The notes below the pieces were generated by a model. The model saw nothing but the letters and a program-made list of their open reading frames with translations, was not told the DNA's origin and ran no database searches. Shown here piece after piece: positions 1 to 60,193 of a DNA stretch of 60,193 bases (positions are counted from its first letter, which is position 1; every line of letters begins with the position of its first letter). The stretch is from IMG/VR virus record IMGVR_UViG_3300038557_000055, positions 1-60,193 of that record; one strand, given 5' to 3'. A program made the translations under genes and the position numbers. This DNA is from a virus.

Positions 1-711
1 GAAATGCTCATCGCCAAGGCCGCCCCGATGATATAGCTCCAGTGTTGCCTTTGCCCGCTCCAGCGCGCCCGCCGCCTTCTCTGAGGCGATGTCCTGCACT
101 GGCTGTGCTTTGGGCGCGGCGGCGAGGGCGGCAGACAGAGCGGCGCGAACCTCGTCGGAGAAAACCCGGCAGCATGTTGCGACATTAAACGGTTCAGTTG
201 ATTTGCTGCCGTTGGCTCCATGCAGGAAGGCTCTGAATAGTCCGGTGATTTCGACCGTCAGCGCCTGCACCGCTCTCTCATCTGAGGCGGTGACGGGGGA
301 GGTGTAGAGCTTGGCACCGGGAATAGGTTGGAAGCCGCTCACCCATTGGATGACGGCCATGTCGTTGAGTGAGCCAGTCAGATTCACCACTTCGCCCACC
401 GGCTCCGCCCCCGCCTGCGGCTCTATCGCTGCTAGGATGCGGGGTAGGTGAGTGACGCGCTGGACATTGAGGTATCCATCCTCAAAGCTCCAGTCGATTG
501 ACCAGCGATCGCCATCCCATTCGCTCGGCTCGTCAAGGCGGTCACGCATCGCTTGTGCTTCGTCGCTGGCATCGTCGGGATCGCCAAAGACTGCGGCAAC
601 CACCTCGCGTCGGAGGTCTTCGAAACCAACAACGACTTTCGAGCAACGCCCATCCGGTCCGTTCGTGACCAGCCAAGCGGCCTGTGCGGCTATATCGGCG
701 GTGTTAGGCAT
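1..711 (-). CDS. Hypothetical phage protein, C-terminus beyond left edge
   Basis: An open frame starts at ATG 711-709 and runs without a stop to base 1 (237 codons), so the gene is partial. The start overlaps the end of the upstream gene by 8 bases, as for a translationally coupled operon member. The protein starts MPNTADIAAQ and has an acidic middle. A segment reading GAKLYTSPV resembles a phrase common in poorly characterised phage early proteins. I do not recognise a function. It is the last visible gene of the leftward recombination operon; integrase or excisionase genes would be expected further left. Confidence 0.7.
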   Translation of the reverse strand, partial: MPNTADIAAQAAWLVTNGPDGRCSKVVVGFEDLRREVVAAVFGDPDDASDEAQAMRDRLDEPSEWDGDRWSIDWSFEDGYLNVQRVTHLPRILAAIEPQAGAEPVGEVVNLTGSLNDMAVIQWVSGFQPIPGAKLYTSPVTASDERAVQALTVEITGLFRAFLHGANGSKSTEPFNVATCCRVFSDEVRAALSAALAAAPKAQPVQDIASEKAAGALERAKATLELYHRGGLGDEHF

Positions 712-880
712 GGGAGCCTCCCGGCGCTTCGAGGGGGACCAGGGCTTCCGAATTGGTGCGGATATAAACTTCGCACTGCTTGCGCGTGCCCCAGAACAGC
801 CACGTCTCAAACAGCTTACCGTCTGATACGTACCATTTGACGTGAGCCGGGATCATGTTGTGGCAGCGTAGGAGGATCAT
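704..880 (-). CDS. Small hypothetical protein
   Basis: A 58-residue protein starting MILLRCHNMI. The start is ATG 880-878, preceded eight bases away by a perfect AGGAGG, and it overlaps the stop of the upstream nuclease gene as ATGA. The gene is rich in Trp and aromatic residues (VKWYV, TWLFWG), with no recognisable domain. Position and coupling say it belongs to the leftward early operon; the function is unknown. Confidence 0.75.
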   Translation of the reverse strand: MILLRCHNMIPAHVKWYVSDGKLFETWLFWGTRKQCEVYIRTNSEALVPLEAPGGSHA

Positions 881-1263
881 GACCGAGTCCTCCTGATGAT
901 CTCGCAAGCGACTTCCTCGTCACCGCTGGCCTTCCAGAGCGCCAGGGCGACGACAACAGGATCGATACCCTTTGACCTCCACCACGCCATCTCATCATGC
1001 TGGTGCTGGTCCCTATGGGCTTCGGGGCTGAGCGGAACGACCCATTGGTCGTCGGGCTTCTCGCCCATACCGGTGCCGCGCTTGCCGAGCCGCATGTCTG
1101 CGTAGCGAATGTGGGCCGCTTCGACCGGGCGCCGGCCTGTGACCAGGCAGGGCAGGGTGCGAATAAACTGGAGATGGTCCTCCAGCTTCACCCTCGGCCG
1201 TTTCTGCCCCTTGGCGGATGACCCGGTGAAAGCCTCGGCGTGACGCGGGAATCGAGCGGCCAT
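877..1263 (-). CDS. HNH-like nuclease (DUF968/Ref-like)
   Basis: A 128-residue basic protein that starts at ATG 1263 in a TGATG overlap with the ATPase gene. The core reads CLVTGRRPVEAAHIRYAD followed by a HRDQHQHD segment: one cysteine, an AHI histidine and an H-x3-H cluster. This is how the degenerate HNH fold of phage DUF968 and Ref-type nucleases looks. Such proteins cut DNA in phage recombination, which fits its place beside an exonuclease and a RecA-like ATPase. The family assignment is from motif reading only; the exact specificity is unknown. Confidence 0.7.
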   Translation of the reverse strand: MAARFPRHAEAFTGSSAKGQKRPRVKLEDHLQFIRTLPCLVTGRRPVEAAHIRYADMRLGKRGTGMGEKPDDQWVVPLSPEAHRDQHQHDEMAWWRSKGIDPVVVALALWKASGDEEVACEIIRRTRS

Positions 1264-2687
1264 CACAGCAGCTCCTCGGACTTCACGCCGCTGGCATCGA
1301 TCAGTTTAGCCTTGCCATCTTCCAGGCTGACTTTCCGCTCACAGATGTTGATGCAGATGTCGCGCAGCTCGCAGGCATAGTCCCGCGCATCCTTGGAAAT
1401 CGTCTCCGAGGTGGCATGCTCGACGATCTGCTCCACCTGGTCTCGGACGGCTTGAGCCGGCGCACCGGGCTTCGTGACGGCCCAGAGATACTTGGCCACA
1501 TCCTTCAGCCAGGTGTCCTCCTCCTCGGTGAACGGCGATGCGGGAGGCGAGGCATCCGGCAGGTCCAACTGTTCTCCTGCCTCGCCATCGCCTCCCAGGT
1601 CCGCCGCTGCGGATTGTTCAGCGCCGAGAGCTGGGTTGGGGGGCGGGGTTTCGCTCCCGGCGCTTCCGTCGACCGACACCCTCTCGGCCGACGATTTCAA
1701 TTCGGTCTTAACGTGCTTGTGGCTGAAGCCTTCCCCGCTGGAGGTGTGGCCAGAAGCCTCGCGCGCAGCGGCCAGCCGGTCAGCGACCGTTGTTGAGCCG
1801 TCGGCCTCCTGAATGTCGTTGTTGATCTGGTCAGCCGCCGCCGCTATCGATTTGAATTCTTCCTTGTCGCCGACCAGGCGCTTTTGCCATTGGCCGAGGT
1901 TGGACCACCATTCCAACAAACCGGCTGTGCCGCCCTGGGCGATCTCGAGTCCTTCGCGCTTCTTCGCCTCGTACTCCGGATCGAGGGCTTTGCCTTCTTC
2001 GGCCCATTTGCGGACCATGGCTCCGATCTCAGGATCGATCCGGCGAGGGGTCTGGAAAATGTGCCGAAGACCCTCGGGGCATTTCGTGATGGTCGGAAGG
2101 TTCGTTCCCTCGGCCAGCATCATCGACAGGGTCATCTCGTAGATGAAGCCCTTCTCCTGGATCGCAACGAAGCCCTCGTTCACGATCTCGGTCTTGCCGT
2201 TGATTTTGACCTGGGCGTGCTTCTCCTTCACTCGGCAGCAGAAAATAAGGTGCATCCTCGCCTGAAGCAGGGCGTTCATAAACTTGCGATGTGCAGCCTT
2301 CGGCTTTGCCCAGCTATTCAAGCCGGATTTCTTGGCGGCCTGCTCTATGGCTTCGGCCTGCTCCAGTATTCCGCCGGTGCCTTCCCACTCGTGGGACGCG
2401 CTGTCGATCACCACCACCTTGAACCCAGCAGCCTCGAACTCCTGGACCGCTTCGACATAGCGCTGGGGCGTGAACGGCGGGGTCAGGTCGAGGACATGAA
2501 ATCCGCCAGCTACGCCGGCGTAATAGCGGGATCGTTTGTTTTCAGCATCGATAAGCCCGATTTCCCCATCAGGCCCGACCAGCCCGCGGGCGAGCTGCAG
2601 TGCGGAATAAGTCTTGCCGGAGCCTGATGGCCCCGAGATCGATATAAGCACGAAACCCTGCTCTTGTACGGCGCGCTCGATCTTCAT
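1263..2687 (-). CDS. RecA-like AAA ATPase of phage recombination (Sak4-like)
   Basis: A 474-residue protein. Residues 17-29 hold a Walker A motif (SGPSGSGKTYSA), followed by GLIDAEN, and a hydrophobic Walker B strand VVVIDSAS lies near residue 95. This is the small RecA/Sak4-type ATPase core seen in phage single-strand annealing modules. The last third (from about residue 300) is acidic, low complexity and unassigned. It lies directly after the RecE-like exonuclease gene, so the pair probably process and pair DNA ends during replication or circularisation. The ATPase call is firm; the recombination role rests on context. Confidence 0.8.
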   Translation of the reverse strand: MKIERAVQEQGFVLISISGPSGSGKTYSALQLARGLVGPDGEIGLIDAENKRSRYYAGVAGGFHVLDLTPPFTPQRYVEAVQEFEAAGFKVVVIDSASHEWEGTGGILEQAEAIEQAAKKSGLNSWAKPKAAHRKFMNALLQARMHLIFCCRVKEKHAQVKINGKTEIVNEGFVAIQEKGFIYEMTLSMMLAEGTNLPTITKCPEGLRHIFQTPRRIDPEIGAMVRKWAEEGKALDPEYEAKKREGLEIAQGGTAGLLEWWSNLGQWQKRLVGDKEEFKSIAAAADQINNDIQEADGSTTVADRLAAAREASGHTSSGEGFSHKHVKTELKSSAERVSVDGSAGSETPPPNPALGAEQSAAADLGGDGEAGEQLDLPDASPPASPFTEEEDTWLKDVAKYLWAVTKPGAPAQAVRDQVEQIVEHATSETISKDARDYACELRDICINICERKVSLEDGKAKLIDASGVKSEELL

Positions 2688-2689
2688 GG

Positions 2690-3679
2690 TCAGGCCGCCT
2701 GAGCAGGGATGGAGGGGTCGTTGTCCAGCGACTTCTCAAGCCAGTCGGGCGGCGAGGCCGTGTATCCGGAGGTGAAATAGGTCGGCCAGAACTTGGTCCG
2801 CATGCACTCGGCAAAGACGTCCAGTGCAGCGCGGTTCTGGCGCATGCCATCCCAGATGTATTGGTTGTCGAGTGGGAGCAGGTCGTAAGCCCATGGCCGC
2901 TCGGTCTCGAGGAACAAGAGGACGTGTTCCGTTGTCTGGATGCCGGCGGCTCGCTCAAGCGCGGTGCTCGCCAGCGCCATCTGCATGTAATAGCCGTACT
3001 TGTTCACGGCGTTCAGGCTGGATCGGCGAGAGGCGTCTTCACAGGTCTTGAGGTCCGCGATCGTCGTATCCACCGGGATGCAGTCGGGGCGAGCCTTCAC
3101 CCAGACGTTCGTCTTCTTGTCGCGGTAGATGATGGACCTCTCGGTCCGACCATCGAGGAGATCGCGAAGTGTCTGATTGCTGGCGATCCGATTGGCCATG
3201 CCCTCGATCTGGCCGAGGTTGTCAGGGACGAGCACCTTCTTGCCCGCCTTGACCATCGACGCGCGCCACTCTTTTGAGGCGTCCGTCCGCCAGTCCTTGA
3301 ACTCTTTGGGTCGGATCGCGAAGGTTTCGTTGAAGCCCTTCTCGCCCAGAAGCAGCGTGTGGACCGCATTGCCGAGATCGAAATAGTCCTTCTGAACAGG
3401 CGGAGCTTTCTCGGGGTTCAGGTAGCTCTTGTCCCAGAACTTAAGGGGGCAGCCGTTCGGTGGCGCCAGCTCGCGCAATCCGCTCGAGGAGATTGACGGA
3501 CCGTCGCAGCAGTCCGAGTGATAGGTCTCAAGCGGAAGATCCTTGTAGATGCCGGCCTCCGCGATCACCTCGCCGGACCATGTCTTCTCCTGCTCAAGCC
3601 GGCTGACAATCTTGGCTGTCTGCTGGCCGATGGATGTAATGCCGTCGACGTCATTGTCGAAAAGAGGGATGTCGGTCAC
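2690..3679 (-). CDS. RecE-like PD-(D/E)XK exonuclease
   Basis: A 329-residue protein starting with GTG 3679 (GTGA overlap with the upstream gene), with GGAG seven bases before it. The N-terminal third reads LPLETYHSDCCDGPSISSSGL, the usual opening of phage RecE/exonuclease VIII-like DUF3799 proteins. The catalytic core is visible as KARPDCIP followed by TTIADLKTC, giving the D and D-x-K residues. It should resect double-strand DNA ends 5' to 3' to leave single strands for the neighbouring ATPase or an annealase. Length is normal for the phage form. Confidence 0.85.
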   Translation of the reverse strand: MTDIPLFDNDVDGITSIGQQTAKIVSRLEQEKTWSGEVIAEAGIYKDLPLETYHSDCCDGPSISSSGLRELAPPNGCPLKFWDKSYLNPEKAPPVQKDYFDLGNAVHTLLLGEKGFNETFAIRPKEFKDWRTDASKEWRASMVKAGKKVLVPDNLGQIEGMANRIASNQTLRDLLDGRTERSIIYRDKKTNVWVKARPDCIPVDTTIADLKTCEDASRRSSLNAVNKYGYYMQMALASTALERAAGIQTTEHVLLFLETERPWAYDLLPLDNQYIWDGMRQNRAALDVFAECMRTKFWPTYFTSGYTASPPDWLEKSLDNDPSIPAQAA

Positions 3680-3858
3680 AGGAAATCTCCATCACGGGTC
3701 GCATCAGCGATGCGGATTGCCGCCTTCGCCTCGCGTTCGAATTGTCTTCGGGTGGTGTTGGGGAGCTTTTCGAACCGGGTTCTTGCCCGTTCCGGATCAC
3801 GCTCCCGGGTGAATTCTTGGTAGATGCCAAAGGCTACTTCGGTGACGCGATCCGTCAC
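3676..3858 (-). CDS. Small charged hypothetical protein
   Basis: A 60-residue, highly charged, mainly helical protein starting with GTG 3858, which overlaps the previous stop as GTGA. It ends inside the exonuclease start. No known domain is recognised. The double four-base overlap marks it as a genuine, coupled member of the leftward operon. Confidence 0.7.
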   Translation of the reverse strand: MTDRVTEVAFGIYQEFTRERDPERARTRFEKLPNTTRRQFEREAKAAIRIADATRDGDFL

Positions 3859-4085
3859 GGCTTCGCCTCCCTGTAGCCTCCGCGCTGCATCTCTTCCGCG
3901 ATGCGCAGTGGCATGCCGATGAAGCCGCCATATGAGGACCAGCCGGTGAGCTGGCGCTCCGCTTCGCTGTAGGCGCGCCGATACTCGCGATCCGCATCAG
4001 TGTTGTGCGACTTCGGATCAAGCTTGATCGTGGTGACGTTTCGCCACTCACCGTCTCGCTCTACTTGGATGTACAGCGCGCTCAT
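3855..4085 (-). CDS. Small hypothetical protein
   Basis: A 76-residue protein, ATG start at 4085 overlapping the upstream stop by four bases. It reads MSALYIQVERDGEWRNVTTI at the start, compatible with a short beta-rich N-terminus followed by helices. No family is recognised. It is part of the tightly packed leftward early operon. Confidence 0.7.
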   Translation of the reverse strand: MSALYIQVERDGEWRNVTTIKLDPKSHNTDADREYRRAYSEAERQLTGWSSYGGFIGMPLRIAEEMQRGGYREAKP

Positions 4086-4426
4086 GCCGCCACCTTTGGA
4101 TTGGTGGAGGCGACTTCACACAAGCCATGCGGACTTACAGGACAAGCCGCCTCCTGTGCTGCCGTTCGCCCGGCAGCGAGCCTACTCGCCTCTCCCGTCA
4201 TCGGGGCGCACATCGCGGCGCTGGTCCGACCGTTGTCCTCGGAGGCTTTCGCTTGGGAATCAGATGTGAGGTCGCAGTATCGCCGGCGAACGACGGCACG
4301 AAGCTCATAGTCGTCATCGAACTGCATGAGTTCTTCCAGGGCGACCAGCACGCGCTGCCGGCATGCCGGCTTGTCGTCAAGCATAAGCGCGGCTGTGGCG
4401 ACTTCCCTGTCGTAAGGGGACTGCAT
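4082..4426 (-). CDS. Hypothetical early protein
   Basis: A 114-residue protein. ATG 4426 overlaps the stop of the first operon gene as TGATG; a GTG one codon upstream is also possible. The sequence is arginine- and alanine-rich, with cysteines near residues 17, 50 and 96-103, and no motif that I recognise. Function unknown. Confidence 0.65.
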   Translation of the reverse strand: MQSPYDREVATAALMLDDKPACRQRVLVALEELMQFDDDYELRAVVRRRYCDLTSDSQAKASEDNGRTSAAMCAPMTGEASRLAAGRTAAQEAACPVSPHGLCEVASTNPKVAA

Positions 4427-4773
4427 CACAATTTCTCCAGATCGAGAGGGTGGCTGTAGCCGTCGCGGCTATGCTGCTGGTCGGTCTTCACATCCCGACC
4501 AAAGCCAGCGGTGGCCAATGCGAATTCAGGGGCGATCGAGTCGACGAACGACTTCAAGACCGCGAAATCGGTAGCGCTGAGAACCTGCGAAAATGCCGTG
4601 CCGCCGTGAACGGCTCCGGACACCTTTTCCGATGCTCGAGCCAATGCGGCGAGCTTCGGTGCCGACTGCCCGCCGAAGTCCAAAACGGCAGGGACTATGT
4701 TGAGCTGGGCCGGCTTAGCGGCCGATGCCAGGGCATTCGTGATGCCGGCGAGGGTCAGATCGTGGCGGCTCAT
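4426..4773 (-). CDS. First gene of the leftward operon, hypothetical
   Basis: A 115-residue protein starting MSRHDLTLAG. The start is ATG 4773 rather than the in-frame codon 21 bases upstream, because GGAGG lies eight bases before 4773. A 14-bp-stem hairpin (4789-4824) sits four bases beyond that ribosome site, and the repressor-controlled promoter lies about 190 bases upstream. The protein is alanine-rich and helical with no recognised domain. Being first in the operon and preceded by a structured leader, it may be regulatory, but nothing in the protein shows that. Confidence 0.7.
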   Translation of the reverse strand: MSRHDLTLAGITNALASAAKPAQLNIVPAVLDFGGQSAPKLAALARASEKVSGAVHGGTAFSQVLSATDFAVLKSFVDSIAPEFALATAGFGRDVKTDQQHSRDGYSHPLDLEKL

Positions 4774-4788
4774 GACAGAGCCTCCAGT

Positions 4789-4824
4789 GGGCAACCTTGT
4801 TCCCGATTCAGAACGAGGTTGCCC
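4789..4824 (-). promoter_or_regulatory. Palindromic leader hairpin, copy 1
   Basis: GGGCAACCTTGTTC (4789-4802) pairs with GAACGAGGTTGCCC (4811-4824) over 14 bp with one wobble and an 8-base loop. It ends just upstream of the ribosome binding site of the first leftward gene. A second copy with the same 11-bp core and the same wobble position lies at 24685-24714 before the radical SAM gene. It has no T-run, so it is not a normal terminator. Confidence 0.7.
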
Positions 4825-4965
4825 GGGTGGAGATCGAGTGGGGTGGGATGGGGACCTACTTCATTACGATGTCCTCCTGCGTTCGTTGCGCGGCGAGACC
4901 GACCTGTCGAAACCAGATGGATTTTCGTGGTTGGGCGCATCGGCCATCTCCTTCAAGACAGCCGG

Positions 4966-5040
4966 ATTATGCAAAGTGGATAAATGAGTGTCAATACACA
5001 ATGGATATAATTATCCGTAACGTTGACAACGAAACGGATA
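4966..5040 (-). promoter_or_regulatory. Leftward early promoter with repressor operators
   Basis: On the minus strand, TTGACA (4994-4989), a 17-base spacer and CATAAT (4971-4966) make a near-consensus sigma-70 promoter reading into the recombination operon. Dyads of the form TATNCR-NNN-YGGATA overlap both elements: TATGCA-AAG-TGGATA at 4968-4982 covers the -10, and AATACA-CAA-TGGATA at 4993-5007 touches the -35. A third, partial copy lies at 5012-5026 (TATCCG-TAA-CGTTGA), and a final CGGATA half-site at 5035-5040. Binding by the CI-like repressor would occlude RNA polymerase; this is inferred from the shared motif. Confidence 0.75.
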
Positions 5041-5054
5041 GGGCAGAAAAGAAG

Positions 5055-5087
5055 AAACCCCGCACGTCCTGCAAGACGTCGGGGTTT
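5055..5087 (-). terminator. Intrinsic terminator
   Basis: AAACCCCG-C-ACGTC pairs with GACGT-CGGGGTTT around a CTGCAA loop: a 13-bp stem with one bulged C. On the minus strand it is followed by a T-rich tail (TTTCTTCTTTTC). It would stop transcription coming leftward from the Arc-like gene before it reaches the repressed promoter at 4,966-4,994. Confidence 0.75.
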
Positions 5088-5447
5088 GACTGGATGGAAT
5101 TTGGTTTGGCGACCAGAAATCCAGTGGACTGTTGATAGCAGAATCCACCTGATTTCTCAAGCTTTTCCGACATTTCCAGGCAGTTTGCGGTGAGATCCGG
5201 TGCAACTCCGGGCAGGTTTAGCCGCAGGCGCGGGTGTCGAAAGTCCTACCGTGCTGCCTGAAAGAGAGGACCGACTCGCCGAGAGGGAGTCGTTGCTTGT
5301 GTCCCATCCCGGCTCCGGCCTTCAGGACATGGCAATGGGCACTCCGTCCTCTTTGGCTATGCCATAGGGGAGGGGGTGTCTGTTGCCTGGAACCCTCCCT
5401 CTCCATCCTTCAGAAACTTTCGAATGAAGAGATGGAGATAGAAGCCG
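5088..5447. other. Gene-free stretch between terminator and Arc-like gene
   Basis: I see no convincing coding frame here on either strand. The only structure noticed is a small hairpin, CGACTC (5272-5277) with GAGTCG (5287-5292). An untranslated leader or small RNA is possible but unsupported. Confidence 0.4.
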
Positions 5448-5717
5448 TTAGGATTGGTCTCTAGCCATGGTTGCAATGAATTCTACGAATTTCTCACGAT
5501 CGGACGGTTCAAGCTTTTGCATCATCGGCCATATCGCTGCTGCGAGGCGCTGGGTTGGCTCGTTGAAGGTAGCCTCCAGCCGTTCGTGGATCTCGCCATT
5601 CATGGTGTTGCCGGTGCCCTTGCGTGACTCGAGCAACAGCTCCTTCAGGTCTGGCGACATATTGAAGTTGTGGCGTTCGCGTCTCTGTGGCGCGGAATTT
5701 GTCGGCTTCGGCAGCAT
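5448..5717 (-). CDS. Arc-like ribbon-helix-helix regulator
   Basis: An 89-residue protein. After a basic N-terminus (QRRERHNFN) comes MSPDLKELLLESRKGTGN and then NGEIHERLEATF. This is the strand-helix-helix pattern of Arc/Mnt-type DNA-binding domains, in which NGEI..RLE is the typical second helix. A helical tail of 35 residues follows. It diverges from the winged-helix gene on the other strand and ends 360 bases before a terminator. It probably represses an early promoter; its target is unknown. Confidence 0.8.
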   Translation of the reverse strand: MLPKPTNSAPQRRERHNFNMSPDLKELLLESRKGTGNTMNGEIHERLEATFNEPTQRLAAAIWPMMQKLEPSDREKFVEFIATMARDQS

Positions 5718-5883
5718 GATGTGCCGATTTATGGATGATAGGTTGACGCTTCGAAATGGTGCAAAAAATCAACGAAACTGTGCATACTGGGCAGTCGTGG
5801 CGCGGGGGCGCTTAAAGAGGTGCCGCCGCGAATTGCCTGACGCTACAGTGCATCAAAGGCGCGTCCGACAGGTGTTGGTTCGC

Positions 5884-6633
5884 ATGATGCTTGATCTCCA
5901 TGCCCTGGTGACTTCGCAGGAGCGTCCAACGGAAGAGATGATCGTGGCGCTGGCAATTCGGCTTGGCCAGTACGAGGGCAAGGCCCTGGATGCCTACCAG
6001 ATCGCCAAGATTACCACGCTGCCGAGAACATCGGTGCTGCGCTACTTGAACACGATGCGGATTCGGGGCCGCATATCCCAAGCTCGCATCGGGCGTCGCA
6101 ACGTCTACTACATCAAGTCGACGTCACCCGAGATAGATGCCTTCTTCGCAGATGCGGAAACCGTCGTTCGCAATGCAGCGCGGACGTTGACCAAAATGGA
6201 CTATACACCAAGTCTAACGCTCGGTAGCAATTCGTTAGCTGGCACTGAAATACGAGGCGGCGCTTCTTGGGGAGCGCCGTTCAGGCCAGCGAGTAGGCAA
6301 TCACAAGGTCAGGAACTGTTCGGCGCTGGCGTCCTTCAGGGGCGCGTCATCGGACGTGCAAGCGGCAGGGGAAGTGCGTTGGAAATGCAGGGAGGATTGG
6401 CCGATTGGGCCAAGTTACAGGGTTTGATCGAAGCTCACCGTATGCTGATTCAGCAGCTTCAGCACGCTGGCGAGATGGCGGAGATCGACGGCGCTTTGAA
6501 CAAGATACTGGATTTCAAACCGTATTCTCCGGAAGCTCGCCGCGAGCGGGCCGTCTACCTGGTTGAATTGATGGAAGAGGGTGATGAGTTGCAGGCTCCG
6601 CAATTCAAGCGGCTGCTCAGGTCGATGATATAA
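5884..6633 (+). CDS. Winged-helix DNA-binding protein
   Basis: A 249-residue protein starting at ATG 5884 (5887 or a GTG at 5872 are alternatives). Residues 15-70 contain AYQIAKITTLPRTSVLRYLN followed by GRISQARIGRRNVYYI, a clear winged helix with a recognition helix and a beta wing. A Gly/Ser-rich linker follows, then a helical C-terminal half that I do not recognise. It lies alone on the plus strand between two minus-strand regulators and faces the repressor operon tail to tail. A transcriptional role is likely. Confidence 0.7.
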   Translation: MMLDLHALVTSQERPTEEMIVALAIRLGQYEGKALDAYQIAKITTLPRTSVLRYLNTMRIRGRISQARIGRRNVYYIKSTSPEIDAFFADAETVVRNAARTLTKMDYTPSLTLGSNSLAGTEIRGGASWGAPFRPASRQSQGQELFGAGVLQGRVIGRASGRGSALEMQGGLADWAKLQGLIEAHRMLIQQLQHAGEMAEIDGALNKILDFKPYSPEARRERAVYLVELMEEGDELQAPQFKRLLRSMI

Positions 6634-6978
6634 TCAGTTATCGGATAGATACCGGTCGCGGAATTTTCGGTTAGCCTCGATCTCGGCGCCGTGCTTGCGA
6701 TATGCCACTGATGATGAAGCCGCTGGTGGAGACGGTCGTGCAGGGGTCTCCGAAGACTTCTGCATCTGCTGCAGGACGTAGTTCGCGAGGCCGATCAAAG
6801 CTACCAAGGCGAGCACCATCAGAGCCACCCCTTCGGTAGAAAGGTTCATTGCCGTGATGGCCCATACGGCTGAGCCTACGGCAATGACAGTGCCGAGGAT
6901 CCTGCCGATCGCTCCGATGACGATCGACGATCCGAAGAGCAGGATGGCCACGATGAGAAGAAGCAGGAAGACAGCCAT
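6634..6978 (-). CDS. Membrane protein co-transcribed with the repressor
   Basis: A 114-residue protein with two or three N-terminal membrane segments (residues 2-24, 28-45 and 50-68) and a polar, proline-rich cytoplasmic tail. It starts at ATG 6978 in a TGATG overlap with the repressor gene, so it should be made from the prophage state. Small membrane proteins expressed with CI commonly block superinfection. That is inference from location; nothing in the sequence proves it. Confidence 0.7.
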   Translation of the reverse strand: MAVFLLLLIVAILLFGSSIVIGAIGRILGTVIAVGSAVWAITAMNLSTEGVALMVLALVALIGLANYVLQQMQKSSETPARPSPPAASSSVAYRKHGAEIEANRKFRDRYLSDN

Positions 6979-7727
6979 CACATCACCGAGAACCGGCCTT
7001 TAACCCGGCCGATGATGAAAGCTTCCTCTACCGTTGCCTCATATGGTGAGTAAGACGGGTTGCGGCTGCTCAATCGGATGCGGACCGGGTCAGACTTCGG
7101 AACGATTTCAACGAGCTTAACCACCAAGCCGGTGCCGTCAAACACCAGAAACGGGCCGGGAGGTGACGGCCGCCGGTCCCGAGTATCGCAGATTACGCGA
7201 TCCCCAGAAAACAACGAACCTGGTGCATGTGGATTTGTCGGGTCGTATCCCGAGTCGCCAGACACTTCGATTATCCAAGCCGCAGACGGTTCGGTGTGAA
7301 GCACGCCGCGCAAGAATGAGTCTGGAACGCTCCAGACGTCCCGGACCGCATCGGCGTCCACCGAATATCCGTTCTGGGTATGGGTGATCATCTCGCCCAG
7401 GCCGCCGCCGCCGGCACCGGCGCGGGCGTCGACCTCACGAATGACTCGAGATGACTTTTGAGCGTCATCAGCGTCGATGCCAAGGATCAGCCATTCCGGC
7501 CGAACCTTATATTTTCTGGCATATCGAACAGCATCATCGTTGCTGAAATCGCGGGTGCCATTTTCGTGGTGGTAATAGGACGGGCGAGGCACGCCGAGTG
7601 CATCCGCTGCGTCTCCCGGCGTCTTATAGCCGGCGTTGATACGAGCCTTCTTCAGGCGTTCCGGTTTATCCGCTGTGTTCATAGCGGCGGACAATCGCAA
7701 ATTTCCGTATCCGATGTGGGTTGACAT
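6978..7727 (-). CDS. CI-like repressor with S24 (LexA-type) C-terminal domain
   Basis: A 249-residue protein. Residues 20-80 form a helix-turn-helix (TPGDAADALGVPRPSYYHHE). An Ala/Gly hinge, DARAGAGGGG, follows and should be the self-cleavage region. The C-terminal S24 domain shows the nucleophile in SGDSGYD and the catalytic lysine in VVKLVE. AAGGGA eight bases before ATG 7727 supports this start over the internal Met at 7682. It is the likely master lysogeny repressor, binding the TATNCR-NNN-YGGATA dyads and inactivated through RecA after DNA damage, as known for the family. Its own promoter overlaps one dyad. Confidence 0.92.
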   Translation of the reverse strand: MSTHIGYGNLRLSAAMNTADKPERLKKARINAGYKTPGDAADALGVPRPSYYHHENGTRDFSNDDAVRYARKYKVRPEWLILGIDADDAQKSSRVIREVDARAGAGGGGLGEMITHTQNGYSVDADAVRDVWSVPDSFLRGVLHTEPSAAWIIEVSGDSGYDPTNPHAPGSLFSGDRVICDTRDRRPSPPGPFLVFDGTGLVVKLVEIVPKSDPVRIRLSSRNPSYSPYEATVEEAFIIGRVKGRFSVM

Positions 7728-7766
7728 CTAATAATCCCTTCTGCATATGATTATACAGAACGGATA
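7708..7766. promoter_or_regulatory. Divergent CI/Cro control region with operators
   Basis: Rightward: TTGACA (7721-7726), 19 bases, TATGAT (7746-7751). Leftward: a perfect TATAAT -10 (7755-7750) with no good -35, typical of a repressor-maintenance promoter. The dyad TATACA-GAA-CGGATA (7752-7766) overlaps the leftward -10 and lies just behind the rightward -10. A weaker dyad, TATCCG-ATG-TGGGTT (7708-7722), touches the rightward -35. Confidence 0.75.
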
Positions 7767-7780
7767 CAGGTGCTACCTAC

Positions 7781-8053
7781 ATGGACCCGAACACCACTCT
7801 CACAGGGCCTCAGATCGTTTACATCCGTAACCGTCTCGGCTTCCGGTCACAGGCTGCGCTCGCCAAGCGCATTGGCTCTTCACAAGCCGCCTTGTCCCGA
7901 AAGGAGACCAATCTTGAGCCCCAGAAAGGGCCTGAGATCATCTTGATCGTGCTTCTCGCCAAAGAAGCGAAGATCGAGATCGTTTCCACCGAAGAAGCCG
8001 TCGCCTTCCTGGAAGAGAAGGCCGAATTCCCCGTCGAGGAGACCGCCGCCTGA
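7781..8053 (+). CDS. Cro-like helix-turn-helix protein
   Basis: A 90-residue protein. Residues 8-60 read GPQIVYIRNRLGFRSQAALA then KRIGSSQAALSRKE, a Cro/CI-type helix-turn-helix. The C-terminal 30 residues are acidic. It is the first gene of the rightward operon and is divergent from the repressor. By analogy with lambdoid phages it would compete for the same operators and favour lytic growth. Confidence 0.85.
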   Translation: MDPNTTLTGPQIVYIRNRLGFRSQAALAKRIGSSQAALSRKETNLEPQKGPEIILIVLLAKEAKIEIVSTEEAVAFLEEKAEFPVEETAA

Positions 8054-8430
8054 TGGGTGCTGCGTTCGCTCTCGACGCTGTGACTTATAGCGACCTCGTC
8101 GATCACGAGGTTGCAAGGATCACGCACGATCTTGCGAAAAGTGATCAAGAGGTTGCGTTCGATCTGCTCATGCTGGTGATCGGCCGGCGCGGTATCGACG
8201 AGTACAAATCGAACATGCTCGATCGAGCGCACGACGCGCTCTTGAAGCTGAACGTCAATTGGACCCGTCGTAGGGTCGAAACGATCTTCCACAAACAGGC
8301 AAAGCGCATCGACCGGCGAGAAGTCGCCGAGATGGCCGCTGTCATCAAAAAGGCAAGGGCGAACCATGCGGCCTACCGAGAAGAAACCGCCCGTATTGCT
8401 GCGTTGGTTGACCGTCCAAAGGCGGATTGA
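8053..8430 (+). CDS. Hypothetical early protein
   Basis: A 125-residue, almost wholly helical protein that starts in a TGATG overlap with the Cro-like gene. The middle (NWTRRRVETIFHKQAKRIDR) is basic and could contact nucleic acid, but I recognise no family. Probably an early gene expressed together with Cro. Confidence 0.7.
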   Translation: MGAAFALDAVTYSDLVDHEVARITHDLAKSDQEVAFDLLMLVIGRRGIDEYKSNMLDRAHDALLKLNVNWTRRRVETIFHKQAKRIDRREVAEMAAVIKKARANHAAYREETARIAALVDRPKAD

Positions 8431-8500
8431 GCTCGCAGAATTGCTCCGAAATTGGGCGGCCGATGTTGCCGAATGGATCGCCCCGGAAATCACGCAGTAA
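8366..8500 (+). CDS. Possible small basic protein
   Basis: A 44-residue frame (MRPTEKKPPVLLRWLTVQRR at the start, WIAPEITQ at the end) that overlaps the preceding gene by 65 bases in another frame and fills most of the gap before the next ribosome site. The basic start and amphipathic helix look protein-like, and AAGGGCGAACC precedes the ATG. The large overlap keeps confidence low. Confidence 0.4.
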   Translation: MRPTEKKPPVLLRWLTVQRRIELAELLRNWAADVAEWIAPEITQ

Positions 8501-8520
8501 GGCCGGAAGGAGGCCATCCA

Positions 8521-9173
8521 TGGCGAAGAAGCCAAAAGCAAGTACCGGTAAGGGGTTCGATCCTTACACCCCACGCGACCCGCGGAAGGAGAAGGAGGCG
8601 GAGGGTACCGCGCCGCCAAAGACCAATGTGGCGGAAGATGCGGTCAAGGCGGTGAACCTCGCCAAGATCAAGGACGCCAACGAGGCGCTGCAGGTGGCAA
8701 AGAACAACCACCAGTCGGTGATCAAGCATGCCGAAGCCAAGGGCATCCATCTCGCCGCCGCCAAGGAAGCGTTGAAGATCAAGAAGTCCGGCAAGATCGA
8801 GACCGTCGTCTCCAAGCTGTCGGCCACCTTGGAATATCTCTTCATCCTCGGGGTGCCGCTGGACAAGAAGCAGCTCGAGCTGTTCCGCGTCGAAGATCCC
8901 CGCGCTCCATTGGTCGAGCGAGCCAAGCAACACGGCAGGCTCACTGGCATCCTCGGAGGTGGAACAAGCGAGTGTCCGCACGATCTGAGCACTGCTGCAG
9001 GTCAAGCCTGGATGCAAGGTTTCCATGGCGGGATCGAGGAGCGGAAGCTCGTACTCGACCTCGAGCCGAAGGACAGCACCGACGATCTGATCAAGAGCGG
9101 CGATGAAGTCGACGATCCCGATGACGAAGAGGTCGACGAAGACGCCGACGAGAAGGAAACCGAAGACGCATAA
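8521..9173 (+). CDS. Helical early protein with RMF-like motif
   Basis: A 217-residue protein starting MAKKPKASTG. GGAAGGAGG six bases upstream decides the start; an in-frame extension to 8427 has no ribosome site. The core is helical and lysine/alanine-rich. Residues 160-185 read CPHDLSTAAGQAWMQGFHGG, close to the CPY...A..WL.GW.. pattern of ribosome-modulation-factor-like phage proteins. The tail is strongly acidic. Function unknown; a role in nucleic acid or ribosome binding is only suggested. Confidence 0.7.
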
Positions 9174-9282
9174 CAGCGTCCGGCTCAGCGACCGCGACTG
9201 ATTTCGCGGGAGGCCAAGTGGCCATCCTCCCACAAATTGGCGGCGCGAATGCCGCCCTCTTTCTCGCCAGCGAGAGCCGGAC

Positions 9283-9381
9283 ATGCACCGTCATATCCAA
9301 ATTCGATACGCCATGGCCGCAGGGCTGCTGATCGGCGCCGTCTACCTCGCCTTTGTGGCCTACGCGATGGGTGGCCACTGA
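9283..9381 (+). CDS. Small single-span membrane protein
   Basis: A 32-residue protein (MHRHIQIRYAMAAGLLIGAV at the start) with one hydrophobic span followed by MGGH. Its TGA overlaps the ATG of the methylase gene (TGATG, 9379-9383), matching the coupling used by other genes in this operon; that overlap is the main support. No function is known. Confidence 0.55.
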   Translation: MHRHIQIRYAMAAGLLIGAVYLAFVAYAMGGH

Positions 9382-10574
9382 TGGCGATCAATTTCAAAAA
9401 CAAGCCGACAAAGCTGCAGAAGCAAGTCGCGATCTTTCAATCCAGCGCCAGGGCCGAAGTCACAACGGGGCCAGTGGCGAAACTCCCCGGCATGATCCGC
9501 GAGGCTGCCAAGAAGTTGCAGTCAGCGGTGTCGGCAGCCGAAGTGCTCGAAGCCAAGGCTATCGCTTCGGCCACGTATACGGCGGCACAGGCGGCTGCCA
9601 GGTTGGAGACGGCCCGCGGGGCCCACGACAAGGTCGTAGCGGAGGCGCACCGGGCTCAAGCCAGCGCACTCATGATCGAAGCCGAGGCCAAGACCCGGTT
9701 GGCCGACGAGTATGATGCTGCTCAGGCGCGCGGCGAGGTCGGCAAGAAGGGCCAACGCACCGATCTCCTGCCGGAAGACAAGAAGGTGCCGACGGCGGAA
9801 CAGGCCGGCCTTAGCCGTCGCGAGGTCATGGAGTTCCGAGAGACCCGTGATCTGCAGGCGAGCAGCCCCACCGCAATGACCGACGCCCTGAGCAAGATGC
9901 TCAAGGATGGTGACGAGCCGACCCGGGCCGCGTTGAAGCGGGAGCTGGCGCCAATCATCAAGGAAATCCGCGCCGAGAAGCAGGAGCAGAAGAAGGCCAA
10001 GCGGGTCGAGCGCGAGGTCATCCTGGCCGAGAAGATCATGGCGCTGCCGGATCAGAAATTCGGTGTGATCCTCGCCGATCCGGAATGGGAGTTCGAAACC
10101 TACTCGGTCGAGACCGGGATGGATCGGGCCGCGGCCAACCACTACCCGACGTCTCCGACGGAGGAAATCGGCAAGCGAGACGTGCCGAGCATCGCGGCCA
10201 AAGATTGCGTGCTGTTCCTCTGGGCCACGGCTCCCGGTCTGCTCGATGCCCTTGAGGTGATGAAGGAATGGGGCTTCACCTACAAGAGCCAGTTCGTCTG
10301 GGTGAAGGACAAGATCGGAACCGGCTACTGGAACCGCAACCGTCACGAGCTGCTGCTGGTAGGGACGAAGGGCGACATCCCAGCCCCCGCGATGGGCGAG
10401 CAATGGGAAAGCGTTATCGAAGCACCTGTCGGCGAGCACTCGGCCAAGCCTGAGAAGTCGCTTGACCTGATCGAAGCCTACTACCCCAACATCCCGAAGA
10501 TCGAACTCAACCGGCGAGGCCCGGCTCGAAAGGGCTGGACTGCTTGGGGCAATGAAGCAGGGGAGGCCGCGTAA
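9381..10574 (+). CDS. MT-A70 family DNA adenine methyltransferase
   Basis: A 397-residue protein starting MAINFKNKPT. A longer in-frame start at 9237 has no ribosome site. Residues 35-190 are helical and Ala/Lys-rich, like the ParB-related N-terminal region of rhizobial MT-A70 proteins. Residues 225-395 are the methyltransferase: catalytic motif LADPEWEF (DPEW for the usual DPPW), then NHYPTSPTEEI, LFLWAT and HELLLVG. It should place N6-methyladenine on phage DNA, perhaps against host restriction or to control expression. DPEW is a known variant in alphaproteobacterial phages, from memory. Confidence 0.85.
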   Translation: MAINFKNKPTKLQKQVAIFQSSARAEVTTGPVAKLPGMIREAAKKLQSAVSAAEVLEAKAIASATYTAAQAAARLETARGAHDKVVAEAHRAQASALMIEAEAKTRLADEYDAAQARGEVGKKGQRTDLLPEDKKVPTAEQAGLSRREVMEFRETRDLQASSPTAMTDALSKMLKDGDEPTRAALKRELAPIIKEIRAEKQEQKKAKRVEREVILAEKIMALPDQKFGVILADPEWEFETYSVETGMDRAAANHYPTSPTEEIGKRDVPSIAAKDCVLFLWATAPGLLDALEVMKEWGFTYKSQFVWVKDKIGTGYWNRNRHELLLVGTKGDIPAPAMGEQWESVIEAPVGEHSAKPEKSLDLIEAYYPNIPKIELNRRGPARKGWTAWGNEAGEAA

Positions 10575-11264
10575 ATGCCTGCCTATCGAAGCCCCGCCGA
10601 GACCGAGATCAGGAGTGCGGTGGTCGATCGCATCCGGAAGTATCGACCCAACGCCAGGATCATCCACGAGATCAATGTCAGCACCTACGGGCCGAACCGC
10701 ATTGACCTGATCGCGGTGGACACTGCTGAGATCGTAGCCGTCGAGATCAAGAGCGCGAAGGATAAACTCGATCGCCTGCCAGCTCAGATCGCGGCGATGA
10801 GAGGCGTAGCGCACCACGTCATTGCTGCCATCCACGAAAAATTCCTGGTCGAACAAGTGACGCACGTAGACGCCCGGCACTATGGGCGCGAGGGTCGGTT
10901 CTACCTGCGTACGTTGCCGGACAAGTGGGATTACGCCGTCGAGGCATGGGTCTATCCGGAAGTCCGGAGATGCCTGGAACCAGCCTGGCAGCACGACAGC
11001 CTCGCAAAATGGCAGTTCCCGCAAGCAAAACCGGAAACACCTTTGCCGGCGGCGGCCATCGACATGCTGTGGCGAGACGAGCTGCATGCGCTGTGCAACG
11101 CGCTCAGGGTTTCGGCGACTGCCAGGACCAACATGACCGACATGGTCAGGTCGCTGCGCTGGCACTGCACTGGCAAGGAGTTAACACGTGGCATTTGCGC
11201 AATGCTTCGCTCCCGCAAGTGCGTCGAGGCGGATCCCGAAGTTCACGGGAGGATCGCCGCATGA
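10575..11264 (+). CDS. PD-(D/E)XK nuclease-like protein
   Basis: A 229-residue protein. The N-terminal 90 residues contain SPAETEIRSAVVDRI, NRIDLIAVDTAEIVAVEIKS and a following helix with DKLDRL. This is a PD-(D/E)XK core of the MmcB/VRR-NUC kind (E, D and E-x-K). The C-terminal half is of unknown fold. It sits between the methylase and a small winged-helix-like gene in the replication operon. It may cut branched or unmodified DNA; the substrate cannot be told from sequence. Confidence 0.7.
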   Translation: MPAYRSPAETEIRSAVVDRIRKYRPNARIIHEINVSTYGPNRIDLIAVDTAEIVAVEIKSAKDKLDRLPAQIAAMRGVAHHVIAAIHEKFLVEQVTHVDARHYGREGRFYLRTLPDKWDYAVEAWVYPEVRRCLEPAWQHDSLAKWQFPQAKPETPLPAAAIDMLWRDELHALCNALRVSATARTNMTDMVRSLRWHCTGKELTRGICAMLRSRKCVEADPEVHGRIAA

Positions 11265-11536
11265 GAGCCGCGATAACTCCCGAGCAGATCCTCGCCGGCA
11301 TCACTGGCAGCGACCATGCCGCACTGATCTTGAGACGGATTTGCGCCTCCAATCCAAGGCCGGTCACCCGAAAAGTTCTCATGGAGGGTGCTGGCATCTC
11401 GGTCGAACGAGAGGGGCCGAGATCGGCCTACGCCGCATTCTACTGGTACGTCGAGCGGGTGAACGACGAACTCCGGCGTCTCGGCTGGCGTGTCGCGGAC
11501 CATGGCGGCGACCATTTCTTCCTGATGCGAAACTGA
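11261..11536 (+). CDS. Small winged-helix-like protein
   Basis: A 91-residue protein with an ATGA overlap at its start. The C-terminal part (YWYVERVNDELRRLGWRVAD then DHFFLMRN) resembles the last helix and wing of winged-helix domains common in small rhizobial phage proteins. It probably binds DNA; no partner is evident. Confidence 0.65.
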   Translation: MRAAITPEQILAGITGSDHAALILRRICASNPRPVTRKVLMEGAGISVEREGPRSAYAAFYWYVERVNDELRRLGWRVADHGGDHFFLMRN

Positions 11537-11548
11537 TGGGGCGGCACA

Positions 11549-12139
11549 ATGACCGACATGCCAGCACCGATGTCCTATCTCACTATGGATCCCGGTCGAA
11601 AGATGGGGTGGGCGCACTGTCTCGCCGGTGGCGAAGAGCTTCGATACGGCACTTGGAAATTCGCCCAAGAATTGCCGGGCGCTGCATACTCGGCTTTCCT
11701 GGCCAATCTGAAGAGCAAGATGGACATCCTGCCCGATGTCCAGATCGGCCTAGAGCTGATGACGATCGTCGGCCACGAGGACGCCAAGGGCCGGACTAAC
11801 ATCGACGCTCAACAGGTCGAGTTCTCGGCCGGCTGGCCAACTCACGCCAAGACGCTTTGCTTCCGGATGGATCGTCGACCGCCGGAGATGATCGCCATCT
11901 CGGCCTGGAGATCGAAGACCCACGGAAAGACTCGAGCACCCGACCACATCCAGAAGGGGGCGGACAAGCGGAAGTGGCTGAAGCAGAAGGCGATCGACTA
12001 CTGCCACGCTCAGGGATGGAGCCCATCCAACGATGAAGAGGCCGAATCTCTCTGCATGCTCGTCTACATGCGCATGCTCTTCGAGCCAGGATTCGCTTTC
12101 GAGCGTGGCTACGCCTTCAAGCAAGAGGCGTTGCTCTGA
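11549..12139 (+). CDS. RuvC-like Holliday junction resolvase
   Basis: A 196-residue protein of the RNase H fold. The first catalytic acid lies in LTMDPGRKMGWA near residue 14, the second in IGLELM near 71, and the C-terminal pair in SNDEEAESLCML near 165. A basic stretch (WRSKTHGKTRAPDH) separates them. The spacing fits phage RuvC-like resolvases, which cut four-way junctions in replicated concatemers. Its stop overlaps the primase start as TGATG. Confidence 0.8.
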   Translation: MTDMPAPMSYLTMDPGRKMGWAHCLAGGEELRYGTWKFAQELPGAAYSAFLANLKSKMDILPDVQIGLELMTIVGHEDAKGRTNIDAQQVEFSAGWPTHAKTLCFRMDRRPPEMIAISAWRSKTHGKTRAPDHIQKGADKRKWLKQKAIDYCHAQGWSPSNDEEAESLCMLVYMRMLFEPGFAFERGYAFKQEALL

Positions 12140-13248
12140 TGCGCTTTACCGACGACTTTCTCAACGACCTTCGCGACCGGATCACGATCTCCGATGTCAT
12201 CGGGTCGCGGGTGACGTGGGACAACAAGAAGACCAAGCGGGCGCGCGGGGACTGGTGGGCATGCTGCCCGATGCACGGGGAAAGTAGCCCGTCGTTCCAT
12301 TGCGAAGATAAGAAGGGCCGCTATCACTGCTTCGGTTGCGGCGCTTCCGGTGATCACTTCCGGTTCTTTATGGATTTGGACGGGGTCAGTTTCCCTCGCG
12401 CTGTGGAGCTGGTTGCGGACCTTGCCGGCGTAAGTCTCCCAACCCAGCGAGAAGAAACACCCCAAGAGCGGGCCGAGCGCGAACGGCGCCAGCAGCTACG
12501 GGAACAGCGCAAGGCCGATCAGGATCGGCAAGCCGAACGGGACGCCGAGCGCAAGGCGGACACGGTCAAGGATATCTGGTCACAGGGCAAGCCGATCGCT
12601 GGAACGCTGGCCGAGGCATATCTGCTCAGCCGCGGGCTGCCTAGGATGGAATGGCCAGCGAGCCTCCGGTTTCATCCCCGCGTTCGATACACGCTCGATA
12701 GCCCCTTCGATTTCAACTGCCGGTATTTCCCAGCTCTGATCTGCGGTGTTCAAGCCTCGAACCGCAAGCTCATGGCTATCTGGCAAATCTTCCTCGATCC
12801 GGCCGGCGGCAAGGCGAGGGTCAGACCCGGAGAGTCGGCCAAACTCGGGTTTGGTCCGGCAGCTGGAGGGGCTGTTCGCCTCGGCCCAGCAGCTGAAGAG
12901 ATCGACACCTGCGAGGGTGTCGAGACGGGCTTCGGTGTTGGCAATCTCAATGGTTGGAAGCGTCCCGTCTGGCCGCTGCTGTCCACGTCCGGAATGATCG
13001 GGTTCATCCCTCCACCCGGCGTCAAGCGCATCCACAATTGGTCGGATGGCGATCGCCACCGCTTCACACCGACGGGCTCCGTCATGGGGCCGCCTGGTCG
13101 AGAAGCTGCCAAGAAGCTGAAGACCAACATGGCTCGGCTCGGCATCGAGGTCATCAATCACGAACCACCAGAAGGGTCCGACTGGTTGGATGTCTGGAAT
13201 TCACTGCGAGAAGAAAATGAGCGGCAACGGTCAGTCCAATATCTCTAA
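12139..13248 (+). CDS. DnaG-like primase with CHC2 zinc finger and Toprim
   Basis: A 369-residue protein. Residues 15-75 hold the CHC2 zinc finger (ACCPMHGESSPSFHC and YHCFGCGASGD). A charged linker is followed by a Toprim-like region with CEGVETGFG and, further on, HNWSDGDRH supplying the acidic residues. It should make RNA primers for the phage fork with the DnaB-like helicase encoded next. It is shorter than bacterial DnaG, as usual for phage forms. The last 32 bases overlap the helicase gene. Confidence 0.9.
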   Translation: MRFTDDFLNDLRDRITISDVIGSRVTWDNKKTKRARGDWWACCPMHGESSPSFHCEDKKGRYHCFGCGASGDHFRFFMDLDGVSFPRAVELVADLAGVSLPTQREETPQERAERERRQQLREQRKADQDRQAERDAERKADTVKDIWSQGKPIAGTLAEAYLLSRGLPRMEWPASLRFHPRVRYTLDSPFDFNCRYFPALICGVQASNRKLMAIWQIFLDPAGGKARVRPGESAKLGFGPAAGGAVRLGPAAEEIDTCEGVETGFGVGNLNGWKRPVWPLLSTSGMIGFIPPPGVKRIHNWSDGDRHRFTPTGSVMGPPGREAAKKLKTNMARLGIEVINHEPPEGSDWLDVWNSLREENERQRSVQYL

Positions 13249-14674
13249 CGTCCAGGCCGAGAAGGAAGTGCTTGGCGCGATCCTGCTCGCCGAAGCCAAC
13301 TTCTGGGAGGTCTCCGACATCCTCGAGCCGGCGTGCTTCAGCACGAAGGATCATCAAGCGATCTACCGCGCCATGTCCGACCTCGCCAAGGAGGATCGCT
13401 CTATCCGGACAACGGCAGTGGCAAACAGAGTAGGGGCCTTCACGGATGGTTCCGAGCCGACGCCGTACCTCTCGGCCCTGATCCATCTCGCCAAGCAGGC
13501 CAGCGCCGACGGAGCGATCCCGCTCGAGGAGTACGCCGATGATATCGCGCGGTCATTCTCGAAGCGCCAGATCAAGGCGCTGGCCGAGCGGATGGCGAAA
13601 GAGGCGGATAATCCCACCTCTGACCCTCTGGCGATCCTAGATGCCGCCCTGACCGATGCATCGGATCTCGTCCGATCCACCGACCGAGTGGTCGAGCGCA
13701 GCATCCCTCAAGTCGGTGCCGACGTGAAAAGCCTTCTGCAGGACGCCGTGACGAGCCAGGGCATAGGCATTGGCACGAGCTTGATCACCGTCGACGAGAT
13801 CATTGGAGGCCTGTTCCCAGGCGATTTCGTTCTCCTCGGTGGGGAACCCGGCGGCGGCAAGACATCCCTTGCGATGCAGATCGCGATGCATGTCAGCCAG
13901 AAGGAGCATGTTGGCTTCATCGAGCTGGAGATGGAGAACAGGATGCTCCTTCTTCGCGTAATCGCGGGACAGACGGGCATCTCGGTGCGCCAGATGATGG
14001 GGGGTGTGAACGACGACCAGCTCGAGAAGATATCGAACTCCATCCAGCAGCTCGGCAATCACAAGCTGTCGATGATCGCCAGCCACCGCATGTCGATTGC
14101 CCAGATCGAAGCGCGTGCCAGGTCGATGAAGCGCAAGAACAAGATGAAGCTGCTCATCATCGATCATCTCGGCTTGATCAAACGGCCCGGCAAGTACCGG
14201 ATCCAGAAGCACGAGAAGGACTTCGAAAACGCCGAGCAGTTGATGGAGCTCGGGAAAGCACTCGGTGTGCCAATCATCTGCCTGTGCCACCTCACAAAGG
14301 CGGGCCGACAGAAGGACGGCGACCCATCTCCTACGATGGAGGATTTCAGCGGCGGCGGTATGGAGCAGCACGCCGACCTGATGCTCTGCACCTTCAATCG
14401 TCACCAATGGCTGGAGAAGAACCCGCCGACAGCGGCCAAAGGCGCGGTCAAGCAGAAATGGGACGAGGACATCCTGATGAGCAAGAACCGGATCGAGCTC
14501 TACAAGCTCAAGGACCGCAAGGGACCGATGCGAGAGCGGGTGATCCTGCATTGGGACGGTCGGCGCACGCGGTTTCAAGACCTCGGCAGCGTTCAGACCG
14601 AACTCATCAAAGGTGGTGGCAACATTCCGCCTGCATTCGAAGGCTTCGACTTCGGAGGACTAGCCCATGCGTAA
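13217..14674 (+). CDS. dnaB: Replicative DNA helicase, DnaB family
   Basis: A 485-residue protein. ATG 13217 is preferred because GAGAAGAAA stands just before it; an in-frame ATG at 13190 has none. The N-terminal domain begins SNVQAEKEVLGAILL, the usual DnaB opening. The RecA-like motor has Walker A GGEPGGGKTSLA near residue 210, HMGFIELEME-like motif H1a, and Walker B LLIIDHLGLI. It unwinds DNA ahead of the phage fork and recruits the adjacent primase. No separate loader gene is recognised nearby. Confidence 0.92.
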   Translation: MSGNGQSNISNVQAEKEVLGAILLAEANFWEVSDILEPACFSTKDHQAIYRAMSDLAKEDRSIRTTAVANRVGAFTDGSEPTPYLSALIHLAKQASADGAIPLEEYADDIARSFSKRQIKALAERMAKEADNPTSDPLAILDAALTDASDLVRSTDRVVERSIPQVGADVKSLLQDAVTSQGIGIGTSLITVDEIIGGLFPGDFVLLGGEPGGGKTSLAMQIAMHVSQKEHVGFIELEMENRMLLLRVIAGQTGISVRQMMGGVNDDQLEKISNSIQQLGNHKLSMIASHRMSIAQIEARARSMKRKNKMKLLIIDHLGLIKRPGKYRIQKHEKDFENAEQLMELGKALGVPIICLCHLTKAGRQKDGDPSPTMEDFSGGGMEQHADLMLCTFNRHQWLEKNPPTAAKGAVKQKWDEDILMSKNRIELYKLKDRKGPMRERVILHWDGRRTRFQDLGSVQTELIKGGGNIPPAFEGFDFGGLAHA

Positions 14675-15029
14675 CGGCGAACCACTCCTGAGCACCATCA
14701 ATTTCGGCACCTATTACTGCATCATGTACCGGTGGTCTGAAGAGGAACCTTGGTACTTTCTCGCCACCAAAGGGAAGGGCCGGCGCATCTTTCCCTCCGC
14801 GACCGAAGCTGTTCAGGAGGCGAGGCGAATCCTGTGTCCCAAGCGCAAGGAGAAGCTGGTTGAAGAGCCGGCGGACCCCATGGGCCGCGAGGAATGGAAG
14901 AAGCAACGGGACGCCAGCCTCGTCGCCGAGAGGCACAAGGTGTTCGGGCAAGACACCCATCGACCGAAGATCATCTTCCAGAACGGCAAGGTTATTCCAG
15001 TCGAGATGAAGAGGAGGGCACGGGCATGA
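14667..15029 (+). CDS. Hypothetical protein
   Basis: A 120-residue protein overlapping the helicase gene by eight bases. The N-terminal part (GTYYCIMYRWSEEEPWYFLA) looks beta-rich; the rest is basic and helical. No family is recognised. Probably an accessory gene of the replication operon. Confidence 0.65.
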   Translation: MRNGEPLLSTINFGTYYCIMYRWSEEEPWYFLATKGKGRRIFPSATEAVQEARRILCPKRKEKLVEEPADPMGREEWKKQRDASLVAERHKVFGQDTHRPKIIFQNGKVIPVEMKRRARA

Positions 15030-15238
15030 GCGCGTGGTTCCGATATGAGCGCGATTTCGCGCAGCGGTTCTGCCCCGTTGTGATCTATGGCGATGAGCCA
15101 CGAATTCCGAGGGGCGAAGAGGACCGGTACACCAAGGCGGTGCCCGTCCCCGTCGACTGTCTCTCTGCCGACGGGTCTCCGATGTTCGGCCGGCTCCAGG
15201 CGATCTACCCGGCTCCTGCGCCCAAGGAGGAGTCGTGA
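15026..15238 (+). CDS. Small hypothetical protein
   Basis: A 70-residue protein (MSAWFRYERDFAQRFCPVVI at the start) with ATGA overlap with the gene before and TGATG overlap with the gene after. No domain is recognised. Confidence 0.6.
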   Translation: MSAWFRYERDFAQRFCPVVIYGDEPRIPRGEEDRYTKAVPVPVDCLSADGSPMFGRLQAIYPAPAPKEES

Positions 15239-15516
15239 TGCGCGGACGACCCAGGAAATATAGCGACAAGCAACGGTTTATCGTCTCGGTGCTGTGGTTG
15301 CATGGCATGTCGGAGCAGACCATTGCCGACGGAGTGTCGGGCTATGGCATTCGCCCCATGTCTCGCGCCGCCGTTGGTGGGCAGCTCAGCCAGACGCCAT
15401 TTCGGGGCAGGGACAAGATGCCGGTCGCGGTCCGCCAGCGCTTCCTTGATCAACTCAAATCGCACCGCCTCGACGGCGGAATCCTGCCGGATAACGTGTT
15501 CAAGGTGATGCCGTGA
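15238..15516 (+). CDS. Putative helix-turn-helix DNA-binding protein
   Basis: A 92-residue basic protein starting MRGRPRKYSD. GGAGGAG stands before a GTG/ATG pair (15235 and 15238). Residues 18-55 (LHGMSEQTIADGVSGYGIRP then SRAAVGGQL) have the spacing of a helix-turn-helix. The AT-hook-like RGRPRK at the N-terminus would add minor-groove contact. It may control late or replication genes; no target can be named. Confidence 0.6.
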   Translation: MRGRPRKYSDKQRFIVSVLWLHGMSEQTIADGVSGYGIRPMSRAAVGGQLSQTPFRGRDKMPVAVRQRFLDQLKSHRLDGGILPDNVFKVMP

Positions 15517-16466
15517 ACTTCGACGAAATCCTCCGAGCTCTCAGCCATCCCCGCCGGGCAACCAAGGACGTCTATCGTCTCGGTGATCCGGATTTCGATG
15601 CTAAGCGCGAGCGGTTTTATGAGAACTGCCGCTATGTGTTCAGCAGCGAACCGCCTCCGATCGTGTTGCCGCTGATCGCCTACTACGGGTTCGAGCGGGA
15701 CACGATGAAACGCCGGGCCGAATTCTATGCCAACTGTGCCCGGGTGTTCGGCTGGAAGGATTGGGAGCTCGACAAGCCGGAGTATCAACCCCACACCGGT
15801 GAGCCTGGTCGAGATGGTCGAGTCGAGCACCGGGAGAAATACGGCGAGGCAGCCAAGGCATCCTACTGGGATCACCACGCCGGTACGGTTGAGCTGTTCG
15901 AACGGAAATCCGACCTGCTCGATTCCATCATCGTGCTGCCGTACACCGACGAGAAGCGAGATCATGCCGCACGCGAGGGCAATACTCGCCGTCGCGTTGC
16001 TCGCATGGTGCGAGACCTGTTCGATGGCGAGATGGTCTCCTCGATGCAGTCCGCTGATCTGGCCGGCGTTCCGGGCGGCACATTCGCTGGCAAGGTGGCA
16101 TCTGATTTCGCACTAGACTGTCAGGCCAAGGTTCACCAGATGCGCAAGGACTTGCCCCCGAGATGCATGGCGATCCTTGAGGACGTGATCCGGCGCGAAG
16201 TCTTCGTCTGGGAGGTGATGACGAAGAACAAGGCTGGCGAACTCGGCCCCGATCGGAGGGCCACAAAGCGAATCCTACAGGAAATCCGAATGGCGCTAGA
16301 CTTTGCGGCTTGGTCGCTGGGCGCCTCGGTGCGGGGTAAAGAGGAGATCAGCAAGGCCGAGCTGTGCGAGCGGTGGCCGACGGCTGGCGAGTGGTTCTAT
16401 CAGTCGAAACTGAGGCCTGCCGTCCATTCTGGACGGGTGATCAGAAGGTCAGCCCGGTCATCTTGA
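15513..16466 (+). CDS. Hypothetical protein, last gene of the rightward replication operon
   Basis: A 317-residue protein with a GTG start overlapping the previous stop (GTGA). It is helical with many charged residues and no motif that I can assign. The final 26 bases overlap, tail to tail, the end of the leftward small-gene array, and no terminator is visible at this junction. Antisense interference between the two operons is therefore possible. Confidence 0.65.
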   Translation: MNFDEILRALSHPRRATKDVYRLGDPDFDAKRERFYENCRYVFSSEPPPIVLPLIAYYGFERDTMKRRAEFYANCARVFGWKDWELDKPEYQPHTGEPGRDGRVEHREKYGEAAKASYWDHHAGTVELFERKSDLLDSIIVLPYTDEKRDHAAREGNTRRRVARMVRDLFDGEMVSSMQSADLAGVPGGTFAGKVASDFALDCQAKVHQMRKDLPPRCMAILEDVIRREVFVWEVMTKNKAGELGPDRRATKRILQEIRMALDFAAWSLGASVRGKEEISKAELCERWPTAGEWFYQSKLRPAVHSGRVIRRSARSS

Positions 16467-16794
16467 AGAAGAGGGTTTCGATCCTGCCGGCTTTCCGGCC
16501 GCGGCTGATCTCGTGCATCATGAGCTGAAGCGTCTTGTCCCTATCGTGGATCTCGCGCCGGAGATCCTGATAGGTGAGGCTGTAAGCAACTGCCTTCGTG
16601 CCCTCGGCCACGTTCTTGGCCACTCCCTTCCAGTGATGCGCCGAAGCCTTCAGCACCTTGGCTTTGGCTTCATCAAAGGTGTCGCCGGCCAACATGCGCT
16701 CTTCGATCCGGTGTTTCATCGTGTTCACGATGGCGGTGATGTGTTGGACCTGCCAACGCTGCAGGCCAAGCGAGTTACCTTTCCAGCCACTCAT
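16441..16794 (-). CDS. Hypothetical protein, last gene of the leftward array
   Basis: A 117-residue basic helical protein (MSGWKGNSLGLQRWQVQHIT at the start). It starts in an ATGA overlap with the preceding gene and converges on the replication operon. No family is recognised. Confidence 0.65.
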   Translation of the reverse strand: MSGWKGNSLGLQRWQVQHITAIVNTMKHRIEERMLAGDTFDEAKAKVLKASAHHWKGVAKNVAEGTKAVAYSLTYQDLRREIHDRDKTLQLMMHEISRGRKAGRIETLFFKMTGLTF

Positions 16795-16985
16795 GCTCGA
16801 CCCTCTTGACGCTTGACCTCGTCTGTCAACGAGGCGATAGCCCGCGAAACATCACCATGCAGCTTTTGCCAGAGCGCTCGCTCTACATCCGAGTAGGGAT
16901 TCGCGGCAAAGCTATCAACAAGCGATCGAACAATATGGAAGCGCTCCAAAACCACCCACTTGTTTGGCAGAAGCTTGTCGGTCAC
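16791..16985 (-). CDS. Small hypothetical protein, GTG start
   Basis: A 64-residue protein starting with GTG 16985 in a GTGA overlap. AAGGAGG seven bases upstream decides this start against longer in-frame alternatives that lie inside the neighbour. The protein is charged and helical; function unknown. Confidence 0.65.
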   Translation of the reverse strand: MTDKLLPNKWVVLERFHIVRSLVDSFAANPYSDVERALWQKLHGDVSRAIASLTDEVKRQEGRA

Positions 16986-17239
16986 TGCGCGTCCTCCTTT
17001 GCGATGTAGAATGCTGCCTGTTCTCGCGCCACTGCAAGGGCACCGGGGAGCTTGAGCAGCGCCATAAGGACGGGAATGTGCGGCGGGATATCCTCTCCAT
17101 CCTTCTCCTTCAGCCACTTCAAAACCCGCTCGTAGCGGTGCCCCGTGATGGTGCAGAATTCAGCCAACGAGATGTCGAGTTCCTTCAGGTCATCCGACAG
17201 ATCGGATGGCGTCATCCGGGTGTACTCGATACGTCTCAC
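16982..17239 (-). CDS. Putative helix-turn-helix regulator
   Basis: An 85-residue protein starting with GTG 17239 behind AAGGAG. Residues 18-45 (LKELDISLAEFCTITGHRYE then RVLKWLKE) match the spacing of a Cro-type helix-turn-helix in small alphaproteobacterial phage proteins. It may tune expression of the leftward array in which it is encoded. Confidence 0.65.
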   Translation of the reverse strand: MRRIEYTRMTPSDLSDDLKELDISLAEFCTITGHRYERVLKWLKEKDGEDIPPHIPVLMALLKLPGALAVAREQAAFYIAKEDAQ

Positions 17240-17291
17240 GGTGGCTTTCTCCTTTCGCTGATCATCAGCATAGATTGAATCGTGGTCGAGG

Positions 17292-17465
17292 TCAGCGGTG
17301 GAACCACGCTCGAATCCTGCGGGCTCTGGAGCAAATGTCGGCGGCCAGGTCGAAGCCGCTGGCGGTGTACCGCACCAGCTTCATGATCCTGTCGCGCGTG
17401 GCGATGGAGCAAAGGCTATCGGCAAGGCCACCGACGAAGCCCGTGGCGTATTGTGCGAAGCTCAT
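17292..17465 (-). CDS. Small hypothetical protein
   Basis: A 57-residue protein starting MSFAQYATGF. GAAGGAG lies six bases before ATG 17465; another ATG directly upstream is less well spaced. The N-terminal half is hydrophobic, the C-terminus arginine-rich. Function unknown. Confidence 0.55.
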   Translation of the reverse strand: MSFAQYATGFVGGLADSLCSIATRDRIMKLVRYTASGFDLAADICSRARRIRAWFHR

Positions 17466-17502
17466 CATGTTCTCCTTCTCGGGGTTCCTGTAGCCCATGG
17501 CA

Positions 17503-17730
17503 TTAGTGCGCCACGATGAAGCGACGTTCATCCCCAGTGATCGTCGCGATTGACAGTTTAACGGCGGACAGCCTCTGTCCGAGCATCAGCATTCCGGCAT
17601 CTTCGTAGTTGTGGACGTAGCCCAGGAAACGCGGGCCATCGACGCCATTGAAGATGAAAGGCATCTTGTTTGACGTGGCGCCGGCATAGTGCCGGTCCAG
17701 CAAGACCTTGATCTGCTCCGATGACTGCAT
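17503..17730 (-). CDS. Small hypothetical protein
   Basis: A 75-residue protein starting MQSSEQIKVL. ATG 17730 follows the stop of the gene upstream by two bases in a GCTGACCATG junction that recurs in this array. The protein has a mixed alpha/beta pattern; no family is recognised. Confidence 0.6.
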   Translation of the reverse strand: MQSSEQIKVLLDRHYAGATSNKMPFIFNGVDGPRFLGYVHNYEDAGMLMLGQRLSAVKLSIATITGDERRFIVAH

Positions 17731-17732
17731 GG

Positions 17733-17936
17733 TCAGCGCCTCACCGTGATCTTGCCCTTGCCATAGGGTTCGAAGCCCCGCCCCCATGCCTTCTCTTCTG
17801 CTTGGGTGAGCTTACCGTTGCCGTACATGCTCAGGCCTTGGATCGTATTCCAGACAGCATAGCGGGCTTCCTTGGCGCTCAGCGGGGTGTCGAAGCTGGC
17901 GCGGATAGTGATAAGGTGCGAACGGGCTTTAGCCAT
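17733..17936 (-). CDS. Small basic hypothetical protein
   Basis: A 67-residue protein starting MAKARSHLIT, with AAAGGA at good spacing before ATG 17936. Glycine- and lysine-rich towards the end (EPYGKGKITVRR). Unknown function. Confidence 0.6.
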   Translation of the reverse strand: MAKARSHLITIRASFDTPLSAKEARYAVWNTIQGLSMYGNGKLTQAEEKAWGRGFEPYGKGKITVRR

Positions 17937-17965
17937 GTGAAATCCTTTCTGGCGCGCGGCGCCGG

Positions 17966-18346
17966 TCAATTGGTTGCGGGGGCGAGCAGCTTCTGTGCTC
18001 GCAGGTGATCTTGAGCAGCGCGCAGCATGTCGTTCGACGGATGAGCCCACGGTAGGGCGAGGCCGAAATGGGCGATCCGGGCTCTCGCGTTCTTCGACTG
18101 GATGGAATTCCAAACGCCGTCCTGCATCCGCTCCATTCTCAGAAACGCTGCTTCACGACGCTTCAACCGGAGCCTCTCAGCGGCGGCCAAGTCCGCCTCG
18201 AAACGTTCCCTGGCCCCCTTAACCGCGAGGGCATAGAACCGCTCAGCCTCCGCAAAGGCCTTGTCGCGCCAGTATGCTTCCTGTGTCGCTGTGCGTTCCA
18301 TGCGTTCGCGGTCGGCGTCAGACAGGATGAATTCGGGATTACGCAT
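17966..18346 (-). CDS. Hypothetical coiled-coil protein
   Basis: A 126-residue protein, nearly all helix, with long Arg/Glu-rich stretches (residues 12-80) that could form a coiled coil. It overlaps the upstream gene by eight bases. No function can be assigned. Confidence 0.65.
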   Translation of the reverse strand: MRNPEFILSDADRERMERTATQEAYWRDKAFAEAERFYALAVKGARERFEADLAAAERLRLKRREAAFLRMERMQDGVWNSIQSKNARARIAHFGLALPWAHPSNDMLRAAQDHLRAQKLLAPATN

Positions 18347-18611
18347 TGGCTGCCTCCTGATCTTTGCGGCGGAGCGGCGTGTTCGCCATGAAGCGGATGA
18401 GCTGCATCAGCTCCCGGTATTCGCGATCGCGGCTTGTCTTGGTCTGCTGCCGCCGAAGGTGCTGGAGGCACTGAACCCGGTGTTCGTCGCTCAACGGCCT
18501 ACCGTCGTCTGGATAGAGCGCGTACAGGCACGCGCCCGGGTCCGAGTCGTGGATGAACGATCCCCATTGCGAGGCCAACGCGTAGGCGCGTTCTTTGGAG
18601 ATGATGCGCAT
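18339..18611 (-). CDS. Small hypothetical protein
   Basis: A 90-residue protein starting MRIISKERAY. The start lies in the recurrent junction GAGGCCTGACCCATG. Charged and helical, with no recognised domain. Confidence 0.6.
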   Translation of the reverse strand: MRIISKERAYALASQWGSFIHDSDPGACLYALYPDDGRPLSDEHRVQCLQHLRRQQTKTSRDREYRELMQLIRFMANTPLRRKDQEAANA

Positions 18612-18614
18612 GGG

Positions 18615-18974
18615 TCAGGCCTCGACCTTAGCCTTCGCGCGACGGGCGATATCGGCGACGCTCAGAATCCATTGATCCTGTTCTTCACCGGTGTATTGCG
18701 TCCAAGTTGCGCCTTCGTCGGTCTCGTCGCATTCATTGCCGGCCGCATCCAGCCATCGCCCATCGGTCGAGCAACCTTCAATGATCTCGTCCAGAGCTGT
18801 AAGGAGCTCTGGCAACACCGCGATCCGCTTGGCCAACTCGGGCGCGTGTTCGCCATGGACCCAGATTGAAGCGTTTTCGGTCAGCTCCTCGGGAAGCATG
18901 ACGACGGTATAATCAACGCCGGTGTGGGCGACCCACGGGCCAAGCAAGAGCTTGGCAATCTCGTCGTTTGTCAT
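18615..18974 (-). CDS. Hypothetical acidic protein
   Basis: A 119-residue acidic protein starting MTNDEIAKLL. GGAGGG, embedded in the last codons of the gene upstream, serves as its ribosome site. The sequence is rich in Asp/Glu with several tryptophans. DNA mimicry, as in some anti-restriction proteins, would be compatible with the charge, but that is speculation. Confidence 0.6.
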   Translation of the reverse strand: MTNDEIAKLLLGPWVAHTGVDYTVVMLPEELTENASIWVHGEHAPELAKRIAVLPELLTALDEIIEGCSTDGRWLDAAGNECDETDEGATWTQYTGEEQDQWILSVADIARRAKAKVEA

Positions 18975-18975
18975 C

Positions 18976-19515
18976 TCAGCGGCCCTCCGCCCGGGCAATG
19001 AGGTCGTCCAGCATCACCAGCTTGATTGACTTCAGGCGTTCGCCCTCGTCATCTCCGGATGATGCCTCGCGTCGCCGGTAGTATTCGACCGTTCGGCGGA
19101 ATTCCTTCACCTCGGCCAAGAGGTCGGGCCGCGCGCGCTCACGCTGTATGGCTTTGCGGAGACCGGCCAGCAGGTCGGGAATGCCCTCCTGTGTCTCGTC
19201 GTCTTCGAAGCCGGCGGCGAAGCTTTCTGCCCTCACCAGCGAGTCGACAGTGTCGTTTACGCTGTTGATGTCGAGGCCGACGAGCTCGTGCTCTGCAATC
19301 TCGACGTAGCAATGCGCCGCGCCGTGAAAGTCCTGCAGCCACTCGACTTTTGCCCGCCAGTTCTTGGCCGTTGCGGTCGGCTTCCGCCTCGAATCCTTCA
19401 ACATGATGTTGACCAACTCAACGGCTTTCAAAGTGGCCGTCGAGGAATCCGCATGCGCCTCGGTTATGAGGCCGGGCACATGGAAGTGTTCAGCGGTCAA
19501 AATATGGATGTGCAT
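18976..19515 (-). CDS. Hypothetical protein
   Basis: A 179-residue protein starting MHIHILTAEH, with AAAGGAT before ATG 19515. Its N-terminus is histidine-rich and beta-like; the C-terminal half is helical, ending ARAEGR, where the coding sequence doubles as the ribosome site of the next gene. Function unknown. Confidence 0.6.
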   Translation of the reverse strand: MHIHILTAEHFHVPGLITEAHADSSTATLKAVELVNIMLKDSRRKPTATAKNWRAKVEWLQDFHGAAHCYVEIAEHELVGLDINSVNDTVDSLVRAESFAAGFEDDETQEGIPDLLAGLRKAIQRERARPDLLAEVKEFRRTVEYYRRREASSGDDEGERLKSIKLVMLDDLIARAEGR

Positions 19516-19528
19516 CGTTGTGATCCTT

Positions 19529-19633
19529 TCAAACTGGCAGCGGAAGGGGCGGCGTGATGAACACGGCCACGGCGAAAATCGCGGCGAGGATCACGACGAG
19601 CTGGAGGAGGTCGGCTAGGAGGTCTTGGAACAT
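19529..19633 (-). CDS. Small membrane protein
   Basis: A 34-residue protein (MFQDLLADLLQLVVILAAIF then AVAVFITPPLPLPV) with one strong membrane span. GGAGG at ideal spacing precedes ATG 19633, and the gene overlaps the upstream coding end by 19 bases. Its function is unknown; small hydrophobic phage peptides often act on host membrane proteins. Confidence 0.6.
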   Translation of the reverse strand: MFQDLLADLLQLVVILAAIFAVAVFITPPLPLPV

Positions 19634-19995
19634 TTCTGTTCCTCCTTGAGCCGTCGGGCGATGTCGGCAGGATCGGCCAAGCCGCCGTTCTTCCAGTCGA
19701 CTCGAGCAACGAACGCGGGGATGAATTCCCAATCGTAGGGAACAAGGTCGAGCGCTTCGGCTCCCTCGTTGCCGCCTATGAGGTCGAAGGTTTCCAGCGC
19801 CTTGTCGGCAAGGCTGATTGCCTCATAGCGCATCGTTGGCGTGCCGTATCGATCCCACATCGTTTCAAGGTCAGTTCGCCAAGCCGGCACAGGCTCATTG
19901 CCCTTCTTGGGGCTGTTCCACCGGGTCGAGGTCATCGCTTCCCAGATGCACAGCGCCGCCTCCATGCGGAGGGTTTCGGAGTAGCGCTTGGTCAT
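19615..19995 (-). CDS. Hypothetical protein
   Basis: A 126-residue protein starting MTKRYSETLR with an ATGA overlap with the gene upstream. Tryptophan-rich and acidic, ending in a basic helix. No family is recognised. Confidence 0.6.
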   Translation of the reverse strand: MTKRYSETLRMEAALCIWEAMTSTRWNSPKKGNEPVPAWRTDLETMWDRYGTPTMRYEAISLADKALETFDLIGGNEGAEALDLVPYDWEFIPAFVARVDWKNGGLADPADIARRLKEEQKCSKTS

Positions 19996-20210
19996 GGGCG
20001 CGGCTCCTGTCCCTCGTCATCGATCTGGTAGCGACCCTCGCCGGGGATGACAGAGAGGGTTTGGCCGACCAGCAGCGCCGGCTTGCCTATATGGATTTCC
20101 CCGTCGGCAATCTTGCGCGCGACGGCTTCGGCTACATCGGAATAGCCATAGTCGCGGTAGTAGCGTTCGGCGGCTTGGCGGCTGACAAAGTGCGAGGTTC
20201 CGGAGCGCAT
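19992..20210 (-). CDS. Small hypothetical protein
   Basis: A 72-residue protein starting MRSGTSHFVS at ATG 20210, chosen because the GGAGGG at the end of the upstream gene stands before it; the longer frame lacks this. Tyr-rich helix followed by a beta-rich segment. Unknown function. Confidence 0.6.
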   Translation of the reverse strand: MRSGTSHFVSRQAAERYYRDYGYSDVAEAVARKIADGEIHIGKPALLVGQTLSVIPGEGRYQIDDEGQEPRP

Positions 20211-20214
20211 CGGC

Positions 20215-21423
20215 TCAGCCCTCCGCCCGGCCAGTGTCGCCACAGGCTGCAATCAGAACCCTGCCGTTTTCGGTTGCGATAACCCCTTCGCCTGGGTGGC
20301 TCGCCAGATAGGTGTTAGCCTCCTCGTCTGAGCTGAAAGACGCAGTCACGTCGAAGGTTCGGCCCATCGTGCGATACGTGGTCGGTGCTTCCTGCTGGGC
20401 CTCGGCCTCGTTGACTGGCGCTGGCTCGTCGTCGACTTGCAGCGCCTTGATGACCTCTTGGGCGGCCCAGCGCCCGCCATTGTTCAGGTTCCGTTGCCAC
20501 GCGCCCTCGGATGGAGCCCAACGGAAGCCGTTCCGCTTCAGGAGATCGCGCGTTGTGGCATCGGGCTTCCCGGAGAACAGGATTTGAACGCGAGCGGCCT
20601 CGCCGTTCTCGACAACCTCGACCGCTCCGGCTGTGGTGTTGTGGGTTCGCGAGACGCGCCCCCGGGCGCGGTTACGCTCTATGTTGGCCAGCCGAGCCTC
20701 AAGCCGTTTGATCTCTGCCAGCTTGCCCGAAAGGGCATAAGAGCCATAGCCGCGCCCCATCCATTTATGGGCCGGAGCTACAACCGGCCTTGCGCGCTCC
20801 TCACGCCAGCCGGTGGCGTCAACCACGGCTTGCACCATGGCCTCTTCGCCTTCCTTCAACTTCGAGCGTATCGCGGCGTTGACCACCTTCATGACAGAGT
20901 GGGCGCTCTTGTGAGCCTCGATTTCGGCTCGCAACAGCTCTGGAGCATCCGGGTTGTTGGCGCGGATCGCATCACCGGGCATGCCGTGCGGAAATGCTGT
21001 GCGTTCCACCGCCTTGCGAGCCGCCCCAACGTGCTCGCTCAACGCCTTGTAGGCGTTGTCGGCCCAATCCATTCGCTTGCGGTTGCGATCTGTCGGGAAC
21101 CGCGCCGGCCCGACGATGAACCACGACATGCAGCGGGAATCCATCGCCCATGCCCGGCGTGTCATCGAGACGTGACGGGATGTGAAACGCTCCAGTTCCG
21201 CCGAAACGTCGAGAGTGCCGCCCATGCCAACCATTAGGCCGACGTGCTCGGCAAAGCCGTTGAGGCGCGCTGCCAGGTCTGACAGTTCGTGGCGTGCTCG
21301 CCTGTCAGGAAAGTGGGACAGAGCGTCCCAATTGTTCTCGATTTGCTTCGTGGTCAGCGTGAGCCCAAAGCCGCCGGCGGACACGGTTAAACAGTCCTCG
21401 TGGAAAGATGCAATTGCGGTCAT
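20215..21423 (-). CDS. DUF3560-like protein
   Basis: A 402-residue protein starting MTAIASFHED, with AAAGGAT upstream. The middle (residues 120-300) is a conserved-looking helical region with KWMGRGYGSYALSG and an Arg-rich helix LEARLANIERNRAR. Residues 320-365 read LFSGKPDATTRDLLKRNGFR then WAPSEGAWQRNLN, a segment typical of DUF3560-type proteins of plasmids and phages. The family's role is not established. It is the largest gene of the array. Confidence 0.7.
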   Translation of the reverse strand: MTAIASFHEDCLTVSAGGFGLTLTTKQIENNWDALSHFPDRRARHELSDLAARLNGFAEHVGLMVGMGGTLDVSAELERFTSRHVSMTRRAWAMDSRCMSWFIVGPARFPTDRNRKRMDWADNAYKALSEHVGAARKAVERTAFPHGMPGDAIRANNPDAPELLRAEIEAHKSAHSVMKVVNAAIRSKLKEGEEAMVQAVVDATGWREERARPVVAPAHKWMGRGYGSYALSGKLAEIKRLEARLANIERNRARGRVSRTHNTTAGAVEVVENGEAARVQILFSGKPDATTRDLLKRNGFRWAPSEGAWQRNLNNGGRWAAQEVIKALQVDDEPAPVNEAEAQQEAPTTYRTMGRTFDVTASFSSDEEANTYLASHPGEGVIATENGRVLIAACGDTGRAEG

Positions 21424-21512
21424 AGGATTGATCCTTTCGGGCATAGCTCCGCCGTGGCGCGTGACGCGCTCAAACAGGCGGGAACGGTTTCAGTTTGTGG
21501 GTTAGCGGATGC

Positions 21513-22316
21513 TCAGGCCGATCGCGGCCCGTCGGTCTTTCTTTCTACTGGCGCAAAGCCGGCATCGCGGTTGTGTGCCTTCACCAGCGCTTCAACAGTG
21601 AAAGGCTCGCACTGGCCGTGCAGTTCCATCACCAGTTGCGCACCACCCGGCCGGCCGTCTCCTTCGGTGTAAATTGCAGTTCCTCGGCATTCCCAAGGCT
21701 CGGGAGAGCGCCCGCGCACTCGCTCACGAAGGGCAAAGAACAAGTCGGTTCGCCCCTCCAGATCGTCGGTGGCGTTGTCGATGAACCACCACAGCGCATC
21801 GACAAGCGGCATTTCCGCAAGCATTGCCTCGTATGGTCCTGGCACGTGCTCGGCGATGGTGCGCGCGGCTTTCGCGCGCGGCTTGTAGTGGTGATAAAGC
21901 CAGGTTGGGCCGAGGTCGTTGCGGATGCCATGCAGCGCGCTCCCCATGCCTTCCACCGGCCCGCGCCATATTCTGGCGTTGTACCAGTAGATATCGGAGA
22001 GCTGAGCTCTCCACGTCCGGCAGCCGCGTGAGCGGTTGCGCTGGTAGCGGTGAGCCTCGGCGAATGCTTCAAGCGATTGGTGCTCGAATTCGGTTAGGGC
22101 GCGGAAGACGTCCCGCCATTTGAGCCCGAATACCTCGGCGCAGAAATCGGCGCTCGTCGTCCCGTCTTCCTCTTCGGGCAGGCGGACGGAGACTTGATTG
22201 CGGCCGTTGTCCGGCCAGCTATACACGATGTATTTCAAGCCCCGTGAGTTTGTCACCTCGTCACCCATTTCGACCGGGCGACCGTCCTTGTGGAAGAGAT
22301 TTCGCATTTTGCCCAT
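21513..22316 (-). CDS. Hypothetical protein
   Basis: A 267-residue protein starting MGKMRNLFHK. The N-terminal 60 residues (GDEVTNSRGLKYIVYSWPDN) look like a small beta-barrel. The remainder is rich in Trp and Arg without a recognisable motif. The start follows a GGCTGACCCATG junction. Confidence 0.6.
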   Translation of the reverse strand: MGKMRNLFHKDGRPVEMGDEVTNSRGLKYIVYSWPDNGRNQVSVRLPEEEDGTTSADFCAEVFGLKWRDVFRALTEFEHQSLEAFAEAHRYQRNRSRGCRTWRAQLSDIYWYNARIWRGPVEGMGSALHGIRNDLGPTWLYHHYKPRAKAARTIAEHVPGPYEAMLAEMPLVDALWWFIDNATDDLEGRTDLFFALRERVRGRSPEPWECRGTAIYTEGDGRPGGAQLVMELHGQCEPFTVEALVKAHNRDAGFAPVERKTDGPRSA

Positions 22317-22319
22317 GGG

Positions 22320-22496
22320 TCAGCCCTCCGCCTTCGGATTGATCCCGTGATCCTCGCAAATGTGGCGAAGCGCGCGCGGGTTCTCGATTGGGTAGCGTGC
22401 GCCGCTATCTTTCGTCGGGTTCCACCACTTGCCGAATGCGCCGTGAACCCAGCCCGCCGCACGTACAACGCGTTCCAAATCATTCAGCGTTTGCAT
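22320..22496 (-). CDS. Small hypothetical protein
   Basis: A 58-residue protein (MQTLNDLERVVRAAGWVHGA at the start, ending NPKAEG). GGAGGG in the last codons of the upstream gene precedes its ATG, and its own last codons do the same for the next gene. This symmetry is strong support that it is real. Function unknown. Confidence 0.65.
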   Translation of the reverse strand: MQTLNDLERVVRAAGWVHGAFGKWWNPTKDSGARYPIENPRALRHICEDHGINPKAEG

Positions 22497-22498
22497 GG

Positions 22499-22831
22499 TC
22501 AGCCCTCCGCCTTGGCGATGGCTGCCGCGACAAGTTCGCGTGCCTTGATTTTGTTCGCCGTTGCCTTCTCTGACCCACGAGCGGAGAGAGCCCGCATGGT
22601 CGGCCAGTCGGCCAGCAATTCCTCAACTGCTTTCAGCGTAGCCAGCATGTCGGACGCGCCGGCGAACAGATGGGCGCGGGCGATTGCTTCGGCCTTCCGC
22701 TTGGCTTCGTCCGGATCGCCGTAACCTTGTGTCCAGCCTACTTCGGCGACGAAGATGTCGCCTGACCAAATCACGGCACGAGCGCAGTATCGATGATCGC
22801 CAGTGTCCTTAATCTCCACGGTGTAGGTCAT
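22499..22831 (-). CDS. Hypothetical protein
   Basis: A 110-residue protein starting MTYTVEIKDT with GGAGATATCGAA before ATG 22831. The N-terminal 45 residues are beta-rich and the rest helical, ending AIAKAEG. No family is recognised. Confidence 0.65.
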   Translation of the reverse strand: MTYTVEIKDTGDHRYCARAVIWSGDIFVAEVGWTQGYGDPDEAKRKAEAIARAHLFAGASDMLATLKAVEELLADWPTMRALSARGSEKATANKIKARELVAAAIAKAEG

Positions 22832-22897
22832 TTCGATATCTCCATAGGCAAGCCGGCGCGCACCTGGCACGGCAACGGCTGCAAGGGTTTCGGGCTT

Positions 22898-23083
22898 TTA
22901 GGTGCGCAGGAAGTCGATGCGCGTTTTGGGGTTGGCGATGATGTATTCCGCCAGTTCCCGTTCGGTCATCAACGAACCGACACGACGGCCGTTTTGCATT
23001 ACATAGCCGTCATCGATACGGCTGGTGAAGTCGTTGGCGCGAATGACCAACAATGGTTCTGCTGTGCTTTGTGTAGCGCCCAT
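22898..23083 (-). CDS. Small hypothetical protein
   Basis: A 61-residue protein starting MGATQSTAEP at ATG 23083, preceded by GTGAGGG that overlaps the end of the next gene upstream. The C-terminal helix (MTERELAEYIIANPKTRIDF) is typical of small phage proteins, but no function is known. Confidence 0.6.
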   Translation of the reverse strand: MGATQSTAEPLLVIRANDFTSRIDDGYVMQNGRRVGSLMTERELAEYIIANPKTRIDFLRT

Positions 23084-23090
23084 CGTGCCC

Positions 23091-23198
23091 TCACAGTTCC
23101 AGGAACATACGCTTTGCAGCGATGCGGGCGCGGCGGTCGTCGCGGCGGATACGGCCAGCGGGCCGGTCGGTGAACTGAATACGTTCGGTCTTGCGCAT
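23091..23198 (-). CDS. Very small arginine-rich protein
   Basis: A 35-residue protein (MRKTERIQFTDRPAGRIRRD at the start) with eleven arginines. AAAGGAT stands nine bases before its ATG, identical in style to neighbouring starts. It may bind nucleic acid through charge alone. Confidence 0.55.
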   Translation of the reverse strand: MRKTERIQFTDRPAGRIRRDDRRARIAAKRMFLEL

Positions 23199-23284
23199 TT
23201 CGATATCCTTTCTAGGACGTGCCACAATTGGCGGGTTGATCTAGCGACCATCGCAACGCCGCGCTGGCGGCGCTGAAAAAGAGG

Positions 23285-23584
23285 CTAGGGCAGGTCGTTG
23301 TGTGCGAACCGCGCGGAACCGACCTTGGCGATATTGGAAAGCGCGACGAGCTCCCCCTCCTTCCTGACATGCTCGCAATAGTCCGCTTCGCCGAACTGGC
23401 CCGTGCCAGCCGCTATGCGTTCCTCTTGATCATCCCAACGAACGCGGCCATGCGTCTTTGGCATTCCCTCATACGGGCCAAGATAGGTGCCACGGCGCTG
23501 GGGAGCCGAACCGGTGAACTGTCCGGTGTTGCGCAGGAAGGATGCGGCGAGGGCTATGCGGTCGCCTGCTATCAGCTTGGCCAT
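23285..23584 (-). CDS. Hypothetical protein
   Basis: A 99-residue protein starting MAKLIAGDRIALAASFLRNT. Residues 5-60 have the alternating pattern of a small beta-barrel (GDRIALAA, RRGTYLGPYE, HGRVRWDD). The start sits in a GCGCTGACCATG junction. Function unknown. Confidence 0.65.
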   Translation of the reverse strand: MAKLIAGDRIALAASFLRNTGQFTGSAPQRRGTYLGPYEGMPKTHGRVRWDDQEERIAAGTGQFGEADYCEHVRKEGELVALSNIAKVGSARFAHNDLP

Positions 23585-23586
23585 GG

Positions 23587-23772
23587 TCAGCGCTCCAGCT
23601 CACACACAACCGGGGCATGAGCCAGGTTGCGGCGTAGATCATTGGGAAGGTCGCGGGGCAGGGCACGCGCGGCCACGGCTTGATTGCAGTCGTCATAGGT
23701 AAGGCCGGTGTCCAGCATATAGGAATGGGGCTGGCCTGACATGAGCAGGTAGGCGACAAGGGCGAACTTCAT
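23587..23772 (-). CDS. Small secreted or anchored protein
   Basis: A 61-residue protein with a short hydrophobic N-terminus (MKFALVAYLLMSGQPHS) that looks like a signal peptide or anchor, and two cysteines in the remainder (DDCNQAV, VVCELER) that could pair in the periplasm. Function unknown. Confidence 0.6.
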   Translation of the reverse strand: MKFALVAYLLMSGQPHSYMLDTGLTYDDCNQAVAARALPRDLPNDLRRNLAHAPVVCELER

Positions 23773-23777
23773 TGCCG

Positions 23778-24056
23778 TCAACCGTTGTAGATGGTGGACG
23801 TATGGCCGAACGTGCCCGGTCCATGATCGAAGTAGGCAAGGACGCCCGCCGTATGCAGTTCGTCCATTGCGTCCAGCACAACACGGGTGCTTTCCATACC
23901 AGCATCCGGCAGGCCCATAACCTCGGCCATAGCAAGCCAGTTGATAAAGACTGCGTGCTGGTTGTCGCATGAAGGGCTGGCTGCTGAGTGGGTGGCGCAA
24001 TAGCCCATAAGCGCAACCGCGTGTGCAGATAGCGCGCTCTTAGCAATCGTGATCAT
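23778..24056 (-). CDS. First gene of the leftward small-gene array
   Basis: A 92-residue protein starting MITIAKSALS with GGAGAT before the ATG. It has a hydrophobic N-terminal helix and a possible helix-turn-helix-like middle (residues 38-75), which I would not press. It is the promoter-proximal gene, about 340 bases from the operator-bearing control region. Confidence 0.6.
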   Translation of the reverse strand: MITIAKSALSAHAVALMGYCATHSAASPSCDNQHAVFINWLAMAEVMGLPDAGMESTRVVLDAMDELHTAGVLAYFDHGPGTFGHTSTIYNG

Positions 24057-24396
24057 CGGGTGATCTCCCGGCCTGCATGGGTTTCACAATTGAAACGCCT
24101 TCCGCCTTGGCCGTGTGTCATCGCTGACAGTCACAGAATAGCCGAACCGGAATAGGTGTCAATCCATTTCGGATAAAAATTTGCATTTTGTGACACGGCA
24201 ACTGAGCCAAGAACGGCACGGGCGCACGATAGCAAGAGCCATGCCAAGTGGACGGCCAGAGAGACAAGGGAAGGGCAGGCGGGACAAGCGCTCGAGGCCC
24301 CTACCGGGTGTCGGGTTAAAAAGTTGAGAGTAGCTACAGGACCGGCGTGCGCAGTGAAATTTTCGCGAGTGCAGAAAACACCCTTTTGCAAAATTG
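24057..24396. other. Leader of the leftward array, no gene seen
   Basis: No frame on either strand has a ribosome site and plausible composition. On the minus strand a possible promoter is TACAAT (about 24399-24394) with TTGCAT 19 bases upstream, reading into the small-gene array. It overlaps the first operator dyad. Confidence 0.4.
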
Positions 24397-24431
24397 TATC
24401 CGTAGCGGATTGACAATATGCAAACTGGATA
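24397..24431. promoter_or_regulatory. Third operator pair, divergent promoters
   Basis: Two dyads of the same form as at the CI/Cro region, TATCCG-TAG-CGGATT (24397-24411) and TATGCA-AAC-TGGATA (24417-24431), have centres 20 bp apart, close to two helical turns. A TTGACA -35 (24410-24415) lies between them for rightward transcription into the accessory operon; its -10 is unclear. The minus-strand promoter of the small-gene array overlaps the left dyad. The CI-like or Cro-like protein probably acts here. Confidence 0.7.
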
Positions 24432-24451
24432 GTAGCGTCGGGGCACATCAG

Positions 24452-24655
24452 ATGAAGGTCACTGAGATGCCTGACCAACTGCAACGGAAGTCATCGGAAC
24501 TGCCCAGCCGAGCACCGCTGGATTACGTCGAGATCTCGCCCTGGAGTGAGAAAGCCGCCACCGCGGAGATGGATTTCGACGGCTGGGATTTGTTCTTCCT
24601 CTGCCTCGCCTTCCTGATGATCCTCGGCGGCGTGGCCATCTGGCTCAGCTACTAG
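24452..24655 (+). CDS. Small membrane protein, first gene of the accessory operon
   Basis: A 67-residue protein starting MKVTEMPDQL with one C-terminal membrane span (LFFLCLAFLMILGGVAIWLS). It is the first gene after the third operator pair. Tail-anchored topology is likely. Function unknown; a short downstream gap holds the palindromic hairpin before the radical SAM gene. Confidence 0.65.
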   Translation: MKVTEMPDQLQRKSSELPSRAPLDYVEISPWSEKAATAEMDFDGWDLFFLCLAFLMILGGVAIWLSY

Positions 24656-24684
24656 CGCCGCCATCCTCCCAATCGAAACCACCT

Positions 24685-24714
24685 CAACCTTGTTCCTGCG
24701 ATGGAACGAGGTTG
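24685..24714 (+). promoter_or_regulatory. Palindromic leader hairpin, copy 2
   Basis: CAACCTTGTTCC (24685-24696) pairs with GGAACGAGGTTG (24703-24714) around TGCGAT. The 11-bp core and wobble position are identical to those of the hairpin at 4789-4824. It ends 23 bases before the radical SAM start codon and close to its GGAG ribosome site. Confidence 0.7.
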
Positions 24715-24737
24715 GCCGAACACATCCGGAGATATCC

Positions 24738-25673
24738 ATGTTCCACGACGTCAAGATCATCGAGAGCGCCGAAGACAACGTCAGCAAGTACGTCTTCACC
24801 GGCGACAACGCCGTCGCCGAGGCGGTGCTCTACCGGTATCCGGACTATGCGACCCGGACTGTCATTTGCTGCTCGACGATGAGCGGATGTCCCGTCGGTT
24901 GTCGCTTCTGTGGCGCTGGCGACCACTTCGTTCGAAGCTTCTCTGGCGATGAGATCGTTGCCCAGGTTGATCGATGCATCGCAGATACGGGCGTCGATCC
25001 GGCCAAGATGAAGCGGCTGCAGATCATGTTCATGTCGATGGGCGAGCCGTTGCTCAACCCAAGGGGCATGCAGGATGCTCTTCGAGCGCTCTATGCCAAA
25101 TACCCCAACGCAGCGCTGCTGATCAGCACGATCGGTCCAGACGTCGACTACGATTGGGTGAGAGATATCAGTGTCGAGATCCCAACGGTCGGTCTTCAGT
25201 TCTCGGTACACAAGTCCAGCGATGCCGAACGCGACATGCTCATTCCGTTTCGGAAGAAGCTTCCACTGAATTTCATCGCTTACGAAGGTCAGGAGTGGTC
25301 GAAGGAGACGGGGCGGAAGCCGTTCTTCAACTATTGTGCCGGAGATGACAATTCTTCAGTCATCGACGCCGACCGGCTTCGCGAGCGGTTCGATCCCGCG
25401 ATCTGGAATGCAACGGTCAGCGTGATCTGCGAGCGCAATGAGGGCCTACCGGCCAAAAACGAGCACCAGATCAAGCTCGCTGCCGATTTCGCATCGCTGC
25501 TCGTCGAACGAGGCTTCGATGTTCGCGTGTTCGATCCTGCCGGCCAGGACGACATCGGCGGCGGATGCGGCCAGCTCTGGTTTGTCCAGCAGTGGATGCG
25601 AGACCATCCCGAGCTTGCTCATCCCAGCATCGGGCATGGGTTGCCGAGCGTCCACACTCCGGCCGTAGCGTGA
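24738..25673 (+). CDS. RlmN/Cfr-like radical SAM methyltransferase
   Basis: A 311-residue protein; GGAG seven bases before ATG 24738 fixes the start. The iron-sulfur motif CPVGCRFC gives C51, C55 and C58. C44 stands seven residues before C51, exactly where RlmN has its resolving cysteine. MGEP follows at 101-104, then a FSVHKSSDAERDMLIP block like RlmN's SLHA region. GGGCGQL supplies C277, matching the methyl-carrying cysteine of RlmN/Cfr. The N-terminal RNA-binding domain of RlmN (about 90 residues) is absent. It probably methylates an adenine C2 or C8 in rRNA or tRNA through a methyl-cysteine. The substrate is unknown. Confidence 0.88.
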   Translation: MFHDVKIIESAEDNVSKYVFTGDNAVAEAVLYRYPDYATRTVICCSTMSGCPVGCRFCGAGDHFVRSFSGDEIVAQVDRCIADTGVDPAKMKRLQIMFMSMGEPLLNPRGMQDALRALYAKYPNAALLISTIGPDVDYDWVRDISVEIPTVGLQFSVHKSSDAERDMLIPFRKKLPLNFIAYEGQEWSKETGRKPFFNYCAGDDNSSVIDADRLRERFDPAIWNATVSVICERNEGLPAKNEHQIKLAADFASLLVERGFDVRVFDPAGQDDIGGGCGQLWFVQQWMRDHPELAHPSIGHGLPSVHTPAVA

Positions 25674-25681
25674 GGTGCCGC

Positions 25682-26005
25682 ATGGCCAAGTTCCGCAAGG
25701 GTGATGTCGTTTCTCTCGAGGTGATCGTCGAGAGCCATTTCCAAGGAAACGACGTTCGGCTTCGGCTGGAGGCCGGATACCAAGACATCTATGCCAAAGC
25801 AGACCAGATCAGAATGGTCCGACCGGATATCAAGGTCGAAGACACCATCGAATGGGAGGTCGGTGGGATCATCAATAGCGGCGAGGTCATTGGTGTCGCT
25901 GACGATCACGCATGGGTGAAGTATGGCGACGGAAATTTTGCGACCGTTGCGCTGAAGTTTGCGAGCCGAGTTGATCTCCCGGCCCCTGAAGAGGAGGTCG
26001 CGTGA
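25682..26005 (+). CDS. Hypothetical protein after the radical SAM gene
   Basis: A 107-residue protein starting MAKFRKGDVVSLEVIVESHF, eight bases behind the radical SAM stop. Two similar beta-rich halves (residues 1-50 and 51-95) suggest a duplicated small barrel of the KOW/SH3 kind, which might bind RNA. That is a shape-based guess; no family is recognised. Confidence 0.6.
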   Translation: MAKFRKGDVVSLEVIVESHFQGNDVRLRLEAGYQDIYAKADQIRMVRPDIKVEDTIEWEVGGIINSGEVIGVADDHAWVKYGDGNFATVALKFASRVDLPAPEEEVA

Positions 26006-26280
26006 TGGGCAACGCGGAAGCCATGAAGATTTTCGGGGTTCTCGGTGGGCCTGTCCATCCAACGGAATGGCGCTTGCCTGATGGTGGGTCGATCACGTCC
26101 CCAGGCGTAGCGCTGCGCGATTGGTTTGCAGCTCACGCATCCGACCAAGATGTTGAGCATCATCGCGAACTCACCCTCGGCACCGACGGCTCGACCTTTT
26201 GGAAGCGGAGCAGGGAAGAGGCTCGCTTTGCGTTCGCGGACGCCATGCTCGCTGAGAGTAGGAAGGTCGGTGCGTCATGA
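26005..26280 (+). CDS. Small phage protein with LRDWFAA motif
   Basis: A 91-residue protein with a TGATG start. Residues 30-45 read SPGVALRDWFAAHAS and the end has FADAMLAESRK. This pattern of small phage proteins (LRDYFAA...ADAML) is common, but its function is unknown. In this copy the middle is longer than usual. Confidence 0.65.
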   Translation: MGNAEAMKIFGVLGGPVHPTEWRLPDGGSITSPGVALRDWFAAHASDQDVEHHRELTLGTDGSTFWKRSREEARFAFADAMLAESRKVGAS

Positions 26281-26675
26281 CAAAACGCTACACTCGCGCC
26301 GACTTCGATCCCTTCATCGGGGACGGCACATCAAGGAACAAGCCACAGCCGCTCCCGAACGCCGTAGATGCCGATCCGCTCCGCTTCCTCAATGACCTTG
26401 CGGCGCGCGGTCACATGATGGAGCCGGTTTGGGGCTACGCGATGCTCCCTGCCGAGAACCGGACACAATGGACACAGTTCTTCCTCCTCTATGACGCCAT
26501 GGGCGGCGGTGGTGGATATGCCGTGACCTACGGCGGCAACAAACCGATTGTCCGCCAGTTCACAATCTGCCGGCATGAAAAGGTCATGCATTCGGATGCT
26601 CGGCCCGAGTATGGCTGGCGACCAGGCCACTGCAAGCACTGTGGCATGGACATGTCGGTCGACAGCTCCGGGTGA
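26277..26675 (+). CDS. Hypothetical protein with C-terminal zinc-ribbon-like motif
   Basis: A 132-residue protein starting MTKRYTRADF in an ATGA overlap. The C-terminus has ICRHEK and CKHCGMDMS, which could form a zinc site with Cys and His ligands. The rest is unassigned. Confidence 0.6.
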   Translation: MTKRYTRADFDPFIGDGTSRNKPQPLPNAVDADPLRFLNDLAARGHMMEPVWGYAMLPAENRTQWTQFFLLYDAMGGGGGYAVTYGGNKPIVRQFTICRHEKVMHSDARPEYGWRPGHCKHCGMDMSVDSSG

Positions 26676-26678
26676 TCC

Positions 26679-27122
26679 ATGCCGATCAAACCGGAGAACA
26701 TGTCGAAGTATCCAGGCGGCTCGACCAAGTCGCCGGAGTGGCGCGCGATCAGGAAGCGGATCGGCCAGCGCTCAGGCTGGAAGTGCGAGAGGTGCAAGGC
26801 GCCGAACCTCAAGATGATCGCCCGCGGATCGTACAACGGTCGCGAGGCTTACATGGTGGTCGAAACCAGCGAGATCTTCTGCGCTGAGACCGGTCTCGCC
26901 ATGGGCAAGATAAAGCGGTCGGACTTCAACGCTCGCAAGGTGCTGAAGGTCATCCTGACCGTGGCGCACCTCAACCACGACGAGACCGATAACCGGGATG
27001 AGAACCTGGCTCACCTCTGCCAGCGGGATCATCTCCGGCACGACCACAAGCAACACATGACGAACGCGGCGCGCACCCGGAGAAATCGGGGCGGCCAGAT
27101 GGATTTGGAGGACATGCTATGA
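26679..27122 (+). CDS. HNH endonuclease-like protein
   Basis: A 147-residue protein. CERCKAPN (near residue 37) starts the zinc knuckle, and VAHLNHDETDNRDENLAHLC then QRDHLRHD provide the histidines and second cysteine of an HNH fold. It may be a free-standing nicking enzyme or a structural HNH protein. It is one of three HNH-like genes in the prophage. Confidence 0.8.
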   Translation: MPIKPENMSKYPGGSTKSPEWRAIRKRIGQRSGWKCERCKAPNLKMIARGSYNGREAYMVVETSEIFCAETGLAMGKIKRSDFNARKVLKVILTVAHLNHDETDNRDENLAHLCQRDHLRHDHKQHMTNAARTRRNRGGQMDLEDML

Positions 27123-27691
27123 CTGAATTGACCCTGGAAGCGCTCGGACTCGATCAGGAGAAGCTTTCCGAAAAGCTGGTCGACCGACTGGCGAAAAACG
27201 TGCTCACGAGCATCGGTTACGATCCCGATGGAGACGAATGGTTCGGAACGAGCCCGTTCGCGAACCGGCTCAACGAATTGGTGAGGGCTCGGCTCGATCA
27301 GGTCGTAAACGACTTGGCCGACAAGCACGTGTTGCCTCGTGTGAACGAGATGGTCGAAGGGCTGGTGCTGCAGGAGACCAACAAGTGGGGAGAGAAGGTG
27401 GGCAAAACTCTCACCTTCATCGAATACCTCACCCAGCGTGCCGACGCCTACATGTCAGAGCCGGTGAGCTACAACGGCAAGACGAAAGCCGAAGACAGCT
27501 ACAACTGGCGCCAGTCGACCACGCGTATCGCGTACATGGTCGACCAGCATCTCCAATATTCGATCTCGCGTGCCATGGAGCAGGCGATGAAGGATGCGAA
27601 CACCAGCATCGCCACGGGTCTCAAGGGCGCCGTCGAGAAGTCCCTCGGGGAAGTTCTGGAGAAGCTGAAAATCGATGTGAAGACGAAGTGA
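27119..27691 (+). CDS. Hypothetical protein
   Basis: A 190-residue protein overlapping the HNH gene by four bases. Mostly helical and amphipathic, with a central Tyr/Trp-rich segment (residues 110-140). No domain is recognised. Possibly an oligomer, judging by heptad-like leucines. Confidence 0.65.
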   Translation: MTELTLEALGLDQEKLSEKLVDRLAKNVLTSIGYDPDGDEWFGTSPFANRLNELVRARLDQVVNDLADKHVLPRVNEMVEGLVLQETNKWGEKVGKTLTFIEYLTQRADAYMSEPVSYNGKTKAEDSYNWRQSTTRIAYMVDQHLQYSISRAMEQAMKDANTSIATGLKGAVEKSLGEVLEKLKIDVKTK

Positions 27692-27698
27692 GGGCAGG

Positions 27699-28184
27699 AT
27701 GATCCACCTTCCTCAGATATTCGTCGACATGGACGGCGTCCTGGCCGACTTCGACACCGGGTATGAGCAGCACTTCGGAATTCGGCCGAGCAAGTCTGAT
27801 GACAACGTCGATTGGGCGTTGGTTCGTCGGACAGACGGGTTCTACAGCAACCTGCCTCCTATGCCCGATTTCGAGCTGCTGTGGGCCGGCCTCATTCCCT
27901 TCTCACCGATCATCCTCACTGGTGTGCCGAGCTCGGTCGCAGAGGCCGCTGAAAACAAGCGCGCATGGGTTCGGAAGCATATCGGTCCAGATCAGCCGAT
28001 GATCGCGTGTCCATCGAAGGACAAGAGCCTTCACATGCGTCGGCCGGGCGACGTGCTGATCGACGATTGGGAGAAATACCGTTCCCTGTGGATCGGACGG
28101 GGAGGCAGGTGGATCACCCATATCTCTGCGGAAGCGTCCCTCGAACAGCTCGATGTGGTTCTCGTCGAGGCGGTGGCGCCATGA
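27699..28184 (+). CDS. 5'(3')-deoxyribonucleotidase-like HAD phosphatase
   Basis: A 161-residue HAD-fold enzyme. Motif I is VDMDGVLADFD (nucleophile and acid aspartates, residues 10-20), motif II is ILTGVPSS, motif III is the lysine in CPSKDKSLH, and motif IV is VLIDDWEKY. This is the set of the bacterial and phage 5'(3')-deoxyribonucleotidases, which dephosphorylate deoxynucleoside monophosphates. It may adjust nucleotide pools or remove host nucleotides during phage DNA synthesis. Confidence 0.85.
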   Translation: MIHLPQIFVDMDGVLADFDTGYEQHFGIRPSKSDDNVDWALVRRTDGFYSNLPPMPDFELLWAGLIPFSPIILTGVPSSVAEAAENKRAWVRKHIGPDQPMIACPSKDKSLHMRRPGDVLIDDWEKYRSLWIGRGGRWITHISAEASLEQLDVVLVEAVAP

Positions 28185-28333
28185 CCCTATTCCGCGTCCA
28201 CTACAACGACGGCAGCACGATGGATGTCGATGCTGACCGACCCGACAACGCCCGCAAGACAGCTCTGGAGACCCGCAAGGGCATCATCACGAAGGTCAAG
28301 GTGGTGAAGGAGAAGGCCGAGGCCGATGGCTAG
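28181..28333 (+). CDS. Small hypothetical protein
   Basis: A 50-residue protein (MTLFRVHYNDGSTMDVDADR at the start, then NARKTALETRKGIITKVKVV). ATGA overlap before, eight-base overlap after. Beta-alpha-beta pattern; no function known. Confidence 0.65.
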   Translation: MTLFRVHYNDGSTMDVDADRPDNARKTALETRKGIITKVKVVKEKAEADG

Positions 28334-29690
28334 AGATAGACGCCCACCCGCAACGCGTTCCCCCTATGAAATGATTGGCAGATCGATGTTCGAAAAAATT
28401 CAGAAGCCACAGGAAACGAAGCAGGATCACGTGCAGGGGTGCGGCGATCCCAATTGCCAGATTTGCATGCCGAAGGGCGGCTCTGGAGGAGGGAGCAAGG
28501 TCTCTGGTGACGATGTTTCGTGGATCGTCCCCGATGGGAGCATCGAGGATGTGGTTGCCAGGGAACTTCTCTTCAGAGCCGGGAGGCTTACCTTCAGTGG
28601 AGTGGATACATCCGACCCGAAGCGCGCAGCGAGGGATAAGGAACGAGAGCTCCGCCGAAAAGTTGAGCAGTATTTGCTCAAGACACAGCATTCGCTGGCA
28701 TGGGACGATGTGATCGGAAACGAGGCAGCCCGCACGGCCCTCGTCGAAGCCATTGAACATCCGCTGGTGCACAAGGATCTCTATGCTCACTACCAGAAGA
28801 AGCCGACGAAGGGCGTCTTGCTCTACGGAGCGCCGGGCAACGGTAAGACCATGTTCGGCAAAGCTGCAGCTTCGATTCTCGCCAAGCTCAACAAGCAAGC
28901 CGGCGACGTGACGATGCTGTCGATCAAGGGGCCTTCGATCCAGAGCCCTTATGTCGGTGTCACCGAAGGGATCATTCGGGACATCTTCGCCTACGCGGCT
29001 GCTTACAAGGCACTGCATGACGTGCCTCTGGTCGTCTTCATCGACGAGGCAGACTCTATCCTTCCCAGCCGCGACGGGTCGAATAGCAGGCGAGCTCTTC
29101 CATGGGAGGAATCCAACGTCGCGACGTTCCTTGCCGAGATGGACGGCCTCGACGAATCCGGCGCGCTCGTGATCCTCGCGACCAACCGACCAGAGTCCAT
29201 CGACGCCGCGATCCTTCGGGACGGTCGATGTGACCGGAAGATCAAGGTCGAGCGGCCCGACGAGGAGGCATCACGGCAGATCATCCTGCGCAATCTCGTC
29301 CACGTGCCTCTGTCACCAGGTGAAACGGCCGAGGAGTGCGCCACCTATGCCGCTGGCTACCTGTTCGACTGGTCTCATCGCATTGCGAGGCTGAAAACCG
29401 ACAAGGGACCAGATTTCTTGACGCTCGGCCATATCGTGAGCGGGGCAATGGTGGTTGGCTTGGTCGAGGTCGCCAAGGGTGTCGCGTTCCGGCGCGATCT
29501 GGCGGCTGGCGGTGTACCGACAGGCATCTGCAAAGACGATATCCGCGTTGCGATCGACACGGTTTTCGAGCAGAACCGGGGCCTCACTCACGAGTACGCC
29601 CTTCGCGACTACATCGAACGCCACGACATCAAGAAGATGTCAATGGAGTTCGTGCGGGTCGAGTATCCCGAACAGCAAGTGATCCACTGA
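28326..29690 (+). CDS. AAA+ ATPase, FtsH/ARC-like
   Basis: A 454-residue protein. Residues 39-47 form a small cysteine cluster (CGDPNCQIC). The AAA+ core has Walker A GAPGNGKT (168-175), a pore-loop-like segment SPYVGVTE (207-214), Walker B VVFIDEAD (236-243), sensor 1 ATN (285-287) and the second region of homology with arginines at 298 and 301. This is the arrangement of ring-forming unfoldases such as FtsH and ARC/Mpa. No protease domain is present. It may remodel host or phage protein complexes. A J-domain gene follows directly. Confidence 0.85.
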   Translation: MARDRRPPATRSPYEMIGRSMFEKIQKPQETKQDHVQGCGDPNCQICMPKGGSGGGSKVSGDDVSWIVPDGSIEDVVARELLFRAGRLTFSGVDTSDPKRAARDKERELRRKVEQYLLKTQHSLAWDDVIGNEAARTALVEAIEHPLVHKDLYAHYQKKPTKGVLLYGAPGNGKTMFGKAAASILAKLNKQAGDVTMLSIKGPSIQSPYVGVTEGIIRDIFAYAAAYKALHDVPLVVFIDEADSILPSRDGSNSRRALPWEESNVATFLAEMDGLDESGALVILATNRPESIDAAILRDGRCDRKIKVERPDEEASRQIILRNLVHVPLSPGETAEECATYAAGYLFDWSHRIARLKTDKGPDFLTLGHIVSGAMVVGLVEVAKGVAFRRDLAAGGVPTGICKDDIRVAIDTVFEQNRGLTHEYALRDYIERHDIKKMSMEFVRVEYPEQQVIH

Positions 29691-29702
29691 GGGGAGGCGG
29701 AC

Positions 29703-30338
29703 ATGAGTGTTTCAGCATATCCGCTTCATTGGCCGGTTGGTCGGCCGCGCAAGGAAAACCGCAAACGAGCGGCCTTCGGGAAGAGGGTGAAAAACGGCAA
29801 GTGGGATGAGACCAAGGATCTCACGGTTGCCGATGCGATCTCACGGCTCCAGCAGGAAATCGACCGGCTCGGTGCTCGTCTGCCGGTGATCTCCAGCAAT
29901 CTGGAGCCTCGGCTCGATGGGCTTCCAAGATCAGGGCAATCGGAACCTCGCGACCCGGGCGTTGCCCTCTATTTCGATCTGAACGGCAAGCCGCACTGCA
30001 TGCCCTGCGATACCTATGACCGGGTAGCGGACAACATCGCAGCCATTGCCAAGCACATCGAGGCGACAAGGGCGATTGATCGGTTTGGTGTCGCGACGGT
30101 GGCCGAGATGTTCACGGGCTTTGCAGCTCTGCCGGCACCGGGTGCGAAACGAGGCTGGCGCGAAGTGATGGACTTCATGCCAGGTGATGACCCTCAGATC
30201 ACAGTCGCCGTAATCGAAAGCCGTTATCGTCGCTTGGCTTCCACTCGGCACCCCGATAGGCCCGGCGGTTCCCACGACATGATGGCCGAACTGAATGCCG
30301 CGCGCGACGAAGCGCTGAAGGCGGTTCGCAATGACTGA
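29703..30338 (+). CDS. J-domain protein
   Basis: A 211-residue protein of a family common in alphaproteobacterial phages (opening VSAYPLHWPVGRPR, middle ISSNLEPRLDGLPRSG, then ALYFDLNGKP). The C-terminus carries a J-domain helix II/III with the signature HPD (RRLASTRHPDRPGG). J-domains stimulate Hsp70 ATPase, so it may direct host DnaK to a phage target. Next to the AAA+ ATPase this hints at a remodelling pair, but no direct link is shown. Confidence 0.85.
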   Translation: MSVSAYPLHWPVGRPRKENRKRAAFGKRVKNGKWDETKDLTVADAISRLQQEIDRLGARLPVISSNLEPRLDGLPRSGQSEPRDPGVALYFDLNGKPHCMPCDTYDRVADNIAAIAKHIEATRAIDRFGVATVAEMFTGFAALPAPGAKRGWREVMDFMPGDDPQITVAVIESRYRRLASTRHPDRPGGSHDMMAELNAARDEALKAVRND

Positions 30339-30453
30339 TCGCGGTATCCGCTTTTCCCCAGCCATGGTTCGCGAATTGCTGGCGGGCAGTCCGTGGGTTG
30401 TCGTCGTCTCGTTTACGGTCGAGCAGCGCAACATTGATCAGGCGCACCCATGA
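30331..30453 (+). pseudogene. Truncated remnant of an ASCH-like gene
   Basis: A 40-residue frame. The first 20 residues (MTDRGIRFSPAMVRELLAGS) match the opening of phage ASCH-domain proteins (RGIIFSAPMVRALLAGRKTQ from memory); the similarity then stops and the frame ends. It overlaps the genes on either side (8 and 4 bases). It may still be translated, but the ASCH fold cannot form. Confidence 0.5.
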
Positions 30454-30803
30454 GCAGCGATCGCATTCCGTGCTGCGTGCCGTTCTGCCGGCGCACCCGC
30501 CGAGATGATGGAAGCTTCTCGGAATGGATTTGTGGAAAGCATTGGGCACTGGTCAGCCGCAAGGCTAAGCTGATGAAGCGCCGTAGCGAGGCAGCATACG
30601 ACGCCGCGAAGCTGGAATGTGAAGAGATATCGAGCGAAGGCGATGAGTTCGCCAGGACGCAAGGCGGCGGCATTGCCGTCTCGCAAGAGATCATCGACCG
30701 CCTTCGGGTGGCTGCCGCCAAGCACCAAAGGAAGTGGGCTCAGGCCGGTCGGGCATGGGATCGATGCAAGCGTCAAGCGATCGAGCGGTCAGGGGGCATC
30801 TGA
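30450..30803 (+). CDS. Hypothetical protein with zinc-finger-like N-terminus
   Basis: A 117-residue protein. CCVPFCRRT and WICGKHW give four potential zinc ligands in the first 33 residues; a long basic helix follows. Small phage proteins of this form are frequent, but no role is established. Confidence 0.65.
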   Translation: MSSDRIPCCVPFCRRTRRDDGSFSEWICGKHWALVSRKAKLMKRRSEAAYDAAKLECEEISSEGDEFARTQGGGIAVSQEIIDRLRVAAAKHQRKWAQAGRAWDRCKRQAIERSGGI

Positions 30804-31087
30804 TGCGAGACCTATTCGGCCCGGTTCCTCGCAAGCCGCCGCTCATTCGGATGCGAGCCATGGACCATGGATCCGCGCCGGGACTAATGCCCGGATGGAA
30901 AACGACGAATGGCGCTCACTTCCGGTGCTGGCGCTGCAATCATGATGCCGGCTGGCATTTCAACATGAGCGATGGCGAAGTCCGTCGCGGCATTCCATGC
31001 CCTGTCTGCAACGGCGCTCCGACCGAGCCTAGTTTAACCGAACCAAGTTCTCGACACTCGGGTCGAAAGCCTTCAGCCACCGGTTGA
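30803..31087 (+). CDS. Hypothetical zinc-ribbon-like protein
   Basis: A 94-residue protein with a TGATG start. Two CxxC knuckles (CWRC near residue 42 and CPVC near 66) suggest a zinc ribbon. Its last 59 bases overlap, tail to tail, the end of the minus-strand gene. Confidence 0.6.
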   Translation: MRDLFGPVPRKPPLIRMRAMDHGSAPGLMPGWKTTNGAHFRCWRCNHDAGWHFNMSDGEVRRGIPCPVCNGAPTEPSLTEPSSRHSGRKPSATG

Positions 31088-31382
31088 TTTTGCCCATCGT
31101 TTCGAACGGAGGAGGGGACATCAGCCTGGTGTCCTCGGCCTTCCGCCATCCATCACCGACTATGCCGCAGATTGGGATGGCCATGAACTGGTCGACCGAG
31201 CGCGGCAGCCCATCGGTCACAAACCGAAACTCATAGTCCGGAAAACGCTTCCCCATGTGGACGCGCAGCCGGTCGACCACAGCCTCATCGTCGTAACGCG
31301 GATCAATAGGCAGAACGACGATGAACTGGCTCGCCTCGACCTGTCCGAGCCGGGTTTTCTTCGTGACGGCGACAATACTCAT
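31029..31382 (-). CDS. Lone minus-strand gene between early and late regions
   Basis: A 117-residue protein starting MSIVAVTKKTRLGQVEASQF, with GGAGG ten bases before ATG 31382. The frame is open for a further 83 codons upstream, but that part is AT-rich and lacks a ribosome site. The C-terminal half (FPDYEFRFVTDGLPRSVDQF) looks globular and well composed. I do not recognise it. Its position and the inverted repeat upstream suggest a regulator of the late operon or a cargo gene. Confidence 0.6.
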   Translation of the reverse strand: MSIVAVTKKTRLGQVEASQFIVVLPIDPRYDDEAVVDRLRVHMGKRFPDYEFRFVTDGLPRSVDQFMAIPICGIVGDGWRKAEDTRLMSPPPFETMGKINRWLKAFDPSVENLVRLN

Positions 31383-31508
31383 AACTGCAATGCCTCCAGC
31401 TTTGTTCTTTTTCTGTTCTCGTTTTACAACGAAGGAAAAATCGAGTCCAGAGGCACGAATCACAGCTTTTGTGAACGATGTTTTGCGATTGTCTTCAAAT
31501 AGATAACG

Positions 31509-31556
31509 GTCAACAATGGTGAACGGTTTGTTTTGAGGTGTTCGCTCATTGTTGAC
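31509..31556. promoter_or_regulatory. Inverted repeat in AT-rich spacer
   Basis: GTCAACAATG (31509-31518) and CATTGTTGAC (31547-31556) are perfect 10-bp inverted arms, extended inward by GAAC/GTTC (31521-31524 and 31540-31543). The surrounding 180 bases are unusually AT-rich for this window. It could be a binding site for a regulator acting between the early and late regions. Confidence 0.5.
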
Positions 31557-31884
31557 GATCTCTGAATTTTCGCGCAACTTGCATGCGACTCGGGGCAGTG
31601 CGCCCAGAGGAAACTTCGCCAATCTCCGCACTCCACCCTCAATGCCGGCTAGAGGTTCATAGCTGCTGCTCGCTCCTGAGAAGAGCCCGCGCGGGGAGGC
31701 GGTGGCGGGTAGCTAGTCCCTCCCTGTCGTCGTCAAGGATAAGCGGGAAAGCTGCGGCGCCGGTAAATCATCAGTTCGGACGGCAGCCTGGAAAGACGAA
31801 GACAGGTAACGCTATGATCCAGCGCGCCGAGCTGGGGAGCCGCCAAGGTGAGCAGCGGGAGTTGGACGCCCCGCCCGTCCGTGA
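31557..31884. other. Non-coding stretch before the packaging genes
   Basis: No coding frame here has good support. This is where a cos site or late-promoter elements would be expected, directly before the HNH-terminase cluster, but I cannot identify either from the bases alone. Confidence 0.4.
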
Positions 31885-32349
31885 ATGACAATACCATCCT
31901 TTCGAAGGCTGACAGCCCCGCGTCTTGGCGGCGATCGGGTCCGCACCCATGAAGCGCCGCGAGGCACACGACACCAGCGCGGCTATGACGCGGAATGGGT
32001 AGAGCTGCGCGACGAGTACCGCCGGCAGATCAAGGGCAGGTGCGAGGAATGCGCCCGGCGGGGCTATTTCAAGCACTGCGACGTGATCGACCACATCATT
32101 CCGGTCACGGATGCACCTGATCTGAGGTTGAAGCGGGAGAACCTGCAAGGGCTTTGCCACAGCCATCACAACGGCTGGAAACGGCTGATGGAAGCCTATG
32201 CCAGGAAGAGCGGCGCCACGTCGCTGCTGATTCAATGGTGCAGGCATCCCGAAACACGGCCGAGGCAGTTCCAGATTGTGAAATTCGGTCCGCTCAAGGA
32301 TCTTCTCGATGCAGACCAAAGAGAAGACCGAGCAGTCGGCGACGAATGA
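31885..32349 (+). CDS. HNH endonuclease of the packaging module
   Basis: A 154-residue protein. The core is RHQRGYDAEWVELRDEYRRQ, then CEECARRG, the catalytic VIDHIIPVTD and NLQGLCHSHHNGWK. This is the classic phage HNH found before terminase genes of HK97-like phages, where it is needed with the terminase for genome cutting. No good ribosome site was seen before ATG 31885, so the true start may differ. Confidence 0.85.
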   Translation: MTIPSFRRLTAPRLGGDRVRTHEAPRGTRHQRGYDAEWVELRDEYRRQIKGRCEECARRGYFKHCDVIDHIIPVTDAPDLRLKRENLQGLCHSHHNGWKRLMEAYARKSGATSLLIQWCRHPETRPRQFQIVKFGPLKDLLDADQREDRAVGDE

Positions 32350-32713
32350 GGGTGGAGCGGTTCATTTCCTGCCTTCGTTCGAGGAAATTCCGCCGTCGAA
32401 CATCCCGCTCCTCGAGTCCGGGAACAAGGTCTATCAGGAGTGGTGCCGGACCCTCATAAAGTCCGGTCTCCTCACGCTGAAGACCCGCGAATACGTCGAG
32501 ATGCTGGCCATCGCGACGGACGACATCGCCTACGCGATCGAAAAGGGTAAGCGCCCGACGCGACAGGCGATGGAAGCCAAGCGCGCCGCGATGATGAAGC
32601 TGGAAAAGCTCGATGCCAACCAGTCCATCGTCACGCCGGCCGGCGGTGAGCAAGCTTATTCAGCGTTTGGGTTCGCGCGACGAGCTCGAAACCGGCGCCA
32701 CGGTAAAAATTGA
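32309..32713 (+). CDS. terS: Terminase small subunit (P27-like)
   Basis: A 134-residue protein. Residues 45-110 (NKVYQEWCRTLIKSGLLTLK and the following helices) have the helical pattern of P27-family small terminases. It recognises phage DNA and presents it to the large subunit. It overlaps the HNH gene by 41 bases and the large subunit by 68. Confidence 0.75.
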   Translation: MQTKEKTEQSATNEGGAVHFLPSFEEIPPSNIPLLESGNKVYQEWCRTLIKSGLLTLKTREYVEMLAIATDDIAYAIEKGKRPTRQAMEAKRAAMMKLEKLDANQSIVTPAGGEQAYSAFGFARRARNRRHGKN

Positions 32714-34436
32714 GGACAAGGAGTACCCCGATTACGTCGGTATCGGCGTCGCCTATGCCGAACTGATCGCCAATGAGCAGATTCCGGCCTGCCGGTATCT
32801 CATCATGGCGGCCAAGCGGTTTTTGGCGATGTACGCCGAGGCCAAGGCCGGCGCGGGCGACATCTACTGGTCCGACGAGCACGCCATCGAGCCGTGCGCC
32901 TTCATCGAGACGCTGACCCACGTCAAAGGCGTCCTGGCGAAGGAGAAGATCCGGCTCGAAGCGTGGCAAATCTGGGTCGTTGTCGCGATCTACGGTTTTC
33001 GCTGGACCGACACGGGCGATCGCGTCGTCAACATTGCCCAGCTCGAGATCACTCGAAAGCAGGGCAAGTCGCTTCTGGCCGCCGGCATCGCGCTCTACGA
33101 GCTCGGCCCGAACGCCTACATCGGCGACGACCTCTACATCATCGCTCCCACCGCGGCCCTGGCACAGAAGGTGCTGGAGCCGATGAAGAAGATGGTGGAG
33201 TACAACCCGTCTCTGAAGGAGCATTACGGCATCGTCGCTCTGAACGAGCGGATCGATGTAGCCCAAACCGAGAGCTACGCGACGATCCTGTCCTCATCGG
33301 GCAAGAAACAGGATGGTCACGACCCAAAGGTGGTGATCGCGGACGAATTCCACTCGCTGCCGGCGTCGATCTTCAACGTCATGAAGTCATCGCAAGGCGC
33401 TCGGCCGGAGAGCTTGTTCCTCGAGATCGGATCGGCGGGGTACAACGCCTTCGGTGTGGGCTGGGACGAGCGAAACCTCGGCATAGAGGTCTTGGAGGGC
33501 AAGCGCAGCCGGCCGGAGCTGTTCGTAGCGCTCTGGACCATCGATCCGGAGGATCACGGCAACTGGCGCAGCGAGCGCGTCATCCGGAAGTGCAACCCGA
33601 ATTTCGGCATCTCGACCCCGAAGCGGAAGGTTCTTCAGGAAGTCGAGGAAATCTACACAAATCCGCGGAACAAGAACGAGACTCTGCGCACCAGGTTCAA
33701 CATCTGGGGTCTTGGCGAGAGCCGGATCATTTCAGCGGACCAGTGGGCCTCTTGTGAGCTGAAGGGCATCACGCGGAAGGACTTCAAGGGCGATTCCTGC
33801 TGGATCGGCGTGGATCTTGCGACCCGAAACGACATGGTTTGCTGGGTTGCGGAGTTCGAGCTCGACGATTTCGTCGTTTTCTTCGCAAAACACTATGTTC
33901 CGGAGCATGGACCTTGGCGTGATGACGAAGAGGTCCGCGATATCTACCAGAAATGGCACGAAGACGGGATTTTGACCTTCACGCCCGGCTCGTTCCACAC
34001 CTACACGGAAATTGAGGCTGATCTGCTCGATCTCTGCGACTTCCACAAGGTCGAGATGATCGCGATCGACGACCGTGAAGCCAACGCCATGATGGGCGCC
34101 CTGGCGAAAAAGGGGAAGCCGGTCGTTTCGTTCCGGAAGAACGCCACGAACTACTCTGAGCCGTGCAAGGACATCATCGCCCGGGCGGTGGGGAAGTCGA
34201 AGGGGCTGGCCCACGACGGCAACGAGGTCTTGGCCTGGAACGTCGAGAACGTGATTGGCGGCTTCAATACCGCCGAGCTCATCCTTCCGAAGAAGGTCAC
34301 TGAGCACTCGCCGATGAAGATCGACGGGTTCGACGGCATGTGCATGGCTCACGCCTGCTACATGCAGCAAGTCGACCCGAAGAAAGTCATGAAGCCCCAG
34401 CCGATGATTGCTCGCGGCATGCGCGTGTTGGACTGA
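32646..34436 (+). CDS. terL: Terminase large subunit
   Basis: A 596-residue protein if GTG 32646 is used; an ATG at 32613 in the same frame is the alternative. ATPase motifs are EITRKQGKS (Walker A-like, near residue 134) and VVIADEFH (Walker B, near 229). The nuclease half begins with GVDLAT (near 388) and has MIAIDDREA further on. The arrangement is that of HK97/Terminase_1 proteins. It pumps DNA into the prohead and cuts the concatemer. Confidence 0.93.
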   Translation: MSKLIQRLGSRDELETGATVKIEDKEYPDYVGIGVAYAELIANEQIPACRYLIMAAKRFLAMYAEAKAGAGDIYWSDEHAIEPCAFIETLTHVKGVLAKEKIRLEAWQIWVVVAIYGFRWTDTGDRVVNIAQLEITRKQGKSLLAAGIALYELGPNAYIGDDLYIIAPTAALAQKVLEPMKKMVEYNPSLKEHYGIVALNERIDVAQTESYATILSSSGKKQDGHDPKVVIADEFHSLPASIFNVMKSSQGARPESLFLEIGSAGYNAFGVGWDERNLGIEVLEGKRSRPELFVALWTIDPEDHGNWRSERVIRKCNPNFGISTPKRKVLQEVEEIYTNPRNKNETLRTRFNIWGLGESRIISADQWASCELKGITRKDFKGDSCWIGVDLATRNDMVCWVAEFELDDFVVFFAKHYVPEHGPWRDDEEVRDIYQKWHEDGILTFTPGSFHTYTEIEADLLDLCDFHKVEMIAIDDREANAMMGALAKKGKPVVSFRKNATNYSEPCKDIIARAVGKSKGLAHDGNEVLAWNVENVIGGFNTAELILPKKVTEHSPMKIDGFDGMCMAHACYMQQVDPKKVMKPQPMIARGMRVLD

Positions 34437-34437
34437 T

Positions 34438-35802
34438 ATGGCCAAAAAGTCGACGAAAAGCACCGGGATGGCTGTCCGCTCCGGCAGCGACGGGCCGTGG
34501 TCCACGGTCCAGCTCGGTGATCGCTACTCGAAGGGTCTATACGTCTTCGGCACGCGCCAGCAGCTTTTCACGCTGTCGGTGAGCCTGCTTTGCATCGACG
34601 TGCTGCAGCAGGATGTCTCGAAAACGCCGTTTGAGCTCCGTCGCCGGGTCGCCGGTGGTGACGTTGCCGTGCCGGCGAACGAACATCCCGTCGCGGCGCT
34701 GTTGAGCGAGCCAAGTGAGTATTATGGCCCGAAAGAGTTCATGCGCATGCTCACGGCTCATCTGGTTACGGCCAGTGAGCATTTTGTAGCCATCCGTCGC
34801 GATCTAAGCGGAATTGGCGGTGGTGCTCCTTTGGAAATGCAGGGCATCCCGCGTCGTCAGACTGACGTTCGCACAGAGCCTGAGAACCGCCGCTACTTTT
34901 ACTATTTCCACCCAGGCTCGCTACACGAAATGGCGCAGTACGGCTGGGCGCGAGGCGGGCTGACAGATAAAGACGTCGCACACCTGCGAAAGAGGTCGCT
35001 CAACGGCATTGATGCCCTCGCGACTTCGCAGCTCATGAAGTCGACGCTCGACCTGCTCGAAGACATGCAGGAGTTCCAGTCCGGGATCTTCGCCAACGGC
35101 GGCATGCCGATCATGGCGTTCGCCTTCCCGGAAGGAATGACCGATGAACAGTTCAAGCGGCTCAACACGGACCTACGATCGGCCGCTGACAAGGCTCGGC
35201 GCGAGGGCAAGCCCTTCATCCTCGAGGGCGCCGACGGCAACGTTCCCCAGGTCCACAAGGTTTCGCTCTCAGCGGTTGATACGGAGTTTGTGAAGGCTCA
35301 CGCGTCGGCTGGGCTGGAGGCAACACGGTATTTCCGCGTGCCGCCGCACAAGGTCTATCTGACCGAGACGATCAAGTACGACAATCTGGCCGCTGAAGAG
35401 CGCCGATATGTCGACGAGGCTCTATGCCCGATCTTCGAGGTGGTCGAGGAGGGGTTCGGCAAGGTTCTGCTGACCAAGGAAGAGCGCCGAGAGTTCTTTT
35501 TCAGGTTCGACCGCGAGCAGGCTTACACCTCCGACCCCGAAATTCGCCAGAAGATCATCGAAAGTCGCTGGAAATCGGGGCTGATCACCAAAAACGAGGC
35601 CCGGAAAGCCAATGGGCTGAATGCCATCGGCGACGCGGGCGAGGTCTACATGGTTTCGGGCAATTTCGTGCTCACCGACCTCAATAACGAGGTGATCCTG
35701 AAGGCCGGCGGCAATCAGCCGGGTTCGGACGAGACCAATGCGCCGGCCGAGCAGAAAACGGCCGAAATCGAACAAGCCCGCCACCTCAAAGTGGTGAAAT
35801 AG
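34438..35802 (+). CDS. Portal protein, HK97 family
   Basis: A 454-residue protein whose ATG overlaps the terminase end. Typical portal segments are visible: NEHPVAALLSEPSEYYGPKE, YYFHPGSLHEMA, and VPPHKVYLTETIKYDNLAAE followed by a C-terminal barrel and clip. It forms the dodecameric DNA channel at the capsid vertex. Length is normal for the family. Confidence 0.92.
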   Translation: MAKKSTKSTGMAVRSGSDGPWSTVQLGDRYSKGLYVFGTRQQLFTLSVSLLCIDVLQQDVSKTPFELRRRVAGGDVAVPANEHPVAALLSEPSEYYGPKEFMRMLTAHLVTASEHFVAIRRDLSGIGGGAPLEMQGIPRRQTDVRTEPENRRYFYYFHPGSLHEMAQYGWARGGLTDKDVAHLRKRSLNGIDALATSQLMKSTLDLLEDMQEFQSGIFANGGMPIMAFAFPEGMTDEQFKRLNTDLRSAADKARREGKPFILEGADGNVPQVHKVSLSAVDTEFVKAHASAGLEATRYFRVPPHKVYLTETIKYDNLAAEERRYVDEALCPIFEVVEEGFGKVLLTKEERREFFFRFDREQAYTSDPEIRQKIIESRWKSGLITKNEARKANGLNAIGDAGEVYMVSGNFVLTDLNNEVILKAGGNQPGSDETNAPAEQKTAEIEQARHLKVVK

Positions 35803-35811
35803 GAGGCCACG

Positions 35812-36849
35812 ATGCCGAATATCAGCGTCGACGAGTACCTTTCGAAGCGCAGCTTGAGCGTCAATGAAGGTGTCGTCTACCGCGCGGCCAAAATGCCGAG
35901 GTCGTTCGACCAGGCGACGCGCTCCGCCACCTTCATCATGACCGACGAGACCACCGACAGTTACGGTGACACGGTGGTCGCCAAGGGCGCCGATCTCTCC
36001 CGGTTCGAGAACAACCCAATCTGCCTGCTCAACCACCGCTCCGATCTCATCCTCGGAACGTGGTCGGATGTCGCGCTGAAGTCCAAGCGCCTGGAAGGCA
36101 AGGCAACGCTGGCCGCCGAAGGCACCGCGCCGCATGTCGACATGAGCTACAACCTCATGTCTCAGGGCATCCTGCGCGCCGCATCGATCGGCTTCATGCC
36201 GAAGAAGCTGGAGCGGAAGCTCGACGAGAAGGGCGAGCCCACTTGGGCCTACAACATCCTCGAGTGGGAGCTCTATGAGTGCTCCATCGTCTCGATCCCT
36301 GCGAATCCGTCGGCGTTGGCCAAGTCGGTCAAGGACGGAAATGTCATGGCGCTCGATTTCATCGAGAGCGTGCTCGATACCTACGCGAAGACCGCTTCCG
36401 GGCTGATCGTGCCACTCGGCGAGCTTGAAGCGGCTCATCGAGACGCCACAGGCAACCGCACGATCATCACGCTTGACGCCAAGGTCGATGCGCCGACGTG
36501 GCTCGGCGAAGTCCGCCAGCTCACGGAACGCATGGAACGTGCTGCGAAGATCACCGGCGGTGACGAAGCCCCTGAAGTTCAGGAAGTCATCGTCGACGAA
36601 GTCGCAAAGGAACTGGAAGAGGGTGTTGAGCGCGCCCTTCAGGAAGTCCAGACCAAGATCGACGACATCCCGGAAGAGCAGGTTGAGCGCCGTGGAGCCT
36701 TCTCCAAGCTGATGGATGGCATCCGCGGCCTGATCAAGGGCAAGGATGCCGAGCCCGAGCCTGCTCCCGAAAAAGCCAATCCCGATGAGGTCGCAGCGCT
36801 GATGCGCGAGGCCGAAGAGATCGCAGCCCGTCACGTCGAGGCTGCCTGA
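35812..36849 (+). CDS. Prohead maturation protease (HK97-type) with C-terminal extension
   Basis: A 345-residue protein. The protease domain (residues 35-180) shows the histidine in LLNHRSDLILG, the serine in RAASIGFMP and the acid in YECSIVSIPANP. Beyond residue 180 is a long charged helical extension that could serve as a scaffold. The major capsid protein has its own delta-like helical N-terminus, so the protease should clip that during maturation. Confidence 0.9.
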   Translation: MPNISVDEYLSKRSLSVNEGVVYRAAKMPRSFDQATRSATFIMTDETTDSYGDTVVAKGADLSRFENNPICLLNHRSDLILGTWSDVALKSKRLEGKATLAAEGTAPHVDMSYNLMSQGILRAASIGFMPKKLERKLDEKGEPTWAYNILEWELYECSIVSIPANPSALAKSVKDGNVMALDFIESVLDTYAKTASGLIVPLGELEAAHRDATGNRTIITLDAKVDAPTWLGEVRQLTERMERAAKITGGDEAPEVQEVIVDEVAKELEEGVERALQEVQTKIDDIPEEQVERRGAFSKLMDGIRGLIKGKDAEPEPAPEKANPDEVAALMREAEEIAARHVEAA

Positions 36850-36852
36850 CCA

Positions 36853-36868
36853 ATCGGGGCGACCCGAT
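36853..36868 (+). other. Small GNRA hairpin
   Basis: ATCGGG-GCGA-CCCGAT is a perfect 6-bp stem with a GNRA-type tetraloop, in the leader between the protease and capsid genes, 26 bases before the terminator hairpin. Possibly an mRNA stability element. Confidence 0.45.
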
Positions 36869-36894
36869 AAACCGATCCGCGAGGATCACAACCG

Positions 36895-36919
36895 AACCCG
36901 CCCTTCGTGGCGGGTTTTT
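36895..36919 (+). terminator. Intrinsic terminator before the major capsid gene
   Basis: AACCCGCC-CTTCGT-GGCGGGTT followed by TTT (then CTTTG). It lies 22 bases before the capsid start codon, leaving no room for a promoter after it. Transcription must read through, so it may attenuate, or protect the capsid mRNA after processing. Confidence 0.75.
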
Positions 36920-36941
36920 CTTTGAGCGAAAGGATCGAGAA

Positions 36942-38264
36942 ATGACTCTCGAACAGCTTCGTAAGGCCCTCGCGGATCTGGTGAAGGGCCTGGACGCACT
37001 CAAGACCAAGGCCATGGCGGCCGAGGCCACGGTGGAAGACGCCACCGCGCTGAAGAATGCTCTGAAGGATATCAAGGATCTCGAGGCGAAGATCGCCGAT
37101 GCGGTCGAAGCCGACGAGGCGATCAAGCGCAACTCTCAGCCGGCCAACACTCAGGTCGACAACCAGCAGCGCACCGCGGCCGAACCCAAGCACCCCAACA
37201 CCACGGCTCAGAAGCTCGGTCTGGTCATGGCCGGCATGGTGAAGGCTCACCGCGAGAAGGGCATCAAAGGCCCGGGCGCGGCCCTGGAAGGCATCCGGAG
37301 CCTCGGTCATGAGCGTCTGGCCGACGAACTGCACGCCGAGCAGCGCGCCCTGAACTCGGTCAATGGTGCCAACGGCGGCGTTGTCATCGGTGAGAACTTC
37401 GCACCGGACATCATCCCGCTGCTGTATCCGATGTCGTCTTTCATGGCGGGCAATCCGACCGAACTCCCGATGCCGGGCGGTAATTACCGTCAGGCGGCGG
37501 GTGCGACTGGTGCAGTGGCGTCGTACGGCGGTGAAGGCACCGATATCAGCGTCAGCCAGCCGACGTTCCGTGATCTGAAGATGACGGCGCACCGCCTGGG
37601 CGGCATCGTGCCGATCACCAACCAGCTCATCCGCTACTCGCTGGGCTCGGCCGAGCAGTTCGCCCGGAACGATCTGGCGATGGCGATGTCGACCAAGCTG
37701 GACACGGTGGGCTACCTTGGCCTTGGTCTCAACGATGATCCGGTTGGTATCTTCAACCAGCCCGGCGTGTTCAGCACCCCTGCCAACGCCAGCACAACCC
37801 CGACGATGCAGCAGGTCGATGCCGACGCTCGCAAGCTGCTGAACCGCGTCGCTCGGTATCCCGTTCTGCTGCTCGGCCTGGAGTGGCGCATGTCGGTGTC
37901 GACCATCGGCTATCTGCAGGACATGCGCGACGGCAACGGCAATCTGGTCTACCCGACGCTTCAGGGCGACAACCCGACTTGGAAGGGCTACCCGGTCCGT
38001 ATCGGCGGCACGTTCCCGGAAAACCTCGGCGCCGGCACGAACGAGACCTACCTGGCTCTCATCGCCTTCGGCCATGTGCTGTACGGCAACGCCAAGACCC
38101 TGGAACTGGCGGTGTCGGATGAGGCGTCGATCAAGGTCGGCTCGGACATGATCTCCATGTTCTCGACCGACAGCACCGCGATCCGCGCCACCATGGAGCA
38201 CGACTTCTCGACCCGCTACTTCGAGGCCGTGAACGTGCTCACCGGCGTGAAGTGGGGCCGATAA
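36942..38264 (+). CDS. Major capsid protein, HK97 fold
   Basis: A 440-residue protein. Residues 1-125 are helical and charged (delta-like scaffold, removed by the protease). The mature part starts around NGANGGVVIGENFAPDIIPL and shows HK97 landmarks: HRLGGIVPITNQLIRYS, LGLNDDPVGIFN and TKWKGYPV-like PTWKGYPVRIGG. GAAAGGATCGAGAA gives a strong ribosome site. Confidence 0.95.
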   Translation: MTLEQLRKALADLVKGLDALKTKAMAAEATVEDATALKNALKDIKDLEAKIADAVEADEAIKRNSQPANTQVDNQQRTAAEPKHPNTTAQKLGLVMAGMVKAHREKGIKGPGAALEGIRSLGHERLADELHAEQRALNSVNGANGGVVIGENFAPDIIPLLYPMSSFMAGNPTELPMPGGNYRQAAGATGAVASYGGEGTDISVSQPTFRDLKMTAHRLGGIVPITNQLIRYSLGSAEQFARNDLAMAMSTKLDTVGYLGLGLNDDPVGIFNQPGVFSTPANASTTPTMQQVDADARKLLNRVARYPVLLLGLEWRMSVSTIGYLQDMRDGNGNLVYPTLQGDNPTWKGYPVRIGGTFPENLGAGTNETYLALIAFGHVLYGNAKTLELAVSDEASIKVGSDMISMFSTDSTAIRATMEHDFSTRYFEAVNVLTGVKWGR

Positions 38265-38334
38265 GCCTTTCAACTCACAATCGAAACACGGCGGCGGCCA
38301 ATGACGGCTGCCGCCAATTCAAACGGAGATGACA

Positions 38335-38718
38335 ATGCAGACCAACGAATATGGCCTTGTCCCCGGCAAGGCGCTCAAGTCCTTCGAAATTTACAAGGGC
38401 GGCCAGCCCTGCGGGTTCGAACCGTCCATTGCGCTGAAGCTCCAGGCGCGCGGTGTTTGGGCTCCAACCAATCCGGAGAATGCGGCTGTTGGCACTGTTG
38501 CCAAAAAGGCTGCCGAAGTTGAGGCGAACGAGAGCGAGACTTTCGCCGTCGCTGTCGAGAGCGGAACGCTCCTCATCCCCAAGAACTGGCGCGAAGTGCA
38601 TCACGCAAAGCGCACGGCCTGGGCGAAGCAGATTTCCGGCGAGAAGGACATCAATGTCGCCCGGGCCGAAGAGATCATCGCCGAGGCGGTGAAATCCCAG
38701 GAACAGCCGGCGGAGTAA
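38335..38718 (+). CDS. Hypothetical structural-region protein
   Basis: A 127-residue protein. ATG 38335 is chosen because GGAG stands seven bases upstream; an ATG at 38329 is too close to it. Residues 10-45 (KSFEIYKGGQPCGFEPSIAL) and the acidic C-terminus have no known match for me. Between capsid and connector genes, it is likely a head accessory protein. Confidence 0.65.
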   Translation: MQTNEYGLVPGKALKSFEIYKGGQPCGFEPSIALKLQARGVWAPTNPENAAVGTVAKKAAEVEANESETFAVAVESGTLLIPKNWREVHHAKRTAWAKQISGEKDINVARAEEIIAEAVKSQEQPAE

Positions 38719-38766
38719 TCCGGCTTTCCACCCTTCCCGAAACCATCCTCTGAAAGGAGAGGCGCA

Positions 38767-39249
38767 ATGAATCGCGCAGACACGTTCAACGGCGGGTTCA
38801 ATGCCCGCTCCGCATTCGCCAGCCTGCAGACTGCAGTGGCCGCTGGCGCTGGCGACAACACCGAGGCTGATGGCGTCTACGTCAATCGCAAGGACGACAA
38901 GTCCGGCATCGCCATGTCGGCCAAGCTCATCATCTCGTACCGTGCGACCCTGACCGCTGCCGCGACGCTGTCGATCACGGCCAACATTCAGGATGATGCG
39001 GACGGTGCTGGCGTCGGCGTCGACTACGGTCCTGCATTTACCAAGACGGTCGTTGCGACTGGTGGTGCCGGTGGCTCTACGGAAAGCGGTACGATCGAAC
39101 TCGACTTCGATCTGGCCGCTGCCGAGCAGTATGTCCGTTCACAGATCACTCCCGACCTGTCGGCCGGCGCCACCGATACCGCTACGGTGTCGGCGGTGTG
39201 GGTGTTCTTCGGTGCCCAGAAGGGGCCGATGAGCAAGAGTGCGATCTGA
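38767..39249 (+). CDS. Probable head decoration protein
   Basis: A 160-residue, beta-rich, Ala/Gly/Thr-rich protein (LTAAATLSITANIQDDADGA then VDYGPAF). Composition and position just after the capsid genes suit a surface or decoration protein. No specific family is recognised. Confidence 0.6.
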   Translation: MNRADTFNGGFNARSAFASLQTAVAAGAGDNTEADGVYVNRKDDKSGIAMSAKLIISYRATLTAAATLSITANIQDDADGAGVGVDYGPAFTKTVVATGGAGGSTESGTIELDFDLAAAEQYVRSQITPDLSAGATDTATVSAVWVFFGAQKGPMSKSAI

Positions 39250-39360
39250 TGCACGACAACGATCGAGGCGCCGGCAACGGGTCGGCGTCTCATCTCACCC
39301 AAACGGCCCGGTACGCCGATCGCATGATCCGGCCCGGCCAGCTCACTGATCGAGGCAGCC

Positions 39361-39948
39361 ATGGACCTGACCGTGACAGTCGCTCCGGCGCTATTCTCGA
39401 TCGACAAGGAACTCGTGAAGGCAAACAAGCGCGTCCGCCACGCGAGTGAAAACGACCTGATCGATTTCTGGATCGCAGCGGCCGACCGCTACATCGAGAA
39501 ACGAACCAACCGGTCGCTCCTGACCCAAACCTTGAAGCTCAGGCTTCGTCGCATTCTCCCTACGGTCCAGTTGCCCCGGCCGCCGTTTCAGGACTTGGTT
39601 TCGATCACTGTAGCTCCGGCACAGGGTACGGCTCCGACAATCGACGTTTCGACGGTCAAGAACCGCATCGTCGACATGATCCCGGTGATCGATATCCCCG
39701 GCCTTCCCGAGGCTGATGGAACGATGGAGATCGAATACAAGGCGGGCTGGTCCGAGGCGGCCAAAGTGCCGGCCGATCTTCGCCTCGCTTCGCTGCAGCT
39801 TGCCAGCCATTGGATGACGAGCCGTGAAGCCGCTTTCATGGATCCGCGGATCATGACCGTCGAGAAGAAGATTGCGTTCGGCGTTGACCAGCTCGTAAAG
39901 GAACATCGGGTGATCAACGTCAACGAAGCCATCAACGGCGGCTACTGA
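39361..39948 (+). CDS. Head-tail connector protein (gp6-like)
   Basis: A 195-residue protein. The N-terminal helices (ENDLIDFWIAAADRYIEKRT) and the central beta part (LRLRRILPTVQLPRPPFQDL) match the DNA-packaging/connector proteins of HK97 and phiE125. It docks below the portal. The 110 bases before it have no supported gene. Confidence 0.8.
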   Translation: MDLTVTVAPALFSIDKELVKANKRVRHASENDLIDFWIAAADRYIEKRTNRSLLTQTLKLRLRRILPTVQLPRPPFQDLVSITVAPAQGTAPTIDVSTVKNRIVDMIPVIDIPGLPEADGTMEIEYKAGWSEAAKVPADLRLASLQLASHWMTSREAAFMDPRIMTVEKKIAFGVDQLVKEHRVINVNEAINGGY

Positions 39949-40346
39949 TGATCCCCTCTCGTCATCCGAACCTGGTGCTGATCCAGCACACCGTAAAAAG
40001 CGGTGAGTTTGGAGACCAGTTTTCGTGGGTCGAATTCCGCCAGGTGTGGGTCTCCATCAATCCGAACCGGGGCCGTGAGGTCTTCGCCGGTCAGGAGCTT
40101 CAGGCCGCTGTGACACACACGATCCGCGGCGATTTCCTCGAACTCGAAGGCGTCGTTGAGAAGATGCGCCTCATCTACAACGACACGCACGAATACGGCC
40201 CGTCTCCCGCGGTCATCCGGCCCGACAGTGAGGTTTTCGACATCCTGGCTGTCATGCCGAATTACGACGGCCGAGACGACGTAATGATGCAGGTGAAACT
40301 GATCACGCGGCGCTTCGCCGACCTTCCCATCGACATCCCCGCTTAG
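39948..40346 (+). CDS. Head closure protein (head-tail joining family)
   Basis: A 132-residue beta-rich protein with a TGATG start. EFRQVWVSINPNRGREVFAG followed by VTHTIRGDFLE is characteristic of the Phage_H_T_join family (SPP1 gp16-like). It closes the portal channel after packaging. Confidence 0.8.
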   Translation: MIPSRHPNLVLIQHTVKSGEFGDQFSWVEFRQVWVSINPNRGREVFAGQELQAAVTHTIRGDFLELEGVVEKMRLIYNDTHEYGPSPAVIRPDSEVFDILAVMPNYDGRDDVMMQVKLITRRFADLPIDIPA

Positions 40347-40359
40347 AAAGGAACTCGAC

Positions 40360-40719
40360 ATGGCTGCGATCTCTCTGGTCAAGCCGACGGCCAAAGGCGC
40401 CGTCGTTACGCGCGTCGCTTCCACCCCGGCAGGCGACACTGTCCCGTCCACGGGTGGCGACATCCTGCTGCACTTCGAAAATGGGCACGCCTCCTCCATC
40501 ACTGTGACGATCGCGCCGACCAAGCTCACCGGCAATCTGCCTGGGGCCGGTCCTGTCGACGTTCCAACGCGCACCTTGGTCCTTGCGGCCGGCGACGAAG
40601 GGGCGATCCGCTTCCGTGGCGGGGATGCCGGCTCTTACACCAATGCGCAGCGCCAAATCCCGATTACCTATACCGGCGGCAATGCTCTGCTGACCGTGAT
40701 GGCGCTCGATCTGAGCTGA
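40360..40719 (+). CDS. Beta-rich structural-region protein
   Basis: A 119-residue protein starting MAAISLVKPTAKGAVVTRVA, rich in Gly, Thr and Ala, with alternating hydrophobic strands throughout. It probably adopts an immunoglobulin-like or jelly-roll fold for decoration or neck stabilisation. No family is recognised. Confidence 0.6.
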   Translation: MAAISLVKPTAKGAVVTRVASTPAGDTVPSTGGDILLHFENGHASSITVTIAPTKLTGNLPGAGPVDVPTRTLVLAAGDEGAIRFRGGDAGSYTNAQRQIPITYTGGNALLTVMALDLS

Positions 40720-41165
40720 TGTCCAAGGTCACGGGATGGAAAGAGACGGCGCGGGCGATCCGTCGCGCTGCTCAGTTTCCCCGTGGCAAGGTGGGTGCAG
40801 CGTCGCGCAAGGCGCTGACCCCGATGCTGAACGCCAGCAAGGCGAACCTTCGGAAGAACAAGTCGTACAAGCGGGGCGTCCTCTCTCGATCGATGAGGAT
40901 CCGAGCTCTGAAATCGGGCTCGGCACTCAGCCAGTGGGTCGTGTCGGCAACGGGCAGGGGCGTCGCCATCTCCCACCTGGTGGAGCTTGGCACCCGTCCA
41001 CACTGGCAGCCGAAGCGCAACAGGATGCACCCCGGCGCCGATGCGAAGCCGTTCCTTGAGCCGGCATACTTGGCAACCGATGAGCTCGCGATCAAGATCA
41101 TGGCGGATGAGATCGGTGTGGGCTTGATTAAATTCGCTGCTTCAGTGGGTTATCGGGGCAAGTGA
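40719..41165 (+). CDS. Tail completion protein, HK97 gp10 family
   Basis: A 148-residue basic protein with a TGATG start. KALTPMLNASKANLRKNKSY, YKRGVLSRSMRIR and the HLVELGTRPHWQPK segment followed by AKPFLEPAY are the signature of HK97 gp10-type tail completion proteins. Confidence 0.85.
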   Translation: MSKVTGWKETARAIRRAAQFPRGKVGAASRKALTPMLNASKANLRKNKSYKRGVLSRSMRIRALKSGSALSQWVVSATGRGVAISHLVELGTRPHWQPKRNRMHPGADAKPFLEPAYLATDELAIKIMADEIGVGLIKFAASVGYRGK

Positions 41166-41564
41166 ATGGAAATTCTCGATGTCTACCGTGGCTTGCTCTT
41201 GGCGACGCCAGCGGTGCACTCTCAGATGAAGGGCACCTATAACCTCTTCGTCGCGGCGCAAGGTGATCTCCGGCCGAACATGGTGCTGCAGCTCGGCGAT
41301 TCTGGCGAAGATTACACCCATCAGGGTACGAGCGGCGTTGTTGACGCCGAGGTAATCCTCATCAGCCGCGGGGACACGTCAGCCGCCGCCAGTCAGCTCG
41401 CTAAGGCGGTTCATGACACGGTCAAAAACTTCACCGGCACATTGCGCGGTATCGAAGTTCAATTGACCGAGGCGATGTCGACGAAGTCCAGCTACGACGC
41501 CACGAACAAAGTGTTCGAGATCACCAGCACCTACACCAGCTTCTACAGAAAGGTCTCGCCATGA
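41166..41564 (+). CDS. Tail terminator-like protein (DUF3168)
   Basis: A 132-residue protein that follows the gp10-like gene directly. The pattern is that of DUF3168 tail completion or terminator proteins: an N-terminal helix with LLLATPAV, central VVDAEVILISRGDTSAAASQ and a final beta strand. It caps the tail tube at the head end. Confidence 0.75.
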   Translation: MEILDVYRGLLLATPAVHSQMKGTYNLFVAAQGDLRPNMVLQLGDSGEDYTHQGTSGVVDAEVILISRGDTSAAASQLAKAVHDTVKNFTGTLRGIEVQLTEAMSTKSSYDATNKVFEITSTYTSFYRKVSP

Positions 41565-41791
41565 CGAAGAAACAATCGTCGCTGCCGGAGAAGTTCGCAA
41601 CCTTCGAGCAGAACATGAGCGCCAAGGAGGCTGAGAATACCAAGCCTGTTGGCGGAATGGTCGAAGTCACCTGGGCCGGTGAGAAGATGTGGTCTTGCTC
41701 GCGCTGCAACGACACGACGTTCAACGAGTTCCAGGCCAAGACCCACACCTGCAAGACTGTCCGACGCGCCGACGACGAAGACGGCGAGTAG
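41561..41791 (+). CDS. Small zinc-finger-like protein
   Basis: A 76-residue protein with an ATGA start. A single C2HC-like finger is visible: CSRCNDTTFNEFQAKTHTC. This is unusual inside a tail-gene cluster. It may be regulatory; no evidence beyond the motif. Confidence 0.65.
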   Translation: MTKKQSSLPEKFATFEQNMSAKEAENTKPVGGMVEVTWAGEKMWSCSRCNDTTFNEFQAKTHTCKTVRRADDEDGE

Positions 41792-41817
41792 CCCTCACGA
41801 AAACTGAAGCATCCGCC

Positions 41818-41840
41818 ACCCGCCGCAAGGCGGGTTTTTT
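41818..41840 (+). terminator. Intrinsic terminator before the major tail gene
   Basis: ACCCGCC-GCAA-GGCGGGT followed by TTTTT. It lies 18 bases before the tail tube start codon, the same arrangement as before the capsid gene. Confidence 0.8.
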
Positions 41841-41858
41841 GTTGGAAAGGAACTGACA

Positions 41859-42299
41859 ATGGCAAATCCGAACAGCGAAGCCGCTCTCGGCTACGGCGCC
41901 AAGATCCTGATGGGCGACGGCGCCACCCCCACCGAAGTGTTTGCCGTCATCGGTGAACTCGGCGACTTCGACAACAGCGACACGATCGGCCAGATCGAAG
42001 TCACCAACCATCAGTCGCCCGGCCGGCGCAAGGAGTACATCGGCGACCTGATCGACGGCGATGAGATCAGCTTCGAGTGCAACTACATCCCGAACCACCC
42101 TACCCACAACCGTGCGACTGGCCTGAAAGGCAAGCTCGGTGCGGTGGTCAATTTCCGCATCGAAGGCCCGGGCGAGACTGAGGGCGCCCAGTTCCCCGCG
42201 CTGGTCACCAAGGTCGGCAATTCCTTCCCTGTGGCCGGCGTCATGAAGTTCTCGGTCTCGATCAAGAAGACCGGCGCTCCGACCTATTACCCGATCTGA
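41859..42299 (+). CDS. Major tail (tube) protein
   Basis: A 146-residue beta-rich protein starting MANPNSEAALGYGAKILMGD. TEVFAVIGELGDFDNSDTIG, IEVTNHQSPGRRKEYIG and LIDGDEISFEC match lambda gpV-like tail tube proteins of siphoviruses. GGAAAGGAAC gives a strong ribosome site. Confidence 0.88.
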   Translation: MANPNSEAALGYGAKILMGDGATPTEVFAVIGELGDFDNSDTIGQIEVTNHQSPGRRKEYIGDLIDGDEISFECNYIPNHPTHNRATGLKGKLGAVVNFRIEGPGETEGAQFPALVTKVGNSFPVAGVMKFSVSIKKTGAPTYYPI

Positions 42300-42310
42300 C
42301 CAGGTGATCC

Positions 42311-42781
42311 ATGGCCAACCCGAAACGTGGGGAGGTGTCTTTCCCGTCTGGTGGGAAGGGTGCCTTCTTCTTATTCACGCTATCCGAGGGGGAAGAGCTC
42401 GAGGCGAAGTTCGGCACGGACTTCTTCGAGAAGATCGACCTCGCGGCTCACAATCGCGGGCTCGGCACGATGCTTCATTGCATCCGCATGGGCTTGAAGA
42501 AGCGTGGCGCCGACGGCAAGGCCGTCCGTCTCCTCGAGGACGATAGCGAGGAGCTGCCGTTCCATTGGACCGAGGCGACACAGCCGGTTCTGGACGCCGT
42601 CTCATTGCTCGTGACCAACGAGACGTACGCCGAACTGATGGCGAAGGTCATCGAGGCGCAGAAAAAACAGCTTCAGGACGCGGTCGAGAACGCCAAGGAG
42701 GCTGCCGAGACGGCTGGCGTCCCTTTAAGCGAAGAGGCTTTGGCGAGCGTTTTGTCGAGATTGCAGTTCGGTCAGGACTGA
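42311..42781 (+). CDS. Tail assembly chaperone, G-like (pre-frameshift product)
   Basis: A 156-residue protein, the G half of a lambda-type G/GT chaperone pair, with an N-terminal beta part and an acidic helical C-terminus. It lies between the tube and tape-measure genes, as in siphoviruses generally. Near its end is CCCTTTA (42721-42727) in the zero-frame phase C-CCT-TTA, a canonical -1 slippery heptamer. Confidence 0.85.
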   Translation: MANPKRGEVSFPSGGKGAFFLFTLSEGEELEAKFGTDFFEKIDLAAHNRGLGTMLHCIRMGLKKRGADGKAVRLLEDDSEELPFHWTEATQPVLDAVSLLVTNETYAELMAKVIEAQKKQLQDAVENAKEAAETAGVPLSEEALASVLSRLQFGQD

Positions 42782-43023
42782 AGCCTCATGAATACTACGA
42801 TCTCTCTCCCCGGGAGATCATTCGGCACGCCGAAGCCACGGGCAAGGTGAAGACCGACGAGATGAAGCAAGGGATCACCCTTGCTTACCTCAATGCCAAG
42901 CTGCAGCGCGCGGACAAGATGCCGCCGCTCCACAAGCTGATCGAGCCGAGACGGAAAGCGACGTACCGCGAGTTCGTCGACCGGCTGAAGGCTGCTCCCA
43001 CCCACGTCATCGCCGGATCGTAG
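42311..43023 (+). CDS. Tail assembly chaperone GT fusion by -1 frameshift
   Basis: Predicted join 42311-42727 with 42727-43023 (237 residues). Slippage on CCCTTTA moves translation to the -1 frame, which continues KRRGFGERFVEIAVRSGLKP and ends at the TAG just before the tape-measure gene. The T part has no start signal of its own. GT normally wraps the tape measure during tail assembly; the ratio of G to GT is set by the slip frequency. Confidence 0.8.
42721..42727 (+). promoter_or_regulatory. -1 frameshift slippery heptamer CCCTTTA
   Basis: X-XXY-YYZ with the zero frame read C-CCT-TTA. Both tRNAs can re-pair as CCC and TTT. The -1 frame is open from here to 43023. Confidence 0.8.
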
Positions 43024-43024
43024 C

Positions 43025-46000
43025 ATGGCCAACACTGCAGCCCGTGTAGGGAGCATCAATGTCCTGCTCCAGACCGAGCTCGGGCCTGGTGTGGCGGGGC
43101 TCAATAAGTTCGCGTCGGCAGTTGAAACCACCGGCGCTCGCACCGCCCGTTCCGTTTCCGGAATGGACCGGTCGCTGTTGACCCTGAACTCGACCCTGTC
43201 ACGTCTCGACAATCGAGCTTTCACCAGACTGTCCCTGTCGGCGTTGAATGCCAGCAAGGGTGTGGAACGGCTGAAGGGCGCTCTGCTGGCCGCGTCGGCC
43301 CTTGGCGGTGGTATTGGCGGTGCTTTCGCGCTGAAGGGCGCGATTGAGTATTCCGACACCTACAAGACCGTGGGAAACCGCCTGCGCGTCGTTGTGGGCG
43401 AAGCTGGCAACCTCCGCGATACCGAGAAGGAAATCTTCGACGTCGCCCAGCGCAGCCGGGCCTCCTATGAGGCAACCGGCATCCTCTTCTCGCGCATGGC
43501 GAATGCGTCGAAGCGGCTCGGCATCAGCCAGTCCGATGTGCTGCGCACCACTGAGACGATCCAGAAGGCCATGCTGATCGGCGGCGCTACGCCAGTAGAA
43601 GCAGCGCAATCCTCGATCCAGCTCAGCCAAGGCCTCGCGTCGAACCGCCTGCAGGGCGACGAGCTTCGGTCCGTGCTGGAGAACCCGGCTCTGGGCCAAC
43701 TCCTGGCCGACAACATCACCAATGGCGACATCGGCAAGCTTCGCGAGATCGCATCCGCCGGCCAGCTCACTGCCGGCGTGGTCATCAAGGCATTCAAGAA
43801 CGCCTCGGGCGAAATTGACAAGCTGTTCGCCGGCACACAGGAAACGATCGGTCAGGCCTTCGTTCTGATTGACAATGCCTTGATGCGGTACATTGGCACC
43901 TCGAACGCTGCCAACGCATCCTCGCGCGCGACTGTCTCGCTTCTAAACGCTATCGCCGAGAACTTCGAAGGCATCGCGGACAAGCTGATCCTCATCGGAA
44001 CTCTGGTTGCGGCTGCATACGGCGGGCGTAGCCTCCAGACGTTGAAGGCTTGGGGCGCGGGAGTGCGGCTGGCGAGGCTGGAAGCCGTCCAGGCCGCCAT
44101 GGCTGAGGTCCAGCTCGCCAATGCGGAGCGCAACAGGACGGCCCAGCAGCTCGCTGCCACTCGCGCTGCCGTCGAGATGGCCAAGACGGGCAACCTGTCT
44201 GCATCAACCAAGAACAGAGTTCGCACGGGCCTCCAGCCCGCTGTAGCGGCTGATTTTGCCGCCTCGCAGCGCCAGAGCGCCGCCATGGCGCAATACAGTG
44301 CCGCTCTTCGGTCCGCTTCAGTCTCGGGCATGGCATTTGCAGCCGCTGGTCGAGCTGCGTCTTCGGCCTGGGCCTTCGTCGGCGGGCCATGGGGCGCCGG
44401 CCTGATTGCCCTTGGCGCAATCATGTATGTCGCCAGCTCCCGAGCTCAGGAAGCCGAGGATCGCACCGATCGCTACGCCGAGGCCATCAAGAAGGCCGGC
44501 GACTACTCCCAGCGTGCCGCTGGGGGTGTTCGGGAAGTGGCCAAGGCTCTGGAGGATCAGGCCGAGAAAGCCACAAAGGCTCAGCGCGCCGTTGCCGCGC
44601 AGCAAACCAGCATTGATATCGAAAAGAACCTCGCGGACTTTGTCGAAGTCTACAACCGTGCCGGTCGCGGCATATTCAACCTTGGCACCGCCTTCAGCGA
44701 CGGTTACGTCGAGCTCGGCAAGCTTGTCGACAAGTTCATTGCTGGCAAGATTTCGGCAGAAGAGTTCGCCAAGGCTGCCGATGAGCTAGTGGCGGCGAAC
44801 CCGAACCTGTCTCCGCTCATCGCCGAGTTGCAGCGTGCCGGTGATCAAGCCGATGCCTCGCGCGGCAAGTTTGATGCTCTAACAAAGTCGATCGAGGGTG
44901 TGGGCGCTGCGGCCAAGGGTGACCGACTTCGCGGTTTCGGCCGCGTTGAGAATGAAAACCTCAGCCCTGATCTCTACCGCCGGATGTACCCCGAAGCTCT
45001 TGGGTCGTTCTCCGAGAACATCACCGAAGCGATCAAGAAGGGTTTCTCGGATCTCGTCGGCCTGACCGAGGGAACAGACAAGGGCAGGGGCTATAACGAG
45101 ACCCTTGGCTTCGGAGCCTACACCGGGGGTCCGGTCGACCTGGTTAACAAGACCCTGAATGAGGTCTTGGCCATCCAGCGCCAGATGCTTGCCGACCCGA
45201 ACAACAAGTTCAATTCGTCGGCAGTTGGTCGCTACCAGATCGTGGGAAGCACGCTCAAGGGCTTGATGAAAAGCCTCGGATTGAGCGGCACCGAGTTCTT
45301 CGACAAGGACATGCAGGATCGGCTCTTCAACGAGCTGGTGCGCCAGTCGAAAGGCGATCCGAAGAAACTCAGGGGCATCTGGCCCAGCCTCGACGCTCGC
45401 GGTGTCTCGGATGCTCAGATCGCGGCGGCACTCGACAAGACCATCACGGAAATCCCTCCGCTCGACCCAGAGGTACAGAAGCGCATCGACGCGCTGAAGA
45501 ACCTGAAGCTGGATGCCGCTGTCGCTCAGCTCGACGAGTTCCAGCAGAAGATGGTCGCAACTGCTCAAGCAGCCGGCGCCACCGACGAAGAGCTGAAGCA
45601 AATCGTTGACGCTCTCGCATCGGGCGATCTGGACAAAATTCCCGATCGTTTCAAGGCCTTCCAAGAAGCGCTTCAATCAGGATTTGATGCGAACTTCGTT
45701 CGCCAGCTCGAGGCGCTGAAGACCGACAACATCATCTCGACGATGTCGGAACTGGATCAGGAGACGATCCAGACCGCGCGTTCGTTCGGCATTGCCGAGA
45801 CCGAGATCCGCGCCTTCGTCCAGGCTGCTCAATCTGGCGATGCGATCCCGCCCAAGATCGCGGCGATCCGCGCCGAGATGGAAAAGCTCCAGGCGATCAA
45901 TCTCGAAAAGGACATCTGGAAGGGCGTATTCTCCGATCTCCGCTCCGCTTTGGACGATGGCAAAATCTCCCTTGAGGAGTGGGGCAACATCGCCATGAAC

Positions 46001-46546
46001 GTGTTGGACAAGGTCATCGACAAGATCGAGGACCAGCTCGTCAACTCGATCGTCCAGCTCAGCATGGGTGGCGGTGCTTCAGGCGGAGGCGGTGGAGGCC
46101 TTCTCGGCGGGCTGTTTGGCTGGCTCTTCGGCGGCGGCGGTGGTGGTGGGGGTAGTGTCGGCCTGTTCGACGGCGGCGGCGCTATGACCTCGGCCGGTAT
46201 GGTCTCGTTCGGACCGAAGACGCGGAAACTTTCGTTTGGCGTCCAGGCTGACAGCGGTCTTGGACCGAAGAACTTCCTCTCCGTTCTGGAGGAGGGGGAA
46301 TCGGTCCTGACCGGCGACCAGATGGGCCGCACCATGGATGTGCTCGACGCGGCAGCCAAAATGCCGATGAAGCAGAGTGCTGGTCAGACCGCAATCAAGC
46401 TCATCATGCCGGAAGGGTGGCAGGCGAAGATCGTTGGCCAAGCCCGTGAAGGTGCTCGGAAAGACACGCTTCAGATCGTCGGCAGCTACGACGACAGTCT
46501 TCCGCGTCGTGTCCACGAAATCAACAGCGACCCGCGGGCTCGATAA
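43025..46546 (+). CDS. Tape measure protein with internal lysozyme-like domain
   Basis: A 1173-residue protein. The N-terminal 280 residues are typical of tape measures (TLNSTLSRLDNRAFTRLSLS, YSDTYKTVGNRLRVVVGEAG, ILFSRMANASKRLG). Hydrophobic segments lie near residues 295-310 and 440-460. Residues 690-800 (GFGAYTGGPVDL, SAVGRYQIVGSTLKGLM) form a muramidase-like domain that could open the cell wall during DNA entry. A Gly-rich stretch (about 1015-1050) precedes the C-terminus. About 1,170 residues predicts a tail near 175 nm at 1.5 A per residue. Confidence 0.9.
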   Translation: MANTAARVGSINVLLQTELGPGVAGLNKFASAVETTGARTARSVSGMDRSLLTLNSTLSRLDNRAFTRLSLSALNASKGVERLKGALLAASALGGGIGGAFALKGAIEYSDTYKTVGNRLRVVVGEAGNLRDTEKEIFDVAQRSRASYEATGILFSRMANASKRLGISQSDVLRTTETIQKAMLIGGATPVEAAQSSIQLSQGLASNRLQGDELRSVLENPALGQLLADNITNGDIGKLREIASAGQLTAGVVIKAFKNASGEIDKLFAGTQETIGQAFVLIDNALMRYIGTSNAANASSRATVSLLNAIAENFEGIADKLILIGTLVAAAYGGRSLQTLKAWGAGVRLARLEAVQAAMAEVQLANAERNRTAQQLAATRAAVEMAKTGNLSASTKNRVRTGLQPAVAADFAASQRQSAAMAQYSAALRSASVSGMAFAAAGRAASSAWAFVGGPWGAGLIALGAIMYVASSRAQEAEDRTDRYAEAIKKAGDYSQRAAGGVREVAKALEDQAEKATKAQRAVAAQQTSIDIEKNLADFVEVYNRAGRGIFNLGTAFSDGYVELGKLVDKFIAGKISAEEFAKAADELVAANPNLSPLIAELQRAGDQADASRGKFDALTKSIEGVGAAAKGDRLRGFGRVENENLSPDLYRRMYPEALGSFSENITEAIKKGFSDLVGLTEGTDKGRGYNETLGFGAYTGGPVDLVNKTLNEVLAIQRQMLADPNNKFNSSAVGRYQIVGSTLKGLMKSLGLSGTEFFDKDMQDRLFNELVRQSKGDPKKLRGIWPSLDARGVSDAQIAAALDKTITEIPPLDPEVQKRIDALKNLKLDAAVAQLDEFQQKMVATAQAAGATDEELKQIVDALASGDLDKIPDRFKAFQEALQSGFDANFVRQLEALKTDNIISTMSELDQETIQTARSFGIAETEIRAFVQAAQSGDAIPPKIAAIRAEMEKLQAINLEKDIWKGVFSDLRSALDDGKISLEEWGNIAMNVLDKVIDKIEDQLVNSIVQLSMGGGASGGGGGGLLGGLFGWLFGGGGGGGGSVGLFDGGGAMTSAGMVSFGPKTRKLSFGVQADSGLGPKNFLSVLEEGESVLTGDQMGRTMDVLDAAAKMPMKQSAGQTAIKLIMPEGWQAKIVGQAREGARKDTLQIVGSYDDSLPRRVHEINSDPRAR

Positions 46547-47196
46547 TGGCCATTACTTATCCGTTGTCGCTCGCGGCCTTCGCCGACACTCTCGGTGTCC
46601 GCCGCACGAAATGGCAGCTTCAGGACAATCGCGAGCTGTCCGGAATGGGGTCGGGGCAGGTGCTTCAGGCGAAGCTGGCCCCGTCTCTGTGGGTTGGCGA
46701 TGTCACACTTCGGGAGTGGTATCACGATGATGCCGCGTCGATCGAGGCTAAGCTCGCGGTCCTGATCGAGCAGATGGGATCGTTCTACCTCTACGATCCA
46801 AGAAAGTGGGCGCCGCGAGACGATCCGACGGGAGCGATCCTGGGTGCGGCAACGGTTCAGATCGCATCGCTGCCTACTCCAGCGACCATGAGCCTGAAAG
46901 GCCTGCCCGCTGGTTACAAACTCGCGGCCGGCACTGACCTGGCATTCGACTACGGCAGCAGCCCGACTCGTCGGGCGTTCCATCGCATCGCCGAAGACGT
47001 CACGGCAACGGGCGGCGGGTCGACCACGGCGTTCAACGTCACTCCGTTCGTTCGCCCCGGTGCAGCAGTCAATGCCAGTGTCACTCTGATCAAGCCGGCA
47101 ATGAAGTGCATCATCAAGCCTGGTTCGGTCGATGTGAGTTCCACCGAGAACATCCTGACCACCCAGATCAGCTTTTCCGTGCTCCAGAAAATCTAG
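46546..47196 (+). CDS. Distal tail-like minor tail protein
   Basis: A 216-residue beta-rich protein with a TAATG start. GQVLQAKLAPSLWVGDVTLR and SFYLYDPRKWAPRDDP are reminiscent of the minor tail proteins that follow tape measures in alphaproteobacterial siphoviruses. It probably forms part of the tail-tip ring. Confidence 0.65.
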   Translation: MAITYPLSLAAFADTLGVRRTKWQLQDNRELSGMGSGQVLQAKLAPSLWVGDVTLREWYHDDAASIEAKLAVLIEQMGSFYLYDPRKWAPRDDPTGAILGAATVQIASLPTPATMSLKGLPAGYKLAAGTDLAFDYGSSPTRRAFHRIAEDVTATGGGSTTAFNVTPFVRPGAAVNASVTLIKPAMKCIIKPGSVDVSSTENILTTQISFSVLQKI

Positions 47197-47205
47197 GGGT
47201 TTGCC

Positions 47206-47433
47206 ATGTCCGACCTCCACCTCTTGGGGAGTGCTTTGGCCCTGATGAGTGCCATCAACCTCGCGTGTGTCTGGATGGTTATACGCGTCCTTCGGCGACA
47301 CCGCGTCCAGATCACCACGCTGCAAGCGGCGACTGCGACGCTCGATGCCCAAGCCGCTGTCGCAGAGACATCCCTACACGCTCATATCCTCTCAGTGATG
47401 AGCAACCCGCGAAGTCGAAACACACGGAGATAA
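47206..47433 (+). CDS. Small membrane-anchored protein
   Basis: A 75-residue protein with one N-terminal membrane span (residues 5-28) followed by basic residues and a helical, possibly coiled-coil tail. It lies within the tail module. Unknown; perhaps lysis-related or cargo. Confidence 0.6.
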   Translation: MSDLHLLGSALALMSAINLACVWMVIRVLRRHRVQITTLQAATATLDAQAAVAETSLHAHILSVMSNPRSRNTRR

Positions 47434-47437
47434 TCTC

Positions 47438-47764
47438 ATGAACCGCCGTTCCTTCCTCGCCATGCTTGGCGTGGCTCCTGTCGTGTTACCCGCACTTCCC
47501 GAGACGAAGCAGGTTCCACTCGAAGGGGAGATCATTCCACCCGGCAAGTTTAGCCCTCGTGAAACCGTCCAAGCTGGCGTTCTTCGCGCGCGTGACGGTG
47601 GGACTGTCATCGACTTTGCCGAGGGAAGCATCCGCTTCACCGATCAATATCCGGTCGACTTGGAGCATCTGGCTCGTGATGTCCGCGAGTTCAATGAGTG
47701 GGTGTTCGAACAGACGAAGCCAGGTTCGCCCTATTATGAAGCGCTTGAGGCGCTGGACACCTGA
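47438..47764 (+). CDS. Tail-module protein with Tat-like signal
   Basis: A 108-residue protein. The N-terminus MNRRSFLAMLGVAPVVLPAL has a twin-arginine motif (NRRSFLA), a hydrophobic core and an LPAL end, so export is possible. The C-terminus YPVDLEHLARDVREFNEWV closely resembles YPVDIERLAADVRAYQQWV in the large tail hub protein. It may associate with the tail tip or mimic part of it. Confidence 0.65.
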   Translation: MNRRSFLAMLGVAPVVLPALPETKQVPLEGEIIPPGKFSPRETVQAGVLRARDGGTVIDFAEGSIRFTDQYPVDLEHLARDVREFNEWVFEQTKPGSPYYEALEALDT

Positions 47765-47767
47765 GCC

Positions 47768-48403
47768 ATGCGCACCGGCGTTGACGTCGATACCTATGAC
47801 ACGCTCCGGAATGCGCCGGAGAACGGGTTCGAGGAGCGTAACCTTCTAACCGTCTACGCCCGCAACCTGAGCGGCATCGGCGGCCAGATGTTCTGTTTCT
47901 GGAACGACCTCGACGTTGTCGACATCTACGTGATCGGCGGCCAGACCGGGACGACTGAATTGCGGTCGTTCGTCGGGGATGGTGCGATCCTCAGCATGGG
48001 TCGCATCCCACTCACATCGGACCTGACAGTCCGCAACGTGAAGGTGTCCCTGTCTCAGATCCACGCCACTGTACTGAACATGGCACGAGGCTTCGACATC
48101 CGCGGTTCCCGTTGTGAAATCCATCGCGCCTTGTTCAATCCTAAGACAGGTCAGGTGGTCGCCCAGGCGCTTCCTCACTTCGTCGGCAAGGTCAACAAGG
48201 CCCCAACCGACACCCCTCCGACCGGGGGTGAGGGTAGCATCGACATAGAGATCGCCAGCACTACGCGCGAACTCACCCGCACCAACCCGGCCAAGAAGTC
48301 GGACGAGACCCAGAAACGGCGCCAGAACGACAGGGGGCGGCGTTACACCGGTGTGGCCAATGTCGACGTCTGGTGGGCGAAAGAGAAGGGCAAGGCCGGA
48401 TGA
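47768..48403 (+). CDS. Minor tail protein
   Basis: A 211-residue protein. GIGGQMFCFWNDLDVVDIYV and a basic C-terminus (KRRQNDRGRRYTG) are visible. Position (between distal tail and peptidase-like proteins) matches the minor tail component found there in gene transfer agent- and siphovirus-like clusters. Family not certain. Confidence 0.6.
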   Translation: MRTGVDVDTYDTLRNAPENGFEERNLLTVYARNLSGIGGQMFCFWNDLDVVDIYVIGGQTGTTELRSFVGDGAILSMGRIPLTSDLTVRNVKVSLSQIHATVLNMARGFDIRGSRCEIHRALFNPKTGQVVAQALPHFVGKVNKAPTDTPPTGGEGSIDIEIASTTRELTRTNPAKKSDETQKRRQNDRGRRYTGVANVDVWWAKEKGKAG

Positions 48404-48846
48404 CGATTGCTCTAACCCGCCGCCCGGATTGGGCTGTTCGACTTCACGACTTCGTCGACGCCGTGAAGCGCAATGCGTTTGATTGGGCGTCACAGAACTG
48501 TGCCGAGCATTTCGCGGCCGGCGCCGTGCTGGCCATGACGGATATCGATATCGCGGCGGAATATCGCGGCTCCTACAAAACGGCGAGAGGTGCGGCGCAG
48601 ATGATGAAGCGGAAGGGATTCGACAATCTTGCCGACATGCTCGGAGCGCACCTTCCTGAAATCACTGGCGTTGATGGCGAGCCGTTCGTTGGCGGCGCCA
48701 CGCTGGGCGATATAGCGGCGATTCCGAAAGACGACGCCTTCGGTTTCACGCTCGGCATCGTCAATGGCGAGATGATCCTCGTGCTCGGCGAAACCGGTAT
48801 GGGCACGGTCCCGTTGTTCAACGCCGCTCGGGCTTTCCGGGTCTAA
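48400..48846 (+). CDS. Peptidase-like tail protein (DUF6950-like)
   Basis: A 148-residue protein with an ATGA start. FDWASQNCAEHFAAGAVLAM places a Cys followed by a His in a helix, the pattern of NlpC/P60-like tail proteins (DUF6950). EMILVLGETG ends the fold. In siphovirus tails this gene comes just before the hub protein. Catalysis is not proven by sequence. Confidence 0.65.
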   Translation: MTIALTRRPDWAVRLHDFVDAVKRNAFDWASQNCAEHFAAGAVLAMTDIDIAAEYRGSYKTARGAAQMMKRKGFDNLADMLGAHLPEITGVDGEPFVGGATLGDIAAIPKDDAFGFTLGIVNGEMILVLGETGMGTVPLFNAARAFRV

Positions 48847-48866
48847 AGCAAGCCACCAGGTCTGAC

Positions 48867-51551
48867 ATGAAGCTCCTGCGCTTAGCGGCGTGGACCGTAT
48901 GGTTCATGCTGTCATGGGTGACGCTTGCCCATGCCGGGCCGTTGCTGGGAATTTTCGGTGCGATCGGGTCGCTTTTCGGTGGCGGCCTGATCGGCCAGCT
49001 CGTGCAGTGGGGCCTTGGCGTTGCGCTGCGCGTCGGTATTGGGCTGCTCACGAGGTCAAAGAAGACCAACCAGCAAGCTGGCATTTCGGGTCAGGTGCAG
49101 GTCGGCGGCGACAATCCGCTTTCCTTCATCATGGGCCACTTCGGCACCGCGGGGCAGCTCGAATACATCAACACGTGGGGCAACGTCGACAAGACGCCGA
49201 ACGCCTACCTGGTGAGCGTCATTTCGATCAGCGACCTCCCTATGGCTCTGAGCGGGCTGTGGGTCGATGACAAGAAGGTCACGTTGCCCGACATGTCCGG
49301 AACGATGCCGGACGAGAAGGGCTGGCCAATTCCCGAGTTTGTGGTGGATGGCAACCCGTATCTCTGGGTGAGGTTCCTCGACGGCTCGCAAACCACGGCT
49401 GACAGCTATCTCCTGTCGAAGTTCGGCAGCGATCCTGATCGTCCTTGGCAGTCCGACATGATTTTCCGCGGCGTGCCCGTGCTCATCATGACGGCACGCG
49501 CCAAGGAAGATCTGTTCAATAGCTACCCGAAATACATCGCCGAGAGCCCCGGCATTCGGCTTTACGACCTTCGCAAGGACAGCAGCGTTGGAGGTTCCGG
49601 CTCTCATCGCTGGTGGGACCAGTCGACTTGGGAGCCGTCTGACAACAACGCCGTCCAGGCCTACAACGTGCTTCGCGGCATCTATCTGGGCACGGATTGG
49701 GTCTGGGGTGGCCGATGCGAAGGCTGGCAATTGCCAGCCGCCAACTGGATGGCGGCTGCGAACGCCTGCGATCTGGGCATCCCGCTTTCTGCCGGTGGCA
49801 CCGAGGCGCAGTTTCGCGCCGGTTCCGAGATCAAGGTCGATCAGGAGCCGGCGGACGTCATTGACGACCTGATGAAGGGCTGCCACGGGCGCATCGCTGA
49901 GATCGGAGGCATCTACAAGGTATCGGTCGGGGCACCGGGCGCTGCGATCTACTCCTTCACCGATGAGATGATCATCGTCTCGGAGAGCCAGAGCTTCGAT
50001 CCGTTCCCTGGACTCGAGAACACCTACAACGCCGCGCAGGCCAGCTATCCGGAGCCGGGTGAAAAGTGGGCGGCGAAGGACGCTCCGGCCTACATGCGCC
50101 AAGACCTCGAGGTGTTGGATGACGATCGACGGCTTGTGTCGGGCATCCAGTATCCCTACACGCCTTATGCTCTGCAGGTTCAGCGCCTCCTCAAGGCTGC
50201 GGTTGAGGACAGCAGGCGGTTTCGGGTCCACCAGATCGTTCTGCCGCCCGAGGCATGGCTCTTGGAGCCCAACGACATCGTGGCGTGGACGTCGGGCAGG
50301 TTCAGCTACACCGACAAGAAGTTCATCGTTGTTGAAGTCGAGGGCGATTCCAATTTCCTCCAGTATGTCACGCTGAAGGAAGTCGATCCGGCCGACTTCG
50401 TCTGGAACCCTCTGACCGACGAGAAGCCGTACAGCATCGGCAACCTCGGGCCGATCGTTCCTCCGATCCAAGCCTTCGTTGGCTGGCAGGTCGCGCCATA
50501 TGTGACGACCAAAAACGGCAAGCAGATGCCGGGCATCCTTGTCCGGTATCCCGGCGACCTCGACGACGTCCAGATGGTCCGCATTCAGGTGCGGTTTGCA
50601 GGTTCGGCCTTCATCGAGGTCGACGGCGTTTATCCGTACGGCGATCCGGCGAAGAACGACAATCCGGTTCAACGGGTGCTGGAGAACATCTTCCTGCCCG
50701 ACGAGGACTACGAGGTGAGGGGCCTTTTCATCCCGTTCTCATCTCGTCGAACGGACTGGTCCACCTGGCTCGCGGTCAAGACGCCCAAGGTCTGGATGCG
50801 CGACCTTTACCCGGTCGACATCGAAAGACTGGCGGCCGACGTCCGCGCTTACCAACAGTGGGTGTCTGGTAGCCTTCGCGATGCGCTTGAGGAGCTGCGC
50901 GCCGTATCTGCGCTGGTCGCTGACCAGTCGATGACGAACTACACCGACAAGCAGACCCTACGGCAGGAAGCTGCTTCGACGACCCAGAACAACCGGGCCT
51001 ATGTTCGGAAGTCGATCATCACAGCTACCGGACCGAACTCCGCACTGGCGCTCAGCGTCGAGGAGCTTCGAGCCGAGGTGTTCGATCCTGTCACGGGTCT
51101 ACCGGCTGTCGCGCAGGCCGTGACGTCGCTGTCCACCAGGGTTGACACGGTCGACGGCGTTCTCTCGGCGCATGCCACCGCCATCAGTGCCCTCGAGACA
51201 GAAGTTGATGGCGTCATCTCCAGCGTCAATGTCAGGGGCGAGGCGCAATCTAGCCCCGGCGGGGGCTGGGCTCGCTGGGGTGTGCAGGTCAAGACCGGAT
51301 CAGGGGATACCTGGTCAACGTCCAGCTTCTTCCTCGATGCCAAGCCTGGGCAGTCTCGCACCGTATTTGTCGCGGATCAGACGATCTTCATGTCTGGATC
51401 GGGACAGACTGCCAACGTGTTCCTGTTCGATGCCAACGGCGCCTACCTGAATGTGGCCAACATCGGCACGGTCAACGCGGGTGTGCTGCAGTCGACGGAC
51501 GGGAAGTTCAAGATCGACCTCAACAACAAGTATTGGGTGATCAGCGAATGA
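48867..51551 (+). CDS. Central tail hub / host-specificity protein, J-like
   Basis: An 894-residue protein. The first 25 residues look like a signal peptide (LAAWTVWFMLSWVTLAHAGP), followed by a glycine-rich hydrophobic region to residue 62, which is odd for a virion protein. The middle (residues 80-560) resembles gpJ-type hub proteins (RWWDQSTWEPSDNNAVQAYN). The C-terminal 250 residues hold the YPVDIERLAADVR motif, a helical stalk and a beta-rich end for receptor contact. It ends in an ATGA overlap with the tail-tip genes. Confidence 0.8.
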   Translation: MKLLRLAAWTVWFMLSWVTLAHAGPLLGIFGAIGSLFGGGLIGQLVQWGLGVALRVGIGLLTRSKKTNQQAGISGQVQVGGDNPLSFIMGHFGTAGQLEYINTWGNVDKTPNAYLVSVISISDLPMALSGLWVDDKKVTLPDMSGTMPDEKGWPIPEFVVDGNPYLWVRFLDGSQTTADSYLLSKFGSDPDRPWQSDMIFRGVPVLIMTARAKEDLFNSYPKYIAESPGIRLYDLRKDSSVGGSGSHRWWDQSTWEPSDNNAVQAYNVLRGIYLGTDWVWGGRCEGWQLPAANWMAAANACDLGIPLSAGGTEAQFRAGSEIKVDQEPADVIDDLMKGCHGRIAEIGGIYKVSVGAPGAAIYSFTDEMIIVSESQSFDPFPGLENTYNAAQASYPEPGEKWAAKDAPAYMRQDLEVLDDDRRLVSGIQYPYTPYALQVQRLLKAAVEDSRRFRVHQIVLPPEAWLLEPNDIVAWTSGRFSYTDKKFIVVEVEGDSNFLQYVTLKEVDPADFVWNPLTDEKPYSIGNLGPIVPPIQAFVGWQVAPYVTTKNGKQMPGILVRYPGDLDDVQMVRIQVRFAGSAFIEVDGVYPYGDPAKNDNPVQRVLENIFLPDEDYEVRGLFIPFSSRRTDWSTWLAVKTPKVWMRDLYPVDIERLAADVRAYQQWVSGSLRDALEELRAVSALVADQSMTNYTDKQTLRQEAASTTQNNRAYVRKSIITATGPNSALALSVEELRAEVFDPVTGLPAVAQAVTSLSTRVDTVDGVLSAHATAISALETEVDGVISSVNVRGEAQSSPGGGWARWGVQVKTGSGDTWSTSSFFLDAKPGQSRTVFVADQTIFMSGSGQTANVFLFDANGAYLNVANIGTVNAGVLQSTDGKFKIDLNNKYWVISE

Positions 51552-52051
51552 TCCCGCGGATAATGGGAGATGCCGACAACATCGTCATATCTCGCCCCGG
51601 CAAGGACGCCACGAACCCGGCGCTGGCCGATGCGGACAAGATCTTCGACAGCGATTGGGCTTTCGGTGGCGCGATCATCGCCATGGGCACTCAAGTCTTG
51701 CCAACGAACGAAGGTGTTGGTGGGACGCATTCCTTCAGCTTCCCAGATGCGGGCTTCGCGCCTTCGGCTATCGTGTTCGGGGTGCGGCTGCCGTCGATGT
51801 ACTATGGCCTCGGCGGAGCGAACGTCCCTCCCACGCTGGTGATTTCTGGCGAGCCTTTCAAGGCGCAGTTCCGGAGCAAGGCTTCGCCATCCGATCGATA
51901 TCGGTACTTCCCTCGGGTGACGAACAACCGAGTCATTTTGAACGATTGGCTCCCACGGGCGTCCTACGATTGGGAGACTACGCCCTGTCGATACTCAACG
52001 GGCTCGTCGACCTATTACTACACGGTCGGATACGTCATTTTCGCATTCTGA
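51548..52051 (+). CDS. Tail-tip protein, first of three tandem relatives
   Basis: A 167-residue protein. The opening NIVISRPGKDATNPALADAD then DSDWAF recurs in the next two genes (VSAPGHDASLENAKFLLNSD and VSRPGKDIRSTDENDFLFRD). The rest is beta-rich with many aromatic residues. Located after the hub gene, it is probably a small receptor-binding or tip protein. Confidence 0.65.
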   Translation: MIPRIMGDADNIVISRPGKDATNPALADADKIFDSDWAFGGAIIAMGTQVLPTNEGVGGTHSFSFPDAGFAPSAIVFGVRLPSMYYGLGGANVPPTLVISGEPFKAQFRSKASPSDRYRYFPRVTNNRVILNDWLPRASYDWETTPCRYSTGSSTYYYTVGYVIFAF

Positions 52052-52060
52052 GGCCCGTCA

Positions 52061-52513
52061 ATGTCGAGAGTTCATCAAGGTCTCAAAAACGGCCGCATGG
52101 GCATCTGGGTATCGGCCCCAGGCCACGATGCCTCCCTGGAGAACGCGAAATTCCTGTTGAATTCGGATTGGCAGTTCATGCGCATCCATCAGCAGGGTTC
52201 TGGAACCGTATCGGCCACATCCACATCCGATCCGCTCGGTCGGTTCCTCTACAACGATTTCACGATCAATTTTCCCGATCTCGGCTATGAGCCGATGGCG
52301 ATCATCTCAAACTCGCCGCCGGCAACCCCTGGCTTCATGTCGCCGTGGTATTTCTCGGACTGCTTCATCCGTTCGAATGAAGATGTGGACCAGAGCGAGT
52401 CCAAGGATAACAATTTCTTCATCTACAACGATCGCCTCGTCGTCTCTCCGGGCTACGTCTACGGGAACACGATGAATTACTCCTATGTCGTCTTCAAAAA
52501 CCGGCTCCTCTGA
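52061..52513 (+). CDS. Tail-tip protein, second tandem relative
   Basis: A 150-residue protein with the shared opening IWVSAPGHDASLENAKFLLN then SDWQF and a C-terminal strand NYSYVVFKNRLL. Similar length and strand pattern to its neighbours suggest gene duplication. Its stop overlaps the next ATG (TGATG). Confidence 0.65.
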   Translation: MSRVHQGLKNGRMGIWVSAPGHDASLENAKFLLNSDWQFMRIHQQGSGTVSATSTSDPLGRFLYNDFTINFPDLGYEPMAIISNSPPATPGFMSPWYFSDCFIRSNEDVDQSESKDNNFFIYNDRLVVSPGYVYGNTMNYSYVVFKNRLL

Positions 52514-52869
52514 TGGTCGATCGCGTCTATGCCGGGCTTCTCAGCGGTGCATTCGTCCTTCGTGTTTCTCGCCCGGGCAAAGACATCCGATCGACGGATG
52601 AAAACGACTTCCTGTTCAGGGATGACAGTATTTCGATGCGGCCGAGTCCGTACTCGGGATATATCGACGCGGCCCCAGGCACTTACGACATTGGCATCGG
52701 GGGGTTCAGCGCCAATCCGTTGATCTTGCTGAGCTGCAGCGACGGGACGCTGGCCCAGACCTTCAACTACTACGGCAAGGTAGTGGGAGCGTCGTTCTCG
52801 ACGCTGCGCATCTTCAACAAGGGCGGCACGCGGCGCATCTTCTACAACATCTACGGCAACACCTACTGA
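52513..52869 (+). CDS. Tail-tip protein, third tandem relative
   Basis: A 118-residue protein with the opening LRVSRPGKDIRSTDENDFLF. It is shorter and more diverged than the first two. Gly- and Tyr-rich C-terminus. Confidence 0.6.
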   Translation: MVDRVYAGLLSGAFVLRVSRPGKDIRSTDENDFLFRDDSISMRPSPYSGYIDAAPGTYDIGIGGFSANPLILLSCSDGTLAQTFNYYGKVVGASFSTLRIFNKGGTRRIFYNIYGNTY

Positions 52870-52884
52870 TCCAAGGACATTGCG

Positions 52885-53097
52885 ATGACCGAACCAACCA
52901 CGCCACCAGCGGGGCAGGACGCTGCTGGGCATCAAATCGTGCAGATCGACCCGATCGCCGAGTTGGGCGAGCTGCAGTGGCTGCTGTCCTGCTACCGCAA
53001 CCGCAATCTAATCCTGGCCAACGAGCGCCACCTCCTGAACGCGACGGTCAATCAGCAGAAGTCCCTGATCGAGCACCTGAAGGGCGGGAAAGGCTGA
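52885..53097 (+). CDS. Small coiled-coil tail-region protein
   Basis: A 70-residue protein. The first 20 residues are polar and disordered; the rest is a single amphipathic helix (LQWLLSCYRNRNLILANERH then NQQKSLIEHL). It may be a small chaperone or connector between hub and fibre. Confidence 0.6.
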   Translation: MTEPTTPPAGQDAAGHQIVQIDPIAELGELQWLLSCYRNRNLILANERHLLNATVNQQKSLIEHLKGGKG

Positions 53098-53102
53098 ATA
53101 AC

Positions 53103-54248
53103 ATGGCCATTCGCGACGACTACACCGACGGCACGATCACGCTGACCGCGGGCTCGGTGGACTTCACCACCGTAGGCTCGGCGCTGGTGTCGGCCGACAT
53201 TCGGAAAGGCGATCAGATCCTCCTCCCGGCGAAGGGCGCTTTCGTTCTGGTCGAAGAGATCACGGGCGAAAACTCTGGGAAGCTCTCGGACCCGTGTCCT
53301 GCGATTGCCGCTGGTGCGGGTCAAAATCTACGCATCCGCTTCCTGGCTGATGGCCAACGTTACTCGGCTGCAGCTCAGACCCTTATGCTCCGTCTAGCGA
53401 GCGGCAATCTTGACGCCCTGGCCGAGTTGATCGGTGATTTCGAAAAGCTGCCCATCTTCACCGGCCCCGGCGCAATGGAGCTGATCGACAAAGCTGATCT
53501 GGTCACGGGTGTCGCCTTTGATGTCCAGGTGCCAACTCTCGCCGCTCGCGCCGCCTATGACGCCAGCGCCAAGAACTTCAAGGTGTTGGTGTCGGACATC
53601 GGCGACGGGCGAGCCGCGCTTTATGTGAAGAAGAGCAGTGCTCTTGCTGACTGGTCAGTGGCGTCGCCTATCACCGGGCCAGTGGGGCCTCCTGTCAGTG
53701 TGCTGGTTGATCCGACAACGACCCTTCCTCCAGGTACGCCAGCGGCGGTCGTCAATACAGGCACTCCGACCGCGCCCAAGCTCGCCTTTGGCGTTCCACA
53801 GGGTGTCCAGGGCTACAAAGGTTGGTCAATGAAACCAGCCATCATTGTCGACGGGGCAACACGAGAAGTTATTCAGATAGTCGACTGGATCGGCGGGGAA
53901 GGAACCAAACCACCTGTTGGCCAATATGTTGGCGCGACCGGTCTAGTGACGAGCATAGCCGATGCGATCAACATCAAGGGCGAAACCGGCTCCCAAGGCG
54001 CCTCTGGCACGCCATACCAGGGCACCTGGGCGATAGGGATCTCATACCTCAAGAACGACGTCGTCAAAGACAATGACGCAGTGGGTGAACCCGCGTTGTG
54101 GATCGCACTACGCGACAACATCGCTAAAAAGCCGAAGGACAACGCCCTCGACTGGGACCCTTTCCCGGCTTCGTTTGCTTCAGTCGCCGACTACGGCAGC
54201 ATAACTGATCCAGCCTTCGAAATTCGCGACTATGGGAGCATCGCATGA
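53103..54248 (+). CDS. Tail fibre with collagen-like segments
   Basis: A 381-residue protein starting MAIRDDYTDG. The N-terminal domain (residues 1-90) looks like a tail attachment module (DGTITLTAGSVDFTTVGSAL). Short collagen-like or Gly-Pro stretches (TGPVGPP, GETGSQGASG) alternate with beta parts, followed by a carbohydrate-binding-like segment GTWAIGISYLKNDVV. Side fibre of the tail. Coupled by ATGA to the next gene. Confidence 0.75.
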   Translation: MAIRDDYTDGTITLTAGSVDFTTVGSALVSADIRKGDQILLPAKGAFVLVEEITGENSGKLSDPCPAIAAGAGQNLRIRFLADGQRYSAAAQTLMLRLASGNLDALAELIGDFEKLPIFTGPGAMELIDKADLVTGVAFDVQVPTLAARAAYDASAKNFKVLVSDIGDGRAALYVKKSSALADWSVASPITGPVGPPVSVLVDPTTTLPPGTPAAVVNTGTPTAPKLAFGVPQGVQGYKGWSMKPAIIVDGATREVIQIVDWIGGEGTKPPVGQYVGATGLVTSIADAINIKGETGSQGASGTPYQGTWAIGISYLKNDVVKDNDAVGEPALWIALRDNIAKKPKDNALDWDPFPASFASVADYGSITDPAFEIRDYGSIA

Positions 54249-55150
54249 GCACTCAAGTTCAACTGCGCAGGGGCAGCACTGTGCAGCACGCCACATTTAC
54301 AGGTGCTGCCGGCGAGGTGTCGGTCGATACGGACAAAAAGGTTGCGGTCGTTCACGACGGCGCAACAGCTGGCGGTTTCCCACTCGCTCGTCAAAGCACG
54401 GTGGACGGGATCGTTTTTCCTCATCTGCAAGGTCTAACGCTCTCCAACAACGCCACTGACGCCACAAATGACATCGACATAAGCATTGGCCAGGCTTCTG
54501 CTATTGACCTTTCGGCGGTGATAAAACTCGGAACGGCTCTTACTAAGCGCCTGGATGCAACTTGGGCGGTAGGTAACAACAACGGCGGCCTGGACACCGG
54601 CGCAAAAGCCAACAGCACGACCTATCATGTATGGCTAATTCGACGCCCTGACACAGGTGTGGTTGATGCCTTGTTTTCGACAAGCGCGACCAATCCAACG
54701 ATGCCTGCGAACTATACGCAAAAGCGCAGAATCGGCGCGGTGATGACCGATGGCAGTGGTGGCATTCGAGCATTTCGCCAGAACGGCGGTTGGTTTCACT
54801 GGATCGCGCCTGCAACAGATTTTGGCGGGCAAGCAATGACGGCTGGGACAGCCGCGAACTTTGCGCTTCCCGTTCCTGCGGGGATCAAGGTTTTGGCTGA
54901 TATCGCAATGGTGCTCATCGGGGCATCCGCGCAGCCTTCGTTGGGCTTTTATGGAATTTCCGATCCAGACCGCGGCGCCGCTGTAGTCACGAACGTTCAT
55001 GCGATGGTAGGCGCGTCGCCAGATCAGCGTGCATGCCGTGTCAATTGTTGGACCAATACAGCCCGTCAAGTATCTATCTATTCATCACAAACAAACACCT
55101 TCAACCTGTACACCCAGGGATGGTACGACGGTCGTGATACCTATGTCTGA
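54245..55150 (+). CDS. Fibre protein with Mtd-like N-terminal domain
   Basis: A 301-residue protein. Residues 1-45 (STQVQLRRGSTVQHATFTGA then GEVSVDTDKKVAVVHDG) are the trimerising N-terminal domain seen in major tropism determinants and many tail fibres. The middle is beta-rich with GKRIGAVMTDGSGG-like repeats. It contacts the host surface or carries the esterase that follows. Confidence 0.75.
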   Translation: MSTQVQLRRGSTVQHATFTGAAGEVSVDTDKKVAVVHDGATAGGFPLARQSTVDGIVFPHLQGLTLSNNATDATNDIDISIGQASAIDLSAVIKLGTALTKRLDATWAVGNNNGGLDTGAKANSTTYHVWLIRRPDTGVVDALFSTSATNPTMPANYTQKRRIGAVMTDGSGGIRAFRQNGGWFHWIAPATDFGGQAMTAGTAANFALPVPAGIKVLADIAMVLIGASAQPSLGFYGISDPDRGAAVVTNVHAMVGASPDQRACRVNCWTNTARQVSIYSSQTNTFNLYTQGWYDGRDTYV

Positions 55151-55712
55151 TGTGATTTTCGACATTGCGACGATGGGGACGAGCCTAACCGCTGGTAGTG
55201 GAGCTTCCAGGAGTTTCCATAGTGATTTGGAAGCAGCTCTGATGCCAGGAAAGTCACGAAAGATACGAACCTACAACCACGGTATTCCTGGAGGATACAC
55301 TACCGACGGGATCGCCAGAGTTGCAGCCACTGTTGCGATGCGTGCGAAAGTTATCTTAGTCGAGTTCTCGATGAACGACTGCCTCAAGACGATGGCGGCC
55401 GCTCAAGCGGACGCGATAAACTTGCTGAACAGTCTTAAAGCCTCGTCTCCGTCTAGCGCGATCTTTCTTATGACGATGAACCCAGTCGTGGGATCTTCCA
55501 GCTCGGCGACGATAAGAGCAAATTTGCCATCGTATTATCAACTCTATCGGGACTTGGCACTCAGCCAAAACGTCGGACTGATTGACAGTTACCCAAGATG
55601 GTATGGCGTTGATCTGACTGAGATACCTGACGGAGTTCATCCAACACCATCAGCGAACAAGGTTCGTTTGATACCCGCGATCGCGGAAGCCTTGGCAGGT
55701 CTGATTGCCTAA
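55143..55712 (+). CDS. SGNH/GDSL-type hydrolase, probable tail esterase
   Basis: A 189-residue protein overlapping the fibre gene by eight bases. The four SGNH blocks are visible: Ser in MGTSLTAG, Gly in YNHGIPGG, Asn in FSMNDC, and Asp/His in PDGVHPT. Such enzymes remove acetyl or other esters from surface polysaccharide. Here it probably prepares the host capsule or O-antigen for adsorption. Free enzyme or fibre-bound cannot be told. Confidence 0.82.
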   Translation: MSDVIFDIATMGTSLTAGSGASRSFHSDLEAALMPGKSRKIRTYNHGIPGGYTTDGIARVAATVAMRAKVILVEFSMNDCLKTMAAAQADAINLLNSLKASSPSSAIFLMTMNPVVGSSSSATIRANLPSYYQLYRDLALSQNVGLIDSYPRWYGVDLTEIPDGVHPTPSANKVRLIPAIAEALAGLIA

Positions 55713-56023
55713 CAGGCGATCGTTGCAGTGTAGGTGACAGTGTTTCGGTTTCGCTCGATCGTGAGGTGAAACACGTGGGTAGAGCACAAACCTTGCTGCG
55801 CATGGATGCTCCGGTTGACAGCGTCGACGATATCTTCATTGGGGGATTGAAGTTCGATCGTACGCTTGATCTCGGTGCCTGGGCTGCCCATTTCATCGAC
55901 CCTGGTAGGTCTTGTGTAGTCGCCTTCAGCCGTTGGCCTTAGCACTCCGAAAGAGACGACCGCAGCGAATGCTATCGCTGAGTAAATGAAAATCTCAGGT
56001 TTGGTGATTGTCAGTCCCGCCAT
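55709..56023 (-). CDS. Membrane protein, possible lysogenic cargo
   Basis: A 104-residue protein with one N-terminal membrane span (residues 12-30) and a periplasmic-type domain ending VTYTATIAC, with cysteines near residues 78 and 104 that may pair. The opposite strand to the late operon suggests independent expression in the lysogen. The start at CATG 56021-56024 is shared with a plus-strand frame. No ribosome site was seen. Confidence 0.5.
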   Translation of the reverse strand: MAGLTITKPEIFIYSAIAFAAVVSFGVLRPTAEGDYTRPTRVDEMGSPGTEIKRTIELQSPNEDIVDAVNRSIHAQQGLCSTHVFHLTIERNRNTVTYTATIAC

Positions 56024-56165
56024 GGGCGAAGAATACCATTCTGCTTTGCGGTTTCCAAGGTCGGACCTCAATGCCATTACCGCGCTCGGCGTTCTGAAGT
56101 CGCTGATCAACGTTTACCGGGATGGTCTCGGCGGTCTGCTCAAGAAGCAGCCGCCAGTCGAGTAG
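56022..56165 (+). CDS. Possible small protein
   Basis: A 47-residue frame (MGEEYHSALRFPRSDLNAIT at the start, ending LLKKQPPVE). It opens on the same CATG palindrome from which the minus-strand gene starts. Composition is protein-like; no ribosome site. Confidence 0.35.
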   Translation: MGEEYHSALRFPRSDLNAITALGVLKSLINVYRDGLGGLLKKQPPVE

Positions 56166-56184
56166 TTTCATTCCTAAAGCATGA

Positions 56185-56508
56185 TTGAGCCGGGTTGCCT
56201 ACCGTCACGGTTACGATCTGACCGTTCGCGTCAATGCGAGCGGTAAGCGCTCTAACTTGTCAATTTGGGCAAACGACGAACGCATGATCTCTCTCTATGC
56301 CGGCAATACCGACTACGGCCGAGACATCCTTCTGAGAAATACTCAAATTCCCCTGTGTGCCGATGCCTATGCACGCATCAGCAACATCAACGGCTCGCAG
56401 AAGGTCGAAATCAAGCGCCTCGAAACGCTGTGGCAGAAAACCAAGCGCCTGCTCTGGTGCTTGATGCCCAGGTCAGAGAGCCAGGTAGTGGCCTCGGCTG
56501 ATCACTAA
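56185..56508 (+). CDS. Hypothetical protein with doubtful start
   Basis: A 107-codon open frame whose only upstream start is TTG 56185; an in-frame stop lies directly before it. The protein part (VRVNASGKRSNLSIWANDER, ARISNINGSQKVEIKRLETL) looks real. It may be a 5'-truncated gene or use a rare start. Confidence 0.45.
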   Translation: MSRVAYRHGYDLTVRVNASGKRSNLSIWANDERMISLYAGNTDYGRDILLRNTQIPLCADAYARISNINGSQKVEIKRLETLWQKTKRLLWCLMPRSESQVVASADH

Positions 56509-56608
56509 AGACTGATCCTCAAATTTCTCGGCTGTTTCGCACGCAGTAGGGCGTAGCCACCGTGCTTTGCGCCTCGGCCGGGGCGCCCATCCTGAAAGGA
56601 CAACCCAC

Positions 56609-57619
56609 ATGAACAACGTGCCCGCCGGCGCGGTGATTTCGCTCGCGCTTATTCGATCGGTCGTCGGCAAGATGACCAAGGCCCAGACCGACAATGCCAC
56701 GAGTGTCGTCGTGGCGCTGCAGAACTATGGCGACGGGACCGGCCTCGATCAGCCGCATCGCCTCGCGCAGTATCTGGCCCAAACTACACACGAAAGCGGG
56801 GCGTTCGCGTATGACCGCGAGGTGTGGGGGCCGACGAAGGCCCAGAAAGGTTATGAGGGGCGCAAGGATCTAGGCAACACTCAGCCAGGTGACGGCAAGA
56901 GGTTCAGCGGACGAACCGGTATCCAGATCACTGGCCGCGCGAACACCCGCTCTTTCCGCGACTGGTGCCGCAAGCTAATGCCCGGCACATCGGTGCCTGT
57001 ACCGGATTTCGAGAGGAATCCCGACGCGATGCTGACCGATCCGTGGGAAGGCCTTGGCCCGATCTGGTATTGGGACACGCGCGGCCTGAACCGATACGCC
57101 GACCAGGGCGATATCGAAATGATCACCCGCAAGGTCAATGGCGGCACGAACGGGCTCGACGATCGCATCAAGTGGTATGCCCGCTATGCGCTGGTCATGC
57201 TCGGCTTCGGCCCGAATGACATCATCGCATTCCAGAAGAAGGCCGGCGTGAAGCTCGTTGATGGTGTTCCGGGTCCTCGCACCCGCGCAGCGCTCCACAA
57301 CGCGCTGGTGGCGCTCACAGCGCCAGTTCTGCAGGCTTCCGATGTTCAGGCGGCGCCGGTGGTCGAGGAGAAGGAGGTCGAGAAGCCGACCGTCCCGGAC
57401 GCCGTCGATCAGCAGGTGAAGGAAAAGGTCGACTGGTGGACCAAGCTTACCGGCGGCGGCGGCATCGGCGCGCTCGGCATCGGCGGCATCCTCGGCGCCG
57501 ATTGGCAGGCCATTCTCGCCGGCGGTCTGGTGCTGATCGTCGTCCTGATCGTGCTCCTCTGCCTTCGCCACCAGATCGTAGCGGCGGTTAACGAGATCCG
57601 CGGCGCCGTGGAGGGGTAG
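56609..57619 (+). CDS. GH19 (chitinase-like) endolysin with C-terminal membrane span
   Basis: A 336-residue protein; GAAAGGA stands before ATG 56609. Residues 45-190 are a GH19 muramidase: the acid in QTTHESGAF, a second acid in GYEGRKDLGN, then FSGRTGIQITGRANT. Residues 200-235 (FQKKAGVKLVDGVPGPRTRA) are a peptidoglycan-binding repeat. Unusually, residues 285-330 form a membrane anchor (LAGGLVLIVVLIVLLC). The enzyme should cut host cell wall at lysis; the C-terminal anchor suggests membrane tethering or a fused holin-like part. Confidence 0.88.
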   Translation: MNNVPAGAVISLALIRSVVGKMTKAQTDNATSVVVALQNYGDGTGLDQPHRLAQYLAQTTHESGAFAYDREVWGPTKAQKGYEGRKDLGNTQPGDGKRFSGRTGIQITGRANTRSFRDWCRKLMPGTSVPVPDFERNPDAMLTDPWEGLGPIWYWDTRGLNRYADQGDIEMITRKVNGGTNGLDDRIKWYARYALVMLGFGPNDIIAFQKKAGVKLVDGVPGPRTRAALHNALVALTAPVLQASDVQAAPVVEEKEVEKPTVPDAVDQQVKEKVDWWTKLTGGGGIGALGIGGILGADWQAILAGGLVLIVVLIVLLCLRHQIVAAVNEIRGAVEG

Positions 57620-57623
57620 GGCG

Positions 57624-57917
57624 ATGGCAGCCATCATTCTCCTCGGAGCACGACTGCTCGGCGTCTCGCCTGCCGTCGCGAAGGTCATCACCATCATGCT
57701 CGCCATCGCCGCCGCCCTGAGCGCTGCCTGGGGCGGCTACGAGCTCATCAAGCACCGCGGAGCCGAAGAGGTCCGCGAGCAAATCCAGAAGGAAAACCAG
57801 AATGCGATACGCAAGGGCGGTGACGCCGGCCGGTCTTTTGATGACTGCCTTGCTGCTGGCGGGGTGTACGACTTCGCGCGTCAACGATGCCGCGACGTTC
57901 CGCGCAGCGATCGGTAA
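57624..57917 (+). CDS. Inner-membrane spanin (Rz-like)
   Basis: A 97-residue protein: a short N-terminal stretch, one membrane span (residues 18-38), then a charged helical periplasmic part (EEVREQIQKENQNAIRKGGD). The outer-membrane spanin gene starts inside it in another frame, the classic Rz/Rz1 layout. Confidence 0.75.
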   Translation: MAAIILLGARLLGVSPAVAKVITIMLAIAAALSAAWGGYELIKHRGAEEVREQIQKENQNAIRKGGDAGRSFDDCLAAGGVYDFARQRCRDVPRSDR

Positions 57918-58068
57918 CTCGCTGGCCGGCGCACAAGGCAAGACGATCTCCGACCAGAACAAGATCGACCGCACCATGGCGCCGGGGTGCGCCGTCGGCA
58001 TCTACACCCGAGCAGAGTGCGATCGACACACCAACGCCAGCGCCGAACGGCGTTCGGAACTGAAGTAG
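57802..58068 (+). CDS. Outer-membrane spanin lipoprotein (Rz1-like), nested
   Basis: An 88-residue protein with signal peptide and lipobox LLLAGC (cysteine near residue 22). Its first 116 bases overlap the inner spanin gene. Two further cysteines (near residues 62 and 73) could form disulphides. With Rz it fuses inner and outer membranes in the last lysis step. Confidence 0.78.
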   Translation: MRYARAVTPAGLLMTALLLAGCTTSRVNDAATFRAAIGNSLAGAQGKTISDQNKIDRTMAPGCAVGIYTRAECDRHTNASAERRSELK

Positions 58069-58087
58069 CAGGCTGGGGAGAGGGGCA

Positions 58088-58423
58088 ATGTCTGAAGAAC
58101 CACCGGTGCCGCTGCGTCTACGTGATCTCGACGATGAAACCATCCTGTGGCTGGACCGGTTGGATTCAAAGCAAAGGGAGTCGTTGATATGGTGCGGCCA
58201 TCTCACACCCGAAGCTCGATCTCGTCTGGATCAGTTTCTCAAACTCGACGTCGAGAAATTCACGGCGGGCTTCAAGCTGGTCGAGCTCTGGACCAAGATA
58301 AGCTGGGTTCTCGGCCGCCTCGGTTGGCTCGGCAAGACGTCTGTGTGGATCATCATCACCGTCGCCAGCATCCTCGTGGCGCTTACCCAGATCATCGAAC
58401 ACTTAGCCAAGGTTCGCTCATGA
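58088..58423 (+). CDS. Membrane protein, holin candidate
   Basis: A 111-residue protein: cytoplasmic acidic N-terminus, an amphipathic segment with WTKISWVLGRLGWLG, and one strong membrane span (SVWIIITVASILVALTQIIE). GGGGAGAGGGG precedes its ATG. Position in the lysis cassette makes it a holin candidate; topology is not a standard class. Confidence 0.55.
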   Translation: MSEEPPVPLRLRDLDDETILWLDRLDSKQRESLIWCGHLTPEARSRLDQFLKLDVEKFTAGFKLVELWTKISWVLGRLGWLGKTSVWIIITVASILVALTQIIEHLAKVRS

Positions 58424-58506
58424 CAGGAGAGCGTACCCTCTACACGCTGGTCATCTGCCTCGATGTGCTGGTCGGCGTCTGGCTATGGCTGCAATTGGTC
58501 ACATAG
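58420..58506 (+). CDS. Very small membrane peptide
   Basis: A 28-residue protein (MTGERTLYTLVICLDVLVGV then WLWLQLVT) with one span and an ATGA start. It may act with the gene before it as holin/antiholin. A terminator follows 25 bases later. Confidence 0.6.
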   Translation: MTGERTLYTLVICLDVLVGVWLWLQLVT

Positions 58507-58530
58507 CATCATCTGGCAGGCCATTCTTCG

Positions 58531-58560
58531 CCCGCTCCGGTTCGCCGGGGCGGGTTTTTT
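58531..58560 (+). terminator. Terminator of the late operon
   Basis: CCCGCTCCGG-TTCG-CCGGGGCGGG forms a 10-bp stem with a UUCG loop, followed by six T. It ends the lysis cassette. Confidence 0.9.
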
Positions 58561-58570
58561 ACGTTTCAGA

Positions 58571-58831
58571 CTAGCGCACCCGCTTATAAACATCGGACGG
58601 GTCATAAGGCGTCACGTCAATGATCGCCTCCAAATCCTCGGGGATCGTTTGTTTCTGCCCATTGAGCTCGATTGTGATCCGCCCGTCAACGACGCCGGCG
58701 CCAATCACTTTCACCAGGATTGTAAGGGTATCGCCGACACCGATTTTGCGCACAGTCTTCGCCATCGGAGCAAAATAGCGGCTATCAATCTCCTTGACGA
58801 GTCGCTGAGTTTGTTCTTTTTTCGTTCCCAT
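58571..58831 (-). CDS. Hypothetical protein, possible cargo gene
   Basis: An 86-residue protein starting MGTKKEQTQR. The C-terminal 50 residues are beta-rich (GDTLTILVKVIGAG and RITIELNGQ). It diverges from the next gene with start codons overlapping on CCATGG. Opposite orientation to the late genes suggests expression in the lysogen. Function unknown. Confidence 0.6.
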   Translation of the reverse strand: MGTKKEQTQRLVKEIDSRYFAPMAKTVRKIGVGDTLTILVKVIGAGVVDGRITIELNGQKQTIPEDLEAIIDVTPYDPSDVYKRVR

Positions 58832-59498
58832 GGAGATCGAGACGCTTGGCGACGCCTATACCCACTCTGTCGGGGTGAGGATGTATTGTGCCGAGGGGCC
58901 GCAAAACCAAGGCATGAAACGGAGCCGCGAGTGCCAGTTTAACAGCCAACTCGATATGATGACACTGGTTGCGACTCGAGGGCGGATGTTTCCCCTCGCA
59001 ATGCTGGCGTCTCGCCTACGATGCCCGCGATGCCACAGCGAACACATTCGTGTCAGGTTCGATTTCCCATCCCAGCCCACATCCAACTCTGCTCTCGGTG
59101 TCGCGGAAGATGTCGCCCGAGCGGCAGCGTATTCTTGGCAGGTGATGGCTATGGAGCTCAAACTTCCAGAAATCTCGTTCCCTCTGTCGATCGGCACCGT
59201 CGGCATCGTTCTCGCCACGGGCCACGAGATCCTTGCTCACTGCTGCACCAATGGATGTCGACATAACGGCCGGGTGAACCTGGTGAAGGTCGCAAGGAAG
59301 TCGCCGCTCGGTATGCAGCAGGGAACCTTGCGACACGAACTGCTGCCATTCGTGTTCTGCCCTGCTTGCGATGCAGCGGGCCGAGATCGAAAGAACCTTA
59401 ATTTCTCCCTTTGCATCCCAGAGCCACACTGCAGGCTGCCGCGCAAGGAGCACGAGCGGATGGAGATGGCAAAGCGTGCCAGGGGCGGGGAGAACTGA
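58830..59498 (+). CDS. Zinc-ribbon-like protein of a rhizobial family
   Basis: A 222-residue protein. The opening TLGDAYTHSVGVRMYC and the segment TLVATRGRMFPLAMLASRLR with CPRCHSEHI recall a family of unknown function seen in Hyphomicrobiales genomes. The start overlaps the divergent gene on CCATGG, and no ribosome site was seen. Likely cargo, expressed in the lysogen. Confidence 0.6.
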   Translation: MEIETLGDAYTHSVGVRMYCAEGPQNQGMKRSRECQFNSQLDMMTLVATRGRMFPLAMLASRLRCPRCHSEHIRVRFDFPSQPTSNSALGVAEDVARAAAYSWQVMAMELKLPEISFPLSIGTVGIVLATGHEILAHCCTNGCRHNGRVNLVKVARKSPLGMQQGTLRHELLPFVFCPACDAAGRDRKNLNFSLCIPEPHCRLPRKEHERMEMAKRARGGEN

Positions 59499-59500
59499 TT

Positions 59501-59788
59501 ATGGGCATCGACCTGCAGACCTCAATGCTATCGGCATATCCGGAAGAGAAGATCGAGGTGACATGCGACACCTGCATGCTGAGTGTCCGCTACGACAAGC
59601 TTGGGATGATTGAAGCGGGTGGCGATCGTCCGCTCGGGAAGCTCCTCGAATCGATCGTTCGGAGACATGGCTGCACGTTGAAGGAATCGGTGCCAGCGTT
59701 CGATAAATGCGGCGCTATCTACTCCAATCTGCCGCCCGAGAAACTGGCGCCGAGGGCGAACGCCTACGCCAAAGCCAAAGGCTTTTAG
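59501..59788 (+). CDS. Small cysteine-containing hypothetical protein, last phage gene
   Basis: A 95-residue protein starting MGIDLQTSML at ATG 59501, with GGGGAG before it. Cysteines at CDTCML, HGC and DKC could bind zinc. It is the last gene before the attachment site and may be transcribed with the gene before. Function unknown. Confidence 0.6.
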   Translation: MGIDLQTSMLSAYPEEKIEVTCDTCMLSVRYDKLGMIEAGGDRPLGKLLESIVRRHGCTLKESVPAFDKCGAIYSNLPPEKLAPRANAYAKAKGF

Positions 59789-59889
59789 AACCCGAACTGG
59801 CCGTGAAACGGATGAGAACGTACCGGCAATAACTGGCACGTTTCAGAGCGGCGAGTGACACGGCCCATTGATTTCATTGAGTTCGGAAG

Positions 59890-59936
59890 AGCCTTCCAAG
59901 CTGAATACGAGGGTTCGATTCCCTTCACCCGCTCCA
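59890..59936 (+). other. Attachment site: 3' part of tRNA-Gly(UCC)
   Basis: From AGC at 59890 to CCA at 59936 the bases form the 3' half of a tRNA: anticodon loop CTTCCAA (59893-59899, anticodon TCC), T-arm GAGGG-TTCGATT-CCCTT (59909-59925), acceptor strand CACCCGC (59926-59932), discriminator T and CCA. Upstream there is no D-arm or matching GCGGGTG, so the gene is not complete here. This is how a prophage end looks after integration in a tRNA gene. Confidence 0.85.
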
Positions 59937-59962
59937 GTCCCTCCTATCGTCTGGAAAAATAA

Positions 59963-59983
59963 AGGCCGCGCAGAACGCGGCCT
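59963..59983. terminator. Bidirectional terminator at the host boundary
   Basis: AGGCCGCG-CAGAA-CGCGGCCT, an 8-bp stem. On the minus strand it is followed by TTTATTTTT, ending the host gene; on the plus strand it is followed by ATATCC. It lies between the tRNA end and the host gene. Confidence 0.75.
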
Positions 59984-60025
59984 ATATCCTGTTGCGAGGG
60001 CGTCGCCGAAGAGACGCCTGGCTGG

Positions 60026-60193
60026 CTAGAACACCGCCAGATATTTGAGCAGCGACACGATGCCGATCAGAATCACGATGATCTGCACGATTTGCCGGAT
60101 GCGGCCGTCGAGCGGCAGCCGCTGCACGAGATAGAGCACGAGCACGATCACCAGGAAGGTGATCAGGATGCTGATCAGCATGGAAGAAGCCAT
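60026..60193 (-). CDS. Thivi_2564-type small membrane protein (host)
   Basis: A 55-residue protein with two membrane spans (MLISILITFLVIVLVLYLV and IIVILIGIVSLLKYLAVF) joined by QRLPLDGRIRQ. The same arrangement is known in Thivi_2564 family proteins of Alphaproteobacteria. The ATG lies on the last three bases of the window, so the true start could be further right. It is beyond the att site and so host DNA. Confidence 0.75.
   Translation of the reverse strand: MASSMLISILITFLVIVLVLYLVQRLPLDGRIRQIVQIIVILIGIVSLLKYLAVF

Follow-up and report, generated by a model that had tools for sequence, protein, structure and literature searches.

The gene at positions 24738-25673 of the window (the whole 60,193-nucleotide stretch of viral DNA analysed here) encodes a short radical SAM (rSAM) protein with the fold of RlmN and Cfr. 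With a probability of approximately 0.5, this protein is an RlmN-type methylsynthase that acts on a metabolite of the NAD pathway. The known activity of RlmN and Cfr is RNA methylation, RlmN being the 23S rRNA m2A2503 and tRNA m2A37 methyltransferase and Cfr the 23S rRNA m8A2503 methyltransferase. If the proposed function is correct, RlmN-type chemistry would have been redirected to a metabolite by a widespread phage clade that is without RNA recognition and recurs in NAD-synthesis clusters, and cofactor modification would represent a new layer in the phage-bacteria NAD arms race.

The gene, its product and the surrounding phage genes

The gene and the codons and motifs of its product are listed below. 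Residues are numbered in the 311-aa translation, and fractions refer to conservation in an alignment of 90 non-redundant members of the family.

24728-24731, + strand: GGAG, a Shine-Dalgarno-like site by sequence, just 5' of the rSAM gene
24738-25673, + strand: rSAM gene of RlmN/Cfr fold, ATG to TGA, 311 aa, without the N-terminal HhH-type RNA-binding domain
24819-24821, + strand: codon for E28 (equivalent to RlmN E105 and Cfr E91), invariant (90/90)
24867-24869, + strand: codon for C44 (RlmN C118, Cfr C105), the second catalytic cysteine, invariant (90/90)
24888-24911, + strand: CPVGCRFC, the [4Fe-4S] motif CX3CX2C (C51, C55, C58), invariant
25038-25049, + strand: MGEP (residues 101-104, M101-P104), the SAM-binding motif, invariant
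25335-25337, + strand: codon for C200, a cysteine conserved in the phage family (88/90) but not in RlmN or Cfr
25428-25430, + strand: codon for C231, an invariant cysteine of the phage family (90/90); Pro in RlmN, Arg in Cfr
25566-25568, + strand: codon for C277 (RlmN C355, Cfr C338), the methyl-carrying cysteine, in GGGCGQL (89/90, one gap)

It is apparent that the 311-aa protein contains the complete RlmN/Cfr catalytic set (E28, C44, C51/C55/C58, MGEP and C277). The residues named in the original prediction, which comprised all of these except E28, were found in the translation exactly where they had been placed. The invariance of residues across the 90 homologues puts the status of 24738-25673 as a real gene far beyond chance. 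For the two nearest relatives, dN was 0.09-0.10, compared with a dS above 1.2 that is near saturation.

The following genes of the window are also relevant.

6978-7727, - strand: CI-like transcriptional repressor, as in a temperate phage (phrog_4, E=2.7e-26)
13190-14674, + strand: DnaB-like replicative helicase
25682-26005, + strand: next gene 3' of the rSAM gene, on the same strand, 107 aa, with a Shine-Dalgarno-like GAGGTG
27699-28184, + strand: 5'-nucleotidase (NT5C)-like gene, part of the gene run that includes the rSAM gene (Pfam PF06941, E=8.9e-6)
32613-34436, + strand: terminase large subunit, which marks the window as phage (phrog_9, E=9.7e-114)

Terminase, tape measure and tail fibre genes confirm the phage origin that had been proposed for this DNA, and a DnaB helicase and a RecE-like exonuclease are also present. 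As supposed in the original prediction, a repressor gene (CI-like) is present, which may control the rSAM gene, and the phage is therefore probably temperate. The rSAM gene is situated in an early-gene run that includes an HNH endonuclease and the NT5C-like nucleotidase. It was also observed that the region 20215-31631 is high in GC, with long ORFs on both strands, and that several genes 3' of the rSAM gene in this region (107-190 aa) are without an informative family match.

Distribution of the family

A scan of viral contigs revealed relatives of the protein in at least 135, of which 80 were kept, and cultured Stenotrophomonas, Salmonella, Vibrio and Aeromonas phages contain homologues at 46-61% identity. 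In bacterial genomes the family is rare: 34 loci were found in 84,980 species genomes, and a class-wide search found it in 1 of 395 genomes of one class and 1 of 296 of another. No description of the family was found in a literature search on phage RlmN-like or radical SAM proteins and NAD, a search that was thin on subscription journals.

Two database records deserve comment. The homologue of Stenotrophomonas phage BUCTxx99 (L149, 5992-6951; OR529408.1) is annotated as a 'prohibitin family protein', apparently a misannotation. The sequence labelled Acinetobacter phage MD-2021a (CAKLQH020000017.1) contains iscX, ndk, rlmN, rodZ, gcpE and hisS, and looks like bacterial chromosome.

Relationship to RlmN and Cfr

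The protein scored 35.2 bits against the radical SAM model PF04055 (gathering score 29.5), which, together with the invariant CX3CX2C motif, places it in that superfamily. The NCBIfam RlmN model TIGR00048 gave 92 bits (E=3.6e-26), below its equivalog cut-off of 290 bits, and the Cfr models TIGR04432 and NF000424 gave 67-71 bits (at most 70.8; E of approximately 1e-18 to 1e-19), below their cut-offs of 530-550 bits. All sequence matches in the PDB were to RlmN or Cfr, with the exception of one at E=0.36. An AlphaFold2 model of the protein (pLDDT 89, pTM 0.89) was compared with the PDB using Foldseek; the top 11 matches were all RlmN or Cfr (E 6e-16 to 1e-12, TMq 0.59-0.71), and the next matches, other radical SAM enzymes, were separated from these by a jump in E from 1e-12 to 1e-5. 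These results bear out the predicted kinship with RlmN and Cfr. In addition, the residues expected of an RlmN/Cfr class A methylsynthase (C44, C277 and E28) are kept in 89-90 of the 90 members. Among viral models, the second-best structural match (TMq 0.64) was a 302-aa radical SAM protein, B3FJU2, of the jumbo Pseudomonas phage 201phi2-1.

The window enzyme thus has in common with RlmN the fold, the CX3CX2C cluster, the equivalents of E105, C118 and C355, MGEP and the CGQ motif, at approximately 20-26% identity in structure alignments. It differs in its lack of the HhH domain, its replaced RNA-contact residues, its acidic core, its separate clade and the addition of C200 and C231. Cfr, which confers antibiotic resistance through m8A2503, has the same fold and catalytic residues; identity to plasmid Cfr is approximately 29%.

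The match begins at approximately position 70 of the RlmN model, in agreement with the earlier claim that the RNA-binding N-terminal domain is missing, and this domain is absent in all homologues of the phage family. No separate gene for it was seen upstream, where a 102-aa ORF is without a Pfam match; the end of that ORF's translation resembles a membrane helix. The original prediction had referred the question of grouping with RlmN, with Cfr or apart to a phylogeny. In the tree constructed here, the phage family groups apart from both, in a well-supported clade to which a clade of split proteins, described in the last section, is sister. The deeper branching order is unsure because the RlmN and Cfr branches are long. 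A housekeeping RlmN acquired from the host was rejected as an explanation on the basis of score, separate clade, missing domain and rarity.

Replacement of the RNA contacts

Residues were mapped by alignment with E. coli RlmN, eleven host RlmN-type proteins and Cfr, from sequence rather than from a docked structure, and the contacts of Cfr with rRNA (backbone and stem residues) were taken from PMC13001441. The RlmN residues at positions of phosphate, ribose and stem contact, T116, N172, R206, T209, N307 and R344, are replaced in the window protein by V42, Q95, A125, L128, S228 and F265, respectively. Such contacts are replaced in nearly all members of the phage family. In the window protein, the Cfr contacts W101, S103, S151, S153, R184, S187, N288, R327 and F330 are likewise not kept. 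Residues fixed in the phage family and not common to RlmN and Cfr are C200 (88/90), C231, Q95, M97, Q154, S228, R263 and F265. The replacement of the RNA contacts, taken together with the fixation of Q95, M97, Q154, S228, C231, R263 and F265, suggests one conserved, different pocket. The mean net charge of the core was -8.0 (sd 3.9) in 40 phage members, compared with -0.2 in 13 RlmN and Cfr proteins.

These data also bear on the suggestion that a prophage copy might matter for Cfr-type antibiotic resistance. That suggestion is not favoured, given scores below the Cfr cut-offs, the replaced Cfr RNA contacts and a position apart from Cfr in the tree, and there is less reason for concern that the window gene is a prophage-borne Cfr-type resistance gene.

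NAD genes in the vicinity of the rSAM gene

Neighbouring genes, three on each side of the rSAM gene, were clustered for 91 non-redundant loci. The commonest neighbours were NMNAT (11 loci) and NAMPT (10 loci), and smaller clusters represented nicotinamidase, NAD synthase, nicotinate phosphoribosyltransferase, NadD and Prs. A core NAD gene was found within 2 kb of the rSAM gene in 20 of the 91 loci, and none in the other 71. The density of NAD genes per 100 kb in successive 2-kb bins was 10.2, 2.7, 2.3, 1.4 and 0.5 (binomial p 4e-10, a nominal value because the sequences used to seed the NAD models came mostly from the vicinity of the rSAM gene and the loci are phylogenetically related). Large phages keep metabolic genes in islands, and this was counted against a role in NAD metabolism. 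A profile scan of the window's own 60 kb recognised no NAD gene.

The identities of the neighbours were supported by Pfam and NCBIfam models: NAMPT_N (E 9e-34), PncB (580 and 529 bits), NadE (860, 207 and 145 bits), NadD (127-142 bits), Prs (412 bits) and an NrtR-like protein (120 bits). Nicotinamidase neighbours scored 103 and 96 bits in L023 and L106, and more weakly in L049, L007 and L109; for the ORF scanned at L100, NCBIfam did not bear out the PncA label. In the converse search, around 80 viral NAMPT loci, an RlmN-like rSAM gene was found within 6 kb in 6, in every case no more than 450 bp away. Representative arrangements are as follows.

L035, L047, L059 and L060 (large phages): NAMPT and NMNAT beside the rSAM gene
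L084 (Vibrio phage 495E54-1): Prs and NAMPT beside the rSAM gene
L007: NadE-rSAM-NMNAT-PncA
L106 (Ornithinimicrobium murale): PncB-PncA-rSAM-NrtR-like
L109, 5926-12079 (Bacillota MAG): compact cluster PncA-like-PncB-rSAM-NadE-rSAM2-NadD
L114, 1870-3291: Prs-rSAM-NadD/NadK, an apparent fusion of NadD and NAD kinase lying directly 3' of the rSAM gene

It is apparent that two routes to NAD are represented beside the relatives, NAMPT with NMNAT and PncA-PncB-NadD-NadE. The NadE of L109 is the only one in the Bacillota MAG to exceed the model cut-off. The second radical SAM protein of that cluster, at 10821-11522, is different from the RlmN-like one. Members linked to NAD genes do not fall together in the tree: well-supported branches force at least 10 changes, and four such members (L007, L023, L049 and L062) belong to the 28-row subclade of the window protein. 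Genes related to ADP-ribose (macro-domain and NADAR) were also observed to adjoin the rSAM gene in some large phages (L030, 10927-12210; L052; L074).

According to PMC12774641 and PMC13232231, phages use NARP pathways to rebuild NAD(+) against NAD-depleting immunity. The genes of NARP1 and NARP2 (Osterman et al. 2024, as covered in PMC12774641, PMC13232231 and PMC12028318) are of the same kinds (NAMPT/Namat, NMNAT and Prs) as those beside the rSAM relatives; a radical SAM component was not encountered for either pathway in the literature searched. A NARP-type combination (NAMPT/Namat with NMNAT or Prs) is present in L035, L047, L059, L060 and L084, and was not found in the 60-kb window.

Proposed reaction and its benefit

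The conserved residues suggest that the protein descends from the RlmN/Cfr enzymes and is a radical SAM methylsynthase that phages have put to a new use. The Glu equivalent to E28 has a role in adduct resolution in RlmN. If the radical methylation mechanism described in PMC13001441 applies, a first SAM would methylate C277, and a second, cleaved at the [4Fe-4S] cluster on C51/C55/C58, would yield the 5'-deoxyadenosyl radical that activates this methyl group. The resulting methylene radical would add to a purine-like ring at an sp2 carbon, and C44, with E28, would resolve the adduct, leaving the methyl group on the ring.

The substrate would be an adenine-containing small molecule rather than rRNA or tRNA, most likely NAD(+), or else ADP-ribose or ATP feeding NAD(+). 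An NAD-related metabolite is proposed because of the lost RNA contacts, the acidic core, the newly fixed pocket and the NAD neighbours, and NAD(+) is preferred because it is common to the NAMPT and the PncA-PncB-NadD-NadE routes; we infer the substrate, in other words, through guilt by association, and we infer the site of methylation and the benefit as well. The most likely benefit would be a methylated NAD pool that phage enzymes could use and host NAD-depleting defences could not, complementing phage NAD salvage. A specific role in evading NADases is a reasonable extension of NARP-type NAD rebuilding, although, as a claim in its own right, an unlikely one. An NAD-pathway substrate predicts an NAD species of +14 Da.

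Alternative functions

The original prediction proposed that the phage alters host 23S rRNA or tRNA. A truncated RlmN/Cfr could indeed act on tRNA or rRNA of the host or phage during infection, its RNA-binding domain having been replaced by a partner or being unneeded; the RlmN catalytic set is complete, the nearest characterised relatives are RNA methylases, and in Stenotrophomonas phages the rSAM gene lies within tRNA gene clusters. The RNA-backbone contacts are lost, however, the core is acidic, and the HhH domain is absent in all members. The hosts already possess RlmN (10 of 10 host genomes searched contain their own separate, full-length copy above the curated cut-off), and the family is linked to NAD genes instead. 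Moreover, the density of tRNA genes around the rSAM gene, determined with ARAGORN in successive 2-kb bins, was 5.4, 6.4, 2.9, 8.3 and 5.4 per 100 kb, with no decay with distance. RNA methylation is therefore not favoured, and appears unlikely. Loss of the known RNA contacts is, of course, compatible with a different RNA or with DNA, and the option of 'another nucleic acid', also raised in the original prediction, comes nearer than rRNA or tRNA, but the gene neighbours point to NAD metabolism.

A second alternative is modification of phage DNA or of a deoxynucleotide precursor, for example to a C-methylated adenine that blocks restriction. The HNH endonuclease and NT5C-like nucleotidase genes in the same early run as the window gene would fit this, as would a group of temperate phages (L008-L021) in which the rSAM gene adjoins a 3'-5'-exonuclease-like gene and replication genes. 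The neighbours include no conserved DNA-modification partner, however, the core is acidic, and the NAD linkage would not be accounted for, so that DNA modification is considered quite improbable. An anti-defence enzyme might instead act on NAD-derived immune signals or ADP-ribose marks (e.g. the cyclic ADP-ribose of Thoeris) rather than on the NAD pool. NADAR and macro-domain genes are close by in some loci (L030, L052 and L074), and a different phage anti-Thoeris enzyme lies inside a NARP1 NAD operon (PMC13232231). That linkage is weaker than the linkage to NAD-synthesis genes, however, and the bacterial NAD-synthesis clusters L106 and L109 fit the NAD pool better; action on immune signals or marks is accordingly rated very unlikely. 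Finally, the extra conserved C200 and C231, which are absent from RlmN and Cfr, might indicate an RlmN-fold radical SAM enzyme that does not methylate, and carries out, for example, repair or dehydrogenation of nicotinamide cofactors. Essentially every member nevertheless retains the two methylation cysteines and the equivalent of RlmN E105, which makes the absence of methylation a remote prospect.

A sister clade with a split protein

The sister clade includes sequences from Kehishuvirus, Vibrio phage D479, Moorella phage MTATph1 and dozens of viral contigs (approximately 60 viral loci). Examples of the split RlmN-like system, each consisting of an rSAM ORF and a small Cys-carrying ORF, are as follows.

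L145, 3833-4913
L146, 3854-4776
L087, 7833-8795
L237-L316, further loci with the same system

The split rSAM ORF stops before the methyl-cysteine region and has Gly for C118 in 62 of 62 non-redundant readable loci. A separate small ORF, mostly of 38-60 aa and often preceded by a Shine-Dalgarno-like site, bears GYDYAVAIATxAEIxxGAACGQLSII, with GAACGQL/M as the motif across split loci; 59 distinct sequences of it were obtained, and none was seen in seven loci. An NAD-related gene was found within 5 kb in 22 of 63 non-redundant split loci, with NAMPT as little as 8 bp away. Comparison of the split and window-family profiles gave E 3e-42 over 202 columns, and the best matches of the split model were the RlmN-type structure 6fz6 and Cfr. 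Seven split sequences were included in the tree, and four of these were fused computationally with their small partners, solely for the alignment.

Like the window enzyme, the split proteins are short and phage-borne, with an RlmN-type core, and they often adjoin NAMPT/NMNAT. In contrast to the window enzyme, which is a single piece with both cysteines, they have Gly in place of C118, and their methyl-carrying cysteine is located on a second, small protein. To our knowledge, the RlmN-type reaction is otherwise known only within one polypeptide, and the split sister clade would represent a natural two-component form of it. It is conceivable, though doubtful, that phages and a few bacteria make C-methylated NAD, on the adenine or the nicotinamide ring, as an alternative pool or an NADase-resistant cofactor, with the methyl group supplied in the sister clade by a separate carrier of approximately 40-60 aa.

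One small protein of Vibrio phage D479 contains two copies of the Cys module. The same kind of split is seen in Pectobacterium phage Arno162 (L148), where the rSAM ORF is at 3869-4741 and a small ORF bearing AACGQV lies a few genes 3', from 5259 onward.
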